The position numbers and the translations under genes were made by a program. Positions 1-64,000 of a stretch of 64,000 nt of DNA are shown in pieces. Source of the DNA: Lunularia cruciata (Eukaryota; Streptophyta; Marchantiopsida; Lunulariales; Lunulariaceae); contig OX419760.1 of NCBI GenBank assembly GCA_948567375.1, positions 63,670,911 to 63,734,910 of the forward strand, written 5' to 3'. The notes below the pieces were generated by a model. The model made no database searches. It saw only the letters and a list, made by a program, of their open reading frames with translations, and was not told the origin of the DNA. Within the stretch, counting starts at the first letter, position 1. Each line of letters begins with the position of its first letter.

Positions 1-880
1 GGAAGGTCTATACACCATAAAGAGTCTTGTTAGACTTTGGTGTGCAGACCCTTATGTTGGGGAAGTCTATAGTTGTCGGTCTGGAGTTACGAAAGACCAA
101 TGTGGAGAGGTATCCATTTCAGATCCAGACATCTCTAGGTGGTGGTTCAACACAGTAAAACACACGTGGGGAGCTTGTTGTCCAGGCTCAGCCTGGTCAT
201 CCAACTGATAGCTTGGTGGTGAGAGCTCAGGCTATTGCAACAATAGTTGAGTCATATGATGTGCTAGTGGGGGGAGCAATGTTATACCCCATGGGTTTCA
301 GCATTGACTATTGGGAGGAGACAGCCTCTTATAGACCTGGTTGGCAGTCTGGTGAAGGACGGGTATGTCACCTACCACTACGCTTCAGTAGTGGCAGTCT
401 TGGCTCACTACAATCCGGGACCATGGCAGCATCAGTTTTAGCTTTCATTGGTGCAGTTACTTGGCATGGTGACTTGTTGGAGGGGAAGCCCATGTAGAGG
501 ATACTCCAATACCAGATGAGATCACTCGGCTTTGGAGTACGAGTGGGATTGTTCCATCTACCTTGCATGTTCCATTGTGGAGTTCCAAGGAGGCGTTGCA
601 ATAGCATGAACATCAATTGGTGCAGCATGCTTGGAGTGGTGGACGTACGTCTTCCACTCCTACGACAGTTCTAGAGGATACTTGGGAGCCAGATCTTGGA
701 CCCAAGCTTATTGGAGAAGAAAGACGGAGGGTTTAGAGGTTCTTGAGGAGTCACACGAGTTGTTTTGCCTTCAGTATGAAGGATTTGGGTGCTCTGAAGG
801 GACTTGGTATACGGATTGAGCTGACTAGTGATATACCAGTTTTCTGATGTCCTAATCGATATAGTGAGATGGAGAGGACA
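1..880 (+). pseudogene. Gypsy copy 1: aspartic protease remnant and protease-RT spacer
   Basis: The frame around positions 10-60 reads a retroviral-type protease active-site context, but the Asp-Ser/Thr-Gly triad is Asp-Phe-Gly (33-41) and a stop precedes it. The nested copy retains DSG at the matching place (44289-44297), so this copy carries a damaged active site. The rest (about 210-880) is the linker toward RT, open only in pieces. Around position 640 the sequence jumps directly from the linker to the pre-RT segment. The nested copy has about 1.4 kb of methyltransferase-coding sequence at that point. Confidence 0.75.
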
Positions 881-2190
881 TTGATTCAGAGCCGGAGTAG
901 TGATCTGGTTTGGTGGAGATTTCACATGGAGAGTATGCATCAGCACAATGATGCCAGCCAGGAAGGATATGCATGGCAACAACACAAATAGGCGGATGTG
1001 TGGAGATTACTGTCTTATCAACCGACAGACCAGGGCTGATTGGTATGTCATGCCTACACCAGAGGAGATTTTTGATACAATTGGGCATGCAAAGGTCTTC
1101 AGTACTTTGGATCTTTGAGCAGGATATCATCAGTTGCCGATCAGGGAGGAAAATAAATCCAAGACAACATTCTAGGCTATTGATCCTCACGGTAAGGATG
1201 TATTATATTAGTGGAGGTTCTTACCATTTGGGTTGAAGAATGCTCTAGCTGAGTTCCATAAGGGTCATGGATAGTATCCTAGCTGGATTGGATTTTGCTC
1301 GGTACTATATTGATGACATTTTGGTCTATAGCACTACTGTGGAGGAGCATGAGAGACAGTTGTTGGAGGTGTTTGAGAGGTTGAGATCTCATGGACTCAA
1401 ATTACATCCTGGGAAGTGTAGGTTCTTCCACGAGCAGGTTGAGTATTTGGGTCACACAATCTACCCCGGAGGACTTGGTGTTTAGCAGACCAAGGTGGAG
1501 GCTATTGCACATATTCCTCAGCCTACGGATGTGAGCAAAGTACGAGCATTCCTTGGGTTGGCAAACTTCTATCGCCGCTATGTTAGAGGATTTAGTTTCA
1601 TTGCCAAGGCCTTGACAAAGCTGACCAAGCTTACACAGGAGTGGTGTTGGGGAGATGAGAAGGAGAGAGCTTTTGTAGAGCTCAAGGAGAAGTTGACATA
1701 TGCTCCTATTTTGAGGAGACCAATCAGAGGACAACCATTTCAGGTTCATACTGATTGGAGTATGTTGGAGCTTGGAGTAGTGCTCACCCAGCATGATGAT
1801 GAGGGGAAGGAGTTTGTGGTGGCCTATGCTAGTCGCTCCAACAATTCAGCGGAGGCAAAGTATAGTTCATATGAGGGAGAGTACTTGGCAGCAGTTTGGG
1901 CAGTAGTACATTTCCGATGTTACCTATTTGGTAATCCCTTCACTATCATCATTGATCATCAACCATTGAAGTGGTTGATGGAGTCCAACAAGCTTTCAGG
2001 GAAGCTTGCACGATGGGCTCTGATTTTATAGGAGTATGATTTCACGGTTGTTCACAGACCTAGAGTGGTGAACCGTGATGCAGATGAGTTGAGTAGAAAC
2101 CCATGTCCCAGCCAGCAGGATCAGACCGGAGCACGTTGGCATGGTGAGATAGATGAGGAGATGGTGCCGAGTTGGCATGCATCTGCCTTT
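881..2190 (+). pseudogene. Gypsy copy 1: reverse transcriptase and RNase H
   Basis: RT palm and fingers run from about 884 to 1490. The catalytic box is YIDD, encoded at 1306-1317. Other family motifs visible include GYHQLPI, FLPFGLKNA and LGHTIYP. RNase H follows in the frame from 1495 to about 2100, with Asp in HTDWSM (1753-1755), SSYEGEYLAAVWA, DHQPLKWL and NRDADELSR, so the expected acidic residues are present. Stops interrupt the frame at several glutamine positions, for example after LDL (near 1117), after VLY (near 1209), after GGLGV (near 1483) and after ALIL (near 2029). In life this domain would copy element RNA into cDNA in the cytoplasmic particle. This copy cannot make an intact protein. 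Confidence 0.92.
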
Positions 2191-2304
2191 TTGTGTATAT
2201 TTTTTGAGGCTTTGGTGGTATCTCTCTCAGTGCATACAAGAGGAGTTATTGAGGTCACAGATCCAAAGAGTGAAGATATTAGTACAGTTCAATGAGACAT
2301 TCAT

Positions 2305-3590
2305 GATGATGTCTTAATGATGGACTATCTTCGCATTGGTGTTGTGCGTGGTACAGTTGGGGCCAAGGAGAGAGACCATGTTCTTCAACAAGCCAGACGG
2401 TTTAGATTGGAGAGCAAACACCTTTTGCGTGTACGAGAGGATGGTAGAGTGCGAGTAGTACCACTTCCAACACAGAGACCACAGTTGGTCCGTCATGCTC
2501 ATGAGGAGCTAGGACATTTTGGAGTAAAGCGTACATATAGCTTACTCCAGGGTCATTATTGGTGGCACGGTATGCAGACCAAGGTATAGCAGTTTGTTGC
2601 CAGATGTGTGGTTTGTGACCGAGTTAGAGCATCATTCAATGCTCCTAGACCAGTTCCACCCATTACCTATCATGGGATTGGATTACCGTTGGAGTTTGGA
2701 CTTCGCTGGACCTTTACCGCTGACTATGAGACATCATCGGTATGTTTTGGTGATGGTGGAGCACTTCTCCAAGTGGATTGAGTTGGTGGCACTTCTTGAC
2801 AAGTCTAGTGAAGGGACAGCTTACTCGATCTTGGATTGAGTTCTTAGTCATTTTGGTGCACCAGCTGAGGTTTTGACTGATCAAGGTATGGAGTTCTTGG
2901 GAGAGTTTCAGGTCTTGTGTGATAAGGCTTTGATTGATCATCATACTACATCCCGAGATCACCCTGAGGTAGATGGCTTAGCAGAGAGAGTGGTTTAGAT
3001 GGTGAAGAGAGGATTGCAAAAGTATGGTTTGTAGAGAGGCCACTTGGGAGATTGGGATCTCCAGTTACCTTGGTTGGCCATGGGCTATCAGTTCAGCCAG
3101 CAAGCCTCCTTAGCATCCTTCTCTCCATACTTTCTACTCTATGGACAAGATCCAAATTTACCTGCAGCCATTCATCGAGATGCTACTGTAGTTTTGGACT
3201 TGGATGACCCCGATGGATGGATGAGTGCATGTTCTCAGCGGGCAGAGATCTTTTGGAGATTGATGCCGATGGCCTTTGAGAACTTGGCGATTGCTCAGCA
3301 TAGAGATACTTTATGTTATGCTACCATTCGAGGAGGAGGTTATAGACCCTCAATCTATCGATTTCATCCATGCGACTATGTATATCTATAGCAGATAGCA
3401 CCGACAACACATGATGTTTCAACAGGCCGCACTATCTTGAGAGTGCGTGAGGTTTTGCCATCTGGAGTCCTTGTGTTAGAAGGACGTGATGGTGTTGTTT
3501 GGAAGGATCATGTGCGCAATTGTGCACCATGCCACCTCCCAAACATTGATGGTACTATGGACCCAAGCTTGGCACTTGTACGTGCAGGCT
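2305..3590 (+). pseudogene. Gypsy copy 1: integrase (H2C2 zinc finger and DDE core)
   Basis: The N-terminal H2C2 finger lies at about 2490-2620 (HAHEELGHFG, then YWWHGMQTKV and FVARCVVC). The DDE core follows with frameshifts. The first Asp is in LDFAGPL (about 2699), the second in LTDQGMEF (about 2876) and the Glu in GLAERVV (about 2980), so all three catalytic acids are still encoded, unlike in the nested copy. The segment SPYFLLYGQDPNLP and a trailing beta-rich region (GRTILRVREVLPSGVLVLEG, about 3425-3490) form the usual C-terminal part. No chromodomain is seen after it. Instead the frame leads into a PHD finger. Stops fall mostly at codons that are Gln in the other copy. Confidence 0.9.
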
Positions 3591-3595
3591 TGAGG

Positions 3596-3736
3596 TGTAT
3601 GTTATGTGGCTCTTCTGGTGGAGCTACTACTATGTTAGTGTGTGATAGTTGTTCAAGAGGATGGCATATGGCATGTATGACTCCTCCCCTCATGGTGGTT
3701 CCTTAGGGACAGTGGTTATGTCCTAGATGTACTTGA
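3596..3736 (+). pseudogene. Gypsy copy 1: C-terminal PHD finger of the polyprotein
   Basis: A complete C4HC3 PHD finger ends the polyprotein. Zinc ligands are Cys codons at 3596, 3605, 3641, 3650, His at 3665, and Cys at 3674, 3719 and 3728. The spacing is CX2C-X11-CX2C-X4-HX2C-X14-CX2C, with the diagnostic Trp two residues before the seventh ligand and the typical MLVCDSCSRGWH and PPL segments. A TGA follows one codon after the last Cys, and the same stop is present in the nested copy, so this is the true C-terminus. One TAG interrupts the finger (3704-3706) where the other copy has CAA. PHD fingers commonly read histone H3 tails, so a role in guiding integration or chromatin contact is inferred. 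It replaces the chromodomain found in many plant Gypsy elements. Confidence 0.9.
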
Positions 3737-3905
3737 CCTATAGCTAGTTCATTCTTTATATGGTATAGATTGCAGACAAGCAACTAACAATGGGGCTCCA
3801 TAGCACCCGGCCTCCTGCTCTTTGCTCATCATAGGGTATACCGTATACTTAGAGTAGATGGCTATCTGGAGTTAGAGGGACCAAACCGCCAGCTAGGGGG
3901 GCAAT

Positions 3906-4545
3906 TGTGGCACTTTAGAGTCTATGTATGACTTATGTGTGAGTTGTGCTTCTATTGTGTATGATGTTCACAGCAATGTATGTTGTGTAGCGATGTATAT
4001 ACGCACAACAGCTATCACGCCATTTGTAGTTTCGCATCTAGATGCTCGGACATTGGAGTTCTAGTGATAGTAGTTAAAGGCATTTTGGCCATTACTCATA
4101 GACTACTTTCCGACGTTCAGATTCAGGTTTAGTGACTTCATGGTGGGGCCCACCATCCGCACCGTCGGGTGTGCCGTCAGCGGGACCGTTGGGAGGAGAC
4201 CTAGGTTGAAATCAGGAGTATACCCTGGGAGTGCAGCTCCAGAGATCTCACTTCTTTGATGTTGACCCTTCGAGTTCTTGGCTAGAGTGGACAGAAAGCC
4301 GGCGAGCGTCACCTGGAGTCTCTATGCTAGAGTGGGTGTGGCTTGACTATAATCAATGCCCTATTGTTGGCAAGTTGTTGAGGATCAGATCAAGTATTGA
4401 TCTGAGTTTGATTGATTCAAGTAGTAAGTGATCTGATTATTGTGGCACTTTAGAGTCTATGTATGACTTATGTGTGAGGTGTGCTTCTATTGTGAATGAT
4501 GCTAACAACGATGTATGTTGTGTAGCGATGTATATACGCACAACA
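3906..4545 (+). repeat. Gypsy copy 1: 3' LTR region with 105-bp terminal duplication
   Basis: The LTR region follows a G-rich run (about 3893-3905). It has a U-M-U layout: a 105-bp unit beginning TGTGGCACTTTA (3906-4010), a middle part of about 430 bp (4013-4440), then a second copy of the same unit (4441-4545) ending GCACAACA. The nested copy has the same arrangement at 38504-39164, while its 5' LTR (47804-48246) consists of the middle part only. The unit may be a duplicated LTR end carried by the family. Confidence 0.8.
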
Positions 4546-5390
4546 AACTTCTCATGTATGGTGTTTCATAAAGGTAATACTTTTTCTCTCTAATCTTGAA
4601 TATATCAAGAAAATTAATAGATGCTCTCTTGTATTTATTAGGGTTTTGCAAAATCTTATAATTATTCCATTCTTGTTGTAACATTTTATCAACAAAGTTT
4701 ACTTTTAGTAAGAGAGGTCTATTTTTATAGGAATATATATAATGCAATCTAAATATATTAAAAGTAGTGAAATATTAATTTAAATGAATTTGATCAACAT
4801 CACAAAAACATTAGGTAATATTATTATCCTTGGGATGTTGTAATGGGATATAGATCTCATTATTGATACCAGTTTTAATCTTATGGGAAATATTAATAAA
4901 TTGGTTAGTCTAAATAGATCTTAGTAGCTTTTCTTTGATTCTAAGATATAGAAGTCTTCATGTTCTATGATTTAAAAGAAATTGATAAGGTCTACATATA
5001 TTCATATTATTTTTATGTTTCTTTTCTTCTTTAATAGCTCACTTTCATGTAATTTATCTTCTTCATATCCATGTTGTTCTATCAGTTCTGATTTCTTGAT
5101 CTCTTCATAGATTGACATGAGGAGAAGTAATTTATCTCCAAATCCATTTACTTATGCTTTCAAAGAAAAACTCATATGATTATATTTTTTCTTTTCTTAT
5201 AGATGGAGTGTCATTTTGAACCTCCAATAAAGAAAAAATTTGGCTTCAAATTTTATATATCTTACAATGAGCTAATATGAGAAGCATGTAAAATAACCAT
5301 GTGATCATGGAAAATAGTTTATAGACATCAAAATGTCTTTTGTAAATTGTAAATTTTAAATATCAATAAATTGTTCAATGTAAGTCAACT

Positions 5391-5751
5391 ATATCAAACT
5401 CCACAGCTACTCCATTTCTACCAAGCTAGACATTTCATTTCAATGAATAATATAAAAAATTATTCATTGTGAAGAAATTAGTAATTTATTGAAAGTAAGT
5501 ACTACAATGTCTATCCAACATTGAATGTAAGTAGTATAACTAATATCAAACTCCAGCTGTATTCCATTTTTCAAAAGCTAGACATAACATGATATATTAT
5601 TCAAGAAGCAGAACTAATATCAAACTCCATTGTATTCCAATTTTTGAAAGCTAGACATAACATGATATATTATTCATTGTCAAGAAGCCTTATTGAACGT
5701 ATGTAATGCCTATCCAACTCCATCACTCTTCTATTTCCCCCAAGCTAGACA
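5391..5751. repeat. Degenerate tandem repeat, about four units
   Basis: A unit starting ATATCAAACTCC and ending around AAGCTAGACAT recurs at 5391, 5543 and 5617, with a further diverged unit ending near 5751. The two central units are about 74 bp apart and nearly identical over 60 bp. Confidence 0.7.
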
Positions 5752-8700
5752 AAACATACCAAAGTAGTACCACAGCCTACATAAGTAAGTCTATGTCATA
5801 AAAATGCTATGCTCTACTTTTGCTATCATTTTTAAGGTAGGTCCAACTACTCTAATATGTAAAGATTAAATTCAAGAATAAATAGTTCCATCCCAAGTAG
5901 AAGTAGAATTTTGTGGATGTTATTATATTGATACCTTGATTTGAAGAAACTTTTAACTCTAATCTTGTATATTAAGTCTAAAGTATGCATGTGATCAATT
6001 ACTACCATGATAATAGTCTAATATTTAGTACATTACACATATTATGTTGAGTTTGGAAGTAATGTACTCAAAATAGAAATTAAAATCATACCTGAAAAAT
6101 CTAGAATCTATTGAAAATTAACTTTTAAATTAGAAATAAATATTGTATCTAGATTTCTAAAAAAAATATTTTGATACAAGCTAGAAATAGAAACTTGAAC
6201 TATGTATGAAAATACTAAAAAGGTCATTTCTAATTTAAAAGCAAAGAATTTCATCTAGATTTCCATAAATATAATTATAAAAGACAATCGATAATAGTAT
6301 CCATGCAAAACTTCAAGTAATGTTATAATCAAATAACATTTGTACAAACCTAAACAAATTCAATTTTGACCTTAAAGCTCTCTAAACATAGCACAGTATG
6401 AATCATCATCCATCCATTTTACACTCCTCAAAAGTTTCTTGAGGTTTAGGACTATCATTTTGAGAAACTTACTTCCTTTGATTAAGTTTGCTAGTATGTA
6501 GCTACAAAGGTAGTACCTTCTCTCTTAAAAGTGAACAATTATAATTGATGACTTAGTAAATCTGTTATTTGTTGTTTATTTGTAAGTAATCTCTTATTTG
6601 TTGTTTATACGTAATGGAAGCCTGGTAGCATTTAGGATTTATTTCTTGAACTTCCTTATATTGCCTCCTTCAACTACTTCAGAAAGTTGCAATAAAAAAC
6701 CTTGCAAACTAAGCATCTTCAACTTTAAATATATAGCAAAACTCTTTCTGAAACTATATTGATACCATTATTTTATAATCTAGAATTGCATCTCAATTGG
6801 ATCAATTTTCTACAACTATACAAATAAACGTGCCAAATATGAATTTGAAATAAATGTACCAAATGTGATTAATATGATAGCTATATTTTAATAATCTTGC
6901 ACTCATATAAAGACAAGGCCCAATAATACAAAAGCTTTTGCATTTGTGTGAGAAATCAATATGTGAGCATTAAACCTCGATAATTTATCACGCATCACGA
7001 GACATTAATACCAAGAATTTAGAAACTGACTGACTTTCACATAAATAAGATAGATGTTGGGTACCCATAGATTTATGGTTGCATAGAATACTTAATTCTA
7101 CTAATGATTATTAAATATTTTTTATTTTACCTTATATTATATAAATATTAAAAAAATCAGTAAAATATGAATTTATAATCATGATTATTGAAGCATAAAT
7201 GATCATTTTTTTCAAATCTAGCCAAAATAAGAGAAAGTAGCAAGGAGCAATTAAACACTTGTAAGATAATTTAGAATCACTCTATTTCCAATCTTCAATC
7301 TTGAATACTGCTAAGTTAAAGAAAATTTATATATCTCTATATTACTCTATAATAAGAATTTGAATAATAGAGAAAAATTCTGAAATTTGAATTATAGAAC
7401 TTCCCTTACCAAATTTGATATTTCTCTCTATTTTTATGTTTTATAGAAGTTTTATCATTTTATTTATTATTTTCTGCTTGATTCTTTGTATTTATCAATC
7501 TATATCACAAGTAAATCTACTTATTTCTTGCTTTAATAGTTCAAAACTACACACTTCAAAGCAAAGGATCAAGATACTTCTTGACCTTATGCAAGAGACT
7601 TTGTAGCAAAGCTACTTCCACAAAAACTATCCTGAAAGGTTTCTCTTGTTTATGAAAAGTTTTTATGATAATCTATTTCTTTGGAACTTCCATTTGAAAA
7701 TGACTTTGATGTTCTAAATAGGTTTCATTGCAAAGTGCATGATCTTGAGATGGATAAAATGAGAAAAAATGCACAATTCAAACTTAATCTTATTTTACGT
7801 GAGATCAAAAAAAAATTTGTGCACTAAAAATCCATCTCGATTGGCAACGGAATTTGAACGGGGAGGTCTTTATCCAAGAATAGTATCAAATTGAACTTCT
7901 AATTGCTATTTTTATCATCTTTAGTTGCTTATGCTTTGTATGGATCTAATTATTATACATGCATAACGTGCCTATAATGCTCAATATGCACTTAGGTAGA
8001 GAGACTTCTGCATACTTAATATAATGCACATAAGTATATTTTATAGATATAGAGCTCATATATTTATATACTATAATATATGAGTATGACACTAAATTAA
8101 TTTAGTATTTTATGCATATAATATAGTACAGATAGTTGAAAATATATTTGTAACTCATAAGCATTGTACATAGAAGTCAAAGAAGAAAGTGAAGATGAGG
8201 AGGAAAAGTTGCTTATAATTCCCTCGTAGGTAGTAAGATAAATTAAATTAAAGATTAATAATAGAGAGTGTTATGTAAAGGAAGAATGCATATGTGTACA
8301 AAACCCTTTACATGAATTTCTTGTTATAGTATCATATTTTTTCCTCTATTTAAAATTTTATTTATTAGATTGCATATATAATTTATTGGGAGTTCTTTTA
8401 ATTAAGAAATTTTAACAAGAATCTTACCTTTGAGAAGTATCAATGATTTAATGTTGATAAAACTTTTACACTATTTCTAAACTAAAAGTAGAATCTGAAT
8501 ATTATTATTAAATTAAATTTGAAATTTTTACTTGGTCTATGATGTTTGATATAATAATCTTTTTATTTATTTGCACCATGAGCAGAGAGATTTATACCAA
8601 TGTACAATGGCAACCATTGACTAATGTTGGAAGATAACTTCCTCAAGAATAGTGACAAAAGGTAACCTAAGGAGATACTCAAAATATTTTTTAGATGTCT

Positions 8701-9382
8701 CTCCACTTGTAAGATTAGCCTTAATTTCATATTTACAAGCAAATAATAACTTAAAAGCACTTATGACAAAGAGCTCTCACTTTTTTTTAATTAATTAATT
8801 AATTTATTAAGAATGGATTGTTCATTTAGCATAAGGCACTAACTTAGTCCTTAGGAAACCAACTCGATCATGATAGGATTGAACTTCTAAAACAGTTCTT
8901 AGACTTAGAGTGTGAGTAGATGATTATTCTTCCCAAAGTATGAATAAAATCACATTTTGGACACTTCTAACCATTGGATCTAGTACTTTTTTAAGGTTGC
9001 TACATTAGCCTAAGGTTTTGAGCTTTTATTGTTGTGTCTTAATTTTTTCTTCCCACCAACAAGATATATGTGAAGTTTGTTGGTTGGAATTTCAAATAAC
9101 AGTCTTTTTATGAAATCTAATTTTCCTTTAAATAACCTGTAGTTTTATATAAAGAATTTCATATTATTTTAATTTGGACAAGTCTAATCCAAGACCAACA
9201 CAAACATTGGGAATCCAATCATTTAAATTTTATATTTAAAATTTTATAGCAATTTGGTAAAATATTTTAGTTTAATCCTAGTATACAAAAGGGATAGCAA
9301 GAAAAAGATGAACCTAAAGTATCATATAAGAACATACACAACATATATATTAAAAAATTGCATTTTGATTATAATTTTTACA

Positions 9383-9408
9383 TAGAATGGTAATGCATTA
9401 CCATTCTA
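9383..9408. repeat. Perfect 26-bp palindrome
   Basis: TAGAATGGTAATG is followed at once by its reverse complement, with no spacer, inside AT-rich intergenic DNA. Confidence 0.85.
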
Positions 9409-11424
9409 CTACTTTGAAATAATATGAATAATAATATTTTTCATGTTATATAAGTTGTAATATGGAAGGATTTACAATATAATTACTCTTGAGATGCTTT
9501 TAGTGTACTCCAAAATACATACTAAAACTTTTTATTTGATTATGAGCCTTGTATCATATTCAAGAGGAATATTCAGGCACAATTTGAGCTTAGAATACAA
9601 ATGTGTTTAACAGATAAAATTATACTCAAGAATCATTTTAGACCACTTGAATCTTGAATCCTAGAATTGATATCTGATACAAAGAAAAGAAGTTAATTAA
9701 GCAAAGAAATTTCTCATCTGGGCAGGACTCTGATTTAAACAATGATGGTCTAACATAAAAGAGTTTTCATATAAAAGTGTATAATCTTGAATTGATGTAT
9801 TTTCAATCTAACTCTTGGATATAAAGAACTATTCATAGGTAAATGACAAACCATAAAAGAGTTTGTGGAAAAATGTATATAAACTTGAATTAATGTTTCC
9901 CTCAATCTAACCCTTAGATAGAAGTGTCTTTACATGTAAAAGACAAGTGACACCTCTTAATTTCTCTTTGTACTTTTACAAATCAAGAAAAGTGTGACCA
10001 CATAGAAAGCACAAAGGATGGGAAGACCCCATCAAGCTGTACAAGGGTGAGATAAAATAGGTAAAATCGTGCTAAGCCCCAATAGAGTTGATATGAGAAA
10101 TTTTCCCTACTGCACCTAAGATATCCGAGCTATGCAAATCATAAAACCTACAAACAACTAGAGCATTCGAAGAAGCATCACCTAGTGTGATTGCTCTCCT
10201 ATGGATTGCACCAACCACTAACCTTCGTAGAGTGATGAACACACACTATCTAAAATATGCTACAAAGTATGAGAGTGAGAGTGGTACCTCTTGGCGCCTA
10301 ACATTATAAGCTCTCATTCACTCCTTGACAAATGTGTCAAACGCCATGTCTATCACTCCATATAACTCCAAGGCTAGAGGAAAAAAGAGGTGACATTGCT
10401 ACATACCCATATACTTGGAGACCTTGCAAGCTGCCATTGCACTCACTGCCCACCCAAGGGGATGGGTAATCACTCCCTCCAAAACTATATCACACATAGG
10501 GTTCGTAACCATGACATCCGCTACTATCACTTGATTATCTTAGACCAAGTATAAGTTTGCCCTAATATGTGTTGTCTGCAAAGCATACAAATGCTCCCTC
10601 CAAGCCAAGTATCCACTCTCTTGTGCCATAGCAAATAATATGTCCCTAATAGCATCATGGGTAGCTATCCAATGTCTTTGAAAAGGACATTGTGTCATAT
10701 GGACCATTGTTGTATCTAGTGTAGAACCACACTTACAAGTTAGTAATGAAGTGAAGATGGGTGGACCAAACCTAGGTGAAACCTCATTGTTGTAGAGAAA
10801 GTAGCTCGTGTGAGTTGGAATGCCCTAATGCATGGTTGAGCTAGGATCCAAGGGCTTGCACCCTTGTCAAAGCAAGAGCAAAGACATGCTCTAATAGCAT
10901 GAGGAATGGATTAGTCAACTAAGAGAGAATGTAGTGTATGCTGACACTATTGCTCTATCAAGGAAGACTATTAACCTCTAGTCCAATCTAATAATAGTGG
11001 AGCAAAAGATGAAAGGTCCTTGCATGCCTGTGGGGATAGACTATCTCTTGTCTGTCACAATAACCTTTGGAGAGAAAAGGATCCTTCCTCCACCTCTATT
11101 ACATAAGTCTTCAAAATCAGCCTATCAACAACCATCAAATAAGAGGAAAGTAGGAGTGACAAGAGAGCCCAACTATCCAAAAATGCTTTAGGTGTTGACT
11201 CCTCCATAAATAGCAAGCCAACCCTTCCACACAAGATTGGTAGAGATATTTGTCTACATACCAAATCCTTTGTCACACACTAAAATATCATTGGTCCAAT
11301 AATATCACCAAAGACTCCCATAATCCTCCTATCAAAGGCTCTCACACATGATAAGAAGGTCAAGGAGAGGGGAATTGTGCAAAGGAGGTAAGTCTCTTGA
11401 TGAGCAATGCTAGAGGAGAGTATA

Positions 11425-12719
11425 CTAAATGCCACCTACGGATATCCTAGTAACTTGAAGGTCATCCACATGAAGAACATCCTCTGCAAGGGCAACATCT
11501 AAGAAGAGTGCAACAAAATCCTCAGATCCTATTGGCACTCCATGAACATGTAGTCTATCTATACATGTGATACACTCCTTTGGAAGCTCAAGGTGTGGAA
11601 GGATACCTAAGAGGAACCAAGCCTTGCACTTTGACACCTTGATTCCCAAGCCTACTAGATGTAGCTTGGTAGTCAAGTGGTCAAAGGCCTGCCGAATCTG
11701 ATCTATAGGACCCATGATGTGTGTATCATCTACCAAGGAGAGAAATACACAACCTGGCATGGCCAAAGTAGTAGATAAGAGAGCTCTAAAGTGAGCCATG
11801 GCCAATAAGGGTCCCCCTAAAAGATCTCCTTGACCTATATCAATAGTTGACTCCAAGACGGTGACTCCTTCTTGTGAACAACCATGTTTTTAGTAAAGGG
11901 AAGCAAGAGAGCCATTAAAAGACTGCACAAAATGAATAAGACTCACCAAGGATACACCAGCTTTGCTAAGCTCTCTAAAGATGGAAGCTCATAAGGTGCT
12001 ATTGAAAGCATTCCCAACATCCACCTATAGGATGACCCACTCCATATGGATATCTAATAGTGCCCTAATCCCCAGATATATAGCCACATATCCTTTAGGT
12101 GTAGTTACTCCAAACTGATGTGGACTAAGGTGTTTTTGGAAGAGAGAATGATGTTGAAGGACAATGGTCCGGCTGACCAAATGCAAAAACATCTCTCCAA
12201 TAGCAATCGGTCTAATGGCCCCCTTGTCCTTCTCCATCATGAGAAGTTGACACACACCTAATACTTGACTAACAAACATAAGAATGTCTCCTCTCACTAC
12301 TATTGCAACCACTTGAAAGAACTTGGTAAAACCACTAAAAGGATTATCTACTTGAAAGTAATCTCCAAGATGCTCATATACCATCCTTGAAAACCCTCTT
12401 GAGGAAAGGCGAGGGCAGGGCACAATGCTTGTGCTAAAAGCAACCTATCAAGACATAAAGGCTGCTCAAGTTGATCATCTAAGATCTCTAGTAGTAATCC
12501 CTCTCCTGCCGTAGGATGTAGTAAGCATAGGGGAAAGATAGTCTCCTCAATAGAACTAGTGATAGCAAAAGGGTGTAGCACTCATGATGCTCTACTAAAC
12601 TATCCCACCTAACCCAATGTCCTACACCATCGTAATCAAGTGGACTCTGTGATATCCTATGGCAAAACTTGTCTCCTAAACATGCTGCCCTAACATACTC
12701 CTCATGTAGGGCCACCCAA
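11425..12719 (-). pseudogene. RT repeat copy A: reverse transcriptase fragments
   Basis: The minus strand encodes an RT in broken frames. RPIAIGEMF lies at about 12187-12213, HQFGV nearby, QGDLLGGPL at 11808-11832, and the catalytic pair sits in LVDDTHIMGP with the two Asp codons at 11725-11730. The (A/V)DDT context and the QGDxLGG motif resemble non-LTR or related RTs rather than the YxDD of Gypsy. Upstream minus-strand frames (12025-12730) match copy B and look like part of the same protein. Several stops and frameshifts make it inactive. The family was not identified. Confidence 0.7.
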
Positions 12720-13830
12720 TGTAATACCAAGAGCTAGCCATATGATCTAGATGTAAAATTTGGTTTGGTAACATCTAGAATGATTTTATAAATGATGGTC
12801 AAAATAGATCAAATAGAAGTATCACCAAAAAGGTACTTCTACTAACAGGGTAGAAAACCAAAATAGATTTGAAAACCTTAGAACCAATAGCTAGACATAT
12901 GATTTGAAGGTGAGAATTGGGTTGGTAACAACTGGAAGGATGTTACAGGATGGACTGAATAGATCAGAAAGAGGTATCACCAAAAGGGGCCTTCTACTAA
13001 TAGAGTTGGAACCAAAATATGCCTGAAATCTTTGAAGGCAATTCGGAGGCCTAAACGGAAGAATTAGGCCTCAAAAATGGACGTTGCGTCTTAAAAGGAG
13101 GGAAGTTTGTAATACCAAGAGCTAGCCATATGATCTAGATATGAAATTTGGTTTGGTAACATTTGGAATGATGTTATACATGATAGGACAAAATAGATCA
13201 AATAGAAGTATCACCAAAAGGGTACTTCTACTAATAGGGCAAAAAACCAAAATAGATTTGAAACCTTAGAACCAATAGCTAGACATATGATTTGAAGGTG
13301 AGAATTGGGTTGGTAACATCTGGAAGGATGTTACATAGGATGGACTGAATAGATCAGAAAGAGGTATCACCAAAAGGGGACTTCTACTAATAGAGTTGGA
13401 ACCGAAATGTGCCTGAAATCTTTGAAGGCAATTTCGGAGGCCTAAACGAAAGAATTAGGCCTCAAAAATGTGCCTTCCCTCCCCTTGCTTTCTCTTGTTG
13501 AGAACTTTCCAACGGTACCTCACCCACGTGATTTTGAGATTCCTACAGGAAGATTCCCTAAAAGATTCCCTCCGGTCAAAGCTTGTTTGACCAACCAGAT
13601 AGGACTAGGACCAACATGTCACCCATCCAAGTAAGTAATCCAAGGGTGGATCTTGCTGACATGTCACCTATCTATGTACCTAATCCTATGGTGGAGCTTC
13701 ATTGGAAGAGATCCGCTTTGCCTATATAATAAAGAGAAGGTGCTCCTTTGGGGCATCAGAGTTTGAGTGTGAAAGTGTGTGTTTCTCATGGTGTGTTTCT
13801 CTTCAGGTCTCCTATCCTCGGAGTCTTACA
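12720..13830 (+). mobile_element. Solo LTR (LTR2 family) with 5-bp TSD CCCAA and internal 5' duplication
   Basis: It starts TGTAATACCAAGAGC and ends TCTTACA, so the termini are TG...CA. Direct repeats CCCAA flank it (12715-12719 and 13831-13835), and the flanks are the two halves of RT repeat copy A. A full-length LTR unit is 13108-13830. Before it lies a 388-bp partial copy (12720-13107) of the LTR 5' half, starting with the same TGTAATACC. A promoter-like CCTATATAATAAAG lies near 13724. No internal retrotransposon genes remain, as expected after LTR-LTR recombination. Confidence 0.88.
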
Positions 13831-14925
13831 CCCAATCTCCCACTCAGAATCAAAGAAATCTAGCAACCACCTCTTTATGCCCTGCACGTCCTCCTCTAGC
13901 ATAACAAAGACACCATCAAGGGAGTAGGAGGAATAGGAACCATGTTAACTCATCTAAGGATCACATGTCAAACAATCAAGTGGTAAGCAAAAAGCATGTC
14001 TAGTCTCATTATGGAGTGTACATGGTAGCCTATGGAATAGACGTGGACATGGAAAACTAGTTTCAAATAACCCCAAATGCAACCCGCTTGAGAAGCTAAC
14101 CATTCTCGAGACTTGATTGATATCCCTAGAACAGTTAACAAAGGGATAGAGGAAGCATACATAATCCCAAGAATCATTGCTATCGATGTGGTCGCTCGCC
14201 TCACGTGAGCATCCAAAGGGGTCCAATCATAGTTTTTGTGCATCCTTCCCACATGGGTCTTTACCCCTTGCAAGGTAAAACATCAATGACATAACGGGCA
14301 TGGTATATCCCGAGCCACTCTAGGTGGTCCCACATGGAGAGGTGTAGCCATAGCTAACACAAGAATAACAATAGTGATACATGATGCTCCTCTTCATATG
14401 TCTACATACTTGCAAAACCACAATCTCTCACATCCCAATTTGCATAAGAAAATACAATATCTCTTAACTCTAAAAATTATAAATTCTCATAACTTTCAAT
14501 TTTCATCATCAAGAATTTTCAAAGTAAATTCTTGTGGAACTCAATAATGAAAATCAAGAAATTAAAAATGAAAATTCTAGACCCATCACTTTCAATATGT
14601 AATGATCACTCTAAACTTTAAAACCCCTAAAAATCCTTGCTCTATAATTTTTTGCTCATTTCTCCATAGTCTTCAAGCTATATACCCATGGAACCACAAT
14701 TTAAAAATGAACCAAATCAACTATTGACTCAAGTGCTATATGCTAGAGAGCACTCCAAAAATGTCTATCTTTCCTCTCACATCTTTCCCTCCCCTCTCTC
14801 ATCTCCGCACTCTTCCAAACTCCTCAACTCCCAACCATAGTTGAATCAAATCAAGACCAATTCCTGGACCTAATGCTAATTTGCTCTAACTAGTTCAAAA
14901 AGAGAGAATCCGACCGCGGAGAAAA

Positions 14926-15165
14926 AATGAAGGATGGGAAGAGCACATCAAGCCGTACAAGGGAGAGACAAAAAACCTCAATAGAGTCCATATGAAAAAT
15001 CTGCCCCACCGCACCTAAGATATCTGAGTTATGCAAGTAATACAATGTACACACAAGACAGGAACGTATGAAGAAACATCACCTAATGTGATTGCTCTCC
15101 TATGGATAGTACCAGCAACTGCCGTCTAGATAGCAATGGACACACATTCAAAAACGACAAAGCAC
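14926..15165 (-). repeat. RT-repeat 3'-end fragment abutting the 5' end of copy A
   Basis: About 240 bp align with the 3' end of copy A (10009-10260): the GGATGGGAAGA...ATCAAGCCGTACAAGG block, the CACCTAAGATATC segment and TGATTGCTCTCCTATGGAT. It lies directly upstream of copy A in the same orientation, giving the element a terminal direct repeat or a tandem 5'-truncated neighbour. Confidence 0.7.
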
Positions 15166-15619
15166 TTTTTACCAAGTTGTTCTAAAGTTAAATTCACCTC
15201 CGTAGTTAGAGAATATTAAAAATGACTCGAATGTACAGTAGTGGAGATATCCTCCAAAAAAGCGACAAAATCCCGCTTCAGATTGACCCGGGAGATCCAA
15301 TCCGGATCGGAAGGAGTAAACTATGAACAACCAATCTCTTTCCATACCTCAAAGATATCTTCCCGGTTAGTCAAAATAACTCGGGACCCCGAGCTGGCGG
15401 AACTTGTATAAGTAACCCGGCGGTAAGGAAGATGACACGTGTCTATGTCGAGATTATATACAACCACAAATTACGATGTGCCATTTGTCCGGTTTAAGAT
15501 TATATAGAACAAGAAGGATGAGAGGATCTCATGAAACCGCACAAAGATGTAACATCTAAAAGGTACAGTGCTTAAGCTTTAGTAACATCAAAAACAAGAA
15601 GTTGCTTTATTGTACCAGG

Positions 15620-15770
15620 TGTAGTAAGGCAAATTTCTCATATCGATATTAACAAAATTTAGCTCTATTTTATGTTTAACATGGGGCTTAGCCCCATGTT
15701 ACCTTTTTTTCTCTCCCTTGTCCTGTTTGATGGGGTCTTCTATCCTTCATTTTTTCTCCGCAGTCGCTTT
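15620..15770 (+). repeat. RT-repeat 3'-end fragment with expanded palindrome
   Basis: The last ~150 bp of the RT repeat in plus orientation (TTTCTCATATCGATATTAAC ... TTGATGGGGTCTTCTATCC). It contains a 12-bp-arm palindrome with one central base at 15677-15701 (TAACATGGGGCT). Other copies have only a partial match there. Confidence 0.65.
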
Positions 15771-18700
15771 TTTTTTCTATTTTTATGTCTTTTGTCTTTT
15801 CCTTGTACGGGCTGGATGGGGTCGCCTTTTTCTCTTTATTGTATCTAGAATATCAAAGTTACATAAAATCCCACCGTCTATTACCACTAGACATCTGAAG
15901 AGTATTACCACGAAACTCTACTCTACGTCCATAGTGTAAACTTCTATCTCTTTAGCGCGATCTTGGTTAACTGAAATCCACTTTTGGACACACGAAAGTG
16001 CAGAAGTGGCTCGTGCTGAGAAAACTAGCCGGTGATCAGCAGATTTTCATCATTACAAGACAACAAAAACTAAACACGAAAAGATGCTGTAAAAAGTAAA
16101 ATGCTTCATGTCTAATCATGAATATCAGTAGACAGGAAGCGACCTCCACCACGCAAAGTACCTTGAGCATCAATAATCTAGATCCGTTAAAATAATTGCA
16201 TTGAATTAGAAATATCAAGTATCCAATTCAAGAACGAAGCTGGAGTTACTTTTGCAAGAAACCTTCGCAGAGACTGCCACCATTATGTATTAGACATCTT
16301 AACTTTGAGTATTATTGGATATCTGGAGCAAATTGTGCGGTGTTCCATATTTCAAGCAGTTATATATTTCAATTAGCATTCTGGGGAAATGTACTGTGTC
16401 CCTATGTGTTTTCGTTGCATCAAAGAAAATTGAACGTGAAGATTATATGCATGAGTCTTTTCGGTCAAACTCAATCAAAGAAGTATATCTTCAATATTCC
16501 GATTCAGCTATTGTAAAAAGTTTGAAATTTTAAAATGAGAAGAGAAAAGTGAGAATACTATAATTGTGATAGGAAAAAGTGAACTCATAGATGAATTTGA
16601 CAAAAATTAACCCCCTTGAAGCAAATTTAATCAGGTGGGACCATTTGCAATTCCTATTGTATCATTATTACAATGGTAAAGTTAAAACCCTCAAAATCAA
16701 CTACCTGAAGTCTTGGTAACTTGGTCTTAAATTGGACGAGTTGACACCAATTTCTTTGAGTTGAAAAGCAACGTTCTCCTCATCATCCCATTGGAATTTA
16801 GTATCTTTGCCTAATATTTGTGTGAGTATTGTTTAGATATATATGATAATGCATGTGAGCTTTTGATAAAAAGCTTACCAACACATTGAATTTCATTGAC
16901 ATTATTAGTATCCTTAGAGGAGGTAGACAATCCATGAACCTTTCATCTTTATGAACTTGCATTTTGATTTTTTATAAAAGAATTATTTATATTTGAATCC
17001 CAGCACTTGGCTAATATGAGCCCAATAATTTTTTTTTGTCTTGCTATAATTAAATATATCTTTTAAACCTATTATTTTTTAGCAATCTATAAGTACCCAA
17101 TACATTTGATCCATGAACATTGAAGAGGTTTCAGTGAACCTAAGGAAAGACCAAAAATTCAATATGTCCATACCTTATGAAAGATGCTATCTTGGATATA
17201 TCCCATGGTAAAATTGGTATGTACTACAAAGATCTAACTTGGTGAAGAATTGTCGACATACAATCAATCCAAACCAATCATCTATTTGAGATAAAGTATA
17301 AGCATTCTTCGATATATTTTCTCAATCCATGGTAGTGAATGCAAAATTGAAGGTTATTACCTTTCTTTAGAATAGTAGTATATGTATCATTTAAGATGAA
17401 TTGTCATGTTGGCTAGAATCCTTTCTATGCGCTCTAGCAAGGTCTTTTAAATTCTTCAAAATCCATTATATATAAGCAATAAATAAGTCTACTAATATGT
17501 GTAAAATAAGGAAATATTTTTATATATTAAAAATTTTCAATTGTATGGCAAATTTTAATATAAGTAATCTAGAAATACATAAAAAAATTATATAATATCA
17601 TTCCACCTTTGGACTTGATGCTTTAAACTCTATTCAACCAACTCTTCCTATCTTCCTATCCATTCAATACAATATTAGTATTTTGCTTTATATTTACTCA
17701 AAATTAGCTACATGCATATACTTAAATTATTAATAAATTTTTTGATAAATGACATATTTCCTAAAAGTGCAAAGCATTCCACTTTTAGGACTTTTCCTTA
17801 TGTAGTAACTTAAGTTTATTTTTTTGTCCAATTACCTTGAGCACAATGAAACTCAAGCTAAGGTAGCTTTGGAATGATATCATTCTATAAAGTACAGATC
17901 CTTTTCTGCATTTAACCTAGATATATGTATATATGTAGACTTAATTTCATTGGTTTAACAAAGTGCAAATTGCCTTTGTAAATTGCATTGATATAAAATT
18001 TTGTATGTTATCATAACCAAGGAAAATCTTACAAAGATATTTTAGATCATACTATGAAGTATGATCTATGAGTAAGTATGAATAATGAAGATACAGTATA
18101 ATTATATACATTGAACTCTAAATTCTGCTAGAACTTATGCCATTCCCAATCTTGGTTGGTCTTATTAGGTATTGTTGTTTTTTTGATCAAATTGCATCTC
18201 TACAAATCTTGCTTATGAAATTAGTTGGATTTATCTTATTTGATTTAGGAAATATGATGCAATGTCAAGTTGTTGATTATTCAAGCATCTTCCATTTTGA
18301 CATAGTGATAACTAGTGTGTATGAGATAACATCAATTCCTTTTATGTTTTGTGTGCTTAGAGGACTTGTAAATGTTATGGATGTATAAGTGTTGAATACA
18401 CAAGAGAGTCAAATTTCTTGACCATTTTTATTGCTATTTCTATTTGCTCAATTTCACTCATTACTATCTTGTTTTGTGTACAAGGTTTTAAATTGTAGCT
18501 AAATCAATCTAATGCTTTCTTTCAAGAATCCCTATAATCTGCAGGAGTGTAATTGAAAATTGGATTTTATAGCTCTTCACCAAACCAATCCTCAACTCTA
18601 TAAAAAAAACATTTGTGCTTTTCTTGCTATGTTGATGACTACAATGGAGCTCTAAGTTTTCTCTCAAACGTTTGTTAAAGATAATTGCAATCAAAAAATT

Positions 18701-21423
18701 ATATTATACTTGTTCTATTGATACTTCTACCACAATTTTGCACTAATTTCTAATTAGCTTATAATAAAAAGGAATTTACAATAAATATCTTTTATAATTG
18801 AAGTATAGAGTATTTGCTCATAATAAAATAAAAATTTCTCTATTCTACTTATAAATAACTTCCTAGTGAATAGTTTAGCCTTGAGGAATAAATGAATTCT
18901 TCTTTTCCTTAAAATGCTACTCCTTCTACTTATTATGGTTGAGCATATGTACTTCATGTTCAAGTGAGATGCTCAATATTATTTATTAGATAATTATAAT
19001 ATTATTAATTATATAATTTAAACTAAAAATAAAAATAATTCCGATATAAATTTTTTATTAATACCTATCCATATGTAAAGACAATAAGCAGTAAAGGTTC
19101 TTATGACATGGAAAGAATATCCAAGAAAGTAAAAAGTTGAACACCATAATTTGAACAAAAATTGAACACCATAATTTGATGAACACAGTACTTAGATGTG
19201 ACATGGATACATAACTCACACAACATGTACTATGGTTGTTCATCAAGACCAAAGATTCCAATTGATACCAAAGTACAAGATATAAAAAAATCCAAGTACT
19301 AAGGATAGAAGAGAAGAGATGAAACTAGAAAGGAATGGAATGTACTATTTATTTTAAAGATAGCATGAGGCTCTGTTATTTATACTTCAATTTGGTACAA
19401 GCATACTTCTTTGCAAAGTTAGCTATTATTAGTTTGTTAAATCAACTTTCTACACAATACTTAATCTTTTATGAAGTTTCTTAGCACCTTATAGCCTAAG
19501 AAGGTTCTTGAGTACTTTATTTGACCACACATCCCAATAAGGCTTCCTAGATACCTTCTAAATAATCCCTTATAAACTTCCTAGCTACTTTTTGGAGTAT
19601 CTTCTAGAAAATTTTAGTGATTATATTGCAAAATTCAACTAAATTACTATGGTAAATGATTATTTTAGTGGCTCCCGTATTAACATTTGCTGATTGTGAT
19701 ATTTCTTTACCCAAATCTAAGGTGAGCTACCATCTTCTCAACAAATCATATTCTTCTTCACAAATTATCTATATAGAGGTGATAAGCCAAAAGGTTCAAG
19801 AATGATATATATTTGTCTTAGATAGTACTCTCAACACTTTATTTGCTTCCTCTCAAATGATCTATGTAGAGGTGATAGAACAAAGGTTAAGAGAATGATG
19901 AGATGTATCTAAGTCAAGGAAAAAGATTATTGATGCATTAAAAAAATTCCCCGATTATTTAATGACCAAATGGACCTAAAGAATGATAATAACTGGACAT
20001 AATTAACTTGGAATTTACAATTGTTGGTAATTAGAGTAACTTTTATAACCTTTCCTTATTTAGTATTTTTACTATTTTTTCTTGTATAAATATCTAGGAT
20101 GGCTAATCAACAACAAATGGTCAACTGTTTGTAGATAATGGTAGCTTCTCATTTTCTCCAAATGTTTTTCCTTGATTGTTGATAAATTGTGCAATACATA
20201 AATTTTCATGTATTGCACAATTGGTGTCCTTGTATCTAGCACTCTCCATTGCATCTTTGATAAATTCTCAATTCACGTTCTTTCTCTATTCATACTCATT
20301 TACTCTCTTCATACTTATCGTACTCCTCATGAGTTAGAATTTCTACTCACTAAATCAAAAGCAATTTTTAAGGTACCAATAGGATAATGGAATATCCAAC
20401 CATGAATCATCCACTTGTATACATTTCTCATTAATGTGGATTCAATAAATAAATATTTCCTTTGTATGTCAAATTATTAAAAAATCTACACTAGAGGAAA
20501 AAGACCCAAAGATGATTATGTCATGTGAAGAACTAAATTCAATGTATATTAAAAACACCTTGGAGTTGGGGAGAGTAGTAGTGATGCCTTTTTCAATACT
20601 CAACTAAATGAAACTCTTCTCTTGTGTTTTTTATTTGTAGAAATTAATATGAGATCTATCTTAAGACCTCATAAAATACACCAAAAAGCTTATCAATAGC
20701 TCAAAATCTTTGATAAGATTTTTCTTTCTCATGGCATTGAGTAGACTATTACTTCTTGATAAAAGTACATAAATCAATCTATGTAAGTCTATTGAGATTT
20801 CATATATGACATATATGTATTGTATTATGGATAATCTACCCACATGAAAAGTGTTTAAATTATGAAGAAGAGTGATATGCACGTACATAGAGAATCATTT
20901 TGACATTTTGTTGAAGTTCTAATAATTTTCTTGCATCAACAATCAGAATTTTTTTGCATGAAGGCTCCAATGAGATCAACTAATTGCAAAATATTTGGGC
21001 ATTTTGAACATTAAATTCCATTTCATATCTTTTATCATGTAGATCTCTTAAATTGAGGCTGCACATCATATTTTGCTCTTAAAGAAAGTTCATGACCTAC
21101 TTCCTTGTGGTTCAATTCCCTCACTCAAAGTTGAAAACAAAATAGGAATAAATGGATCTTATGAGTTATCTTTTGATAAAAATATTGATATGAATTGATT
21201 CTTCATATTATAATTATGCCATTTAAAAAATGACCAGAAACATATCTCAATGAGATCCATAATTGATGATGAAAGAAAATGAGAACAAAAGGGGGATGCA
21301 TGTGACAAAGAAAGAAGAGAATAGAGCCTCTCGGTGGTTGTAGGGTTAGAGAGAGAAACTTGATGGTTGTAAGGTTAGAGAGATAAAGGTGACTTTATAA
21401 CTAGATAGAAGTTATGAAGATTT
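15771..21423. other. AT-rich intergenic stretch, no gene recognised
   Basis: No conserved domain or splice-consistent coding region was seen. Short open frames (for example 18137-18388) look like chance in AT-rich DNA. A 15-bp-arm hairpin at 20185-20222 is listed separately. Confidence 0.65.
20185..20222. repeat. Perfect inverted repeat, 15-bp arms, 8-nt loop
   Basis: AATTGTGCAATACAT at 20185-20199 is followed after 8 nt by its exact reverse complement at 20208-20222. It is isolated in intergenic DNA and could be a terminator-like hairpin, a MITE relic or a small-RNA precursor. Confidence 0.85.
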
Positions 21424-21472
21424 TTTCATCTTCTTTGTCTTTTCCTTGTTTGGCTTGATAGGTCTTCCCATC

Positions 21473-22211
21473 TGTAATACCAAGGGTTAGCCATATGATG
21501 TAGATGTGAAATTCGGTTTGGTAACTTCTAGAATGGGTGTTATACATGATGGTCAAAATAGATCAGATAGAAGTATCACCAAAAGAGTACTTCTACTAAT
21601 AGGGCAGAAACCAAAATAAACTTGAGAACTTTAGAACCAATAGCTAGACATATGATTTAAAGGTGAGAATTGGTTTGGTAACATCTGGAAGGATGTTACA
21701 CATGATGGACTAAACAGATTAGAAAGAGGTATCACCAAAAGGGGACTTCTACTAATAGAGTAGGAACCAAAATATGCCTGAAATCTTTGAAGGCAATTTC
21801 GGAGGCCTAAACGGATGAATTAGGCCTCGAAAATATGCAGATGCACCCCTAACAAAGGAAAGGTTGGCCTTCCCTCCACCCAACTTTGTCTCGTCGAGAG
21901 CTTTCCAATGGTACCTTACTCACGTGATTCTGAGATTCCTACAGGAAGATTCCCTAAAAGATTCCCTCCGGTCAAAGCTTGTTTGACCAACCAGATAGGA
22001 CCTAGACCAGACAGGTCACCCATCCAAGTAAGTAATCCAAGGGTGGAGCTTGCTGACATGTCACCTATCTGTGTCCCTAATCCTATGGTGGAGCTTCCTT
22101 GGAGGAGATCCTCTTTGTCTATATAATAAAGAGAAGGTGCTCCCTTGGGGCATCGAATGTTTGAGTGTGCAATCTGTGTTTTCTCTCTTCTCTTGTCCTC
22201 AAAGTATTACA
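21473..22211 (+). mobile_element. Solo LTR (LTR2 family) with 5-bp TSD CCATC
   Basis: A 739-bp LTR, TGTAATACC...AGTATTACA, is flanked by perfect direct repeats CCATC (21468-21472 and 22212-22216). It interrupts the conserved TCTTCCCATCCTTC end block of the RT repeat. Internally it has two related units of about 180 bp, each with GGTTTGGTAAC, a GTATCACCAAAAG box and ACTTCTACTAATAG. A TATATAATAAAG box lies near 22120. Confidence 0.9.
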
Positions 22212-22738
22212 CCATCCTTCTTGTTTTCACATGCGGTCACTTCTTCTTACTTGTTGTCTATTGAACTTTGGGAGAGGAAGAGAGAGGCAATGAGTTGGAG
22301 AGAAAGTGAGAAATGAGAAAAATAATATTATCAAATTTTTGGAGAGCTTACCTATATACATCACATTAGTTAATAGTCAAACCTGTTCATTTTTCGATTT
22401 TTGTTCTACTGGTACTTGGATTGAAGGCTATGGAGAATCAAGTAGAAAGCTATTATGACTTTTAGATTTTTTAAGTTTTAGAGTGATTACTTCATATTGA
22501 GAGTGGTAGGTTGGGAATCTTCAATCCTAATCTCTTGGTATTCATGCTTGAGTTCTATAAGAACTTAGTTTGAACTTAGTTTGAGATGGGAATTGAAAGT
22601 TATGAGAATTTATAGTTTTTAGGATTTGGAGAGATAGCATTTACATTTATGAATTGGGATGTGAGGGGTTGTGGTTTTGTAGGTATGGGGAGATATAGAG
22701 AGGAGCATCATGTGTTATGATCATTATTCTTGTGCTAG

Positions 22739-22775
22739 CCATGGCTACACTTCCCCATGGGAAGTGTAGCCATGG
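22739..22775. repeat. Perfect hairpin, 16-bp arms, 5-nt loop, inside RT repeat B
   Basis: CCATGGCTACACTTCC (22739-22754) and its exact reverse complement (22760-22775) flank CCATG. Copy A has only the first arm in diverged form, so the second arm looks like a local inverted duplication in copy B. Confidence 0.9.
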
Positions 22776-22879
22776 GGGGTCATCAAGAGCAACTTAAGGT
22801 ACACCATGCTAGTGTGTGATTGACACTTTACATCGCAAGGAGTAAGGACACATGTCTATGTTGAGGGAAGAATGCACAA

Positions 22880-25400
22880 TGACTATGATTGGATCACTTG
22901 GGATGCTCATTTGAGGTGAGTGACCGCATCAATTGTAGTGACACTTGGGATTATGCACGCTTCCTCTATCATTGTGTTGATTGTTCCAAGGATACTAATT
23001 GAGTTATGGGAGTGGTTAGCATCTCAAGTGGGTTGTATCTTAGGGTTATTTGAGACTAGTTTTCTACATTCACATCTATTCCATAGGCTACCCCCTACAC
23101 TTCATTTGAGACTAGATAGGCTTTTTAACTACCACTTGATCATTTGGCATGATCCCTTGGATGAGTTAGCATGGTTATTATTCGTCTTACTCCCTCAATG
23201 GCGCCCTCTTTATGCTAGAGGGTGACGTGTAAGGCATAAAGAGGTGGCTGCTAGATTTTTTTGATTCCGAGTGGGAGATTGGGCTGCCTTACAGGAGGAG
23301 TTGTTAAAGCTGCATGGTTTAGGAGATAGGTTTTACCATAGGATACCACAGAGTCCACTTGATTATGATAGTGTAGGACATTGATTGGGTTGGTGGGAGA
23401 GTTTAATAGAGTAGCATGAGTGTTACACTCTTTGTTTATGGCTAGTTCCATTGATGAGACTATCTCTTCCCTACACTTACTACATCCAATGGCAAGAAAA
23501 GGAGTACCATTAGAGGTCTTAGATTATCAACTTGAGTATTTTTTTATGTCTTGATAGTTCACTTTTTGCACAAGCATTGTGAATTGCTCCTTGCCTCTCC
23601 TCAAGAGGCTTGTCAAGGATGGTATATGAGCATCTTAGAGATTTCTTTCAAGTAGTTGATCCTTCTAGTGGATCTACCAAGCTATTTTAGGTAGCTACAA
23701 TAGTAGCAAGGAGAGATATTCATATATCAATTAGTCAGGTGTTAGATGCTAGTTGACTTCTTGCAATAGAGAAGGACACATGGGGCATTAGAATGATTGC
23801 TATTGGAGAGATCTTTTTGTGCTTGATTAGCCATACCATTGTCCTTTAGCATCAATCTCAATTCCAAAATCACCTTAGTGCTTATCAGTTTGCAATAGGT
23901 ACATCTGGAGGTTGTGAGGCTATATCTCTAGGCATCAAGCACTCTTAGATATCCATCCAAAGGGAGTCATCCTATAGGTGAATGTTGAGAATGCTTTTAA
24001 TAGTGTCTCTTGAGCATCCATTTTTAGAGAGCTTCAGGAGGTTGGTGGATCCTTGGTGAGTCTCATTCCTTTTTTCTGGTCATCTATGGCTCTCATGCTT
24101 CCTTTCATTACAAGCATGGTTGGTCATAAGGGAGAATCACCATCTTGGAGTCACTTTTTGATACACAATAAGGAGATCCTTTAGGGGGCATTTGTTTGCC
24201 ATGGTTCACTTTAGAGCTCTCTTTCTACCACTTTGGCCATGCTAGGTTGTGTATTTCCTCCTTGGTAGATGATACACACATTGTGTGCTCTATATTTCAG
24301 ATTAGGCAGGCCTTTGATCACTTGACTAACGAGCTACATCTTGTAGGCTTGAGAGTCAAGGTGTCAAAGTGCAGAGCATGGTCCCCTTCAAGTATCCCTC
24401 CTCACCTTGAGCTTCCAAAGGGGTGTATTACATCTACATATGGACTATGTGTTCTTCAAGTGCAAGTAGGATATGGGATTCTATCACATGCTTCCTAAGA
24501 TGTTGCACTTGTAGAGGTATTCTCCATGTGGATGACTTTCCTCTTCTAGGAGATCTCTAGGTGGCATTTGGTATACTCTCCTCTAGTATTGCCCATTGAC
24601 CGACTTACCTTCTACACATGGTTCCTCCTTCCTTGAATTTCCTATCACATTTGAGAGATTTTGATAAGAGGATTATGAGAGTCTTTGGTGATATCATTAG
24701 ACCAGGGTCATTTGAGTGTGTGATGGTGATTTGGCATGGAGATAGACATCTTGAGCAGAGAGGTAGACCTATTATCAATGGAGGAGATGTCACTTATAGC
24801 ATTTTTGGTAGTTGTGCTCTCTTGGTGCCCCTACTTTCCTCTTATTTTGTGGTTGCTGATAGGCCAGTTTTGGAGACATATGTGGTCAAGGTGGAGGAGG
24901 GATTTTTTTCTCTCCAAGTGTTATTGCAATAGACGAGAGATGGTCTATCCTCATGGGCATGGGAGGATCTTCCATCCTTTGCTTCACTACCATCAGATTG
25001 GACTGTAGGTAGAGCGCCAATGTCATCATAAGCTACATTCTCTCTTAGTTGACTTGTCCATTCCTTGAGCCACTAGAGCACGTCTTTGCTTTTGCTTTGG
25101 CAAGGGTGGAGGTTCTTGGATCTTAGCTTGATCATGCATTAGGGAATTCCAACTTGCACCAACCACCTTCTCGATAGCATTGAGGTTTTGTCTAGGTTTG
25201 GTCCACCAGTCTACATTTTCATTATTCACTTGTGAGTGTGGTTTTAGATGCAGCAGCGGTCCATATGACATGGTGTCCTTTTGGAGGATAGAGGATAGCT
25301 ACCCATGATGCCATCAAGGATATAGTGTTTGCTATGGCACAAGAGAGTGGATACCTTGCTTGGAGGGAGCGTTTGTATGCTTTGCAAAAAACATATGTCA
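22880..25400 (+). pseudogene. RT repeat copy B: decayed RT-containing coding region
   Basis: Plus-strand frames carry the same protein as copy A. An N-terminal region (22920-23225) has LGIMHASSI and ELAWLLFVLLPQWRPL. A middle region (23260-23860) has GDRFYHRIPQSPLDYD and YEHLRDFFQVV. The RT part includes IGEIF (about 23810), QIRQAFDHLTNELHLVGL and the catalytic VDDTHIV with Asp-Asp at 24268-24273. Downstream frames to about 25400 are conserved among copies A, B and C. The frame is broken many times. A function beyond element replication is not supported. Confidence 0.65.
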
Positions 25401-26036
25401 AAACAGACTTATATTTGGTCTGAGATGATCAAGTGACAGTGGCGGATGTTGTGGTTACAAATCCTCCGTGTGATACAATTTTGGAGGGAGTGATTACTTA
25501 TCCACCTGGATGAGCGGCGAGCAAAGCAGCAGCATGCAAGGTTTCCAAGTATAGGGATATGCAGCGAGGTCACCTCTTTGTTCCTCTAGCCTTGGAGTTA
25601 TATGGAGCAGTGGACACGATGATCGACACATTTGTCAGGTAATGCATGAGAGCTTATCATATTAGATGTCAAGGGTACCACTCTCACTCTCATATTTTGT
25701 AGCATATTTTAGATAGTATGTGTCCATTGCTATATAGAGAGCATTGGCTGAACAATGTAATCCATAGGAGAACAATTATACTAAGTGATGCTTCTTTGGA
25801 TGATTCTTTAGTTTGTAGACCTTCTAACTTGCATAGCTCAAATATCTTAGCTGTGGTAGAGCAGATTTCTCATATCAATACTATTGGGGCCTAGCACCCT
25901 TTTACCTCTTTTGTCTCTCCCTTGTATGCCTTGATGGGGTCTTCACATCCTTCATGTGTTCTACGTGGACGCCTTTCTGTACTTGACAGAATCGATTACT
26001 AAACTTTAAAATTCCGAGAGAATTTGTGTGATGTGA

Positions 26037-26067
26037 TTACCAAATGCTTACATCAAGCATTTGGTAA
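26037..26067. repeat. Perfect hairpin, 13-bp arms, 5-nt loop
   Basis: TTACCAAATGCTT and its reverse complement flank ACATC, about 75 bp downstream of the 3' end of RT repeat B. Confidence 0.85.
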
Positions 26068-26149
26068 ACTGTGTTTACAAGTACAAACCACAGAAGTAAA
26101 ATATAGAGCTCAGAGGTTAAAGCGGACCACTTCCTAATATTTGGCCAAG

Positions 26150-26800
26150 ATTCGAAGGATCCCAAAGTAGTTGGATATCAAGTGCCGGGAAACGAAGTGG
26201 AGAAGACCATTGGAACCACCCGAGGAACTGGAAAGAAGCATGGATGTCGACAAATATCAGCTCCACATCGGCTCCAATCACGGAAGCAGTTTTCTACTGA
26301 GGCAGGTCGGGATGATTCACTCCGCGACGCGAGATCTATAAACCAGGTCGCGATCCTACCTGTTCCCAACATGTCGGGCTGTTTTGGCCGCTGTCACTGG
26401 CGACACTAACGGAGTCGAGATCTCCCATCCGACGGCAGACTGGAAGCGGTGCCATTCAGCTACTAACGTAACCGCGTAACTCAGGTACCGCGAGATGGGA
26501 GATTCCGTTTCTGGATTTAATCCTAGTTCAAAGGTGTGCGATGATATTCCTCAGATCTGGACGGGGAAACCAAAACCGATGCGTTGCGTGTTCCGAAGTT
26601 CGAAAGATCGTGTGTTGGATATTTGTTTGCCCTTCAGGCCTGATTTTAAACTGGATTCAGTGGCATATTCTGGTATCAGTGGACTACAGCACAGTAGATG
26701 CAAAATGGCATGGTTGTCTGTCTTGTATGTTGCGTAAGGATGTTTCTGTACGGTCCGTACAGATGTAGACGGAGTTTATTGGTAACGACCAAGTCCACAG
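26150..26800. other. GC-richer non-repetitive segment, unidentified ORFs
   Basis: Base composition rises here compared with the flanks. Two overlapping open frames of about 80 codons exist on plus (26495-26737 starts ATG GGA GAT TCC) and others on minus, none recognised. A near-perfect palindrome TCTGTACGG-T-CCGTACAGA lies at 26745-26763. It could be an exon or regulatory DNA of an unrecognised gene. Nothing decides this. Confidence 0.3.
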
Positions 26801-26929
26801 TGCATTGAACTTGGACAGATCCAGTGATCCTCATGTGGTTACAATTTGAGTGGCTGTAAAGACCTAGGTTGGCACTTGAATCCTGGATTTAAATTGCATT
26901 CTATATCAGTTTCCATGAAAGAGAAAAAG

Positions 26930-27075
26930 GAAGGGACCGCGTAGGATAACAAAGAGAATGGGAAAATCCATCAAGCTATACAATGATAAAACAAAAAAAT
27001 AAATGAAGTTCAACCCCATAGCATCAGGATTAATAATCTGTCCTACAGCAACTTCCATATAGATCCAAACAAGTA
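26930..27075 (-). repeat. Short RT-repeat 3'-end fragment, diverged
   Basis: The minus strand shows a decayed version of the RT repeat end: GAATGGGAAAATCCATCAAGC, a run of A, then CAACCCCATAGCATC and TCTGTCCTACAGCAACTTCC, which align with the 10020-10130 block. Confidence 0.5.
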
Positions 27076-30000
27076 TACATGTGCATTCAACCCCTCCTAA
27101 CACCAATAGTTTCGAGAATGGAAAAGAAAAAGGGAGTATAAACATATTCAAATGGAAAATAAATCTATCGATTGTGATGATGTGTTATTGTCTGCAGGTT
27201 GGCCTACTCCTGTAGTTGGAAGTGTGGGACTCGATAGGCACAAGAAAATAACATGACCGTCTGTGCGTGGTCGACTTGTCAATTGGCATGGGAGAGACTG
27301 CGGGTAGGATTTTCACGGAGATTGTAGCTACTGCGAGGAATGAGGTTCACCATTGGATACTTAAGTCAGAGACTGACTCGTACATCTGTCCCATGTGAAC
27401 CCTTCCGCCTCACTGATACGTTTCTCTCGAGTCAAGAACATAATGTTACGGAATACGTTTACAATTTAGGCAGTGGTGCGGAGGAGCACTAATTCACAAT
27501 TTGAAATTGGACATAATAATCACAAGAATGTGCCGAATAAATTTTCTTTATAATGAGAATTGTTTGATCGACTAAGCACAAACTATCATTCTCAAGCACG
27601 CAAGCTATCTCTTACAACCACGATTGGCAATAGCTCAACTTGTGTACCCAATGATTTATTTATGAAAAACAGAATATGTTTACAAGAATTAATGCTCCAC
27701 CTAAGGTTCTCCTAAAACTGAATGACTAATGTCTAGACCGGCCAGCAAGAGAACCACTCCTAGTATTTGGATCCTCTGCTCGAAGATTTAGAGAAAACTG
27801 GACATGATCGGTTGAAGCACAATTGAAGAAATGGAGAACCTCTACTAAAAAAACAAAAGCCTAATTATATGCTAATAACCTAACCCTAAAAGAATTTTTC
27901 TATCCAGTGACAATACTCTACTGTGATTGTTGCCTTTCTCATACGTCACTGCCGTAAATAGTCAAAGGATCATACTTTTAGATTTTTCTAACAAAAAGAG
28001 TTAATATAGATAGAGCGTCAACTTAGTTTTAATTACTATTTAATTTTTTTGTGTTATTGTACATTCTTATATGGATTAATCCCGCACTTAAATGATTGAT
28101 TGCCCGTAGTTGACTTTCCCGCAATGTGTCTTTCTCCCCCACTCCTCTTCTGTTCTTTCCCGCATAGGACATTTCCCATCCTAAACTTTAACCTTCTTGG
28201 ACCGTTATCAAGAGATTAAAGTGACAAAAATGGGAAATCGCATGAGGGGAAGCAGAAAGAAAGAGAGAGATTTTGAATATTTAGGTCTACCCATGTTAGT
28301 CTCATATGTGACATTTAGTGTTGATATTAGTCTCACATGTGAAATTTAGTGGTGATAGTGGAGGATACCTTAAACATAGCCTTAAACATGATTAAATTAG
28401 ACCAAGTAAACGGTTTATGATAACTCCTGAGAAATCTATTGTGTCTTTAAACATGCACGGGTGAAGGCGAACCCCCTTACGCTAATTTCTCCACATTCTC
28501 TCGACGTCTCCGTTTCGTCCATCAAACATTGTCCATATTATTTTTAATCTCCTTCGCATTCGTGGTATTTGTGGATGTGTTCGGTTCCAATGATTGAGCT
28601 GAAGAACATATTCTATTATATTCCCTTATTCAATCCATTATCATATTCCATTAAAGTTCCATTATTTAACCTGTATACTCAGACCATTATATAAAAATGA
28701 ATATACATAAGCTAGAATGAGGATCCAGCTATCTGGATCTTCACACTACTTTACCTTTTCTCTTCCTTTATAAATTTTGCTTATGTCTTTTCAGGTGAGA
28801 ACTCTTGTGTGCGAGTATCTGGAAGACATATTCTTTGTAATAGACGTCCATGTTATTTCGTCATAGATCCATGCTTCCACGCTGAATTAAAAAGGTACCA
28901 AAGAGGATAGAGTTCAGAACTTTCGTGCTATCCCCGTGATAGAAATCCAGAGAGCAAAAAGTTTGAAGATCAAAAGTTTTGCACCCGTTGCGGTTTTTTA
29001 TCTAAATTCAACACCATTAGAGACATCTCTTTTATACAGGAAATGATCAGTGCAAGCGGAAGTACATGTGTGGGCTATCATTTATATTTTAATTCCAAGA
29101 GTACTTTGAGTGTTATTAATATTTTTAAAATTCCTATGAGATTCATGCTAATGCCAGTCTTCTTTCTGTTAATTAGAGGTTTATAAGGTTTCTCATTGAC
29201 AAGATATTTTCAAGAATATTATTTCCGTTCTTCGAAAATTCTCAATGTTCAAGTAAGTTCCAAACCTGAGTGCCAAAAAGGATAATATTTACGAGCTTAG
29301 GTGCTTTAAACGATACTGTATATCCGTGAATTCAATTTTTACGATTTGTAAATTTCTAAAAGAAAGACAAATCTATGACATCCAGAATTAGGAAAAAGAG
29401 TTGAGTTTAATTGTTAATCTAAAGGGGAAAAGGTGACCGGAAATAACCTTGCACAGCTCGTTAAATTTAAGTATAATTTGACATTCTGTGTGAAAAGGCA
29501 TTGTGCTTTCATTTACACCAAGAGGTTTGCTCTTATTTTTTAAACCTAGAAATTTGTCTTTATCCACCACTTTGTCAACTTGTTTAGGTTACATATTTTG
29601 TTTGGAATGTGACTGTCGTACGGCAAGAAATCTATCCGAATCGAGCTTGAATCTCGTTGAGGCTTGCTCATCGTCCATAAAGTGCCTGTACCCACTCGAA
29701 TCAGCGTAGCTGGTATTACAGCTTAGGTTGCTCAGCCCACCTATCTTCAACGGACTCAAGAGTGGTGACTCAGAAGGATAAAGTGAGGGGATAAAGTGAC
29801 AAAGTGTACAAGGAATATAGTAGGGGGGGTTTCAAATTCTAGATTTTCAAAATTATACAGGTACGAGGTACTGATGTGAAATATGATATTTTATAGGTAC
29901 CCTTATGTAGGGGTTGGTTTAAACATGAATAGCCTCGTAATAAATTAGGGTTTGAAAATTTGACAGTTAAATTTAGTCAGATAAATTTTAATTTGATATC

Positions 30001-33000
30001 ACTGGACTTTACCAGATCACCCCTAACTCTAACCGTTACCCTTCGGTCATGTTTTCAAACGCCCATAAAGATATTTCCAACTATATACATTTCCCCATAA
30101 AACCTTTCTGAACTCCTGCACGTTTACCCATTCAATTTTGACAATCTACCCATAAATTAGTTTATGGATTCATAGGGAGGGGCATGCCAGAAACCTAAAG
30201 TTGAACCCGAATTCAAGTATATAGTTCATGAGATCCCCATTCGCTCATGATTAGTTCTCAACATTGGCAGCCATATCCTGGTACCATGCACCCATCAGCT
30301 GGAGAATCCAATCCTTACCTTTGCAGCCCAAACTCCAATCATCATGCACTAGACAAATCCTGCCCATGCTTGGATCAAGTTTTCCTCGGAAGGGGATTGA
30401 GAGGTTAACCGAGGAGGAATCGAATAGACGGCGGCTCAGAGCTTTCGTCTTTCTTATCCTGGACATTCTACCGGCTAGCACTTGCAATTTGTAACTCGCA
30501 GAAGTTAGTGCTACATGATAGAGCTTGCTTATATAGCCTCCTCAGATCCTGAAAGTATGTGACTAAGACCTATGTTTCTATCAAACCATTGCAAAGCAAC
30601 CGTTCGTCATGCTGTTCATAGTTAAACCTTGTACGACTTCAATGGAAGGAACAGAAACATTTGAGCAGTGATGTACTTCATTGCGAGTTCAACGTATTTA
30701 CGAGGATAATAGTTTATGTAGGTTCTCAAATTGATGTACAGTGAGGTTCCAATTCTCGTCTGGACGGGAAAAGGACACGCCAGACCTACTACTTCATGCC
30801 GTCATTGTTAGTGTACTCGTCCAGTTTGAAACGCCTATGGATAACTACGGTATCCGAGAGATGAAATTGTCCTAAAATCTTGACCCGATATAGTGGTAAG
30901 AGTGTTGGTGGTTCGTACCCTGTTGTCTTGTGATACCCTCTACAATACAAGATCTTTTCGATGACAATTGTGTTTCTCGTACTCTCATCTCTGTTCAAGT
31001 TTGAAAATCATGTTCCAGGTCTACTGTACTTTCGATATGCTATCAACAAGCGATACTAAACATGTGACATTCATGATTCAGTTTTTATTCTCCTGGTAAT
31101 GGCGAAGCCCGAACGTAGAAAATTTTGGAAAGATCAGAAACTCTTTTCATTTGAAAATTAAAATTTTAATGTAATGTTATGACTTATTTCTTATAAAGAA
31201 AAAAGCTCCTGCCGTCATCAATCTATACTACAACCACTACTGAGAAATAATTTAGTGAGAAAATTTTACATAGTTTAGTGCAGAAAGTTATTATATAAAT
31301 AATATCCCTCTATAAATATACAGAGATTATTTATCTATTTATTTAACATACCTAGACTTGCGTACAGTATATCCAATATTATAATTCCGATGCACGTTTT
31401 TCAACACAAATTGATAAGATAGCTGATGAGGCACCAGGTTTTCTGCAATCTTTAGGAATAAAAATTATGAACTCATTAGGTTCCTGCTTCATTTAATTTA
31501 ATTCAATAAGCTCTTAATTAAGAGGTTTAATAAGTGGAGAAATTCTTTGTGATTTATAGGCATATTATAAGGGCCTACCTTTTAATGTACATATAAGTGA
31601 TGCTTGCAATTTCTAAAGCATTTTTTGGTATTTGATCTTGACCTAGGACAAATATTATTCAGCATTCAAGATACTTCTCGTTGAATTCCAATCTTTCGAC
31701 TTACTATATCTACTGTGTTTTATCTGAGAAGAATGATCAAAAGAAAGATCAAAGCAGGCTAAAGAAGTTCAAAATCACATTCCAGTTTGAAGTCATAGCA
31801 AACAATACAATAGAGCGGATAAGGAAAACCTGCAAACACAAGTATACACGTGCACCATAATAGATACGAAAGAACCGCATGTCCGTTGCGTACTATACAC
31901 AAAATGCCTCCACTCTATGGATACCTCAGGTCCCACCCTAAAGCTCAAGTGGAGAACTGTTTGGACCAAGCAGTACGGTATCGATAGGAACTGCATCAGA
32001 TATTCCCATGTCACATGCTGACACATATGATCTATTGGCGGTTGTCCATATTTCTTAATCCTTGCCCTCATTTCAACCAATCTTAACTTTAGGCATGGGA
32101 CTTGGCATAATTTCTGTGACAGTTAACATCCAGCAATTGCGGCGGTAAGACGATTGCGAACTACACTCTCATTGAAGACTGTATGGGTTTCGCCATCCCT
32201 GTAGGCCAGCTTCGCCTTTCACATAAAATCTCCATCTAGAAGATTCCAAATCACTGAGAACTAGATACTCTGGACTTCATACGTGTCGAGAAAGAAAGGC
32301 GCATCACACTTCTTCACTAACATATCGGTTGTTTCTTCAAGATAGTCGATAATGGATCCTCACGTATCTGGATACAGGATTGAGGAGAAACTACAGAAAG
32401 GAAAGGTTCCATGGCGGTGTCCATAAAAGCATCGTGGACTGATGTTTTATTGATGGCAACAAGGATATAGATTAAAGTGAGGTTTATCTTATATCTACTG
32501 ACATTATTGAAGGGCAACAACATTCGAAATTCTCGCTTCGTTCGAGGAGTACCCAATAGATTTCTGAATACAAATACACCTACTTAGGAGCATGATCAAC
32601 AATTCTGTATACATATGCTCATACCAAATCTGTAGTAGTTACTGGACTGGATAGTATCTTTGCTTTCTCCAATATCCATAATGGTTTGACGAATATAATG
32701 GGAGGCCTCTAGTCTGCACATGGGATTATACAGTAGTCTAGTGATGGCGATGTTTGGAGCAAAACTTTTTGAAATTGATTCGCACCTAGGTAAAACTTAA
32801 TGTCGGGTATAAAATAAATGTGAAATCATATTGTTCCGCAAGGAATACATGTTCCCCGCAAAGACATCAATGTCCCCCATTTCACGCGTCTTCATTAGGA
32901 GACTAGATACTTTTTTTTTTGCCCTTACAAAAAGATATGCAGAAATCTGAAAACCCCACGTTGTGGTACAGTAGAAGGGATATGCAGCTGCGCATACCTG

Positions 33001-33940
33001 TAGTCATCAACGGCAGTAGCCAGGCGAAGAAATCTCGAAAGCAAGCCAGGAAGTGGAGGGGTAGGACCGGCCCCGCCCTATGGATGCCTGTCCGCGTAGG
33101 AGGCCTATCCCGCAGTAGGCTTTCCCGTGCAAACCGGAGTTAGCTACCGTGGTTAAAACCCGGTTCATCTTTTAGTGGATTGAACTTCTCCGCTCACAAA
33201 AGGTTTCTAACCACACACCAACTCTGGTTAGCGTAGAAACGCCTTAACCGCCTCCTGCCGTTCAGCTCTGAAGGATGGACAGACCGAGCCAAAAATGACC
33301 AAGATCTTCAGAGGGGCGACAAGCTGGTGTTGACTCTGGAATGTAGGCATGATTTCAGGTAACCTGTTGCGCAACATATCTAAAGATGCCAAATATGTTT
33401 GTCCGTCACTACCGGGCTGTCTTGGGAGACATGTGTAAGCAAACACTTGTAGTTTGACTTATGACGGACTTACTTCATGGAACTAACATTGGAGACACGT
33501 GGCTGCCTCCGACTTGTCTAGCATGACATGCAACTCCTTCCGTTAACCTGATCGACGCCATTAACTTGTACTTGTACTTTCCCGATTGCCTTGAGAGTCG
33601 CTTTCCGGAGAGAAACCGGCGACCAAAGAAGGAAAATTCATCTAGAGAAAATTAGAGGATAAAAAGGAAAAAGGAAATGCCCTCCTTCTCTATCCTCAGC
33701 AAGTTTATCCTACTGTATTTTAGAAATTGATTGCGGTAAAACTATTTACTTCACATTTTACTCCTTTTTTTTAAGTTATTAACGAGGACCCTTTTGTCCT
33801 CTGCGATCTGCGAAGCCTATAAGGAATTACATTCCTCGAATTCCTATACGGAATTACTACAGTCAAATCATGAATTCTTATCAAGAATTATTACCATCAA
33901 ATTGGATCATTGGTTTGTAGTCTTCCTTGATGGAGCGAGA
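27076..33940. other. Unique sequence without recognised genes
   Basis: Mixed composition, with no domain, RNA gene or repeat recognised. The longest frames are about 60-95 codons (for example 31793-32080 minus and 30251-30487 minus), and none has a supportable homology or splice structure. A GC-rich patch occurs at 32990-33170. Confidence 0.5.
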
Positions 33941-33949
33941 GTGACAACA

Positions 33950-34975
33950 TATGCATATGTCCTCGGGTTACTAGAGCACATCTTCACTTTGGCAAGGGTG
34001 CATGCTCTTGGATCTTGGATCAATTGTGCATTAGCGCATTCCGACTAGCATCATCCACTTTCTCTACAACGATGACATTCCGCCTAAGTTTGGTCCACCT
34101 GTTTGCAACTTCATTAATCACTTGTGAGTGTGGTTCTACACTAGATGCAGCAGTGGTCCCTATGACATTGTGTCCTTATGGAGGAGAGAAGATAGCTACC
34201 CATGATGCCATAAGAGATATAGTGTTTGCTATGGCACGTGAGAATGGATACCTTGCTTGGAGGGAACGTTCATATTCTTTGCAGACGACATGTGTCAAAG
34301 CAGACTTATACTTGGTCTGAGATGATCAAGTGACAATAGCGGATGTTGTGGTTATAGAGACTTCATGTGATTCAATTCTTGAGTGAGTGATTACTCATCC
34401 TCTTGGATGGGCGGTGAGCACTTATACTTGGTCTGAGATGATCAAGTGACAATGGCGGATGTTGTGGTTATAGAGCCTTCATGTGATTCAATTTTGGAGG
34501 GAGTGATTACTCATCCTCTTGGATGGGCGGTGAGCGGTGCAACAACATGTAAGGTTCCAAGTATAGGGGTATGCAGCGAGGTCACCTCTTTGTTCCTTTG
34601 GCCTTGGAGTTATATGGAACAATGAGCATGGTGTTTGAGACATTTGTCAGGGAATGCATAATAGCTTATTATATTAGATGCTAGGGGATACCAATCTCAC
34701 TCTCATAGTCTAGACAACGTGTGTCCATTGCTCTATAGAGAGCATTGGTTAGTGCAATCCATAGGAGAGCAATCACTCTAGGTTATGCTTCTTCAGATGC
34801 TCCAATAGATTGTAGACCTTACAACTTGCATAGCCAAAATTGGTGTAGTAGGGAAGATTTTCATATCAATACTATTGAGGCCTAGCCTCATTTTACCTCT
34901 TTTGTCTCTCCTTTGCAGCTTGATGAGGTCTTCCTATCCTTCTTGTGTTTAATGTGGCTGCCTTCCCTTGCTCAG
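33950..34975 (+). mobile_element. RT-bearing repeat copy C, 5'-truncated
   Basis: About 1 kb matching 25050-25960 of copy B in the same order, ending at the CTTGATGAGGTCTTCCTATCC end block (about 34950). The RT part is missing. It contains a 116-bp tandem duplication (34305-34536). Confidence 0.75.
34305..34536 (+). repeat. Tandem duplication, period 116 bp
   Basis: CTTATACTTGGTCTGAGATG begins at 34305 and again at 34421. The two units are nearly identical and lie inside RT repeat copy C. Copies A and B have one unit. Confidence 0.88.
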
Positions 34976-37050
34976 GAATTACATTGGGTGGTTTCATTTA
35001 TAAGTTTCAATGAACTCCATGGGTGAAAGGATGAGTTACATAGAACTTTGACATATACCCATAAACAAAAAGTGCTAATAACTAAATATTTCTTTTAAAA
35101 GTTGTTAAAGGTGATGAAATTTTTTTGAGACTTTGGTGGTCTTATTTTTAAAATTTATGGGTAGAATTAGAAGAAAGACTTTGTTTGAATTACTAACACA
35201 CAAGACAAAATAATTATGATATTGGTAACATGTTACCGTGTGAGCAATAAGAAAAGTGATGTGGAGCAAGCAAAATTCACATTATGTACTCTTGAAATAT
35301 TTGAAACTCATCCTTCTCAAAAGCTCAATTATTCCTACATCTACATTGGTGAATAAATCCAAAGTAAGATAATTGAATTGATCATGTACCATTTTTTCTA
35401 ATCCAATTGAATTGAGAATTGGGAAGTGAGATTTATTTTGCCATCTAGAGTTAAGAGATGTGAAAATCTGCACACCATGAACCATTTCCATCTTAGATGT
35501 AGTAGTTTGCATGTTATAGTCATGATTGCAAATTGCAAATTGCATAAGTAGAAAACAAAGAGTACACCCACTCACAGTCTCTAAATCCTCTTTCTATTCC
35601 ATATTGTGTAGATCCTTGTGTTAATTCTAATTCTAGTCCTTGTGTATCACCAAGCAGAAGTACCTTCCAAGAGCTTCTTCTCAAGATGGTATTGTCAGCA
35701 CTTTCTTCTATCGAGAGCAAAATGAAGTTCAAGGAGGAAAGGTTTAGGATGATGTCTCATTATTATAAGCAGATTCTGAATTATTTAGAAGATCTAGAGC
35801 ACTTAGCATAGACTACAAGGAGCAATTGCAAAAAACCAGTTCAGAAGAGCACAAGTTTCAGTTACATGATTGCATATTTGGGTTGGTATGGGAAAGGGTT
35901 GATTCCGGAGTTGATGATAGGAGATAAATTATACAAGATGTCTGCACAATAAATGGAACTGTACAAGGATACACAAGATCGGAAGGACAAGTGCACCAGA
36001 GAAAGTGTCACAAAGAAAGAATTGAAATGGGGATGGAGAACTATAGATGATAAGTTAAATCATCTTTTCTCTCATTTTAAGAAAATAAATTTGATGTTTG
36101 GATATAGAGCAAATATTGCTCCACCAATTAAATCATCTTTGCTCTCATTTCAAGAAAATGAATTTGATGTTTGGATATAGAGCCAATATTGCTCTACCTG
36201 CACTTGTAAGTATGGGAATTTGCAATGAAGTGAATACTTTTGAAAGGATGGTGTAGAAAGAAGAGAAATGTTAAACCAGAGGAAGAAGAGGAAGCTGACA
36301 CTTCAAGATTTTTCTTATGCATTCTTTGGTAGCCAAGTTCTAGATTTGATTCCTTTTTCTATCTTGTGCTAAGTGAAGGGCAAGGGCTAAATGAAGATAA
36401 CATGCAAAGGGTTTGAAGAGGATAGTCATACATATTCAGATTATATTGAAGATGGTTTACAAGCTGAAAAAGCATTGAGAATAGAGGAGGATATTTGAGA
36501 AGAAGACAAGGAAAGAGAGCATGAGGATGAAAATTGAAAAAGGAGGAAAATGCACAATTACAAGATGACACCATCCTTGGCCTCTTTCTTGCAAGACTTG
36601 GCTACACACACAAAATTAAAGAGCAAGTCTCTAGAAGCAAAAGAGAGATGTAAGTAAGTTAAAATTAATGCACATAAATTAGCTAAGATTGAGAAGCTAT
36701 GCATGAAAGTGGAAGTTGAGAAAATGAAAGTAGATGTTGAGAGATTTTCCACAAAAAGAAGATTAGGTTTAAGGAATGAAATACTAAAGCCAAATAGTTT
36801 CATACCATGAGTCTTGAATTAGGACACATTAGGAAGAGCTCAAAGGAAATAAAAAGTATTATCATGATGATTTGTAACATAAAAACTCCGTATGGTAGTT
36901 ACACTAGTGACCCAAAATTTCCTACACTTGATTAGACTCATAGTGCAAATGATGATAGCCATGATAACAATAGCTTTGATATGTAAGATATACAAATTTT
37001 ATAATAAAAATTATTGTTTCAAATCTCATGAAACATGAAATGTTTTAAGT
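34976..37050. other. Degraded sequence of unknown origin
   Basis: Some coding-like plus-strand pieces are seen (for example 36556-36800, with a Lys/Glu-rich helical character), but no family is recognised and stops are frequent. A 71-bp tandem duplication lies at 36057-36198 (AAATCATCTTT...GGATATAGAGC). Confidence 0.4.
36057..36198 (+). repeat. Tandem duplication, period 71 bp
   Basis: AATCATCTTTTCTCTCATTT begins near 36058 and a close copy near 36129. Both continue through TTTGATGTTTGGATATAGAG. Confidence 0.8.
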
Positions 37051-37059
37051 TTAAGCTAG

Positions 37060-37380
37060 TATGAGCCTATATGTGTTGGGTTACTTTGGATGGTGAAGAC
37101 TATGATGAGCTACACTCATATGCACTAGGTTATGTTGGTTTATGAAAAGATGAGCACTTGTATATGTTGGTTTGCACTCATATGAGTTGGAGTATGTTGG
37201 TTTGTGAAAAGGTGAGCACATGTATGCTCATATTGTTGGGTTATGGTGGCAAGTGCAAAGGTTGATGCTTGTATATGATGATCTATGCTTGTATGCATTG
37301 GTGTGCGCTTGGCACTTTGTGCAAGTAATGGTGTGCATTGGTGTATGTTGGTGTGCTCTGGTGTGCATTGGGTAGGGTTT
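37060..37380. repeat. Degenerate GT-rich minisatellite
   Basis: Loosely repeated words such as TATGTTGGTTTGTGAAAAG, GAGCACATGTATG and GGTGTGCATTGG. It ends exactly where the outer LTR2 begins. Confidence 0.6.
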
Positions 37381-38503
37381 TGTAATACCATTAGCTAGAC
37401 AGATTATCTAAAGGTGGAAATTGGTTTGGTAATATCTTGAGGGATATTATATATGATGGTCTAAGTAGATCAAATATAAATTTTATTAAAAGATTACTTC
37501 CACTAATAGGGCAAAGGTTGAAAATACACTAAAATCTTAAGAGCAAATTTTGGATGCTAAAATAGATGAATTAGGCCTCAAAAAATGGAAGATCCTTCCT
37601 TTTAGATGAAAATAAATTGCCTTTCTTTCCTTTTCTCCTCCCCCTCCTCCCTCCCTTGTTTGTCTTATCAAGAGCTTTCCAGTGGTCCTACACCCATGCT
37701 TTTTTTAGCTTCTTATAATAAGATTCTCCAAAGATTCCCTTTGGTCAAACTTGTTTCACCAACCAAATAAGACAAGGATCAACATATGTAATCTTTCAAG
37801 GATAGGAGACCTGAAGAGAAATACACAATTTCACACTCAACTTCAGATGCCCCAAAGGAGTACCTTGACTATATTATATAGCAAAGGGGACTCCTTCGAA
37901 GGAAGCTCCACCCTTGGATCAGATACATGGATTGGTGACGCAAACTCTACCTTTAGATTGGTTGCACGCATGGGTAACATGTTGGTTCTGACCCTATCTG
38001 GTTGGTCAAACCATCTTTGACTAAAAGGATCTTTAGGGAATCTCCTTATAGGAGTCTCCAAATTGCGTGGGTGAGGTAATGTTGGAAAGCTCTCAACGAG
38101 ACAAACTTAAGAGGAAGGAAGATCAGTATTGCATTCATGGGAGGGGGGGTGAATTTGTACATTTTTTAGGCCTAATTCATCCGTTTAGGCCTCCAAAATT
38201 GGCTCTAAAGTTTCCAGGCTATTTTTGGCTCTTGCTCTATTAGTAGAAGTCCTCCTTTGGTGACACCTCTCTCTAAACTACCTAGCCCATCATGCATAAC
38301 ATCCTTCCATATGTTACAAACCAATTTCCACCTCTAGATAATATGTCTAGCTTTTGATATTACAAATTTGAGTTATTTTTTACTCTTGCCCTATTAGTAG
38401 AAGTACTCTTTTGTTGACACCTCTATCTGATCTACCTAGCCCATCATACATAACATCCTTCCAGATGCTACCAAGCCAATTTTCAACTCTAGATGTTATA
38501 TCA

Positions 38504-39164
38504 TGTCATGCGTATATACATCACTATCAACATCATACACTATAGAAGCACAACTCAAGCATAAGTCATACATAGATTCTAAAGTGCCACAATAATCAGA
38601 TTGTTTACAACTCTCAACTCAATTCAACTCAGATCAGTACTTGATCTGTCACTCTATAAACTAATAACAATTTGGCATTGATTACAGTCAAGCCACATCC
38701 ACTCTAGCTAAGAGAATCCAGGTGACACTCTCCGGCCTCTGTCCACCATAGCCAAGAACTCGAAGGCTCAACATCAGAGAAGTGAACCTTCAAGTTCAAC
38801 TCCAAAGAAAGATCTCTGGAGCTGCATATTGAAATTATACCCCTGGACTCAAGCTAGATCTAGAACCCTAACGGTCCAAGTGATGGCACACTCGACAGTG
38901 CAAAGTGATAGTGGGCCCCACCGTGAAGTCAGTACTCCAAACATGAAATCTGACCATTGAAAAGTAGTCTATGGGAAATTACTAAATACCTCTAACTACT
39001 ATCACTGTAACTCTAATGTGCGAGCAATCTAGATGTGATACTATAAATGGCATGATAGTTGTCGTGCATATATACATTGCTACACAACATACATCGTTGT
39101 CAACATCATACACTTTAGAAGCACAACTCACACATAAGTCATGCATAGACTATAAAGTGCCACA
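38504..39164 (-). repeat. Gypsy copy 2: 3' LTR region (U-M-U)
   Basis: On minus: unit U' (39164-39060, begins TGTGGCACTTTATA), middle part (39057-38592), and second unit U (38591-38504, with a short internal deletion, ending GCATGACA). It has the same organisation as 3906-4545, so the duplicated unit predates both insertions. Confidence 0.8.
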
Positions 39165-39333
39165 ATTGCCCTCCTAGTTGGCAGTTAGGTCCCTCTAACT
39201 CCAGATAACCATCTACTCCAAGTATACGGTATACCTTATGCTGGGCAAAGATTAGAAGGTTGGGTGCTATAGAACCCTATCATTAATCGCCTGTTTGCAA
39301 TCTATACCATATAAAGAATGACCTAGCTATAGG

Positions 39334-39474
39334 TCAAGTACATCTAGGATATAACCACCATCCTTGAAGAACTACCTTGAGAGGAGAAGTTATACATGCC
39401 ATATGCCATCCTCTCGAACAACTATCACACACTAACGTAGTAGCAGATCCACCAGAAGAGCCACATAACATACA
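39334..39474 (-). pseudogene. Gypsy copy 2: C-terminal PHD finger
   Basis: The same PHD finger as at 3596-3736. First Cys codon 39472-39474, last Cys codon 39340-39342, then Thr and a TGA stop as in copy 1. Seven of eight zinc ligands are kept. The seventh Cys has become Tyr (LYPRC instead of LCPRC). The codon that is TAG in copy 1 is CAA here. A second copy of the domain at the same place shows that the PHD finger is a stable part of the family's polyprotein. Confidence 0.88.
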
Positions 39475-39499
39475 CCTCAAGCTTGCATGTACAAGTGCC

Positions 39500-40610
39500 A
39501 AGCTGTTGTTGGTGCTATCTGTTGTAGATATATATAATCTCTTGGATGAAATTGACGGATTGAGGGTCTATAACCTCCTCCTCAAATGGTAGCATAGCGT
39601 AAAGTATCTCTATGTTGAGCAATCGCCAAGTTCTCAAAGGCCATTGGCATCACTCTTCAAAAGATCTCTACCCATTGAGAACATGCACTCATCCATACAT
39701 CTGGATCATCCAAGTCCAAAACTACAAGAGCATCTTGACAAATGGCTATAGGTAAATTTGGATCTTGTCCATAGAGTAGAAAGTAAGGAGAGAAGGATGC
39801 TAAGAAAGCTTGCTGGCTGAACCAATAGCCCATGGCTAACCAAGGTAATTGGAGATCCCAATCTCCTAAGTGGCCTCTCTACAAACCATACTTCCACAAT
39901 CCTCTCTTCACCATCTGAACCACTCTCTTTGTGAAGCCATTTGCCTTGGGGTGATCTCGGGATATACTACAATGATCAATCAAAGCCTTGTCATACAAGA
40001 CCTGAAACTCCCCCAAGAACTCTGTACCCTGATCAATCAAAACCTCAACTAGTGCACCAACATGATTAAGAACTCAATCTAGGAACAAGTAAGTTGTCCC
40101 TTCACTAGACTTGCTAGGAAGTGCCACCAACTCAATCCACTTGGAGAAGTGCTCCACCATCACCAAAACATACTGATGATATCTCACAGTCAGCGGTAAA
40201 GGTCCACCAAAGTCCAAACTCTAACAATAACCCAATCCCATGATAGGTAATGGCTGGAATTGTGGCGTTGGAGCATTGAATGATGTTCTAACTTGGTTGA
40301 GTTAGAGCATCATTCCACACATCTGGCACAATTTTTTGTACCTTGGTCTGCATACCGCGCCACCAATGATGAATTTGGAGTAAGCTATATGTATGCTTTA
40401 CTCCAAAATGTCCTAGCTCCTCATGAGCATGATGGACCAATTGTGGTCTCTGAGATGGAAGTGGTACTACTCATACTCTACCATCCTTCCAGACCCGAAG
40501 AAGGTGTCTACCCTCCAATCTGAACCGCTTGGCTTGTTAAAGGACACAATCTCTCTCCTTGGCCCCAAATATGCCACCCACAACACCAATGTGAAGATAG
40601 TCCATCATTA
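39500..40610 (-). pseudogene. Gypsy copy 2: integrase
   Basis: Minus-strand integrase in broken frames. The H2C2 finger lies around 40330-40470 (HAHEELGHFGVKHTYS, WWRGMQTKV). The core lies around 39900-40230 (VLVMVEHFSKWIELVAL, LIDQGTEFLGEF). The C-terminal region runs 39500-39890 (SPYFLLYGQDPNLP). The third catalytic acid, Glu in GLAERVV of copy 1, is Lys here (GFTKRVV), so this copy would be catalytically dead even if translated. Confidence 0.87.
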
Positions 40611-42206
40611 AGATTCACCATAATGTACAGTTCAATCATGAATGTCTCATTGAACTGTACCAATATCTTCATTCTCTGGATCTGTGACCTCAATAACTCC
40701 TCCTAGATGTGTTGAGAGAGATACCACCAAAGCCTCAAAAAATATACAGAGAAAGGCTGATGCGTGGCAACTTGGTACCATCTCCTCATCTATCTCACCA
40801 TGCCAACGTGCTCCGATCTGATCTTGCTGGCTCGGACATGCGTTTTTCTCAACCCATCTGCATCATGGTTCACCACTCCAAGCCTGTGAACAACCGTGAA
40901 ATCATACTCTTGTAAAATCAGAGCCCATTGTTCAAGCTTCCTGAAAGTTTGTCGGACTCCATCAACCACTTCACTGGCTGATGATTTAGTGATGAGAGTG
41001 AAGGGGTTACCAAATAGGTAACATCGGAAATGTGCTACTGCCCAAACTACTGCCAAGCACTCTCCCTCATATGCACTATACTTTGCCTCCACTGAATTTT
41101 TGGAGCAACTAGCATATGCCACCACAAACTCCTTCCACTCATCATCATGTTGGGTGAACACCGCTCTAAGCTACAACATACTCCAATCAATATGAACTTA
41201 AAATGGTCTTCCTTTGATCGGTCTCCTTAAAATAGGAGCAAATGTCAACCTCTCCTTGAGATCAACAAAAGCTCTCTCCTGCTCATCTCCCCAATGCCAC
41301 TCATGTATTAGCTTTGTCAGCTTTGTCAAGGCCTTGGCAATGGCACTAAATCCTCTAACATAGTGGCAATAGAAATTTTCCAACCCAAGGAATGCTCGCA
41401 CTTTGCTCACATCCGTAGGCTGAGGAATACGTGCAATAGCCTCCATTTGTCTGTTAAACACCAAGTCCTCTAGGGTAGATAGTGTGACCCAAATACTCAA
41501 CTTGCTCATGGAAGAACCTACACTTCACAGGATGTAATTTGTGTCCATGAGATCTCAACCTCTCAAACACCTCCAACAACCATCTCTCATGCTCTTCCAC
41601 AATAGTGCTATAGACTAAAATGTCATCAATATAGCACCAAGAAAAATCCAATCCAAGTAGGATCCTATCCATGACCCTCTAGAACTTAGTAAGAGAATTC
41701 TTTAACCCAAATGGTAAGAACCTCCATTGATATAACACATCCTTGCCATGAGGATCAATAGCACAAAATGTTGTCTTGGACTTATCCTCCTTCTTGATCG
41801 GCAATTGATGATATCCCGCTTGAAGATCCAAAGTATTGAAGACCTTTGCATGCCCAATTGCATCAAAAATCTTGTCTACTATAGGCATGGCATACCGATC
41901 AGCACTAGTTTGTTGGTTGATAAGATGGTAATCTCCACACATCTGCCTATTTGTGTAGTTGCCATGCATATCCTTCTTGGTTGGCATTCGTGTAGTTGAT
42001 GCATACTCTCCATGTGAGATCTCTACCAAACAAACCTCAAAAAGGTCTCTACTCCGATTCTTAATCAATGTCTTCTCCATGTCACTATAACAATAAGGAC
42101 ATTGGAAAATTGGTGTATTGCTAGTCAGCTCAATCCGTATACTAGGTCCTTTTAGAGCACCCAAATCCTTCATATTGAAGGCAAAACAACTCGTGTAGCT
42201 CCTCAA
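40611..42206 (-). pseudogene. Gypsy copy 2: reverse transcriptase and RNase H
   Basis: RT on minus from about 42110 to 41450 (MPTKKDMHGN, YHLINQQTSADRYAMP, LQAGYHQLPIKKEDKSK, FLPFGLKN, YIDD near 41630). The segment 41679-42206 is continuously open and joins the pre-RT linker in the same frame. RNase H covers about 41200-40790 (FVVAYASCSKNS, YEGECLAVVWAVAH, VVNHDADGL). The DHQPL segment has been altered by a local change around 40990. Gln is encoded at several positions that are stops in copy 1 (LQAGY, LYQWR, ILQEYDF). Confidence 0.9.
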
Positions 42207-42559
42207 GAACCTCCAATCTCTTTGTCTTTCCTCTCTTGTATGCTTGGGTCCAAGATTTGGCTCCCCAGTATCCTCTATAATTGTCGCAAGAGTGGAAGAC
42301 GTACTGACTTGCTGCTACACTAGGCCCTTGGGAGCAGTAGTGTCATGCCCCCAAGCACTAGAGGTTCCAACCTCGGTGTGAAAAACTCCCCCCACTCTGG
42401 CTGCAAGCTCCACACGTCCTCTAACTACACACCAAGGGTGTAATCCAAGTAGCCCAAAATTACCCGGATGGACTCCAAGTAGACCACTCTCCCTAGTAGC
42501 TACTGGTTGTGTTCCAAGAATACCATGTCCATTTGGTCCATTGCCCCCAACATGTGCCT

Positions 42560-43620
42560 AAATCGTCTTGATAAGCACAAGGCTCACAAATGTCCGAGTG
42601 GTGATGCCTATCAAGCACATTCTACACTGCTCTGCCAAACCAAGGCTCACAATCCAGGTCAAATAGTTTAGGTCCATAGCTTGACCTAACACCTGACGCT
42701 TGGATGCCTTTGATACTACTAGAACAACGGTAATACCAATGAAAAGACCCAACACCCACTCTCTCATCGGCGTTAGGCTCCACCAACTATTGTAACTATG
42801 AGTCCCAAACAAGTCCAAGTCCTCCCTCTCAAAAAGCATGAGAGCCTAAGAAACTCATAAGTGTGGAAAAAGCGGCTCTAGGCTGTCCAACTAGGTTCAC
42901 CACTGCCATAGGTGACCTATCAGCCACTACCACCATCTAAGATTAATGCCTCACATCCAAGATGTCATCAACAAGGATGTGGTCTAGTCATTGAATCCCA
43001 TCATATGCACGCTGTAAAACCTCTCTGCGTAAGAGGTTTGTCCACCAAAGACAAAGACAATGAGCCCATGATCCCACTCTGGCTGCATCCAGCAATACAA
43101 TAGGTCCCATCCAAGAATGGACTTGATGTGTACTTGCCACCACTTTGGTGCAAGAATCACCCATCAAAGGAACGTTCTCCAAAAAGTAAGTTGGAGAAAT
43201 GGATTGATGAACCTAAAGATGCCATAAATAAAGATAAAGATATCCGTAACATCTCCCAAAACACAATAGAACAAGGATCCTGAAGACCCAAACCTTGACC
43301 AACATGGGTATGTCCCTAACATGGCCATCTAGCAATCACCAAGTGAATGGGACCATGTCTCTCCAGATCATGCACCCCTAGTAAGGAAATGTCTGTTGGT
43401 AGGGCCTTCTAATAACCTTTGACTGTTGACATTGGTAATAACTCCGGATATTAATAGGCCAAGTGTGCCACATGATGTAAAAAGACTCGCCTAGCAATCT
43501 CATCTCTCTCCACATACAAGTACCTCCGTACTAGTATACCCACCTATAGGACTGTAGCTAGTCCGATGCTAATCCCACCGGACAACTCCAATAAACATAC
43601 TCCCTCTATTGGATACTGCC
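42560..43620 (-). pseudogene. Gypsy copy 2: cytosine-5 DNA methyltransferase domain between protease and RT
   Basis: Minus-strand frames contain the ordered motifs of a C5-cytosine methyltransferase. Motif I (SAM binding) is LLELSGGISIGLATVL at about 43549-43594. Downstream come RRYLYVERDEIARRV and DLERHGPIHLVIARWPC. Motif IV has the catalytic Pro-Cys, with Cys codon 43319-43321, followed by a TAG where Gln is expected and then GHTHVG. Motif VI is LENVP, with ENV at 43171-43179. A motif VIII-like LWWTNL lies at 43033-43050. Motifs IX-X appear as EPNADER and RQVLGQAMDLN near 42667-42755. At least two frameshifts and several stops disrupt it. The end of the domain is in the same frame as the following RT linker, so it was part of Pol. 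It would methylate cytosine in DNA using SAM, if active. It is absent from copy 1. Confidence 0.88.
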
Positions 43621-44219
43621 AAGCAATGAGTGTGGTATCAAGAGTTGTCAAGGTAATTGACTCTAGAGGTTCATCCTCACACTCATCTCCTGGTGGTACA
43701 AAGGCTCCACTCCAAGCTTGCTACACCAACCGATCTGCACGTTGCTACAATGCCTCCTCTGAACTCCACAATGGAACATCCAAGGTGGATAGAACAATCC
43801 CACTTGTACTCCAAATCCAAGTGATCTACTCTAGTATTAGAGTATCCTCTACAATAACTCACCAAGCCAAGTAAATGCACCATTGAAAGTGAAACTGATG
43901 TTGCCATGGTCTTGGACTGTAGTGAGCCAAGACTACCACTACTAAAGCATACTAGTAGGCGACACACTCGTCCTTCACTAGACTACCAACATGGCCTGTA
44001 GAAAGTTGTCTCCTCCCAATAGTCAATACTGAAACCCATGGGACACAACACTACTCCCGCAACTAGCACATCATATGACTTAGCTATTGTCGCAATAGCC
44101 TGAGCTCTCACCACCAAGCTATCAGTCACATGACCACGCTAAAGCTAAAAAACTAGCTCTCCATGGGTGATGCATTGTGTCAAACCACCACCCATAGATA
44201 TTTGGATCTGAAATGGACA

Positions 44220-44345
44220 CATCTCTACATTGGTCTTCTTTAACTCCAGACTGACTATTGCAACCTTCCCCAACATAAGGGGCTATGCACCAGAGTCTAA
44301 CAAGACTCTCTGTGGTGTATAGACCTTCCCTAAAAGTCCCACCAA
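44220..44345 (-). pseudogene. Gypsy copy 2: aspartic protease active-site region
   Basis: The minus strand reads GKVYTPQRVLLDSGA, with the catalytic Asp-Ser-Gly codons at 44289-44297, then a stop (TAG) and the continuation PLMLGKVAIVSLELKK. It would process the Gag-Pol polyprotein. Copy 1 has DFG at the same place. Confidence 0.8.
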
Positions 44346-44868
44346 GTAGAAAATCCCCCTTTGGTTATCCAATAGGACAACACCAGATATGAACCACGCT
44401 CTTTCAAAAGCCGGTCTAGTTGGCAACTCCTCCAGTCTAGCGTTGCTGCTTGCCATAAACCACTGATCGCTGAATGGATCCCATGCTCCTCAACCAAGTC
44501 AGCTCCACTATCAACCACCTCTGCTCTAGTAGTAGGAACCGCATCATTCCTACTCTCACAAAGTGTCATAACCAACCAGAACATTGGAGTTGGGTCAACT
44601 CCCAATATAAACATGTGATTGGCTAAAAACAAAAAGCACCGCATAATCAGTTGAGATGTCCCCAACATCATGCTCAACTCAGTCTGTATAGTAGCAGGTG
44701 ACTGACTAGTAGGTAGTCCATCATGCACCCCATCACCACTAACACACCTGCATTGGGACATCTAGGAGCCCTGGATGTTGTCTGTAATGCCTCAAATGGC
44801 ATGAAAGACTAGGGAAGTCTGACTTATCTCCCAACCTCTCTTCTCTGTGGGTCCAACTCCATTGATAC

Positions 44869-46330
44869 TCATCTAGGCTCTGGAGCACATACTGCACTCC
44901 TAGTCATTGCTCTAGATGCATCCACTTGTGCTGCTCTACACATGAAGTCCAAAGCATCTCTATCATTAGAATATGAGGTGGAAGCCTCAACGCCCGAATC
45001 TGATCTCCTGTAAGCAATGGCCATACTAGCCAATCTCTGCTCCAACTTCTCAATCTGAGTAGCCATAGTTGTATCAAAAGTAAGGGTAGGTACTGCACCT
45101 CTACTAGGTGTAGATCCTCTACCACCACCTCTACCACCTTGTCCTCCTTGAATTGGAGCTCCTCTACTACCTGCCATAGCAGCCCTACCACTCCGTAACT
45201 CCGGGTGTAGGTCAAAGCATTGGTCACTAATGTGACCAAATCTATGGCAATGCTCACACTGCCTCTATGTTGGCGGCAATGCACCAAAGGTATTAGGTCC
45301 GCTGCCTTGAGTACATTCCCTCTTATGGTGAGATCCACCACAAGTCCAACAAGCAACACTACCACTTACTAGTTGTTGTTGATCTGAAAAGGAAGGTAAG
45401 GGTTTAGCTCCATTAGGCCCTCCACTCACTTTATATGATCTGGGTTGTCCATCTTGTCCTCAAAAATCAACTAGGCGTGGTGCACTCTACTACACTCTAG
45501 AAGAAGTAACAATTGTGGATGATGAGGTCTCCCTACCAAATCTAGATGTCACTACCCTCTCCTCCACCATGTTAAGCTGAATACGCTCAGCCAAACCAAA
45601 GACCACTGCTAAAGTAGGCAAAGTAGCCAGTAACAACGGAGCATCATGAACTCTACATCGCAACTTCCTATCCAATATCCCATACCAAAACTGGATTGCC
45701 TGGGCATGAGTAACTCCATGAGTGAAACTAATCAGCCACCTCATGCAAGTGTATGCCTCACGTAGGCTCTCTCCAGCCTTTCGTTGAAAATCCTTCAAGC
45801 TCCTCAGCTTATTAGTCCGCAACCCCTGGTAGTTCTACCTCAAACATTGAAAGAACTCCACCATGGGCTTAAATCCTCATACCACACCACCTCTTGCAGC
45901 GGTACCTCCACTTGTGATAACACTATCTCCAACTAGTGCACCTCCACTAGCTCCACCAACACTACTTGAGCTAGAACTCATGGGTACAACCAATCTACTC
46001 TTGGCAATCAAGCTTGAAGTGATAGAGACATAGTTTGGAGACCAATACTATCTCCATAACCCAATCTCCTCCAAATGAGCTCCCTTGAACTCATGGTAGT
46101 TGTCTATCGGCGGACCCTCCAAATGCTGAAATAACCCCTTCCATGCCATGAAAGGTGTAAACAAATTTGCGTTCCGCATTTGCTACAGATCACACCAACT
46201 ATCAAACTCTTGAATGAAGTCATTTAACTCAATGGTATCCACTATATCAAAGTAATGCCTAGGGCCTTTGAAGGCCCCATAAATCTTGTCCATGTCTCAC
46301 AACAATGATGCGGACACGCTAAGTGCTTTC
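44869..46330 (-). pseudogene. Gypsy copy 2: gag with two CCHC zinc knuckles
   Basis: A retrotransposon gag core is open on minus at 45490-45822 (LRSLKDFQRKAGESLREAYT, then FWYGILDRKLRCRV). Two zinc knuckles follow: CX2CX3HX4C at 45313-45351 (CWTCGGSHHKREC) and CX2CX4HX4C at 45217-45258 (CEHCHRFGHISDQC), separated by one TAG. After them comes a Gly/Arg-rich stretch and a short helical piece (IEKLEQRLASMA) at 44869-45177. N-terminal gag sequence continues to about 46330 (FDSWCDL, MAWKGLFQHLEGPPIDNYHEF) with stops. Gag would form the virus-like particle and bind element RNA. Confidence 0.85.
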
Positions 46331-47803
46331 TAAACTAAATCAGCTCCTATGTCAAACTCCAACTTAGAGTCAATCTCCTCCCTCACTGGAACCTGAGATA
46401 CAAGCTGATATTGAGTGCCACTCCAAGTAAACCCATTGCATATTGCAAGGCTAACTCTTCTATAATCCCCAAAGAACTTTGTCGTGACAAAGTAACCGTA
46501 AACTGGAACCACCAAATGCAACCGCAAACCGCAACTCCAAGTACTCCACCAAGTGCCAACACCAACTCAGCACCACCAAGTGCCAATACTCACAGAACAC
46601 CACCCACTAATGTAACTCTAATTGAGATAACTACACTAGGAAAAAAGGTGACCTGTAACCTACCATCACAACACCCACTCTCACGGTCTACAAGTCATCA
46701 CTTCCTACATCACCGGAGAGAAACAAAGGTAGTATGACTGGTCATTACTCTAGCCTCACTACCAAGAGCACACCAGAGCACCAACGCTCTAAATTCAAGG
46801 TACCTCACACAAACGTGATGCACAAACAAGAAGTAGAGAATAGAGAGGGTCCAATCACAAGAAATCTAAACAAAAACCCTCCATCTCATAAAGCAACACA
46901 AGATTGACTCTTCCACCATTTGGCATTTGATATAAGAGAAGTTTGTATCTACGTCCTAAGCTACCGAGATCACCAAGAATGGGATCAAACTGCCTCTCCT
47001 AGCCAAAGCTACAAGTGTGATGACAATGGCACATTCACTAGAACAACAAGTGAGGATGGACCAGTTGGCTAGGATACCAGTCTAGGAACAAGAGATTTAG
47101 GAGTCAAACCCTATTGTGCACAATCTAGCAGGATGGGTAGATTTTGCCAAACAATGACCAAGATCTACTCTAAACTAGATAGCCTCATGCCAACAAGCTG
47201 GCTTGCTGGCCCTTCGTAGCCCACAACCTTATGCCTCGAAGCTTCAAAATTCAGCCAAATGAGTCCTTTCTTCTTGCCACTTTGAACCCTCTCCAAATCT
47301 GGCAAAACTACTCCAAACTTGTGAGACTCCTCTAAATCTGGCCAACCAGCAAAACTCCTCCAAATCTGGCCAAAATCTGTTGTTAACTCCAGCAAAAATC
47401 TGACGTAAATCCTAAAGTTGGCTGACCGCCAAATCCTCCGCTAACTCTTCACTCGAGCAAAAATTTGAAAAACAGGTTTCTCCAAATCACAAATTCACAA
47501 GGATAGATTCCCAACTCCACCTTCAATTTTACTTTCTGTGCCAAACTTGCAACAAATTGGTCATGCCTTCACCTCTTGAGAAATCACAACAACTGCTCAA
47601 AATTAGCTTCTTCTTTGCTCAAAAATTGGCCAGCACTTCCGCACACCGTCTACCTTATTGCCAAATCTACATCAAGCAATGAGCTTTTGCACACTTGGGA
47701 AAAATTAAACTTCAATCGAGCTACCAACGATCCACCGAGCTTGGAGATACCACCAACACTCAAAGTTCTTGCACCCAATTTCCCCTAGACCTCACTTCTC
47801 TAA
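46331..47803 (-). other. Gypsy copy 2: leader between 5' LTR and gag
   Basis: About 1.5 kb without a recognised domain. On minus it contains short repeated words built on CCAGATTTGG (47280-47380), suggesting a degenerate internal repeat. No convincing tRNA primer-binding site was found directly after the LTR end at 47804. Confidence 0.55.
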
Positions 47804-48246
47804 TGTAATCAGATTGTTGTCAACTCTCGACTCAACTCAACTCAAATCAATACTTGATTTGTCACTCTCTAAACTGCCAACAACTGGGCACTGATTACAG
47901 TCAAACCACATCCACTCTAGCTAAGAAAATCTAGGTGACGCTCACCGGCCTTTATCCACCATAGCTAAGAACTCAAAGGCTCAACATTAGAGAAGTGAAC
48001 TCTTTGGAGCTGCACTTCAAAAGTTTACCCCTGGACTTGAGCTAGGTCCGAAACCCTAATGGTCCTATTGATGGCACACTCGATGGTGCAAAGTGACGGT
48101 GGGCCACACCGTGAAGTCAATACCCCAAACACAAAATGTGACTATCTTAAAATAGTCTATGGGAAGCTCTTGAAATACCTCTAACTACTATCACTGCAAC
48201 TCTAGTGTCCGAGCAATCTAGATGCAACACTACAAATGGCGTGACA
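47804..48246 (-). repeat. Gypsy copy 2: 5' LTR (middle part only)
   Basis: 443 bp reading on minus TGTCACGCCATTTG ... CAATCTGATTACA, a TG...CA pair. It matches the middle part (38592-39057) of the 3' region but lacks the flanking 105-bp units. Many substitutions separate the two LTRs, so the insertion is old. Confidence 0.8.
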
Positions 48247-48472
48247 ATCTAGCTAATGGTATTACAACATGTCACCAATCCAAATAGCTAATCTAAAAGT
48301 GGAGCTCATTGATATTTTATTAATCCATATATTTAATCCAAGGATGCAACTCCTTTTGAGTGGATCCTCTTTGCTATATAATAAAGACAAGGTGCTCCTT
48401 TGGGGCATTAGAGTATTGAGTGATGAAACCTTGTATTTCTCTTGGGGTTCCTCTTGTCCTTGGAACATTACA

Positions 48473-48932
48473 TGCTTAGAGTACATGTGTATGATTTGTG
48501 TGCACTCGGACTTGGATGTGCTCCTCAACCAAGATAGAAAATTCTATCATTAAATATAATGGCAATTCATACTTCCATATGCACTACAAAAACAATTAGT
48601 CCTTCCTCTATCATTCTCTTTAGACTTTAGATTTCTATGATTCTATACACTATAAAAAAAGGGGAGAAAATTGATCATAAATTGTAAATATGAGAAAGAA
48701 GAAAATTGATAAAATGATCATAAAATATATGAAGTCTATGTATGATGTGAACATCAATGTAGATTAAAAATATTAAAATATTAAAAAATCTTAAAAAATA
48801 TTAAAAAAGGTGCGTATGTCAACATCTATTCCCTCTCCATGGGATGTATATGGGGTTCTTGAAAACACTTTGCTAACATCTCATATGGGTTTGCATTATA
48901 ATCCTTAAGCCAACTTGATGTTCATTAGTCAT
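48473..48932. other. AT-rich spacer, nothing recognised
   Basis: A short region after the nested cluster with A-rich runs (TATTAAAAAATCTTAAAAAATATTAAAA near 48770). No gene was seen. Confidence 0.5.
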
Positions 48933-49650
48933 CTAAAAATGTAAACATGTGATAGTAGTGCAAGAGTCTACTCTAAATCTATCTAGAGGAGCTACCAAGA
49001 CATCCAATGGTGAGGTGTGTGATGTTCTTGGTGTATCAAGAGGAGTAAATCTAGGAGGATGTATAACATCATGGAGATGGTTCTTACAATATGGAAGTGT
49101 TGCACTATAAACAATCAATATACCATTTATGGATAGACCTAGTGATGTAAGGTCTAACAATGAAATCTCTATACTTGTCAATGAATCCATCTATCTCACC
49201 AAAGCAACCCATGAGGTGTGCTCTTGTGTGTACTCCAATAGGTAGCAAACCACAATCCTTTATAGAATAGAGCAAGTGCTCTACCTCCCTCCTTGTACTA
49301 CTTGTCTAGATAATCACCTCAAAGTGTGTCACACAATACTCTACAAACTCTCTACCTTCGGGCTGGTAGATATACCAAAAGCACTACTTGCTCTATAACT
49401 CCTCCATTTGTGACCCAATGGTATCCTGCACCATTGTAAGAAAAGAGAATGTCTAGACCACCTAATATCAGCTAGAGAACCAATATCCAAAACTAGAATC
49501 TTCCTCCTCCAATCTTTGGCATAAAGAAAACATGGAATAAATATCCTGAATGAGCAAATCCTTTCTCTCATATCTCTAAGCCTAGAAATCTTATCTCTCA
49601 AAGTCATCTTCCTCACTTGAAGCCACCTAAATTACTCAGGAGTATCCCTA
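48933..49650 (-). pseudogene. Decayed fragment resembling an FCP1/NIF-type HAD phosphatase domain
   Basis: The minus strand near 49480-49510 reads WRRKILVLDIGSLADI, which resembles the start of plant FCP1-homology (NIF) domains, where LVLDxNGLLxD carries the HAD Asp. About 130 bp further, another frame reads EGREFVEYCVTHFEVI, a stop, then TSSTRREVEHLLYSI, matching the next block of that domain (REFLEYxFxxFxVxxWTSxxR). The two blocks are in the right order with frame changes between, so this is a broken gene copy or captured fragment. The remainder toward 48933 (HKWYIDCL and others) is not recognised. The assignment rests on short motifs only. Confidence 0.45.
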
Positions 49651-49699
49651 AAATGGAGTGGGGATTATAGATCATTTGAAACTTACGGTCTCTAAGGAA

Positions 49700-51880
49700 C
49701 AATATCCATATCACCCATCTGCACACATGGACCCTCAAAATGCTATTGAAGACAGGTAAACCAAGCTATTGAAAGAGGTGATGAAAAGCAAGGCTATCAA
49801 TAGTGCATTCTTCACGAATAAAATAAGATGATTTAGTTTTCAAAAAATCAAACTCAATCATTTAAAATTGACCTTTCTAGAGCTAGTCTTCCTGATCATA
49901 AATCTTCCAGTTTTGTATATTTTACCCCTTACTTAATTACCTTCTCCTATGATTCTACTGTGAGTGTTCTGTAAACATGCAAGAGCATTCCATATCTCAA
50001 AATTGGCTTGTAGTCTTGTAGATTTTACACATAAAGCTCATCCACAATATTCTTTCCACTTCATTTCATAAAGTTACGTATCATAGCACATACACAAGTT
50101 GCAATATCTCCATTTGGAAACCCAAAGGTGGAAAGTAAGACAACCAAAAAGTGCTGTTTATTCCCCTTGTATTTACCCCATTTCGGGTAGCAGGATATAT
50201 CTTGCAAATCGACGTGACGGGCTAGACAACAATATCGCCCCGAGAATATGAGGTGTTAGCAAACACAGCAAGTTGCGTAGAATCTGCTTGTACGACATAT
50301 TGTATGAGATGTTATTTCGTTGCCCGTGCGTCATCTCCGAGGTACAGTTCAGTCATTTCCAGGCCAGAATCCACTTGAGTGTGATAGCCAAGTCATGTGG
50401 AGCATATAATAATAGAACATTAATCTTTTAATATGTGGTCACTGACTTGTGGTCTGTCCATCACCTTGTAAATCTAATGATGAGAAGGAGCCGGAGATAG
50501 TTGGCACCCTCGCAACCTACAGTAGCATGAGGACCCGATACGCCTGTAATGCTCCCCCGCCAGCTTCTTTCTGGAACTCCCCGTGAGTGCACGCAATGTC
50601 AAGGCGACCAGATTCACACGTCACAAGAACATGACGTCCAAAACAGGACCGGTGCAGCCAGTAAGTTTACCGAGATCGTATGGTGAAGGGATTTCCTTCG
50701 GGGGACAATAGAAATTTGTCCTAATCGAGAGGATAATCGATTACCCGAACGCACACTGAATCCATCACGTGAGTGTAAGGATTTCCTACTGATCTTTGCA
50801 TGTGCGTGAGGTGAAGTTGACCTACAGATTTCGGGCATCAGATAGCAGATCTCGTCTCCGCAAGTGGACACTCGAAAAGCGGATGAGGTGGTTCCGTTTG
50901 TCAGGTGGTTTTGAGAGAGGCGAGATTCTGTAAGGAAAGGTCGTCGATTCACCCTGTCTAAATTAAGGGCCACCAGGAATCGTTGCCCTCTTATCCCGGG
51001 GACAATCTTGTAGGTCTAGTCATCCAACTGGGGAGAAACCTCCCATGCGACAAACCCCGTCCCTTCCTCGCGACAATATCTTCCTCTCCGTTGATATTAA
51101 TTGGATCCACCAGGATGTTTGTGGGTTAAAAGCCAATCACGGCGTTGGGTTTGTGACCAATGAGTTTTGCTTGAACTTCTACAGTGATTAGGATAGGGTA
51201 AATATCACATTGTGTTTCCGGGACTGCGACTAACTATTATGCCCACCTCTAACTATAATAATATTGAATCCATACTGTATTCCAGACCCAGATCCAAGTA
51301 CTGTAGATGGGATGACATTGATGAATTTTTACTTGTGGTCATTCTTAGTTGTATGGGGGGAAAAAAAGAAGAGTAGCTTGAAGGCAAGAAGGAACTCTAG
51401 ATAATAACACAGACACAAATCCCTTTCAACGATCATCATTTGTGAAGTGGAATATATATGGCCAAATTGATACAAGTGAATGGAGTGTACATGTATTATA
51501 GACTACAACAGCTCAACTCTACAGGAGTTGGCGTGCCGCCATCATACTAACTTTGCGAAGATATCCTATTGATCGTTTTAGTCCCGCACTTTGGGAGATA
51601 TTTTGTGTCTGATGGTTTAAACGGGCGCTAACTTCGGTGATCTTCAGATGCTTGCTTCGGTTACTTTAATCTCCGGATACAGTAACAAGATCACACGAGG
51701 TACAACCTCAACCATGGTCGGCTTTAGAACTTTCATCTGTCCACAGTCACGGCTTACGTCGTTCACTTCCGCGTATGACTCGACAAGGAGGGTAATGTCT
51801 GTTCGAATCTACACTAAAGACTCACTCCCCCGACACCGTAGTTCCGTAAGTTACCGGTTTCGGGCCTTATTCGCTTGCAT
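49700..51880. other. Non-repetitive sequence, no gene recognised
   Basis: Composition becomes more balanced at 50160-51120. Open frames on both strands (for example 50614-50973 minus) have no recognisable domain. Nothing else was seen. Confidence 0.45.
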
Positions 51881-51889
51881 ATGGTGAAT

Positions 51890-53015
51890 AGAGGTAGATT
51901 TGCATATTCTAAAGCATGAGTTGAGAATCTAGGAAGGAATGATTTATGCTCCAAAAATAGCATAAGTAGACCTTTTTTTGTCAGGAATCCAGATATGTGG
52001 TTGAGAAACATGCATGAGGATGGGTTATGTGTTGAGTGTTGATGGTCAGCAGTTGGAGCAGGTTTTGTCTTATAAATACCTCGACCTTGAGTTTCTCGTG
52101 ACTATAGTTGGTCTACTTAGGTGAAAATGAGAATCAATGCAAAATTTAGAGCTTTGTATTCACTTATGAATCACTCTAGACTTGCTCATCTTACAACATG
52201 GGAGTTGAAGAAGGTGTCGTTCAGATCTCTTGTGCAGCCGATAGTTCTCTATGGCGTTCAGTTTTGGGGTCCAAGTACTAAGAAGACATGGTGGCAAAAT
52301 ATGGAGAAAGTTCAAAAACTATTTTTGTGTGATGAACTTGGGGTGAGGACTCAACTCCTTACGTATTGCTGCTTGCTGAAACAGGGTTTTTGCTTCTTGA
52401 GGCTGAAGTTTTGTTCTTAGCTCTCACATATGCCACTAAGGTGAGGTTTATGGAGTATGAGAGATTTCACTACCAAGTTTTTTGTGCCACTCTATCTATT
52501 GGTTGGTATATAGATCTGATTGCATGGGCCACAAGTTGGAATGTTTCTTAGCAACATTTGGAGATTGGAGCTTATTGCACTTTGAGAAGTGATCAAGGTG
52601 CAGTTCTTACTTCGTTTATGGCATCAACTTGGTACCAAGATGGTGTTCTATCAGCAGTTTATAAATTCTATGTTGGTGTATTGTGAGCAAGATTATCTCT
52701 AGGTTAGGATTTCTACTTCACTTAGACATGTTATTGCTCAGAATTAGTTCTCATAGACTAGAAGTAGAACAAGGACATTGGCAGTAGGTAGAGCATTCCA
52801 TGCAACTTTGCAAATTGTGTATTATGAGCAAAGTTGAGAATGAGCACCATGTGTTGGTTGATTGTCCTTGTGACATGCAAATCAAAGTTAGACATCAGAT
52901 TAGTTATAGTGATTTTTCAACTCTCTTACAGGTTGAAGCTTTAGCGTTAACGAAGTATATGATCGAGATTAGTTTACATCGGACCAATTTGTTACAGAAT
53001 GGTCAGATGCACTAG
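51890..53015 (+). pseudogene. LINE (non-LTR retrotransposon) 3' part: RT tail and zf-RVT
   Basis: Plus-strand frames show the C-terminal part of a plant LINE ORF2. VDGQQLEQVLSYKYL-like sequence (about 52040-52085) leads to FRALYSLMNHSRLAHLTTWE and LVQPIVLYGVQFWGPSTKK (52121-52300), then EKVQKLFLCDELGVRTQ, a frame change, and LLAETGFLLLEAE (52366-52410). The end carries a zf-RVT-like CKLCIMSKVENEHHVLVDCP (52805-52865). Stops between 52550 and 52800 show decay. The 5' part (endonuclease and the RT catalytic core) is missing, the usual 5' truncation of LINEs. Confidence 0.82.
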
Positions 53016-55080
53016 GTTCACATTTCATGTGCTTTGTATTGTGTTTCCAACCTTTTTACTCTTCCGGGATTTATATTTCATTGTTTAGAGTAAAGCTAAA
53101 AATGTAACCCAGACTAATTTAGACTAACTCGCTGAATGGAGTCATCCCTCTCCGCATTGGATATTTTCAACACACTTGGTGAATTTTATGGCAAAAAATC
53201 GCTTCTCTAAATACAACTAAAACTGGTAGTCGAAAGCAGTCCCTTGTATTTTCGAATTCGACGTGGTGGAAGGAAGGACGATTATTCGAGATATGTGGCT
53301 TCAAGGATAATGATTAGATCTCCAAAGACCGAACCCAGGAAATAATGTCATTTGTGCTGGAAATTTGGACGTTTGCGTTTGGTCTTAAGTGAAATTTACA
53401 TTGATGTTGATGTGTACATGACGCAGGTGCGCATGAAATCATGTACGTTTTTTGCTGCTGCAGCACACTTCTCATAATATCCCAGTCATATGATAATGTG
53501 ACGATGTAACACTCTAATCATCCAGGTTGTCATTTTGATGTTTTTGATTGATTTAATTTTTATTGTCACTTTGATTTTTTTTCGTTTGATTTTGGCTGCA
53601 GACTTTAGATGCTGATGTTCGTTATGGTCAGGAGATACTTTATCCTTCCCCAATATGCTCACAAAGAAAGAGGTATGGATATACAAATTCCACTTCGTAG
53701 GCACTAGTATCCACAACAACAAACATGGAATCACTTGGAACTCTCATGCAATTATCAGGTGCTCTTGCCTTGTAAAGATGGCGAACTCCATAACAGACGA
53801 TGAGTCTTCTGATGATGATGACCATGAGTCTTATGGACATGTCCACTGAATGACATGAAAGTACCATTTGAGTACTCTTGTTTGTGGAGAGAAAACGGCG
53901 ACCCAGTAGGATAACAAGAAAGATGGGAGGACCTCTTGTTTGGGGATAGATGTGTAGATTCTGTTGCAACATGTCGCAACGGTGTTCCTTATTCCTCCTA
54001 ACGGAAAGTTGAATAAATTAAATATACAAAATAATATAATATAGTAAGATGGAAATGAGGTTCTGCAGAAAATAATCATATTACGGTTAAAGCAGGCCTT
54101 TCGAGTAAATTTTACAGACACAATACTGTACCGTACGTTATTGCGCTATGTTGAAGTAGAGAACATGAGGACCGCAATACGCAGATTCTGTACGCCCATC
54201 CGTACATTCGACTGAGGATCTGGTGACAACTTGCACGAAGGAAACTGAAATGACGCATTATTTCTGACAAGATACTTTGGACCTAATTAGGGTATACATG
54301 AACAGAACCTTATCTGTTTAGAAAAGATGTGTATTGCACAACTATGTAGCCTTTAAGAGTTGCTGAATTTAATAGGCAGACTGGTGAAGTGGAGAGCTCG
54401 ATGTCTCGAAGAAGAATCTCAAAAAGGACATGAGAACAACGATACGTTTGCCTCTTTAAATTCTTTTTCATTGTACTCTATTTACGCCTCGGAAATCTTG
54501 TTGATAAGTAAGTAGATTACGCTTCGGAGAAAAGTCACTGAAAGTAGTGTCTTGCCACCAATCAGTTATGGTGTTGATAACTTAATGCGCATGAGTCGAA
54601 CTTTCTACTTCTGAATTTGAACTCCTTGGCCTAAGTACGGGGAGTTTCAGAGTAACGAATGAACTAAAAGGCTAAATGACGTTGACACTTACCGAAAGTA
54701 AAGCACAGCATTGAACTCGGCAGACGTGGGGCTGGAAGAAAGACAGAAAGGACGCAATGGAGGAAGGCGATGGTTTCTTTCCCATGGAGGCAAAGATTCA
54801 AATGGGCATCATCCGGGATGACGTCGGAAGAGTACAGCACTGGAAATCCTTAAACTTATCGCCTGCTCGATCTTGAGAAGACCGCAAAGGCCGGGTTTAG
54901 GTTTTTGCCACTCACCGGGGTTATTCCCGTGCGTACAGCAATCCTTGGTGTAGAGCCGCAAGATAGAGCGTATCATGCCATCGGGTCCACATAAACTAAC
55001 CCCGGTCGCGCACGCGGAATACAATCACGGAAGGTGCGTAAGTGCGGGATACACTTGCCTGGTGTTAGACAGCGGATCCT
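53016..55080. other. Intergenic region upstream of the LUX-like gene
   Basis: No gene was recognised. It contains a short GAT-rich run (53795-53830) and GATACG (54441-54446), a LUX-binding-site-like hexamer. Frames on either strand do not resemble known proteins. Confidence 0.45.
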
Positions 55081-55092
55081 GAACGTACTCTA

Positions 55093-55445
55093 GATTCGTT
55101 CAAGAAGATCATGAGAAGACCCAAAAGTCTTGGGATACTTTTTTAAATATGATTAAACTAAGATTTTACGACGGTACAGTCAGCCGCGACCTGGCCTCGA
55201 TCCGAACCACGATCGGAGGATGGAGTAATATCTACTGTAGTACCATTGTAGTTGACACATAGCCATGGTGCTGCTCCTTGAATTGAGGCGGGGCGGGCCA
55301 AAAGCCAAAAGCGCACCAACCCGTACTCTTCTACCCTCCCAAAGACTGCGATGATCAATTTTCTGTTGACGGTGACGGTAGGGTGAAAAGTCTACCGTCT
55401 CTCTCATTGAAAAATCTACGGCAACCGCTGGGATAAATATTTGCT
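55093..55445 (+). promoter_or_regulatory. Probable promoter of the LUX-like gene
   Basis: A TATA-like ATAAATA lies at 55433-55439. Directly upstream is AAAAATCT (55410-55417), which equals the CCA1-binding-site motif. GATTCG (55093-55098) fits the LUX-binding consensus GATWCG. A CT-rich run typical of plant core promoters and leaders follows at 55501-55530. The transcription start is inferred near 55465. Function of the motifs is inferred from Arabidopsis clock biology, and short motifs occur by chance. Confidence 0.45.
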
Positions 55446-55464
55446 CCGTCCATTTGTTGTTGTT

Positions 55465-56155
55465 GTGCGAGGCACTGCGGGCCAAAGGCTTGTCCACAAA
55501 CTCCCCTCTCTCTCTTCTCTCTCTCTCCCTCGTGCAGGAGGAGAATTCGGCCTCCGACCTTCCTTCGGAGCACCTTGGTCGGTCATCTCGTGTTCTTCTC
55601 ATCGTCTTCATCATCTCAACGACGTGGTAGGACGAGCTTGCTGCAGCAGCAGCAGCAAAAGAAGAAGACGAGCAGGAGAACGAGGAAGCGCTTGATGGAA
55701 GATTTTATGAAGAAAAGAAGCGTCGCGATTTGACATTAGCTGCTGCCCTGCCACTGAGTCTCGGTTTGGGGAGAGACTACTAGAGACTACAAGAAGACGA
55801 GCCTGGACTGTCTGGACTGTTCGGTGAAGGCGATGATGGATGGTGAGGACGCGGCGCAGAGAGATCTGTGAGACGATGGCGAAGGAGGAGATGTGAGAGG
55901 TAGGGATAGAGAAGAGGGACAATTCGGTGGAGGAGAAGATGAGCAGGAGTGATAGGGAATAATCGGGAGAGTGGCGATGCCGGAAGTGCAAGCTGGTGCG
56001 AGGCGGAGGGGAGTGATAGACAAAGAGAGAAGACGAGCTGAGATTGACGAAGTTGAGATTAAAATAGTTCGCGTTATTTGAGGTGGAGATATTAGACGTA
56101 GAGAAATTAAATTCCGCGCTGTGAAGTGAAGATTAAACAAGACAGGAGGCTTGGA
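55465..56155 (+). promoter_or_regulatory. Long leader of the LUX-like gene with five short uORFs
   Basis: Between the inferred start and the main ATG lie five AUG-initiated ORFs that all terminate before it: 55695-55733 (12 aa), 55833-55871 (12 aa), 55876-55896 (6 aa), 55939-55962 (7 aa) and 55977-56081 (34 aa). Purine-rich GA tracts and a CAG run (about 55640-55655) are present. Such a leader would restrain translation unless bypassed or removed by splicing; a leader intron cannot be excluded (GTGCAG after the CT tract at 55530). Confidence 0.55.
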
Positions 56156-57490
56156 ATGATGGCGGCGATGAAAGATGACAATAACCGGGTGCGGGAATGG
56201 GAGGGAGGACTTCCGTCCGCAGCAGACCTTACTCCTCTTCATCACACACTGATTACGAGGGTGCTTGCACGGGCGTTTTGTATCACTAACAGCTCGACGC
56301 CTCCCACGCAAGCCGCTGTGAGTCAAGCTTCTAAAGCGACGCTGCTGCAGCTGCAGCACAAGGCCAATACCGCTTTTGCTATTCCTGCGTTTGAGACGTA
56401 TGCTTGCTATGAATCTAGGAACGTGGAGAGGGACCAGCAAGGGGGAGGGGGAGGAGGAGGAGCTTATGCTGGCGACGAAAGCATGGACGAGGACCGAGGG
56501 GGTTATGACTTGATGAAAAGGAGCAAGGATGAGTCGGGACGCAGAACTGTTAGGGTTACCAAGTCCCCCATGCTGGGAGGCAAGGAAGGGTGGGACGGGG
56601 AGAAAGCTTCTGAGGGAAATGGAGGGGGAAGTGGAATTGGGGGCGTTGGGTCTGGAAATTCGGGCCCAGACTTCGGGCCTGCTTATTACTGGCCGGCTCA
56701 AGGTGTGATGCCCGGAGGAGGACCAGTGCCTTATGGGTCCTTAGGTTCTGATCAAGGTGGATACGGGGGATTGGAAGCCGGTTCGGAGAGTACAAAAGGT
56801 GCGAGTTTGGACAAGTCCAGGAAGCTGGGAGACACGGAGTCTGAAGATGTGGATTCAGGGGATTGCCCCGACGGGAACACTGCTAGGACGCTGAAGCGAC
56901 CGCGGTTGGTGTGGACTCCACAACTGCACAAGAGGTTTGTGGATGCAGTGGGGCATTTGGGGATCAAGAATGCGGTACCCAAGACTATCATGCAGCTCAT
57001 GAATGTAGAGGGGCTGACACGGGAGAATGTTGCGAGCCATTTACAGAAGTATCGGCTGTATCTCAAGCGAATGCAGGGGCTTTCCACCGAGGGTCCCTCA
57101 GCTTCTGATCCATTGTTTGCATCTGCTCCTCTTCCTCCCAATCTGACCCCTTCCCCACATTTTTTCGCTAACCACCACCATTCGAGAGGGGAGAATGGAG
57201 TTCCGGGCCCTTCGTTTTCTCCTCCTGCAGTACCCATGCCGCGAGCTCCGCAAGGAATGCCACCCGGGGCTATGGGACCCGGGGTAATGGGACCTGGTGC
57301 TGTTCAACACTTTGGGGGGTTTGAGCATCACCCTTACAACATCGGCTTGGCAAGAAGTGCTGTTCAACCGAGGCCTCCTAGCATGGGAGAGCATAGAGAA
57401 TTTCTGGTGAATGCTCACTCTGGTGCTCCGGGGGGCGCTGGGTCACCTCCTCATCGTATTCTAACTTTGTTTCCAACGAGCAGCCATTGA
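56156..57490 (+). CDS. LUX: LUX ARRHYTHMO/PCL1-like GARP-MYB transcription factor
   Basis: A single-exon gene of 444 residues, from the first in-frame ATG (56156, tandem ATGs) to TGA at 57488-57490. The GARP (MYB-like, single repeat) DNA-binding domain is residues 247-306. It starts [15 protein letters not shown], continues [17 protein letters not shown] and ends with the family signature SHLQKYR at 294-300. After it comes [11 protein letters not shown], a segment also seen in LUX-clade proteins. The flanks are low complexity: poly-Gly at about residue 97-104, acidic [11 protein letters not shown] just before the domain, and a Pro/Gly/Met-rich tail. In angiosperms LUX binds GATWCG and joins ELF3 and ELF4 in the Evening Complex that represses clock and growth genes at night. 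MYBC1/PCL1-like paralogues share the domain, so the exact orthology is open. Codon use is GC-rich compared with the surroundings. No frameshift is seen. Confidence 0.93.
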
Positions 57491-59208
57491 ATAAGAGGCA
57501 AACGTTTGTAGAGAGTAGGTGTAGCGGTGTAGTTGTAGAGTACTGAAATGTTAATTTCTGAAAGATTTGAAGATTTCAAAGTCTTGATACATAAATGCCA
57601 ATAGCAACCATAGGTAGTGCATAACAGAGAGAAAGGGGAGAGATGCAAGTGTACATATGTGTGGGTTTGTTCGATTCAGCACCATGTGGCACACAACTCA
57701 TTCAAGTATTGTGTCCAGTGTAGATTTGCCCGATGCTACCAGCGCTAAAGAATGACTGTCAGAACACTCCACCCGGAATGCATTGTTAATGTGAAAATTA
57801 CACTTTATATCAAGGGAAGATGATCTCGATTCGCTGTGTCCAAATTGAGCGGTGCATGTCAGTGCATGGATGAACTGTGCTCCTCCCCGTGTCTCTTCTA
57901 TCTATGGTCTCTTCATACAGTGTGGATCTTTTAGAGGCTTTTTGAGCGTCCGCATCCTCCTCCCCCTCCCTCTGGGCCAGTGGGCTAACACCCTGAGGTT
58001 CTCTGCAGGCGGAATTTGAGGGAAGAGCGAGAGTCATGAGGAATGGCTTGCAGTTTGCAACATAGGATGCCCTTGTCACTCTGTAAGTGCCTGTCACTAT
58101 GGAGGTTCTAAGAGCTCGTGGATTCGCAGTGAATGGCTGAATTTGATGTAGTGATGCTTGCGAAGTTGAGTAGCAATGTAAGGGATCTTAAAGTCGATCG
58201 TTGTAGGAGAGTCGTATGTTATTGATGTCCGTAGGCAGCTCTATGTAACCCAATTGAGAGGGTGGCTTTAGACGTATCTCAGAAGTCCAGTTGGCATCAT
58301 TTAGTCAAAGTAGGAAGCCATCACAACTTCCAGTGCTTGTCCCAGAGTTAACTTGGGGAAAAACTTCAGGACGATTTGGAGAAAGCATACTCCGATTTCG
58401 GCTTTCTGTTGTTCCAAGGGTTTTGCTGTGTCTCATTTGCTCATTCTTCATGTTTTTATTGGGTCCATGCATAATGTCCGTCTTCCGTGTGTTTTCCCGG
58501 CGCTGGATCACCTATCCTTAGAATAAATGAAACATAGCATATCCTGGTTTTAGATGGAGTTCAGGAACATTATGGTTCAGGGATCCACTTTGGAGGATGT
58601 TGCGTTGTGCTCTCGATATGAAAGCCATGGCTTCTAGCTATTTTCTCCCAACTTTAAGTACTTGGCCATTAACCTACCTCCAGAGCAATTGCATCTGCCG
58701 TTCCCATTAGTTCCTTAACCGGCGGACTTGTTCACAGTTCGTGGAACTCAGGTTCCATCATGCTTTTCTCACTGATTTAGAATTCCTGCTATCTTTCTCG
58801 TCCTGGAGCTTGTAGGTCTAGAGATCCACTAATCTAATCATCACGGGGGAGACTCGAGAAACTTGAAGCCAGCGTGATACGTAATCCATCGCCATTCAAC
58901 AAGAAGCTTCATTTGAGATAACTCTTTTATGTGCATTGAGCCGGCAATGAAGGCAAATGCGAAAAATGGAAGTGATTGGATTTCTGCATTCAGGAGTCTG
59001 TGCATCCTATATAGAAAGAAGTTTGCTTTGTAAATGAAGTTTGCATGTGCTCGCACTATGATTCAAATATCTCACACATGAACCAACAACCTGTGAGAAA
59101 AGACTTTGAACTTCGTGTCGCCTGAAGCTATATTTGCGTTTGCTCACAGCAACCCATAAATTTTCGGCACATCGTTTGAGTGCTAACCTACACTTTTTTC
59201 TGTGGCAG
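57491..59208. other. 3' flank of the LUX-like gene
   Basis: The 3' UTR probably covers the first few hundred bases, with no clear AATAAA signal. Short frames on both strands are not recognised. A possible small exon (after CTCTGCAG near 58010) could not be extended. Confidence 0.4.
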
Positions 59209-59281
59209 GATCCCGCAGGCGGATGGTTTTCTTAGTCCATTCAGGTCAACTACAGAGTACTCAGATGTGTGGAAGTTACAG
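59209..59281 (+). other. Candidate plus-strand exon, unidentified
   Basis: 73 bp bounded by a strong acceptor (CTTTTTTCTGTGGCAG) and donor (TTACAG then GTAGGA). One frame is open throughout (IPQADGFLSPFRSTTEYSDV...). No partner exon could be linked in phase, and other nearby exons are on the minus strand, so it may be fortuitous. Confidence 0.25.
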
Positions 59282-60105
59282 GTAGGAACCATAAACGATG
59301 TTGGGTAGATCGTTATATAATGCCGAGCATATTGGACCTTGGTACCTTAAAACCTGCGCATCGTCATTGGAATTCTCTTCATTTAGCGCATCTGGTGAGC
59401 GGTGTACAGTAATATCTTCCTCCGTTCCCCCCTCTCCAGCATAAGGGGCAGGCACTACAATAAGTTGCAAGTGACTGAAGAGAGCCTGGAGTTATACAAT
59501 TAGTCACCTCTCGGTACTTCCACTGATTCAGATTAGTGTGAAGTCCTCAAGTCCACGAGAAACCTCAACACGGATGACATCTGAATGATATTATGATTTG
59601 AAGCAGCCTTGAGTTGTGAACTCTTTTTACCTTCCCCGTGCCACGGTTTTATCTAAGGCCATCGTGCGAGAGCCTGCAACTCCATGCGCAAATGCTGAGA
59701 TTTCTTGTCACGTAGGCCTACAGATTGGTACAGATTGAGAGCATATGCACCTCACTTGCACTTTCTTGAACATCAAACTCTTCTTGAAGATGGGGCTGGT
59801 ATTCTCCGCGGCAGTCCGTTACTTCACTGAACTTAGATAAAGAGGTGAAAGAAGCAAATAGTCGAGCCTTAATAATTCTACAGAAACTGAGAGTTCTTTT
59901 ATGTGAACAAAATTCCTGCCCAGCCCCGCTATAGGAGCTCAATCCGGTCAAAAATCTTGTCTCACGTGACTCATTACAAATCACTATATAAGTATCCTTG
60001 TCCAAAGGGAATATGGGTTCCTGTTTGCGTTGGAACCAACTGCGTCTACTTAGAGAAACTCAAATCATCGGAAGGTCAGCATCCCTTCGGAATCCGTGTA
60101 CTCAC

Positions 60106-60238
60106 CCACTGAAGACATCCTTCTTGGAGGAGAAAACGGAGGTGGCTGTTCCAGAGTTTCTTGCAAAACGTTGTCCAGTTCTGCAAGGTGCAAGCGCATT
60201 CTCTCCAGCACATTAGGAATTTGTGCTTGTGCATCCAT
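60106..60238 (-). CDS. Probable exon of an unidentified minus-strand gene
   Basis: 133 bp on minus. The acceptor TACGCTTTGCAG precedes ATGGATGC, and the donor is GTGG followed by GTGAGT. The frame gives a 44-residue helical, Pro-ending stretch (MDAQAQIPNVLERMRLHLAE at the start, PPPFSPPRRMSSV at the end) and leaves the intron in phase 1. It could be the next part of the gene whose exons lie at 62978-63734, but the intervening exons were not found. The product is not recognised. The start Met may be internal. Confidence 0.5.
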
Positions 60239-60881
60239 CTGCAAAGCGTATACATCAGGACTGTCCGCTTTCCACTTAAACCTTTATCGTCTCAAGAGAA
60301 GCAATCATGGAACAGTACATATTTATATATTTATTTACTTATTTACTAATCGAACAAGACGCACGTTGTACATACCCTTTGACGGTGGTTCCTAGTCAGA
60401 AAATCTGGGAAGGTCTACCCCGCTTCTGCCACATGTCTCTACCATTAGCTATGGGTGGGTACTTGCCACCAGTTTGCCCACCAGCAATAAAGTACTACAC
60501 TTTTGTTTCTCCTCACTACACTTTTACTTTTCTTCTTCCTGTCTGCACTGATTTGTCAGTAGCTTCTGGACTACGGATTTGTTGTCCCGGTTGAGAACAT
60601 CTCTCATCCTGCTCGGATTTGCCGTACGTGCCATCAATTGGAGACAGCTAAGGTGCAGGTGGCTTTTACAGCCTGGAGGTGGGCACATCTTCCTCAATTC
60701 GAAAGTTTAGCAGTGACAAGTGGTTTCTGGTAAGCACGAGATTCGAGCTGGATTCTATCTTTTCTTCTCTTCTCAGGCCGGGTGAAGCTTTCTTTGCTAG
60801 GATACGGCACCCGACCGAGCTTGTTTCTGATTTACATATTCATTCATGCCTGTGCATGAGATGAGTCGGTCTGTTTGGTGA

Positions 60882-61163
60882 AAGTTCAAGCGCAGTAATC
60901 TGGCGGAGGAAAGAGGAGCGTGTGTCTATTCTAGAATAGCAGTCACCTCTTACGGTGCTGCAGATGGTCTAGAACCCAAAGGTGATCCCCAAATTACTTT
61001 CACAGTCGGACCCACAGCCAATAATCTGCTCATAGGACAGCAAATCTTCGTACAATCTAGGGAATTGCATATGCGTGCAAGTGCAGAAGAAGTTCCAGGA
61101 TCCTCGATTTTTGAAGCCCAAGACAGGAGATTCCATGATTTAGTGTGTAACGTGCACAAATAG
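60882..61163 (+). other. Open frame without ATG start, unidentified
   Basis: 93 codons open on plus with protein-like composition (YSRIAVTSYGAADGLEPKGD, then ITFTVGPTANNLLIGQQIFV), ending TAG. No family is recognised and the splice borders are weak. It could be an exon of a decayed gene or chance. Confidence 0.25.
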
Positions 61164-61929
61164 CACTAATTCTCGAATTCCCTTATCAAGAAAGGAGGTT
61201 ACCCATAGAGAACGAACAAGCTGTGATTCAGTATGTGAATTTGACGGCTAACTGTAGCACGAGGCTTGTCTGTAATAGGCCCTCTCAATCTTCTCGTGCC
61301 TATGAAGGCAGAATATGGAGAGGAACAAAGACTTTTATCGAGAGGCACGATGAGGATGCATTTTCTGTTTCTTTTGTAGACCCACTATTTGGAGCTCTGA
61401 ATCGCGAAATTTACATACTTATGCGGTTGGAAAAAATCATTTCTTAAGGGAAGTGATTGCTCAGCCTATCTCCACTAACATTGCTTGCTTACGGGAAGTT
61501 GGCCTTTCAGTGACCCCGTAGACGCTCGAAAGTCAATGTTGAAAGAAAAGAAATATTTCGGAGCTACTAAAGTCCTTACAGAACCCATGGGAGGGATATA
61601 GGTAGATGAGAGCAGAAGCCGTTCTGGATCCAGAACTCATGAAATGCAAATGATCGGTAACCAAGATTACTTTATGCACAATGCTAGAATAGTGATAAAT
61701 TTATAAAGTAGAATGCATCGAATGTAACCTCCTGAAGCAAGCAAGGGCATAAATGCAACAAATTGAGAATAACATATATCTTAAGGACTAGTAAATAACT
61801 TGAAATCGATAACAGCTATTCAAACGAATGCGAGAACTATAAAACATTATGTAATTGACCACCAGTAAGCAGTGCATGAACGATGAAAATTGACACGGGA
61901 GGTGGAGTCGGGTAGGAACACTGTAGACA

Positions 61930-61959
61930 CGGCTTGATGGTTCGACCTCCATCAAGCCG
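61930..61959. repeat. Perfect hairpin, 11-bp arms, 8-nt loop
   Basis: CGGCTTGATGG (61930-61940) and CCATCAAGCCG (61949-61959) flank TTCGACCT. It lies in non-repetitive DNA. Confidence 0.85.
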
Positions 61960-62977
61960 GCAGAGAGCGAGGGAAAAATAATGGGGAGGGAATTAGCCGG
62001 AGAAGGGAGGAGTGGAACAATGCGGGGGCTTAGTGGATGGTGCTGCTGCAGAGACGTATCGAAGTGATAGAGAGCGAAGTGAAAGAGAGTATATCGCAAC
62101 AAGCGCTATGGACGCTTGAGTCCTGAGACACTAAACAGCGAAGGGAAGCCAAAGGCGGCCATAGTAAACCTCCGCGAAATCACATGCAACTTCATCAGTA
62201 TATCGCGCAGTGCCCCTCGTACCGAGTTTCTCCTCGAAAACTCTTGAGTACCATGGAAGGGATAGTGAAGTATGAAGATCTCCAGGTGTAGAGTGTCAGC
62301 TACTTCGGGTCCTTCAATGGCCTACATCTTCGTATACATCTTCTATGACAAGATCCCGTATTGAGCATCCCGGAAGCTTAGAGCAGGGCTTTGACCTCAA
62401 AAGAGGTCAAAAGCTGGACCTTTACTATAGTTTTGTGAGTCTGATGATCTCGTCTGTTCTATGAAAGAAATAAACGTAAATGATATTAAAGAGTAATTTC
62501 CATAGTACGCACGGTCCAGAAAGGACAATCTACTCTGACGCGAGATCGAAATCACTCGGTATTATCAGTAGATCTCAAAGAGTATTGATACGTCTACTCT
62601 CCATTGAGTCGTTGATTGCAGAGTTGATTGAGTCGTTGTTTGATTCTAGCATGATAACAACCATTCCCCAAAGATTCTCGTGCCCAGTCTGACTTTACAT
62701 GTCTATTTCCCACTGCGTCCTTTGCGGCAGGGATTGATTCTAGCGTGACAACGATCTCGTAGAGATTCTATTGCTCAATTTGACTAGACTACTTCTTAGC
62801 TCCTGAATCCACAATAAATGAAGGATCTATATAAATAGTGGGAGGGAACGAGAACTTGGCAGGACGCTCATCAGCGGGAGTACTTAATGAGCAACCACAG
62901 ATACATAAACATGCATCTTTACATTTAACCTTGCAACTGCGTTGAAAGTATATGGCCTGGTCAGTCAGGAAAAAAAC

Positions 62978-63121
62978 CTCAGCTTGGTGAATGAATCTCT
63001 GCGCCAAATAAATAGTGTCCTTTCGTGAACTGATTGGTTCTTGATCACCCAGCCCGGAATCCTTCACTCTGATCGACCCCGACTTCGACATCGTCAGATA
63101 GTGGGCAGGATTGAAATCAAC
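62978..63121 (-). CDS. Internal exon (48 codons) of an unidentified minus-strand gene
   Basis: 144 bp, phase 0 at both ends. Acceptor CATAATGCAG, donor GCTGAG then GTTTTT. It encodes VDFNPAHYLTMSKSGSIRVK and ends IYLAQRFIHQAE. The preceding exon (63422-63529) also ends in phase 0, so they join in frame. No domain is recognised; hydrophilic with several Ser/Lys. The donor is weaker than those of the two upstream exons. Confidence 0.6.
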
Positions 63122-63421
63122 CTGCATTATGAAGCATCGAATTGGTCTCATCAATATACCTTCTAAAACTGTTTGAGGCAAACTTTCTCAAGAGTGAGAT
63201 AGAAGAAAACCATCTCATCACTCCTGGGCACTACTGTGTCAACATTAGATCATACGATGTTCCAGTGTCTAGGTCCAAATTCTCTTCTTTGCGCCAAATT
63301 CGGGTCTTCCAGTTTCTCTAACGACAATGATTTCCGATCTGGAGTTTATGCAGACATGCATGAGCAGTAGAAATTTGATGGAAGTTGGTACGGACTCTGA
63401 AAGGTGAAAGTTGAGTCTCAC

Positions 63422-63529
63422 CTCTCGAAAAGGAACCTCCAGGGCGTTTCTCAAACACAGAAGAGCAGCATTTGAATCAGTGAGATGGTTTCCAGTCAAA
63501 ATTTTGCTCACTTGAATGTTCTCCATTGC
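63422..63529 (-). CDS. Internal exon (36 codons) of an unidentified minus-strand gene
   Basis: 108 bp, phase 0 at both ends. Acceptor ATCTACGCAG, donor CGAGAG then GTGAGA. It encodes AMENIQVSKILTGNHLTDSN and ends CLRNALEVPFRE, an amphipathic helical segment. It joins in frame to the exons on both sides. The product is not recognised. Confidence 0.65.
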
Positions 63530-63626
63530 CTGCGTAGATTATGCCACAACGATTATAATTTGTGTCTTCAATGCTCATTATCTCAAACATCACATGTGAA
63601 CTAAGGAGGCGGATGGAACCACTTAC

Positions 63627-63734
63627 TTCATCCATAGAAGGAGGGATGTCACTAGATGCCACGTCGGACAAAACTGGATCAGTCGCTTGTGTTTCGGATA
63701 TTGACATGACAGGACTCAGATGTCCATCGATAAA
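63627..63734 (-). CDS. Internal exon (36 codons) of an unidentified minus-strand gene
   Basis: 108 bp, phase 0 at both ends. The acceptor has a clear pyrimidine tract (TTTCTCTTTTTGTTGCAG) and the donor is a consensus GTAAGT. It encodes FIDGHLSPVMSISETQATDP and ends SDIPPSMDE. It has the same length and phase as the next exon. Earlier exons must lie beyond the right edge. The product is not recognised. Confidence 0.68.
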
Positions 63735-64000
63735 CTGCAACAAAAAGAGAAATCTTTAAATCCAAATGCTGCACGCTCATACGGTTCGAGAATTGGATGT
63801 CGAATTCAAGGCACATAAAACTGTACTTTTTTTTTCAAAAGTTTTGGGGTCCTTCAAATCAGTCTACAATTCCTGAATTGGACTTGAGCTTAATGTCCAA
63901 TATAAAGTTAACTTAATTGGATTACTTTGCACTTGAGTCTATCTTGGCAAGAGCAAGTCCACATGTATTGAATCAATCAGTATTTGAGCTGATGGGAGTT

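Follow-up and report, generated by a model that had tools for sequence, protein, structure and literature searches.

What is a cytosine-5 DNA methyltransferase (MTase) doing inside a retrotransposon of a land plant? This question is raised by a locus of Lunularia cruciata, which we studied within a stretch of 64,000 nucleotides, called the window here. A preliminary description, made from the letters alone, had placed a C5-MTase domain at 42560..43620, between the protease (PR) and the reverse transcriptase (RT) of a Ty3/Gypsy Pol. On reading the sequence, we found the quoted strings on the minus strand and in the order given, with LLELSGGISIGLA near 43,590, WPC followed by a stop codon and GHTHVG near 43,327, LENVPLMGD near 43,182, LWWTNL near 43,045 and RQVLGQAMDLN at 42,698. 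The protease DSG at 44,297-44,289 and the common frame of the last MTase piece and RT were also as described. The domain is present where it had been placed, but its true span is slightly larger, about 42,618-43,690, and is followed by a linker; a PHD finger at the C-terminus of the integrase (INT) is additional to the features listed previously. The element carrying the domain (copy 1) and a second one (copy 2) are composed as follows.

38575..48246, minus strand: decayed Ty3/Gypsy element carrying the methyltransferase (copy 1), with paired LTRs; 86% identity over about 8.8 kb to the young copies L015 and L020
47806..48246, minus strand: 5' LTR of copy 1; LTR pair 80% identical (438 bases compared, K 0.176)
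44752..46512, minus strand: Gag with CCHC region, copy 1 (tblastn of P0034: 45% over 604 columns, frame -2)
43944..44450, minus strand: aspartic protease region, copy 1, with DSG at 44289-44297 (tblastn 41-52% among the matches listed, frame -3)
43691..43852, minus strand: conserved spacer between protease and MTase, copy 1 (tblastn of P0013 and P0022, frame -1)
43241..43690, minus strand: N part of the MTase, copy 1, with motif I and motif IV WPC, then a stop codon (6 homologues, E down to 6e-53)
42618..43212, minus strand: middle and C part of the MTase, copy 1, with ENV, WWTNL, TRD and motif X RQVLGQAMDLN, in two frames (tblastn, among the matches listed: 42-60% in frame -2 from 43212 to 42637, 35-69% in frame -3 from 42764)
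42318..42617, minus strand: post-MTase linker and end of ORF1, copy 1, ending at a stop at 42,317-42,315 (P0013 residues 590-696 aligned to 42764-42372)
42309..42317, minus strand: UAG CAG CAA, the decayed putative readthrough site of copy 1 (from the sequence; UAG CAG CCA in 20/20 young copies)
41445..42263, minus strand: reverse transcriptase, copy 1 (RVT_1 E 1.7e-7 on the open piece; tblastn 56-64%)
40841..41449, minus strand: RNase H, copy 1 (RT_RNaseH E 2.9e-21)
39504..40130, minus strand: integrase, copy 1 (tblastn of P0033, 60%)
39337..39534, minus strand: PHD finger remnant, copy 1, still recognisable (54% to the PHD end of P0033)
38575..39058, minus strand: 3' LTR of copy 1 (by LTR pairing)
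1..4546, plus strand: copy 2, cut by the window edge, with PR, spacer, RT, RNase H, INT, PHD and 3' LTR (92% to L015 4024-4663 and 6064-9919)

Copy 1 is an old, broken member of its family, whose functions were lost through point decay and frameshifts. Its MTase pieces are spread over three reading frames, and from 42,560 to 43,720 the aligned frames contain 12 stop codons. The aligned coding stretches of the whole copy hold 44 stops, 27 of them where homologues mostly have Q, R or W, residues whose codons become stops by C-to-T or G-to-A changes; the stop at 43318, next after WPC, stands where 58 of 61 aligned homologues have Q. The observed/expected ratio of CpG is 0.28 in copy 1 versus 0.51 in the rest of the window, both copies excluded. 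The PF00145 search proposed for this segment failed with the decayed pieces themselves (0 families for each of three MTase pieces), a PDB search with pieces A and B of the window MTase returned no DNA methyltransferase, and the decayed protease piece on its own had no Pfam match. Since the decayed MTase pieces miss Pfam, a reading of motifs alone might have been questioned.

Elsewhere in the window, a stretch of 78-108 bases beginning TGTGGCAC is directly repeated at both LTR ends (38516-38593 and 39089-39166; 3904-3981 and 4439-4546), which seems unusual for a Gypsy LTR. Outside the LTRs a repeat of 100-200 bases, 74-85% alike, occurs at 12745-13393, 21498-21758, 37379-37547 and 38220-38481, and two short tandem duplications lie at 34304-34535 and 36055-36198 (116 and 73 bases, 92-95% matches). 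A frame of 459 codons at 56111-57490 on the plus strand has a Myb-like (PF00249) domain and resembles plant LUX/PCL1 GARP proteins, which speaks for a plant host. Rfam (at the gathering threshold) and tRNA scans of the whole window gave no match.

Is the domain then a genuine MTase? Piece A, with its stops written as X, found 6 proteins among 57 candidates, 59-68% identical and with E down to 6e-53, and two of the six carry a precomputed PF00145 annotation. P0001 as a query, padded and with longer proteins admitted, gave 27 homologues among 2,202 candidates, and the MTase region of P0013 gave 65 proteins, itself included, at E up to 0.1 with 8,000 candidates scored. PF00145 was found in one of two homologues in one scan and in eight of nine in a larger one, and ORF1 of the young copy L016 also passed (30.4 bits, cut-off 22), so that the expected DNA_methylase match does exist in members of the family. 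The homologues bear the source names Marchantia polymorpha, Calypogeia fissa, Sphagnum troendelagicum, S. fallax and S. jensenii; a more distant one (35%) has a Chromochloris identifier, and there are metagenomic relatives too. P0022 and P0025 from Marchantia combine PF00145 with RT and RNase H domains, all above cut-off, and Marchantia proteins are co-linear with copy 1 through gag, PR, MTase, RT, RNase H and integrase. The homologues and these co-linear proteins confirm a C5-MTase, lying in a Ty3/Gypsy element after the protease and before RT. Identity of the window MTase with a young copy from the same genome reaches 84%; in a tree this MTase is joined, at 100/100, to the three young copies included, inside a land-plant element clade, and the Sphagnum-type and Marchantia sequences form separate clades. 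No relatives were found in viral contigs searched with P0001 and P0045, where query A3 gave 12 matches, all short and at 33-54% in their best segment; among genome contigs, P0001 found none and A3 found the element L047, which is described below.

The genome containing the window comprises 565.8 Mb in 74 contigs (the eight contigs met in our searches are 60-85 Mb each and sum to about 558 of 566 Mb, which may fit the karyotype of a liverwort). Searching it with P0013 gave 17,360 first-look candidates; the 62 that were scored match residues ~139-664, from the late protease through the MTase, at 65-68% identity, and 28 of them have no stop across this range. A PF00145 search gave 2,161 candidates and 123 scored places, all above the cut-off, which are mostly element copies, judged by profile range alone. 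Twenty of the 28 stop-free copies were fetched, picked by their PR-MTase score and the absence of stops there. LTR pairs are present in 18 of the 20, with a median K of 0.016 versus 0.176 in the window copy, and the order PR-RT-RNase H-INT (rve) between them fits a Ty3/Gypsy LTR retrotransposon. The family is multi-copy, plentiful and recently active in a land plant. With 62 scored genomic relatives and a co-linear arrangement in other species, the MTase is a property of the family and no late out-of-frame insertion.

The layout of the fetched copies is uniform: in all 20, Gag-PR-MTase, UAG CAG CCA and RT-RNase H-integrase-PHD follow each other in a single frame. MTase and linker are open up to the UAG in every one of them, which is unsurprising in copies selected for a stop-free PR-MTase stretch. 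ORF1, containing Gag with CCHC, protease DSG, spacer, MTase and linker, has 1,428 codons in seven copies, 1,431 in one and fewer in the rest; ORF2, with RT, RNase H, integrase and PHD finger, has 1,037 codons in the two copies whose frame is unbroken. None of the 20 has both frames open end to end. UAG CAR YYA, the readthrough context of tobamoviruses, is called essential in PMC2754532. This motif between two in-frame ORFs fits all 20 copies and L047, the window copy having UAG CAG CAA, and within the window CARYYA follows 13 of 7,364 stop trinucleotides. RNA folding downstream of the UAG was no better than in shuffles (z +1.1). Several metagenomic relatives end a little beyond the MTase linker, which is what termination at this site would produce. 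From the sequence context we infer that the UAG is a leaky stop with readthrough, and since both stop contexts fit UAG-CAR-YYA, the MTase would probably be made in Gag amounts. The assignment of the MTase to Pol therefore holds for the frame, which is that of RT, but not for the product: the conserved UAG intervenes in 20/20 young copies and would leave the MTase in the Gag-PR-MTase product rather than in the rarer RT-INT part.

The distant relative L047 has the same layout. Its ORF1 is cut by the contig start (1,162 codons present) and includes an MTase at 45.9 bits, after which come UAG CAA UCA and an ORF2 (1,047 codons) that comprises RT, RNase H, integrase and PHD. The six bases next to its stop are not the ones found in the Lunularia family, yet they match the same UAG CAR YYA motif. 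It matches P0022 at 36% in ORF1 and 54% on the RT side, P0010 at 46% in the best MTase segment, and the metagenomic P0045 and P0039 at 43-53%. Its PCQ and ENV motifs were matched and the stricter patterns for the other motifs were unmatched. The contig is filed under a Synechococcales (cyanobacterial) metagenome bin while carrying an evident eukaryotic-type Gypsy element, and probably represents contamination by a eukaryote; P0043 similarly bears the label of a Candidatus Obscuribacterales MAG.

To which class does the MTase belong? A family profile of 24 members compared with the PDB ranked DNMT3A/DNMT3B chains first (E 1e-25 to 9e-20), followed by 4onj and 4onq (1e-10 and 7e-9), named DNA methyltransferase only, which we take to be DRM, and by DRM2 at 2e-7. 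HaeIII, tRNA methyltransferase/DNMT2 and HhaI came lower, and no chain named DNMT1 or CMT was among the 54 matches listed at E up to 0.01. The young copy L016 alone matched DNMT3A at 3e-11. The motif order I-IV-VI-VIII-X is canonical and non-rearranged and, with the patterns used, PCQ and ENV are kept in 20/20 young copies and the other three motifs in 19/20 each. By profile and sequence scores, the element MTase is DNMT3-like; DRM, CMT and DNMT1 were rejected as its class by the PDB ranking and the profile scores. Host methyltransferases were compared through exons from five PF00145 places in the same genome, which we assign by motif to two host DNMT3-like exons, two rearranged DRM and one CMT- or MET-like exon. 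The family profile gave 61.8 and 15.3 bits on the DNMT3-like exons (the second is a short piece), 36.1 and 32.1 on the DRM-like ones and 10.0 on the CMT/MET-like one, also short. The element enzyme bears no more than a remote likeness to the DNMT3 and DRM of its host and, with such scores, is not a recent copy of a host gene. Could the window nevertheless hold a host DNMT gene or pseudogene into which an element was inserted, or the reverse? The presence of DNMT3-like host exons (L029, L032) is all that points this way, and it is set against their remote similarity, the co-linear arrangement in other species and the 62 scored copies matching late protease and MTase in one stretch. We regard such an origin as extremely improbable; the 62 copies and the layout of the 20 rule out that the window segment came from a host gene.

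Selection acts on the MTase. Its pairwise Ka/Ks is 0.31 in 20 copies (bootstrap 0.19-0.53), and that of RT+RNase H is 0.35 in 19 (0.23-0.54). The protease value of 0.37 has a wide interval (0.15-1.4), and constraint is weaker in integrase (0.54, 0.33-0.91, 18 copies) and PHD (0.68); these last two values were 0.79 and 0.87 before filtering, which left 18 of 20 copies, two having failed the identity or gap filter. Because the copies were picked by PR-MTase score, the apparent Ka is lowered in that stretch, but RT, outside this selection, gives a similar Ka/Ks. Synonymous and nonsynonymous variants of the MTase stand at 20:13 when common to at least two copies versus 26:46 in singletons (p 0.02), and those of RT+RNase H at 16:15 versus 28:68 (p 0.03); in integrase such a difference is absent (p 0.49). 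The MTase is under constraint at about the level of RT.

These values bear on the idea that the MTase is a passenger, present only through the youth of the copies and of no benefit to the element. Copy 2 would suit it, having lost the MTase, linker and UAG (~1.4 kb) at about 639-645 and yet retaining LTR sequence at both ends and its other parts; MTase-less copies therefore exist. Copy 2 is co-linear with 44329-43707 and 42304-41500 of copy 1, its 5' part is outside the window on the left (L034), and its spacer and RT start share one frame. Its inner part is 91-92% identical to young copies (92% to L015 versus 86% for copy 1) and its PHD remnant, near 3,590-3,733 within a 71%-identical integrase match, is better kept. 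Besides the Ka/Ks of the MTase, two further observations tell against a passenger. The 135-residue N part of the MTase is 73-74% identical between Marchantia/Calypogeia proteins and S. troendelagicum P0009 (three pairs), which is close to the protease (74-79%, two pairs) and above the spacer (52%, Marchantia versus Calypogeia), and the same domain lies in the same place in the distant L047. We therefore disfavour the passenger idea as quite unlikely.

Has the family been methylated? Within-copy LTR pairs of 18 copies differ by 118 transitions and 9 transversions and, with C taken as the older base, transitions affect 53 of 703 CG, 39 of 943 CHG and 26 of 2,359 CHH sites. From this we infer CG and CHG methylation of the family in cells that transmit their DNA, by the host, the element or both. 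The footprint may be wholly host-made. That the element encodes a writer which methylates its own copies, as first suggested, is no more than plausible; the host's own methyltransferases could equally have left the CG/CHG deamination footprint.

The PHD finger has a Cys4-His-Cys3 pattern and scores 40.9 bits in L020 and 39.9 bits in L047 with PF00628 (cut-off 24). Its best PDB matches are CHD4, KMT2D, PHF12, an MLL3 homologue, KDM5B and PHF21A, and some of these fingers read unmodified H3K4.

Taken together, it is highly probable that the window holds a broken copy of a multi-copy, recently active land-plant Ty3/Gypsy element encoding Gag-protease-DNMT3-type MTase, a leaky UAG and RT-RNase H-integrase-PHD. 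How such an element might work can be outlined from its layout. Most ribosomes would halt at the UAG, and since they mostly stop there, MTase would be made with Gag in excess over RT and integrase. The protease may free the MTase within the particle, where it would methylate the new cDNA before or during integration, perhaps at CG by analogy with SymbioDIRS-Dnmt3, and new copies would thereby enter chromatin pre-marked as self-like DNA. The PHD finger of the integrase may direct insertion to chromatin whose H3K4 is unmodified, in the way ascribed to the chromodomains of chromoviruses. Is it possible that the MTase is not used on element DNA, and instead methylates the genomic RNA in the particle, binds nucleic acid structurally in Gag-MTase or attacks competing DNA in the host cell? 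Its placement with Gag would suit a particle-bound nucleic-acid binder, RNA methylation has been raised for the LINE-borne sister case (PMC5890265), and defence against DNA viruses is speculated on in PMC6338049. However, DNMT3A/B, which act on DNA, are the best structural matches, DNMT2, a tRNA enzyme, ranks far below, and PCQ and ENV are kept in 20/20 copies; we hold such other roles to be rather doubtful. Returning to methylation of the element's own DNA, we propose tentatively, as a possibility less likely than not, that a green-lineage Gypsy clade in mosses, liverworts and apparently algae combines a Gag-level MTase before a leaky stop with a histone reader, for methylation in the particle and delivery to matching silent chromatin. 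If true, this would be a self-contained write-and-read strategy for a quiet entry into the genome.

DNMT-bearing retrotransposons are described in one charophyte and in dinoflagellates (PMC5890265), and PMC6338049 states that land plants, such as tracheophytes, lack them. The main text of PMC5890265 contains no words beginning Marchantia, moss or Physcomitrella, and 'bryophyte' once, for host-type Dnmt3. Our literature search, made in open-licence papers, found no earlier description of a bryophyte DNMT-bearing retrotransposon; the occurrence in land plants, the MTase before a predicted readthrough stop and the PHD finger all appear to be new within that literature. Besides its many recently active copies in Lunularia, the family is present in Marchantia, a genetic model, so that the part which a self-encoded methyltransferase plays for a retrotransposon can be tested directly. 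A specific prediction of stoichiometry follows from the leaky stop after the MTase, and one of targeting from the PHD finger.

Among the closest known systems is KnitGypsy-Dnmt3 of Klebsormidium nitens, a DNMT3 captured by Gypsy (de Mendoza et al. 2018, PMC5890265). As described there, it is likewise an LTR Gypsy whose coding region includes a Dnmt3-type, non-rearranged C5-MTase under purifying selection (Ka/Ks < 0.2), but it has an algal host, an MTase in the Pol polyprotein ORF and repeats described as DIRS-like (PMC5890265). The Lunularia family, in contrast, belongs to land plants and has its MTase upstream of a predicted leaky UAG in the Gag-PR frame and a PHD-bearing integrase; the name K. 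nitens was absent among the 65 proteins listed for the P0013 MTase query (8,000 candidates scored). SymbioDIRS-Dnmt3 and SymbioLINE-Dnmt of Symbiodinium are also retroelement-borne DNMTs, the first said to methylate CGs de novo and the second not to do so in yeast (PMC5890265), but they reside in DIRS and LINE elements of dinoflagellates and not in Gypsy. Readthrough of the TMV type is a further likeness, as the leaky-stop context fits both elements examined, the Lunularia family and L047, and readthrough candidates are mentioned among rice gypsy elements (PMC2754532). Here the upstream product ends in a DNA methyltransferase, and the readthrough is predicted from sequence. Lastly, the Lunularia family resembles chromoviruses, Gypsy elements with a chromodomain on the integrase, in having a chromatin-reader module at the integrase C-terminus, but differs from them in carrying a PHD finger in place of the chromodomain.
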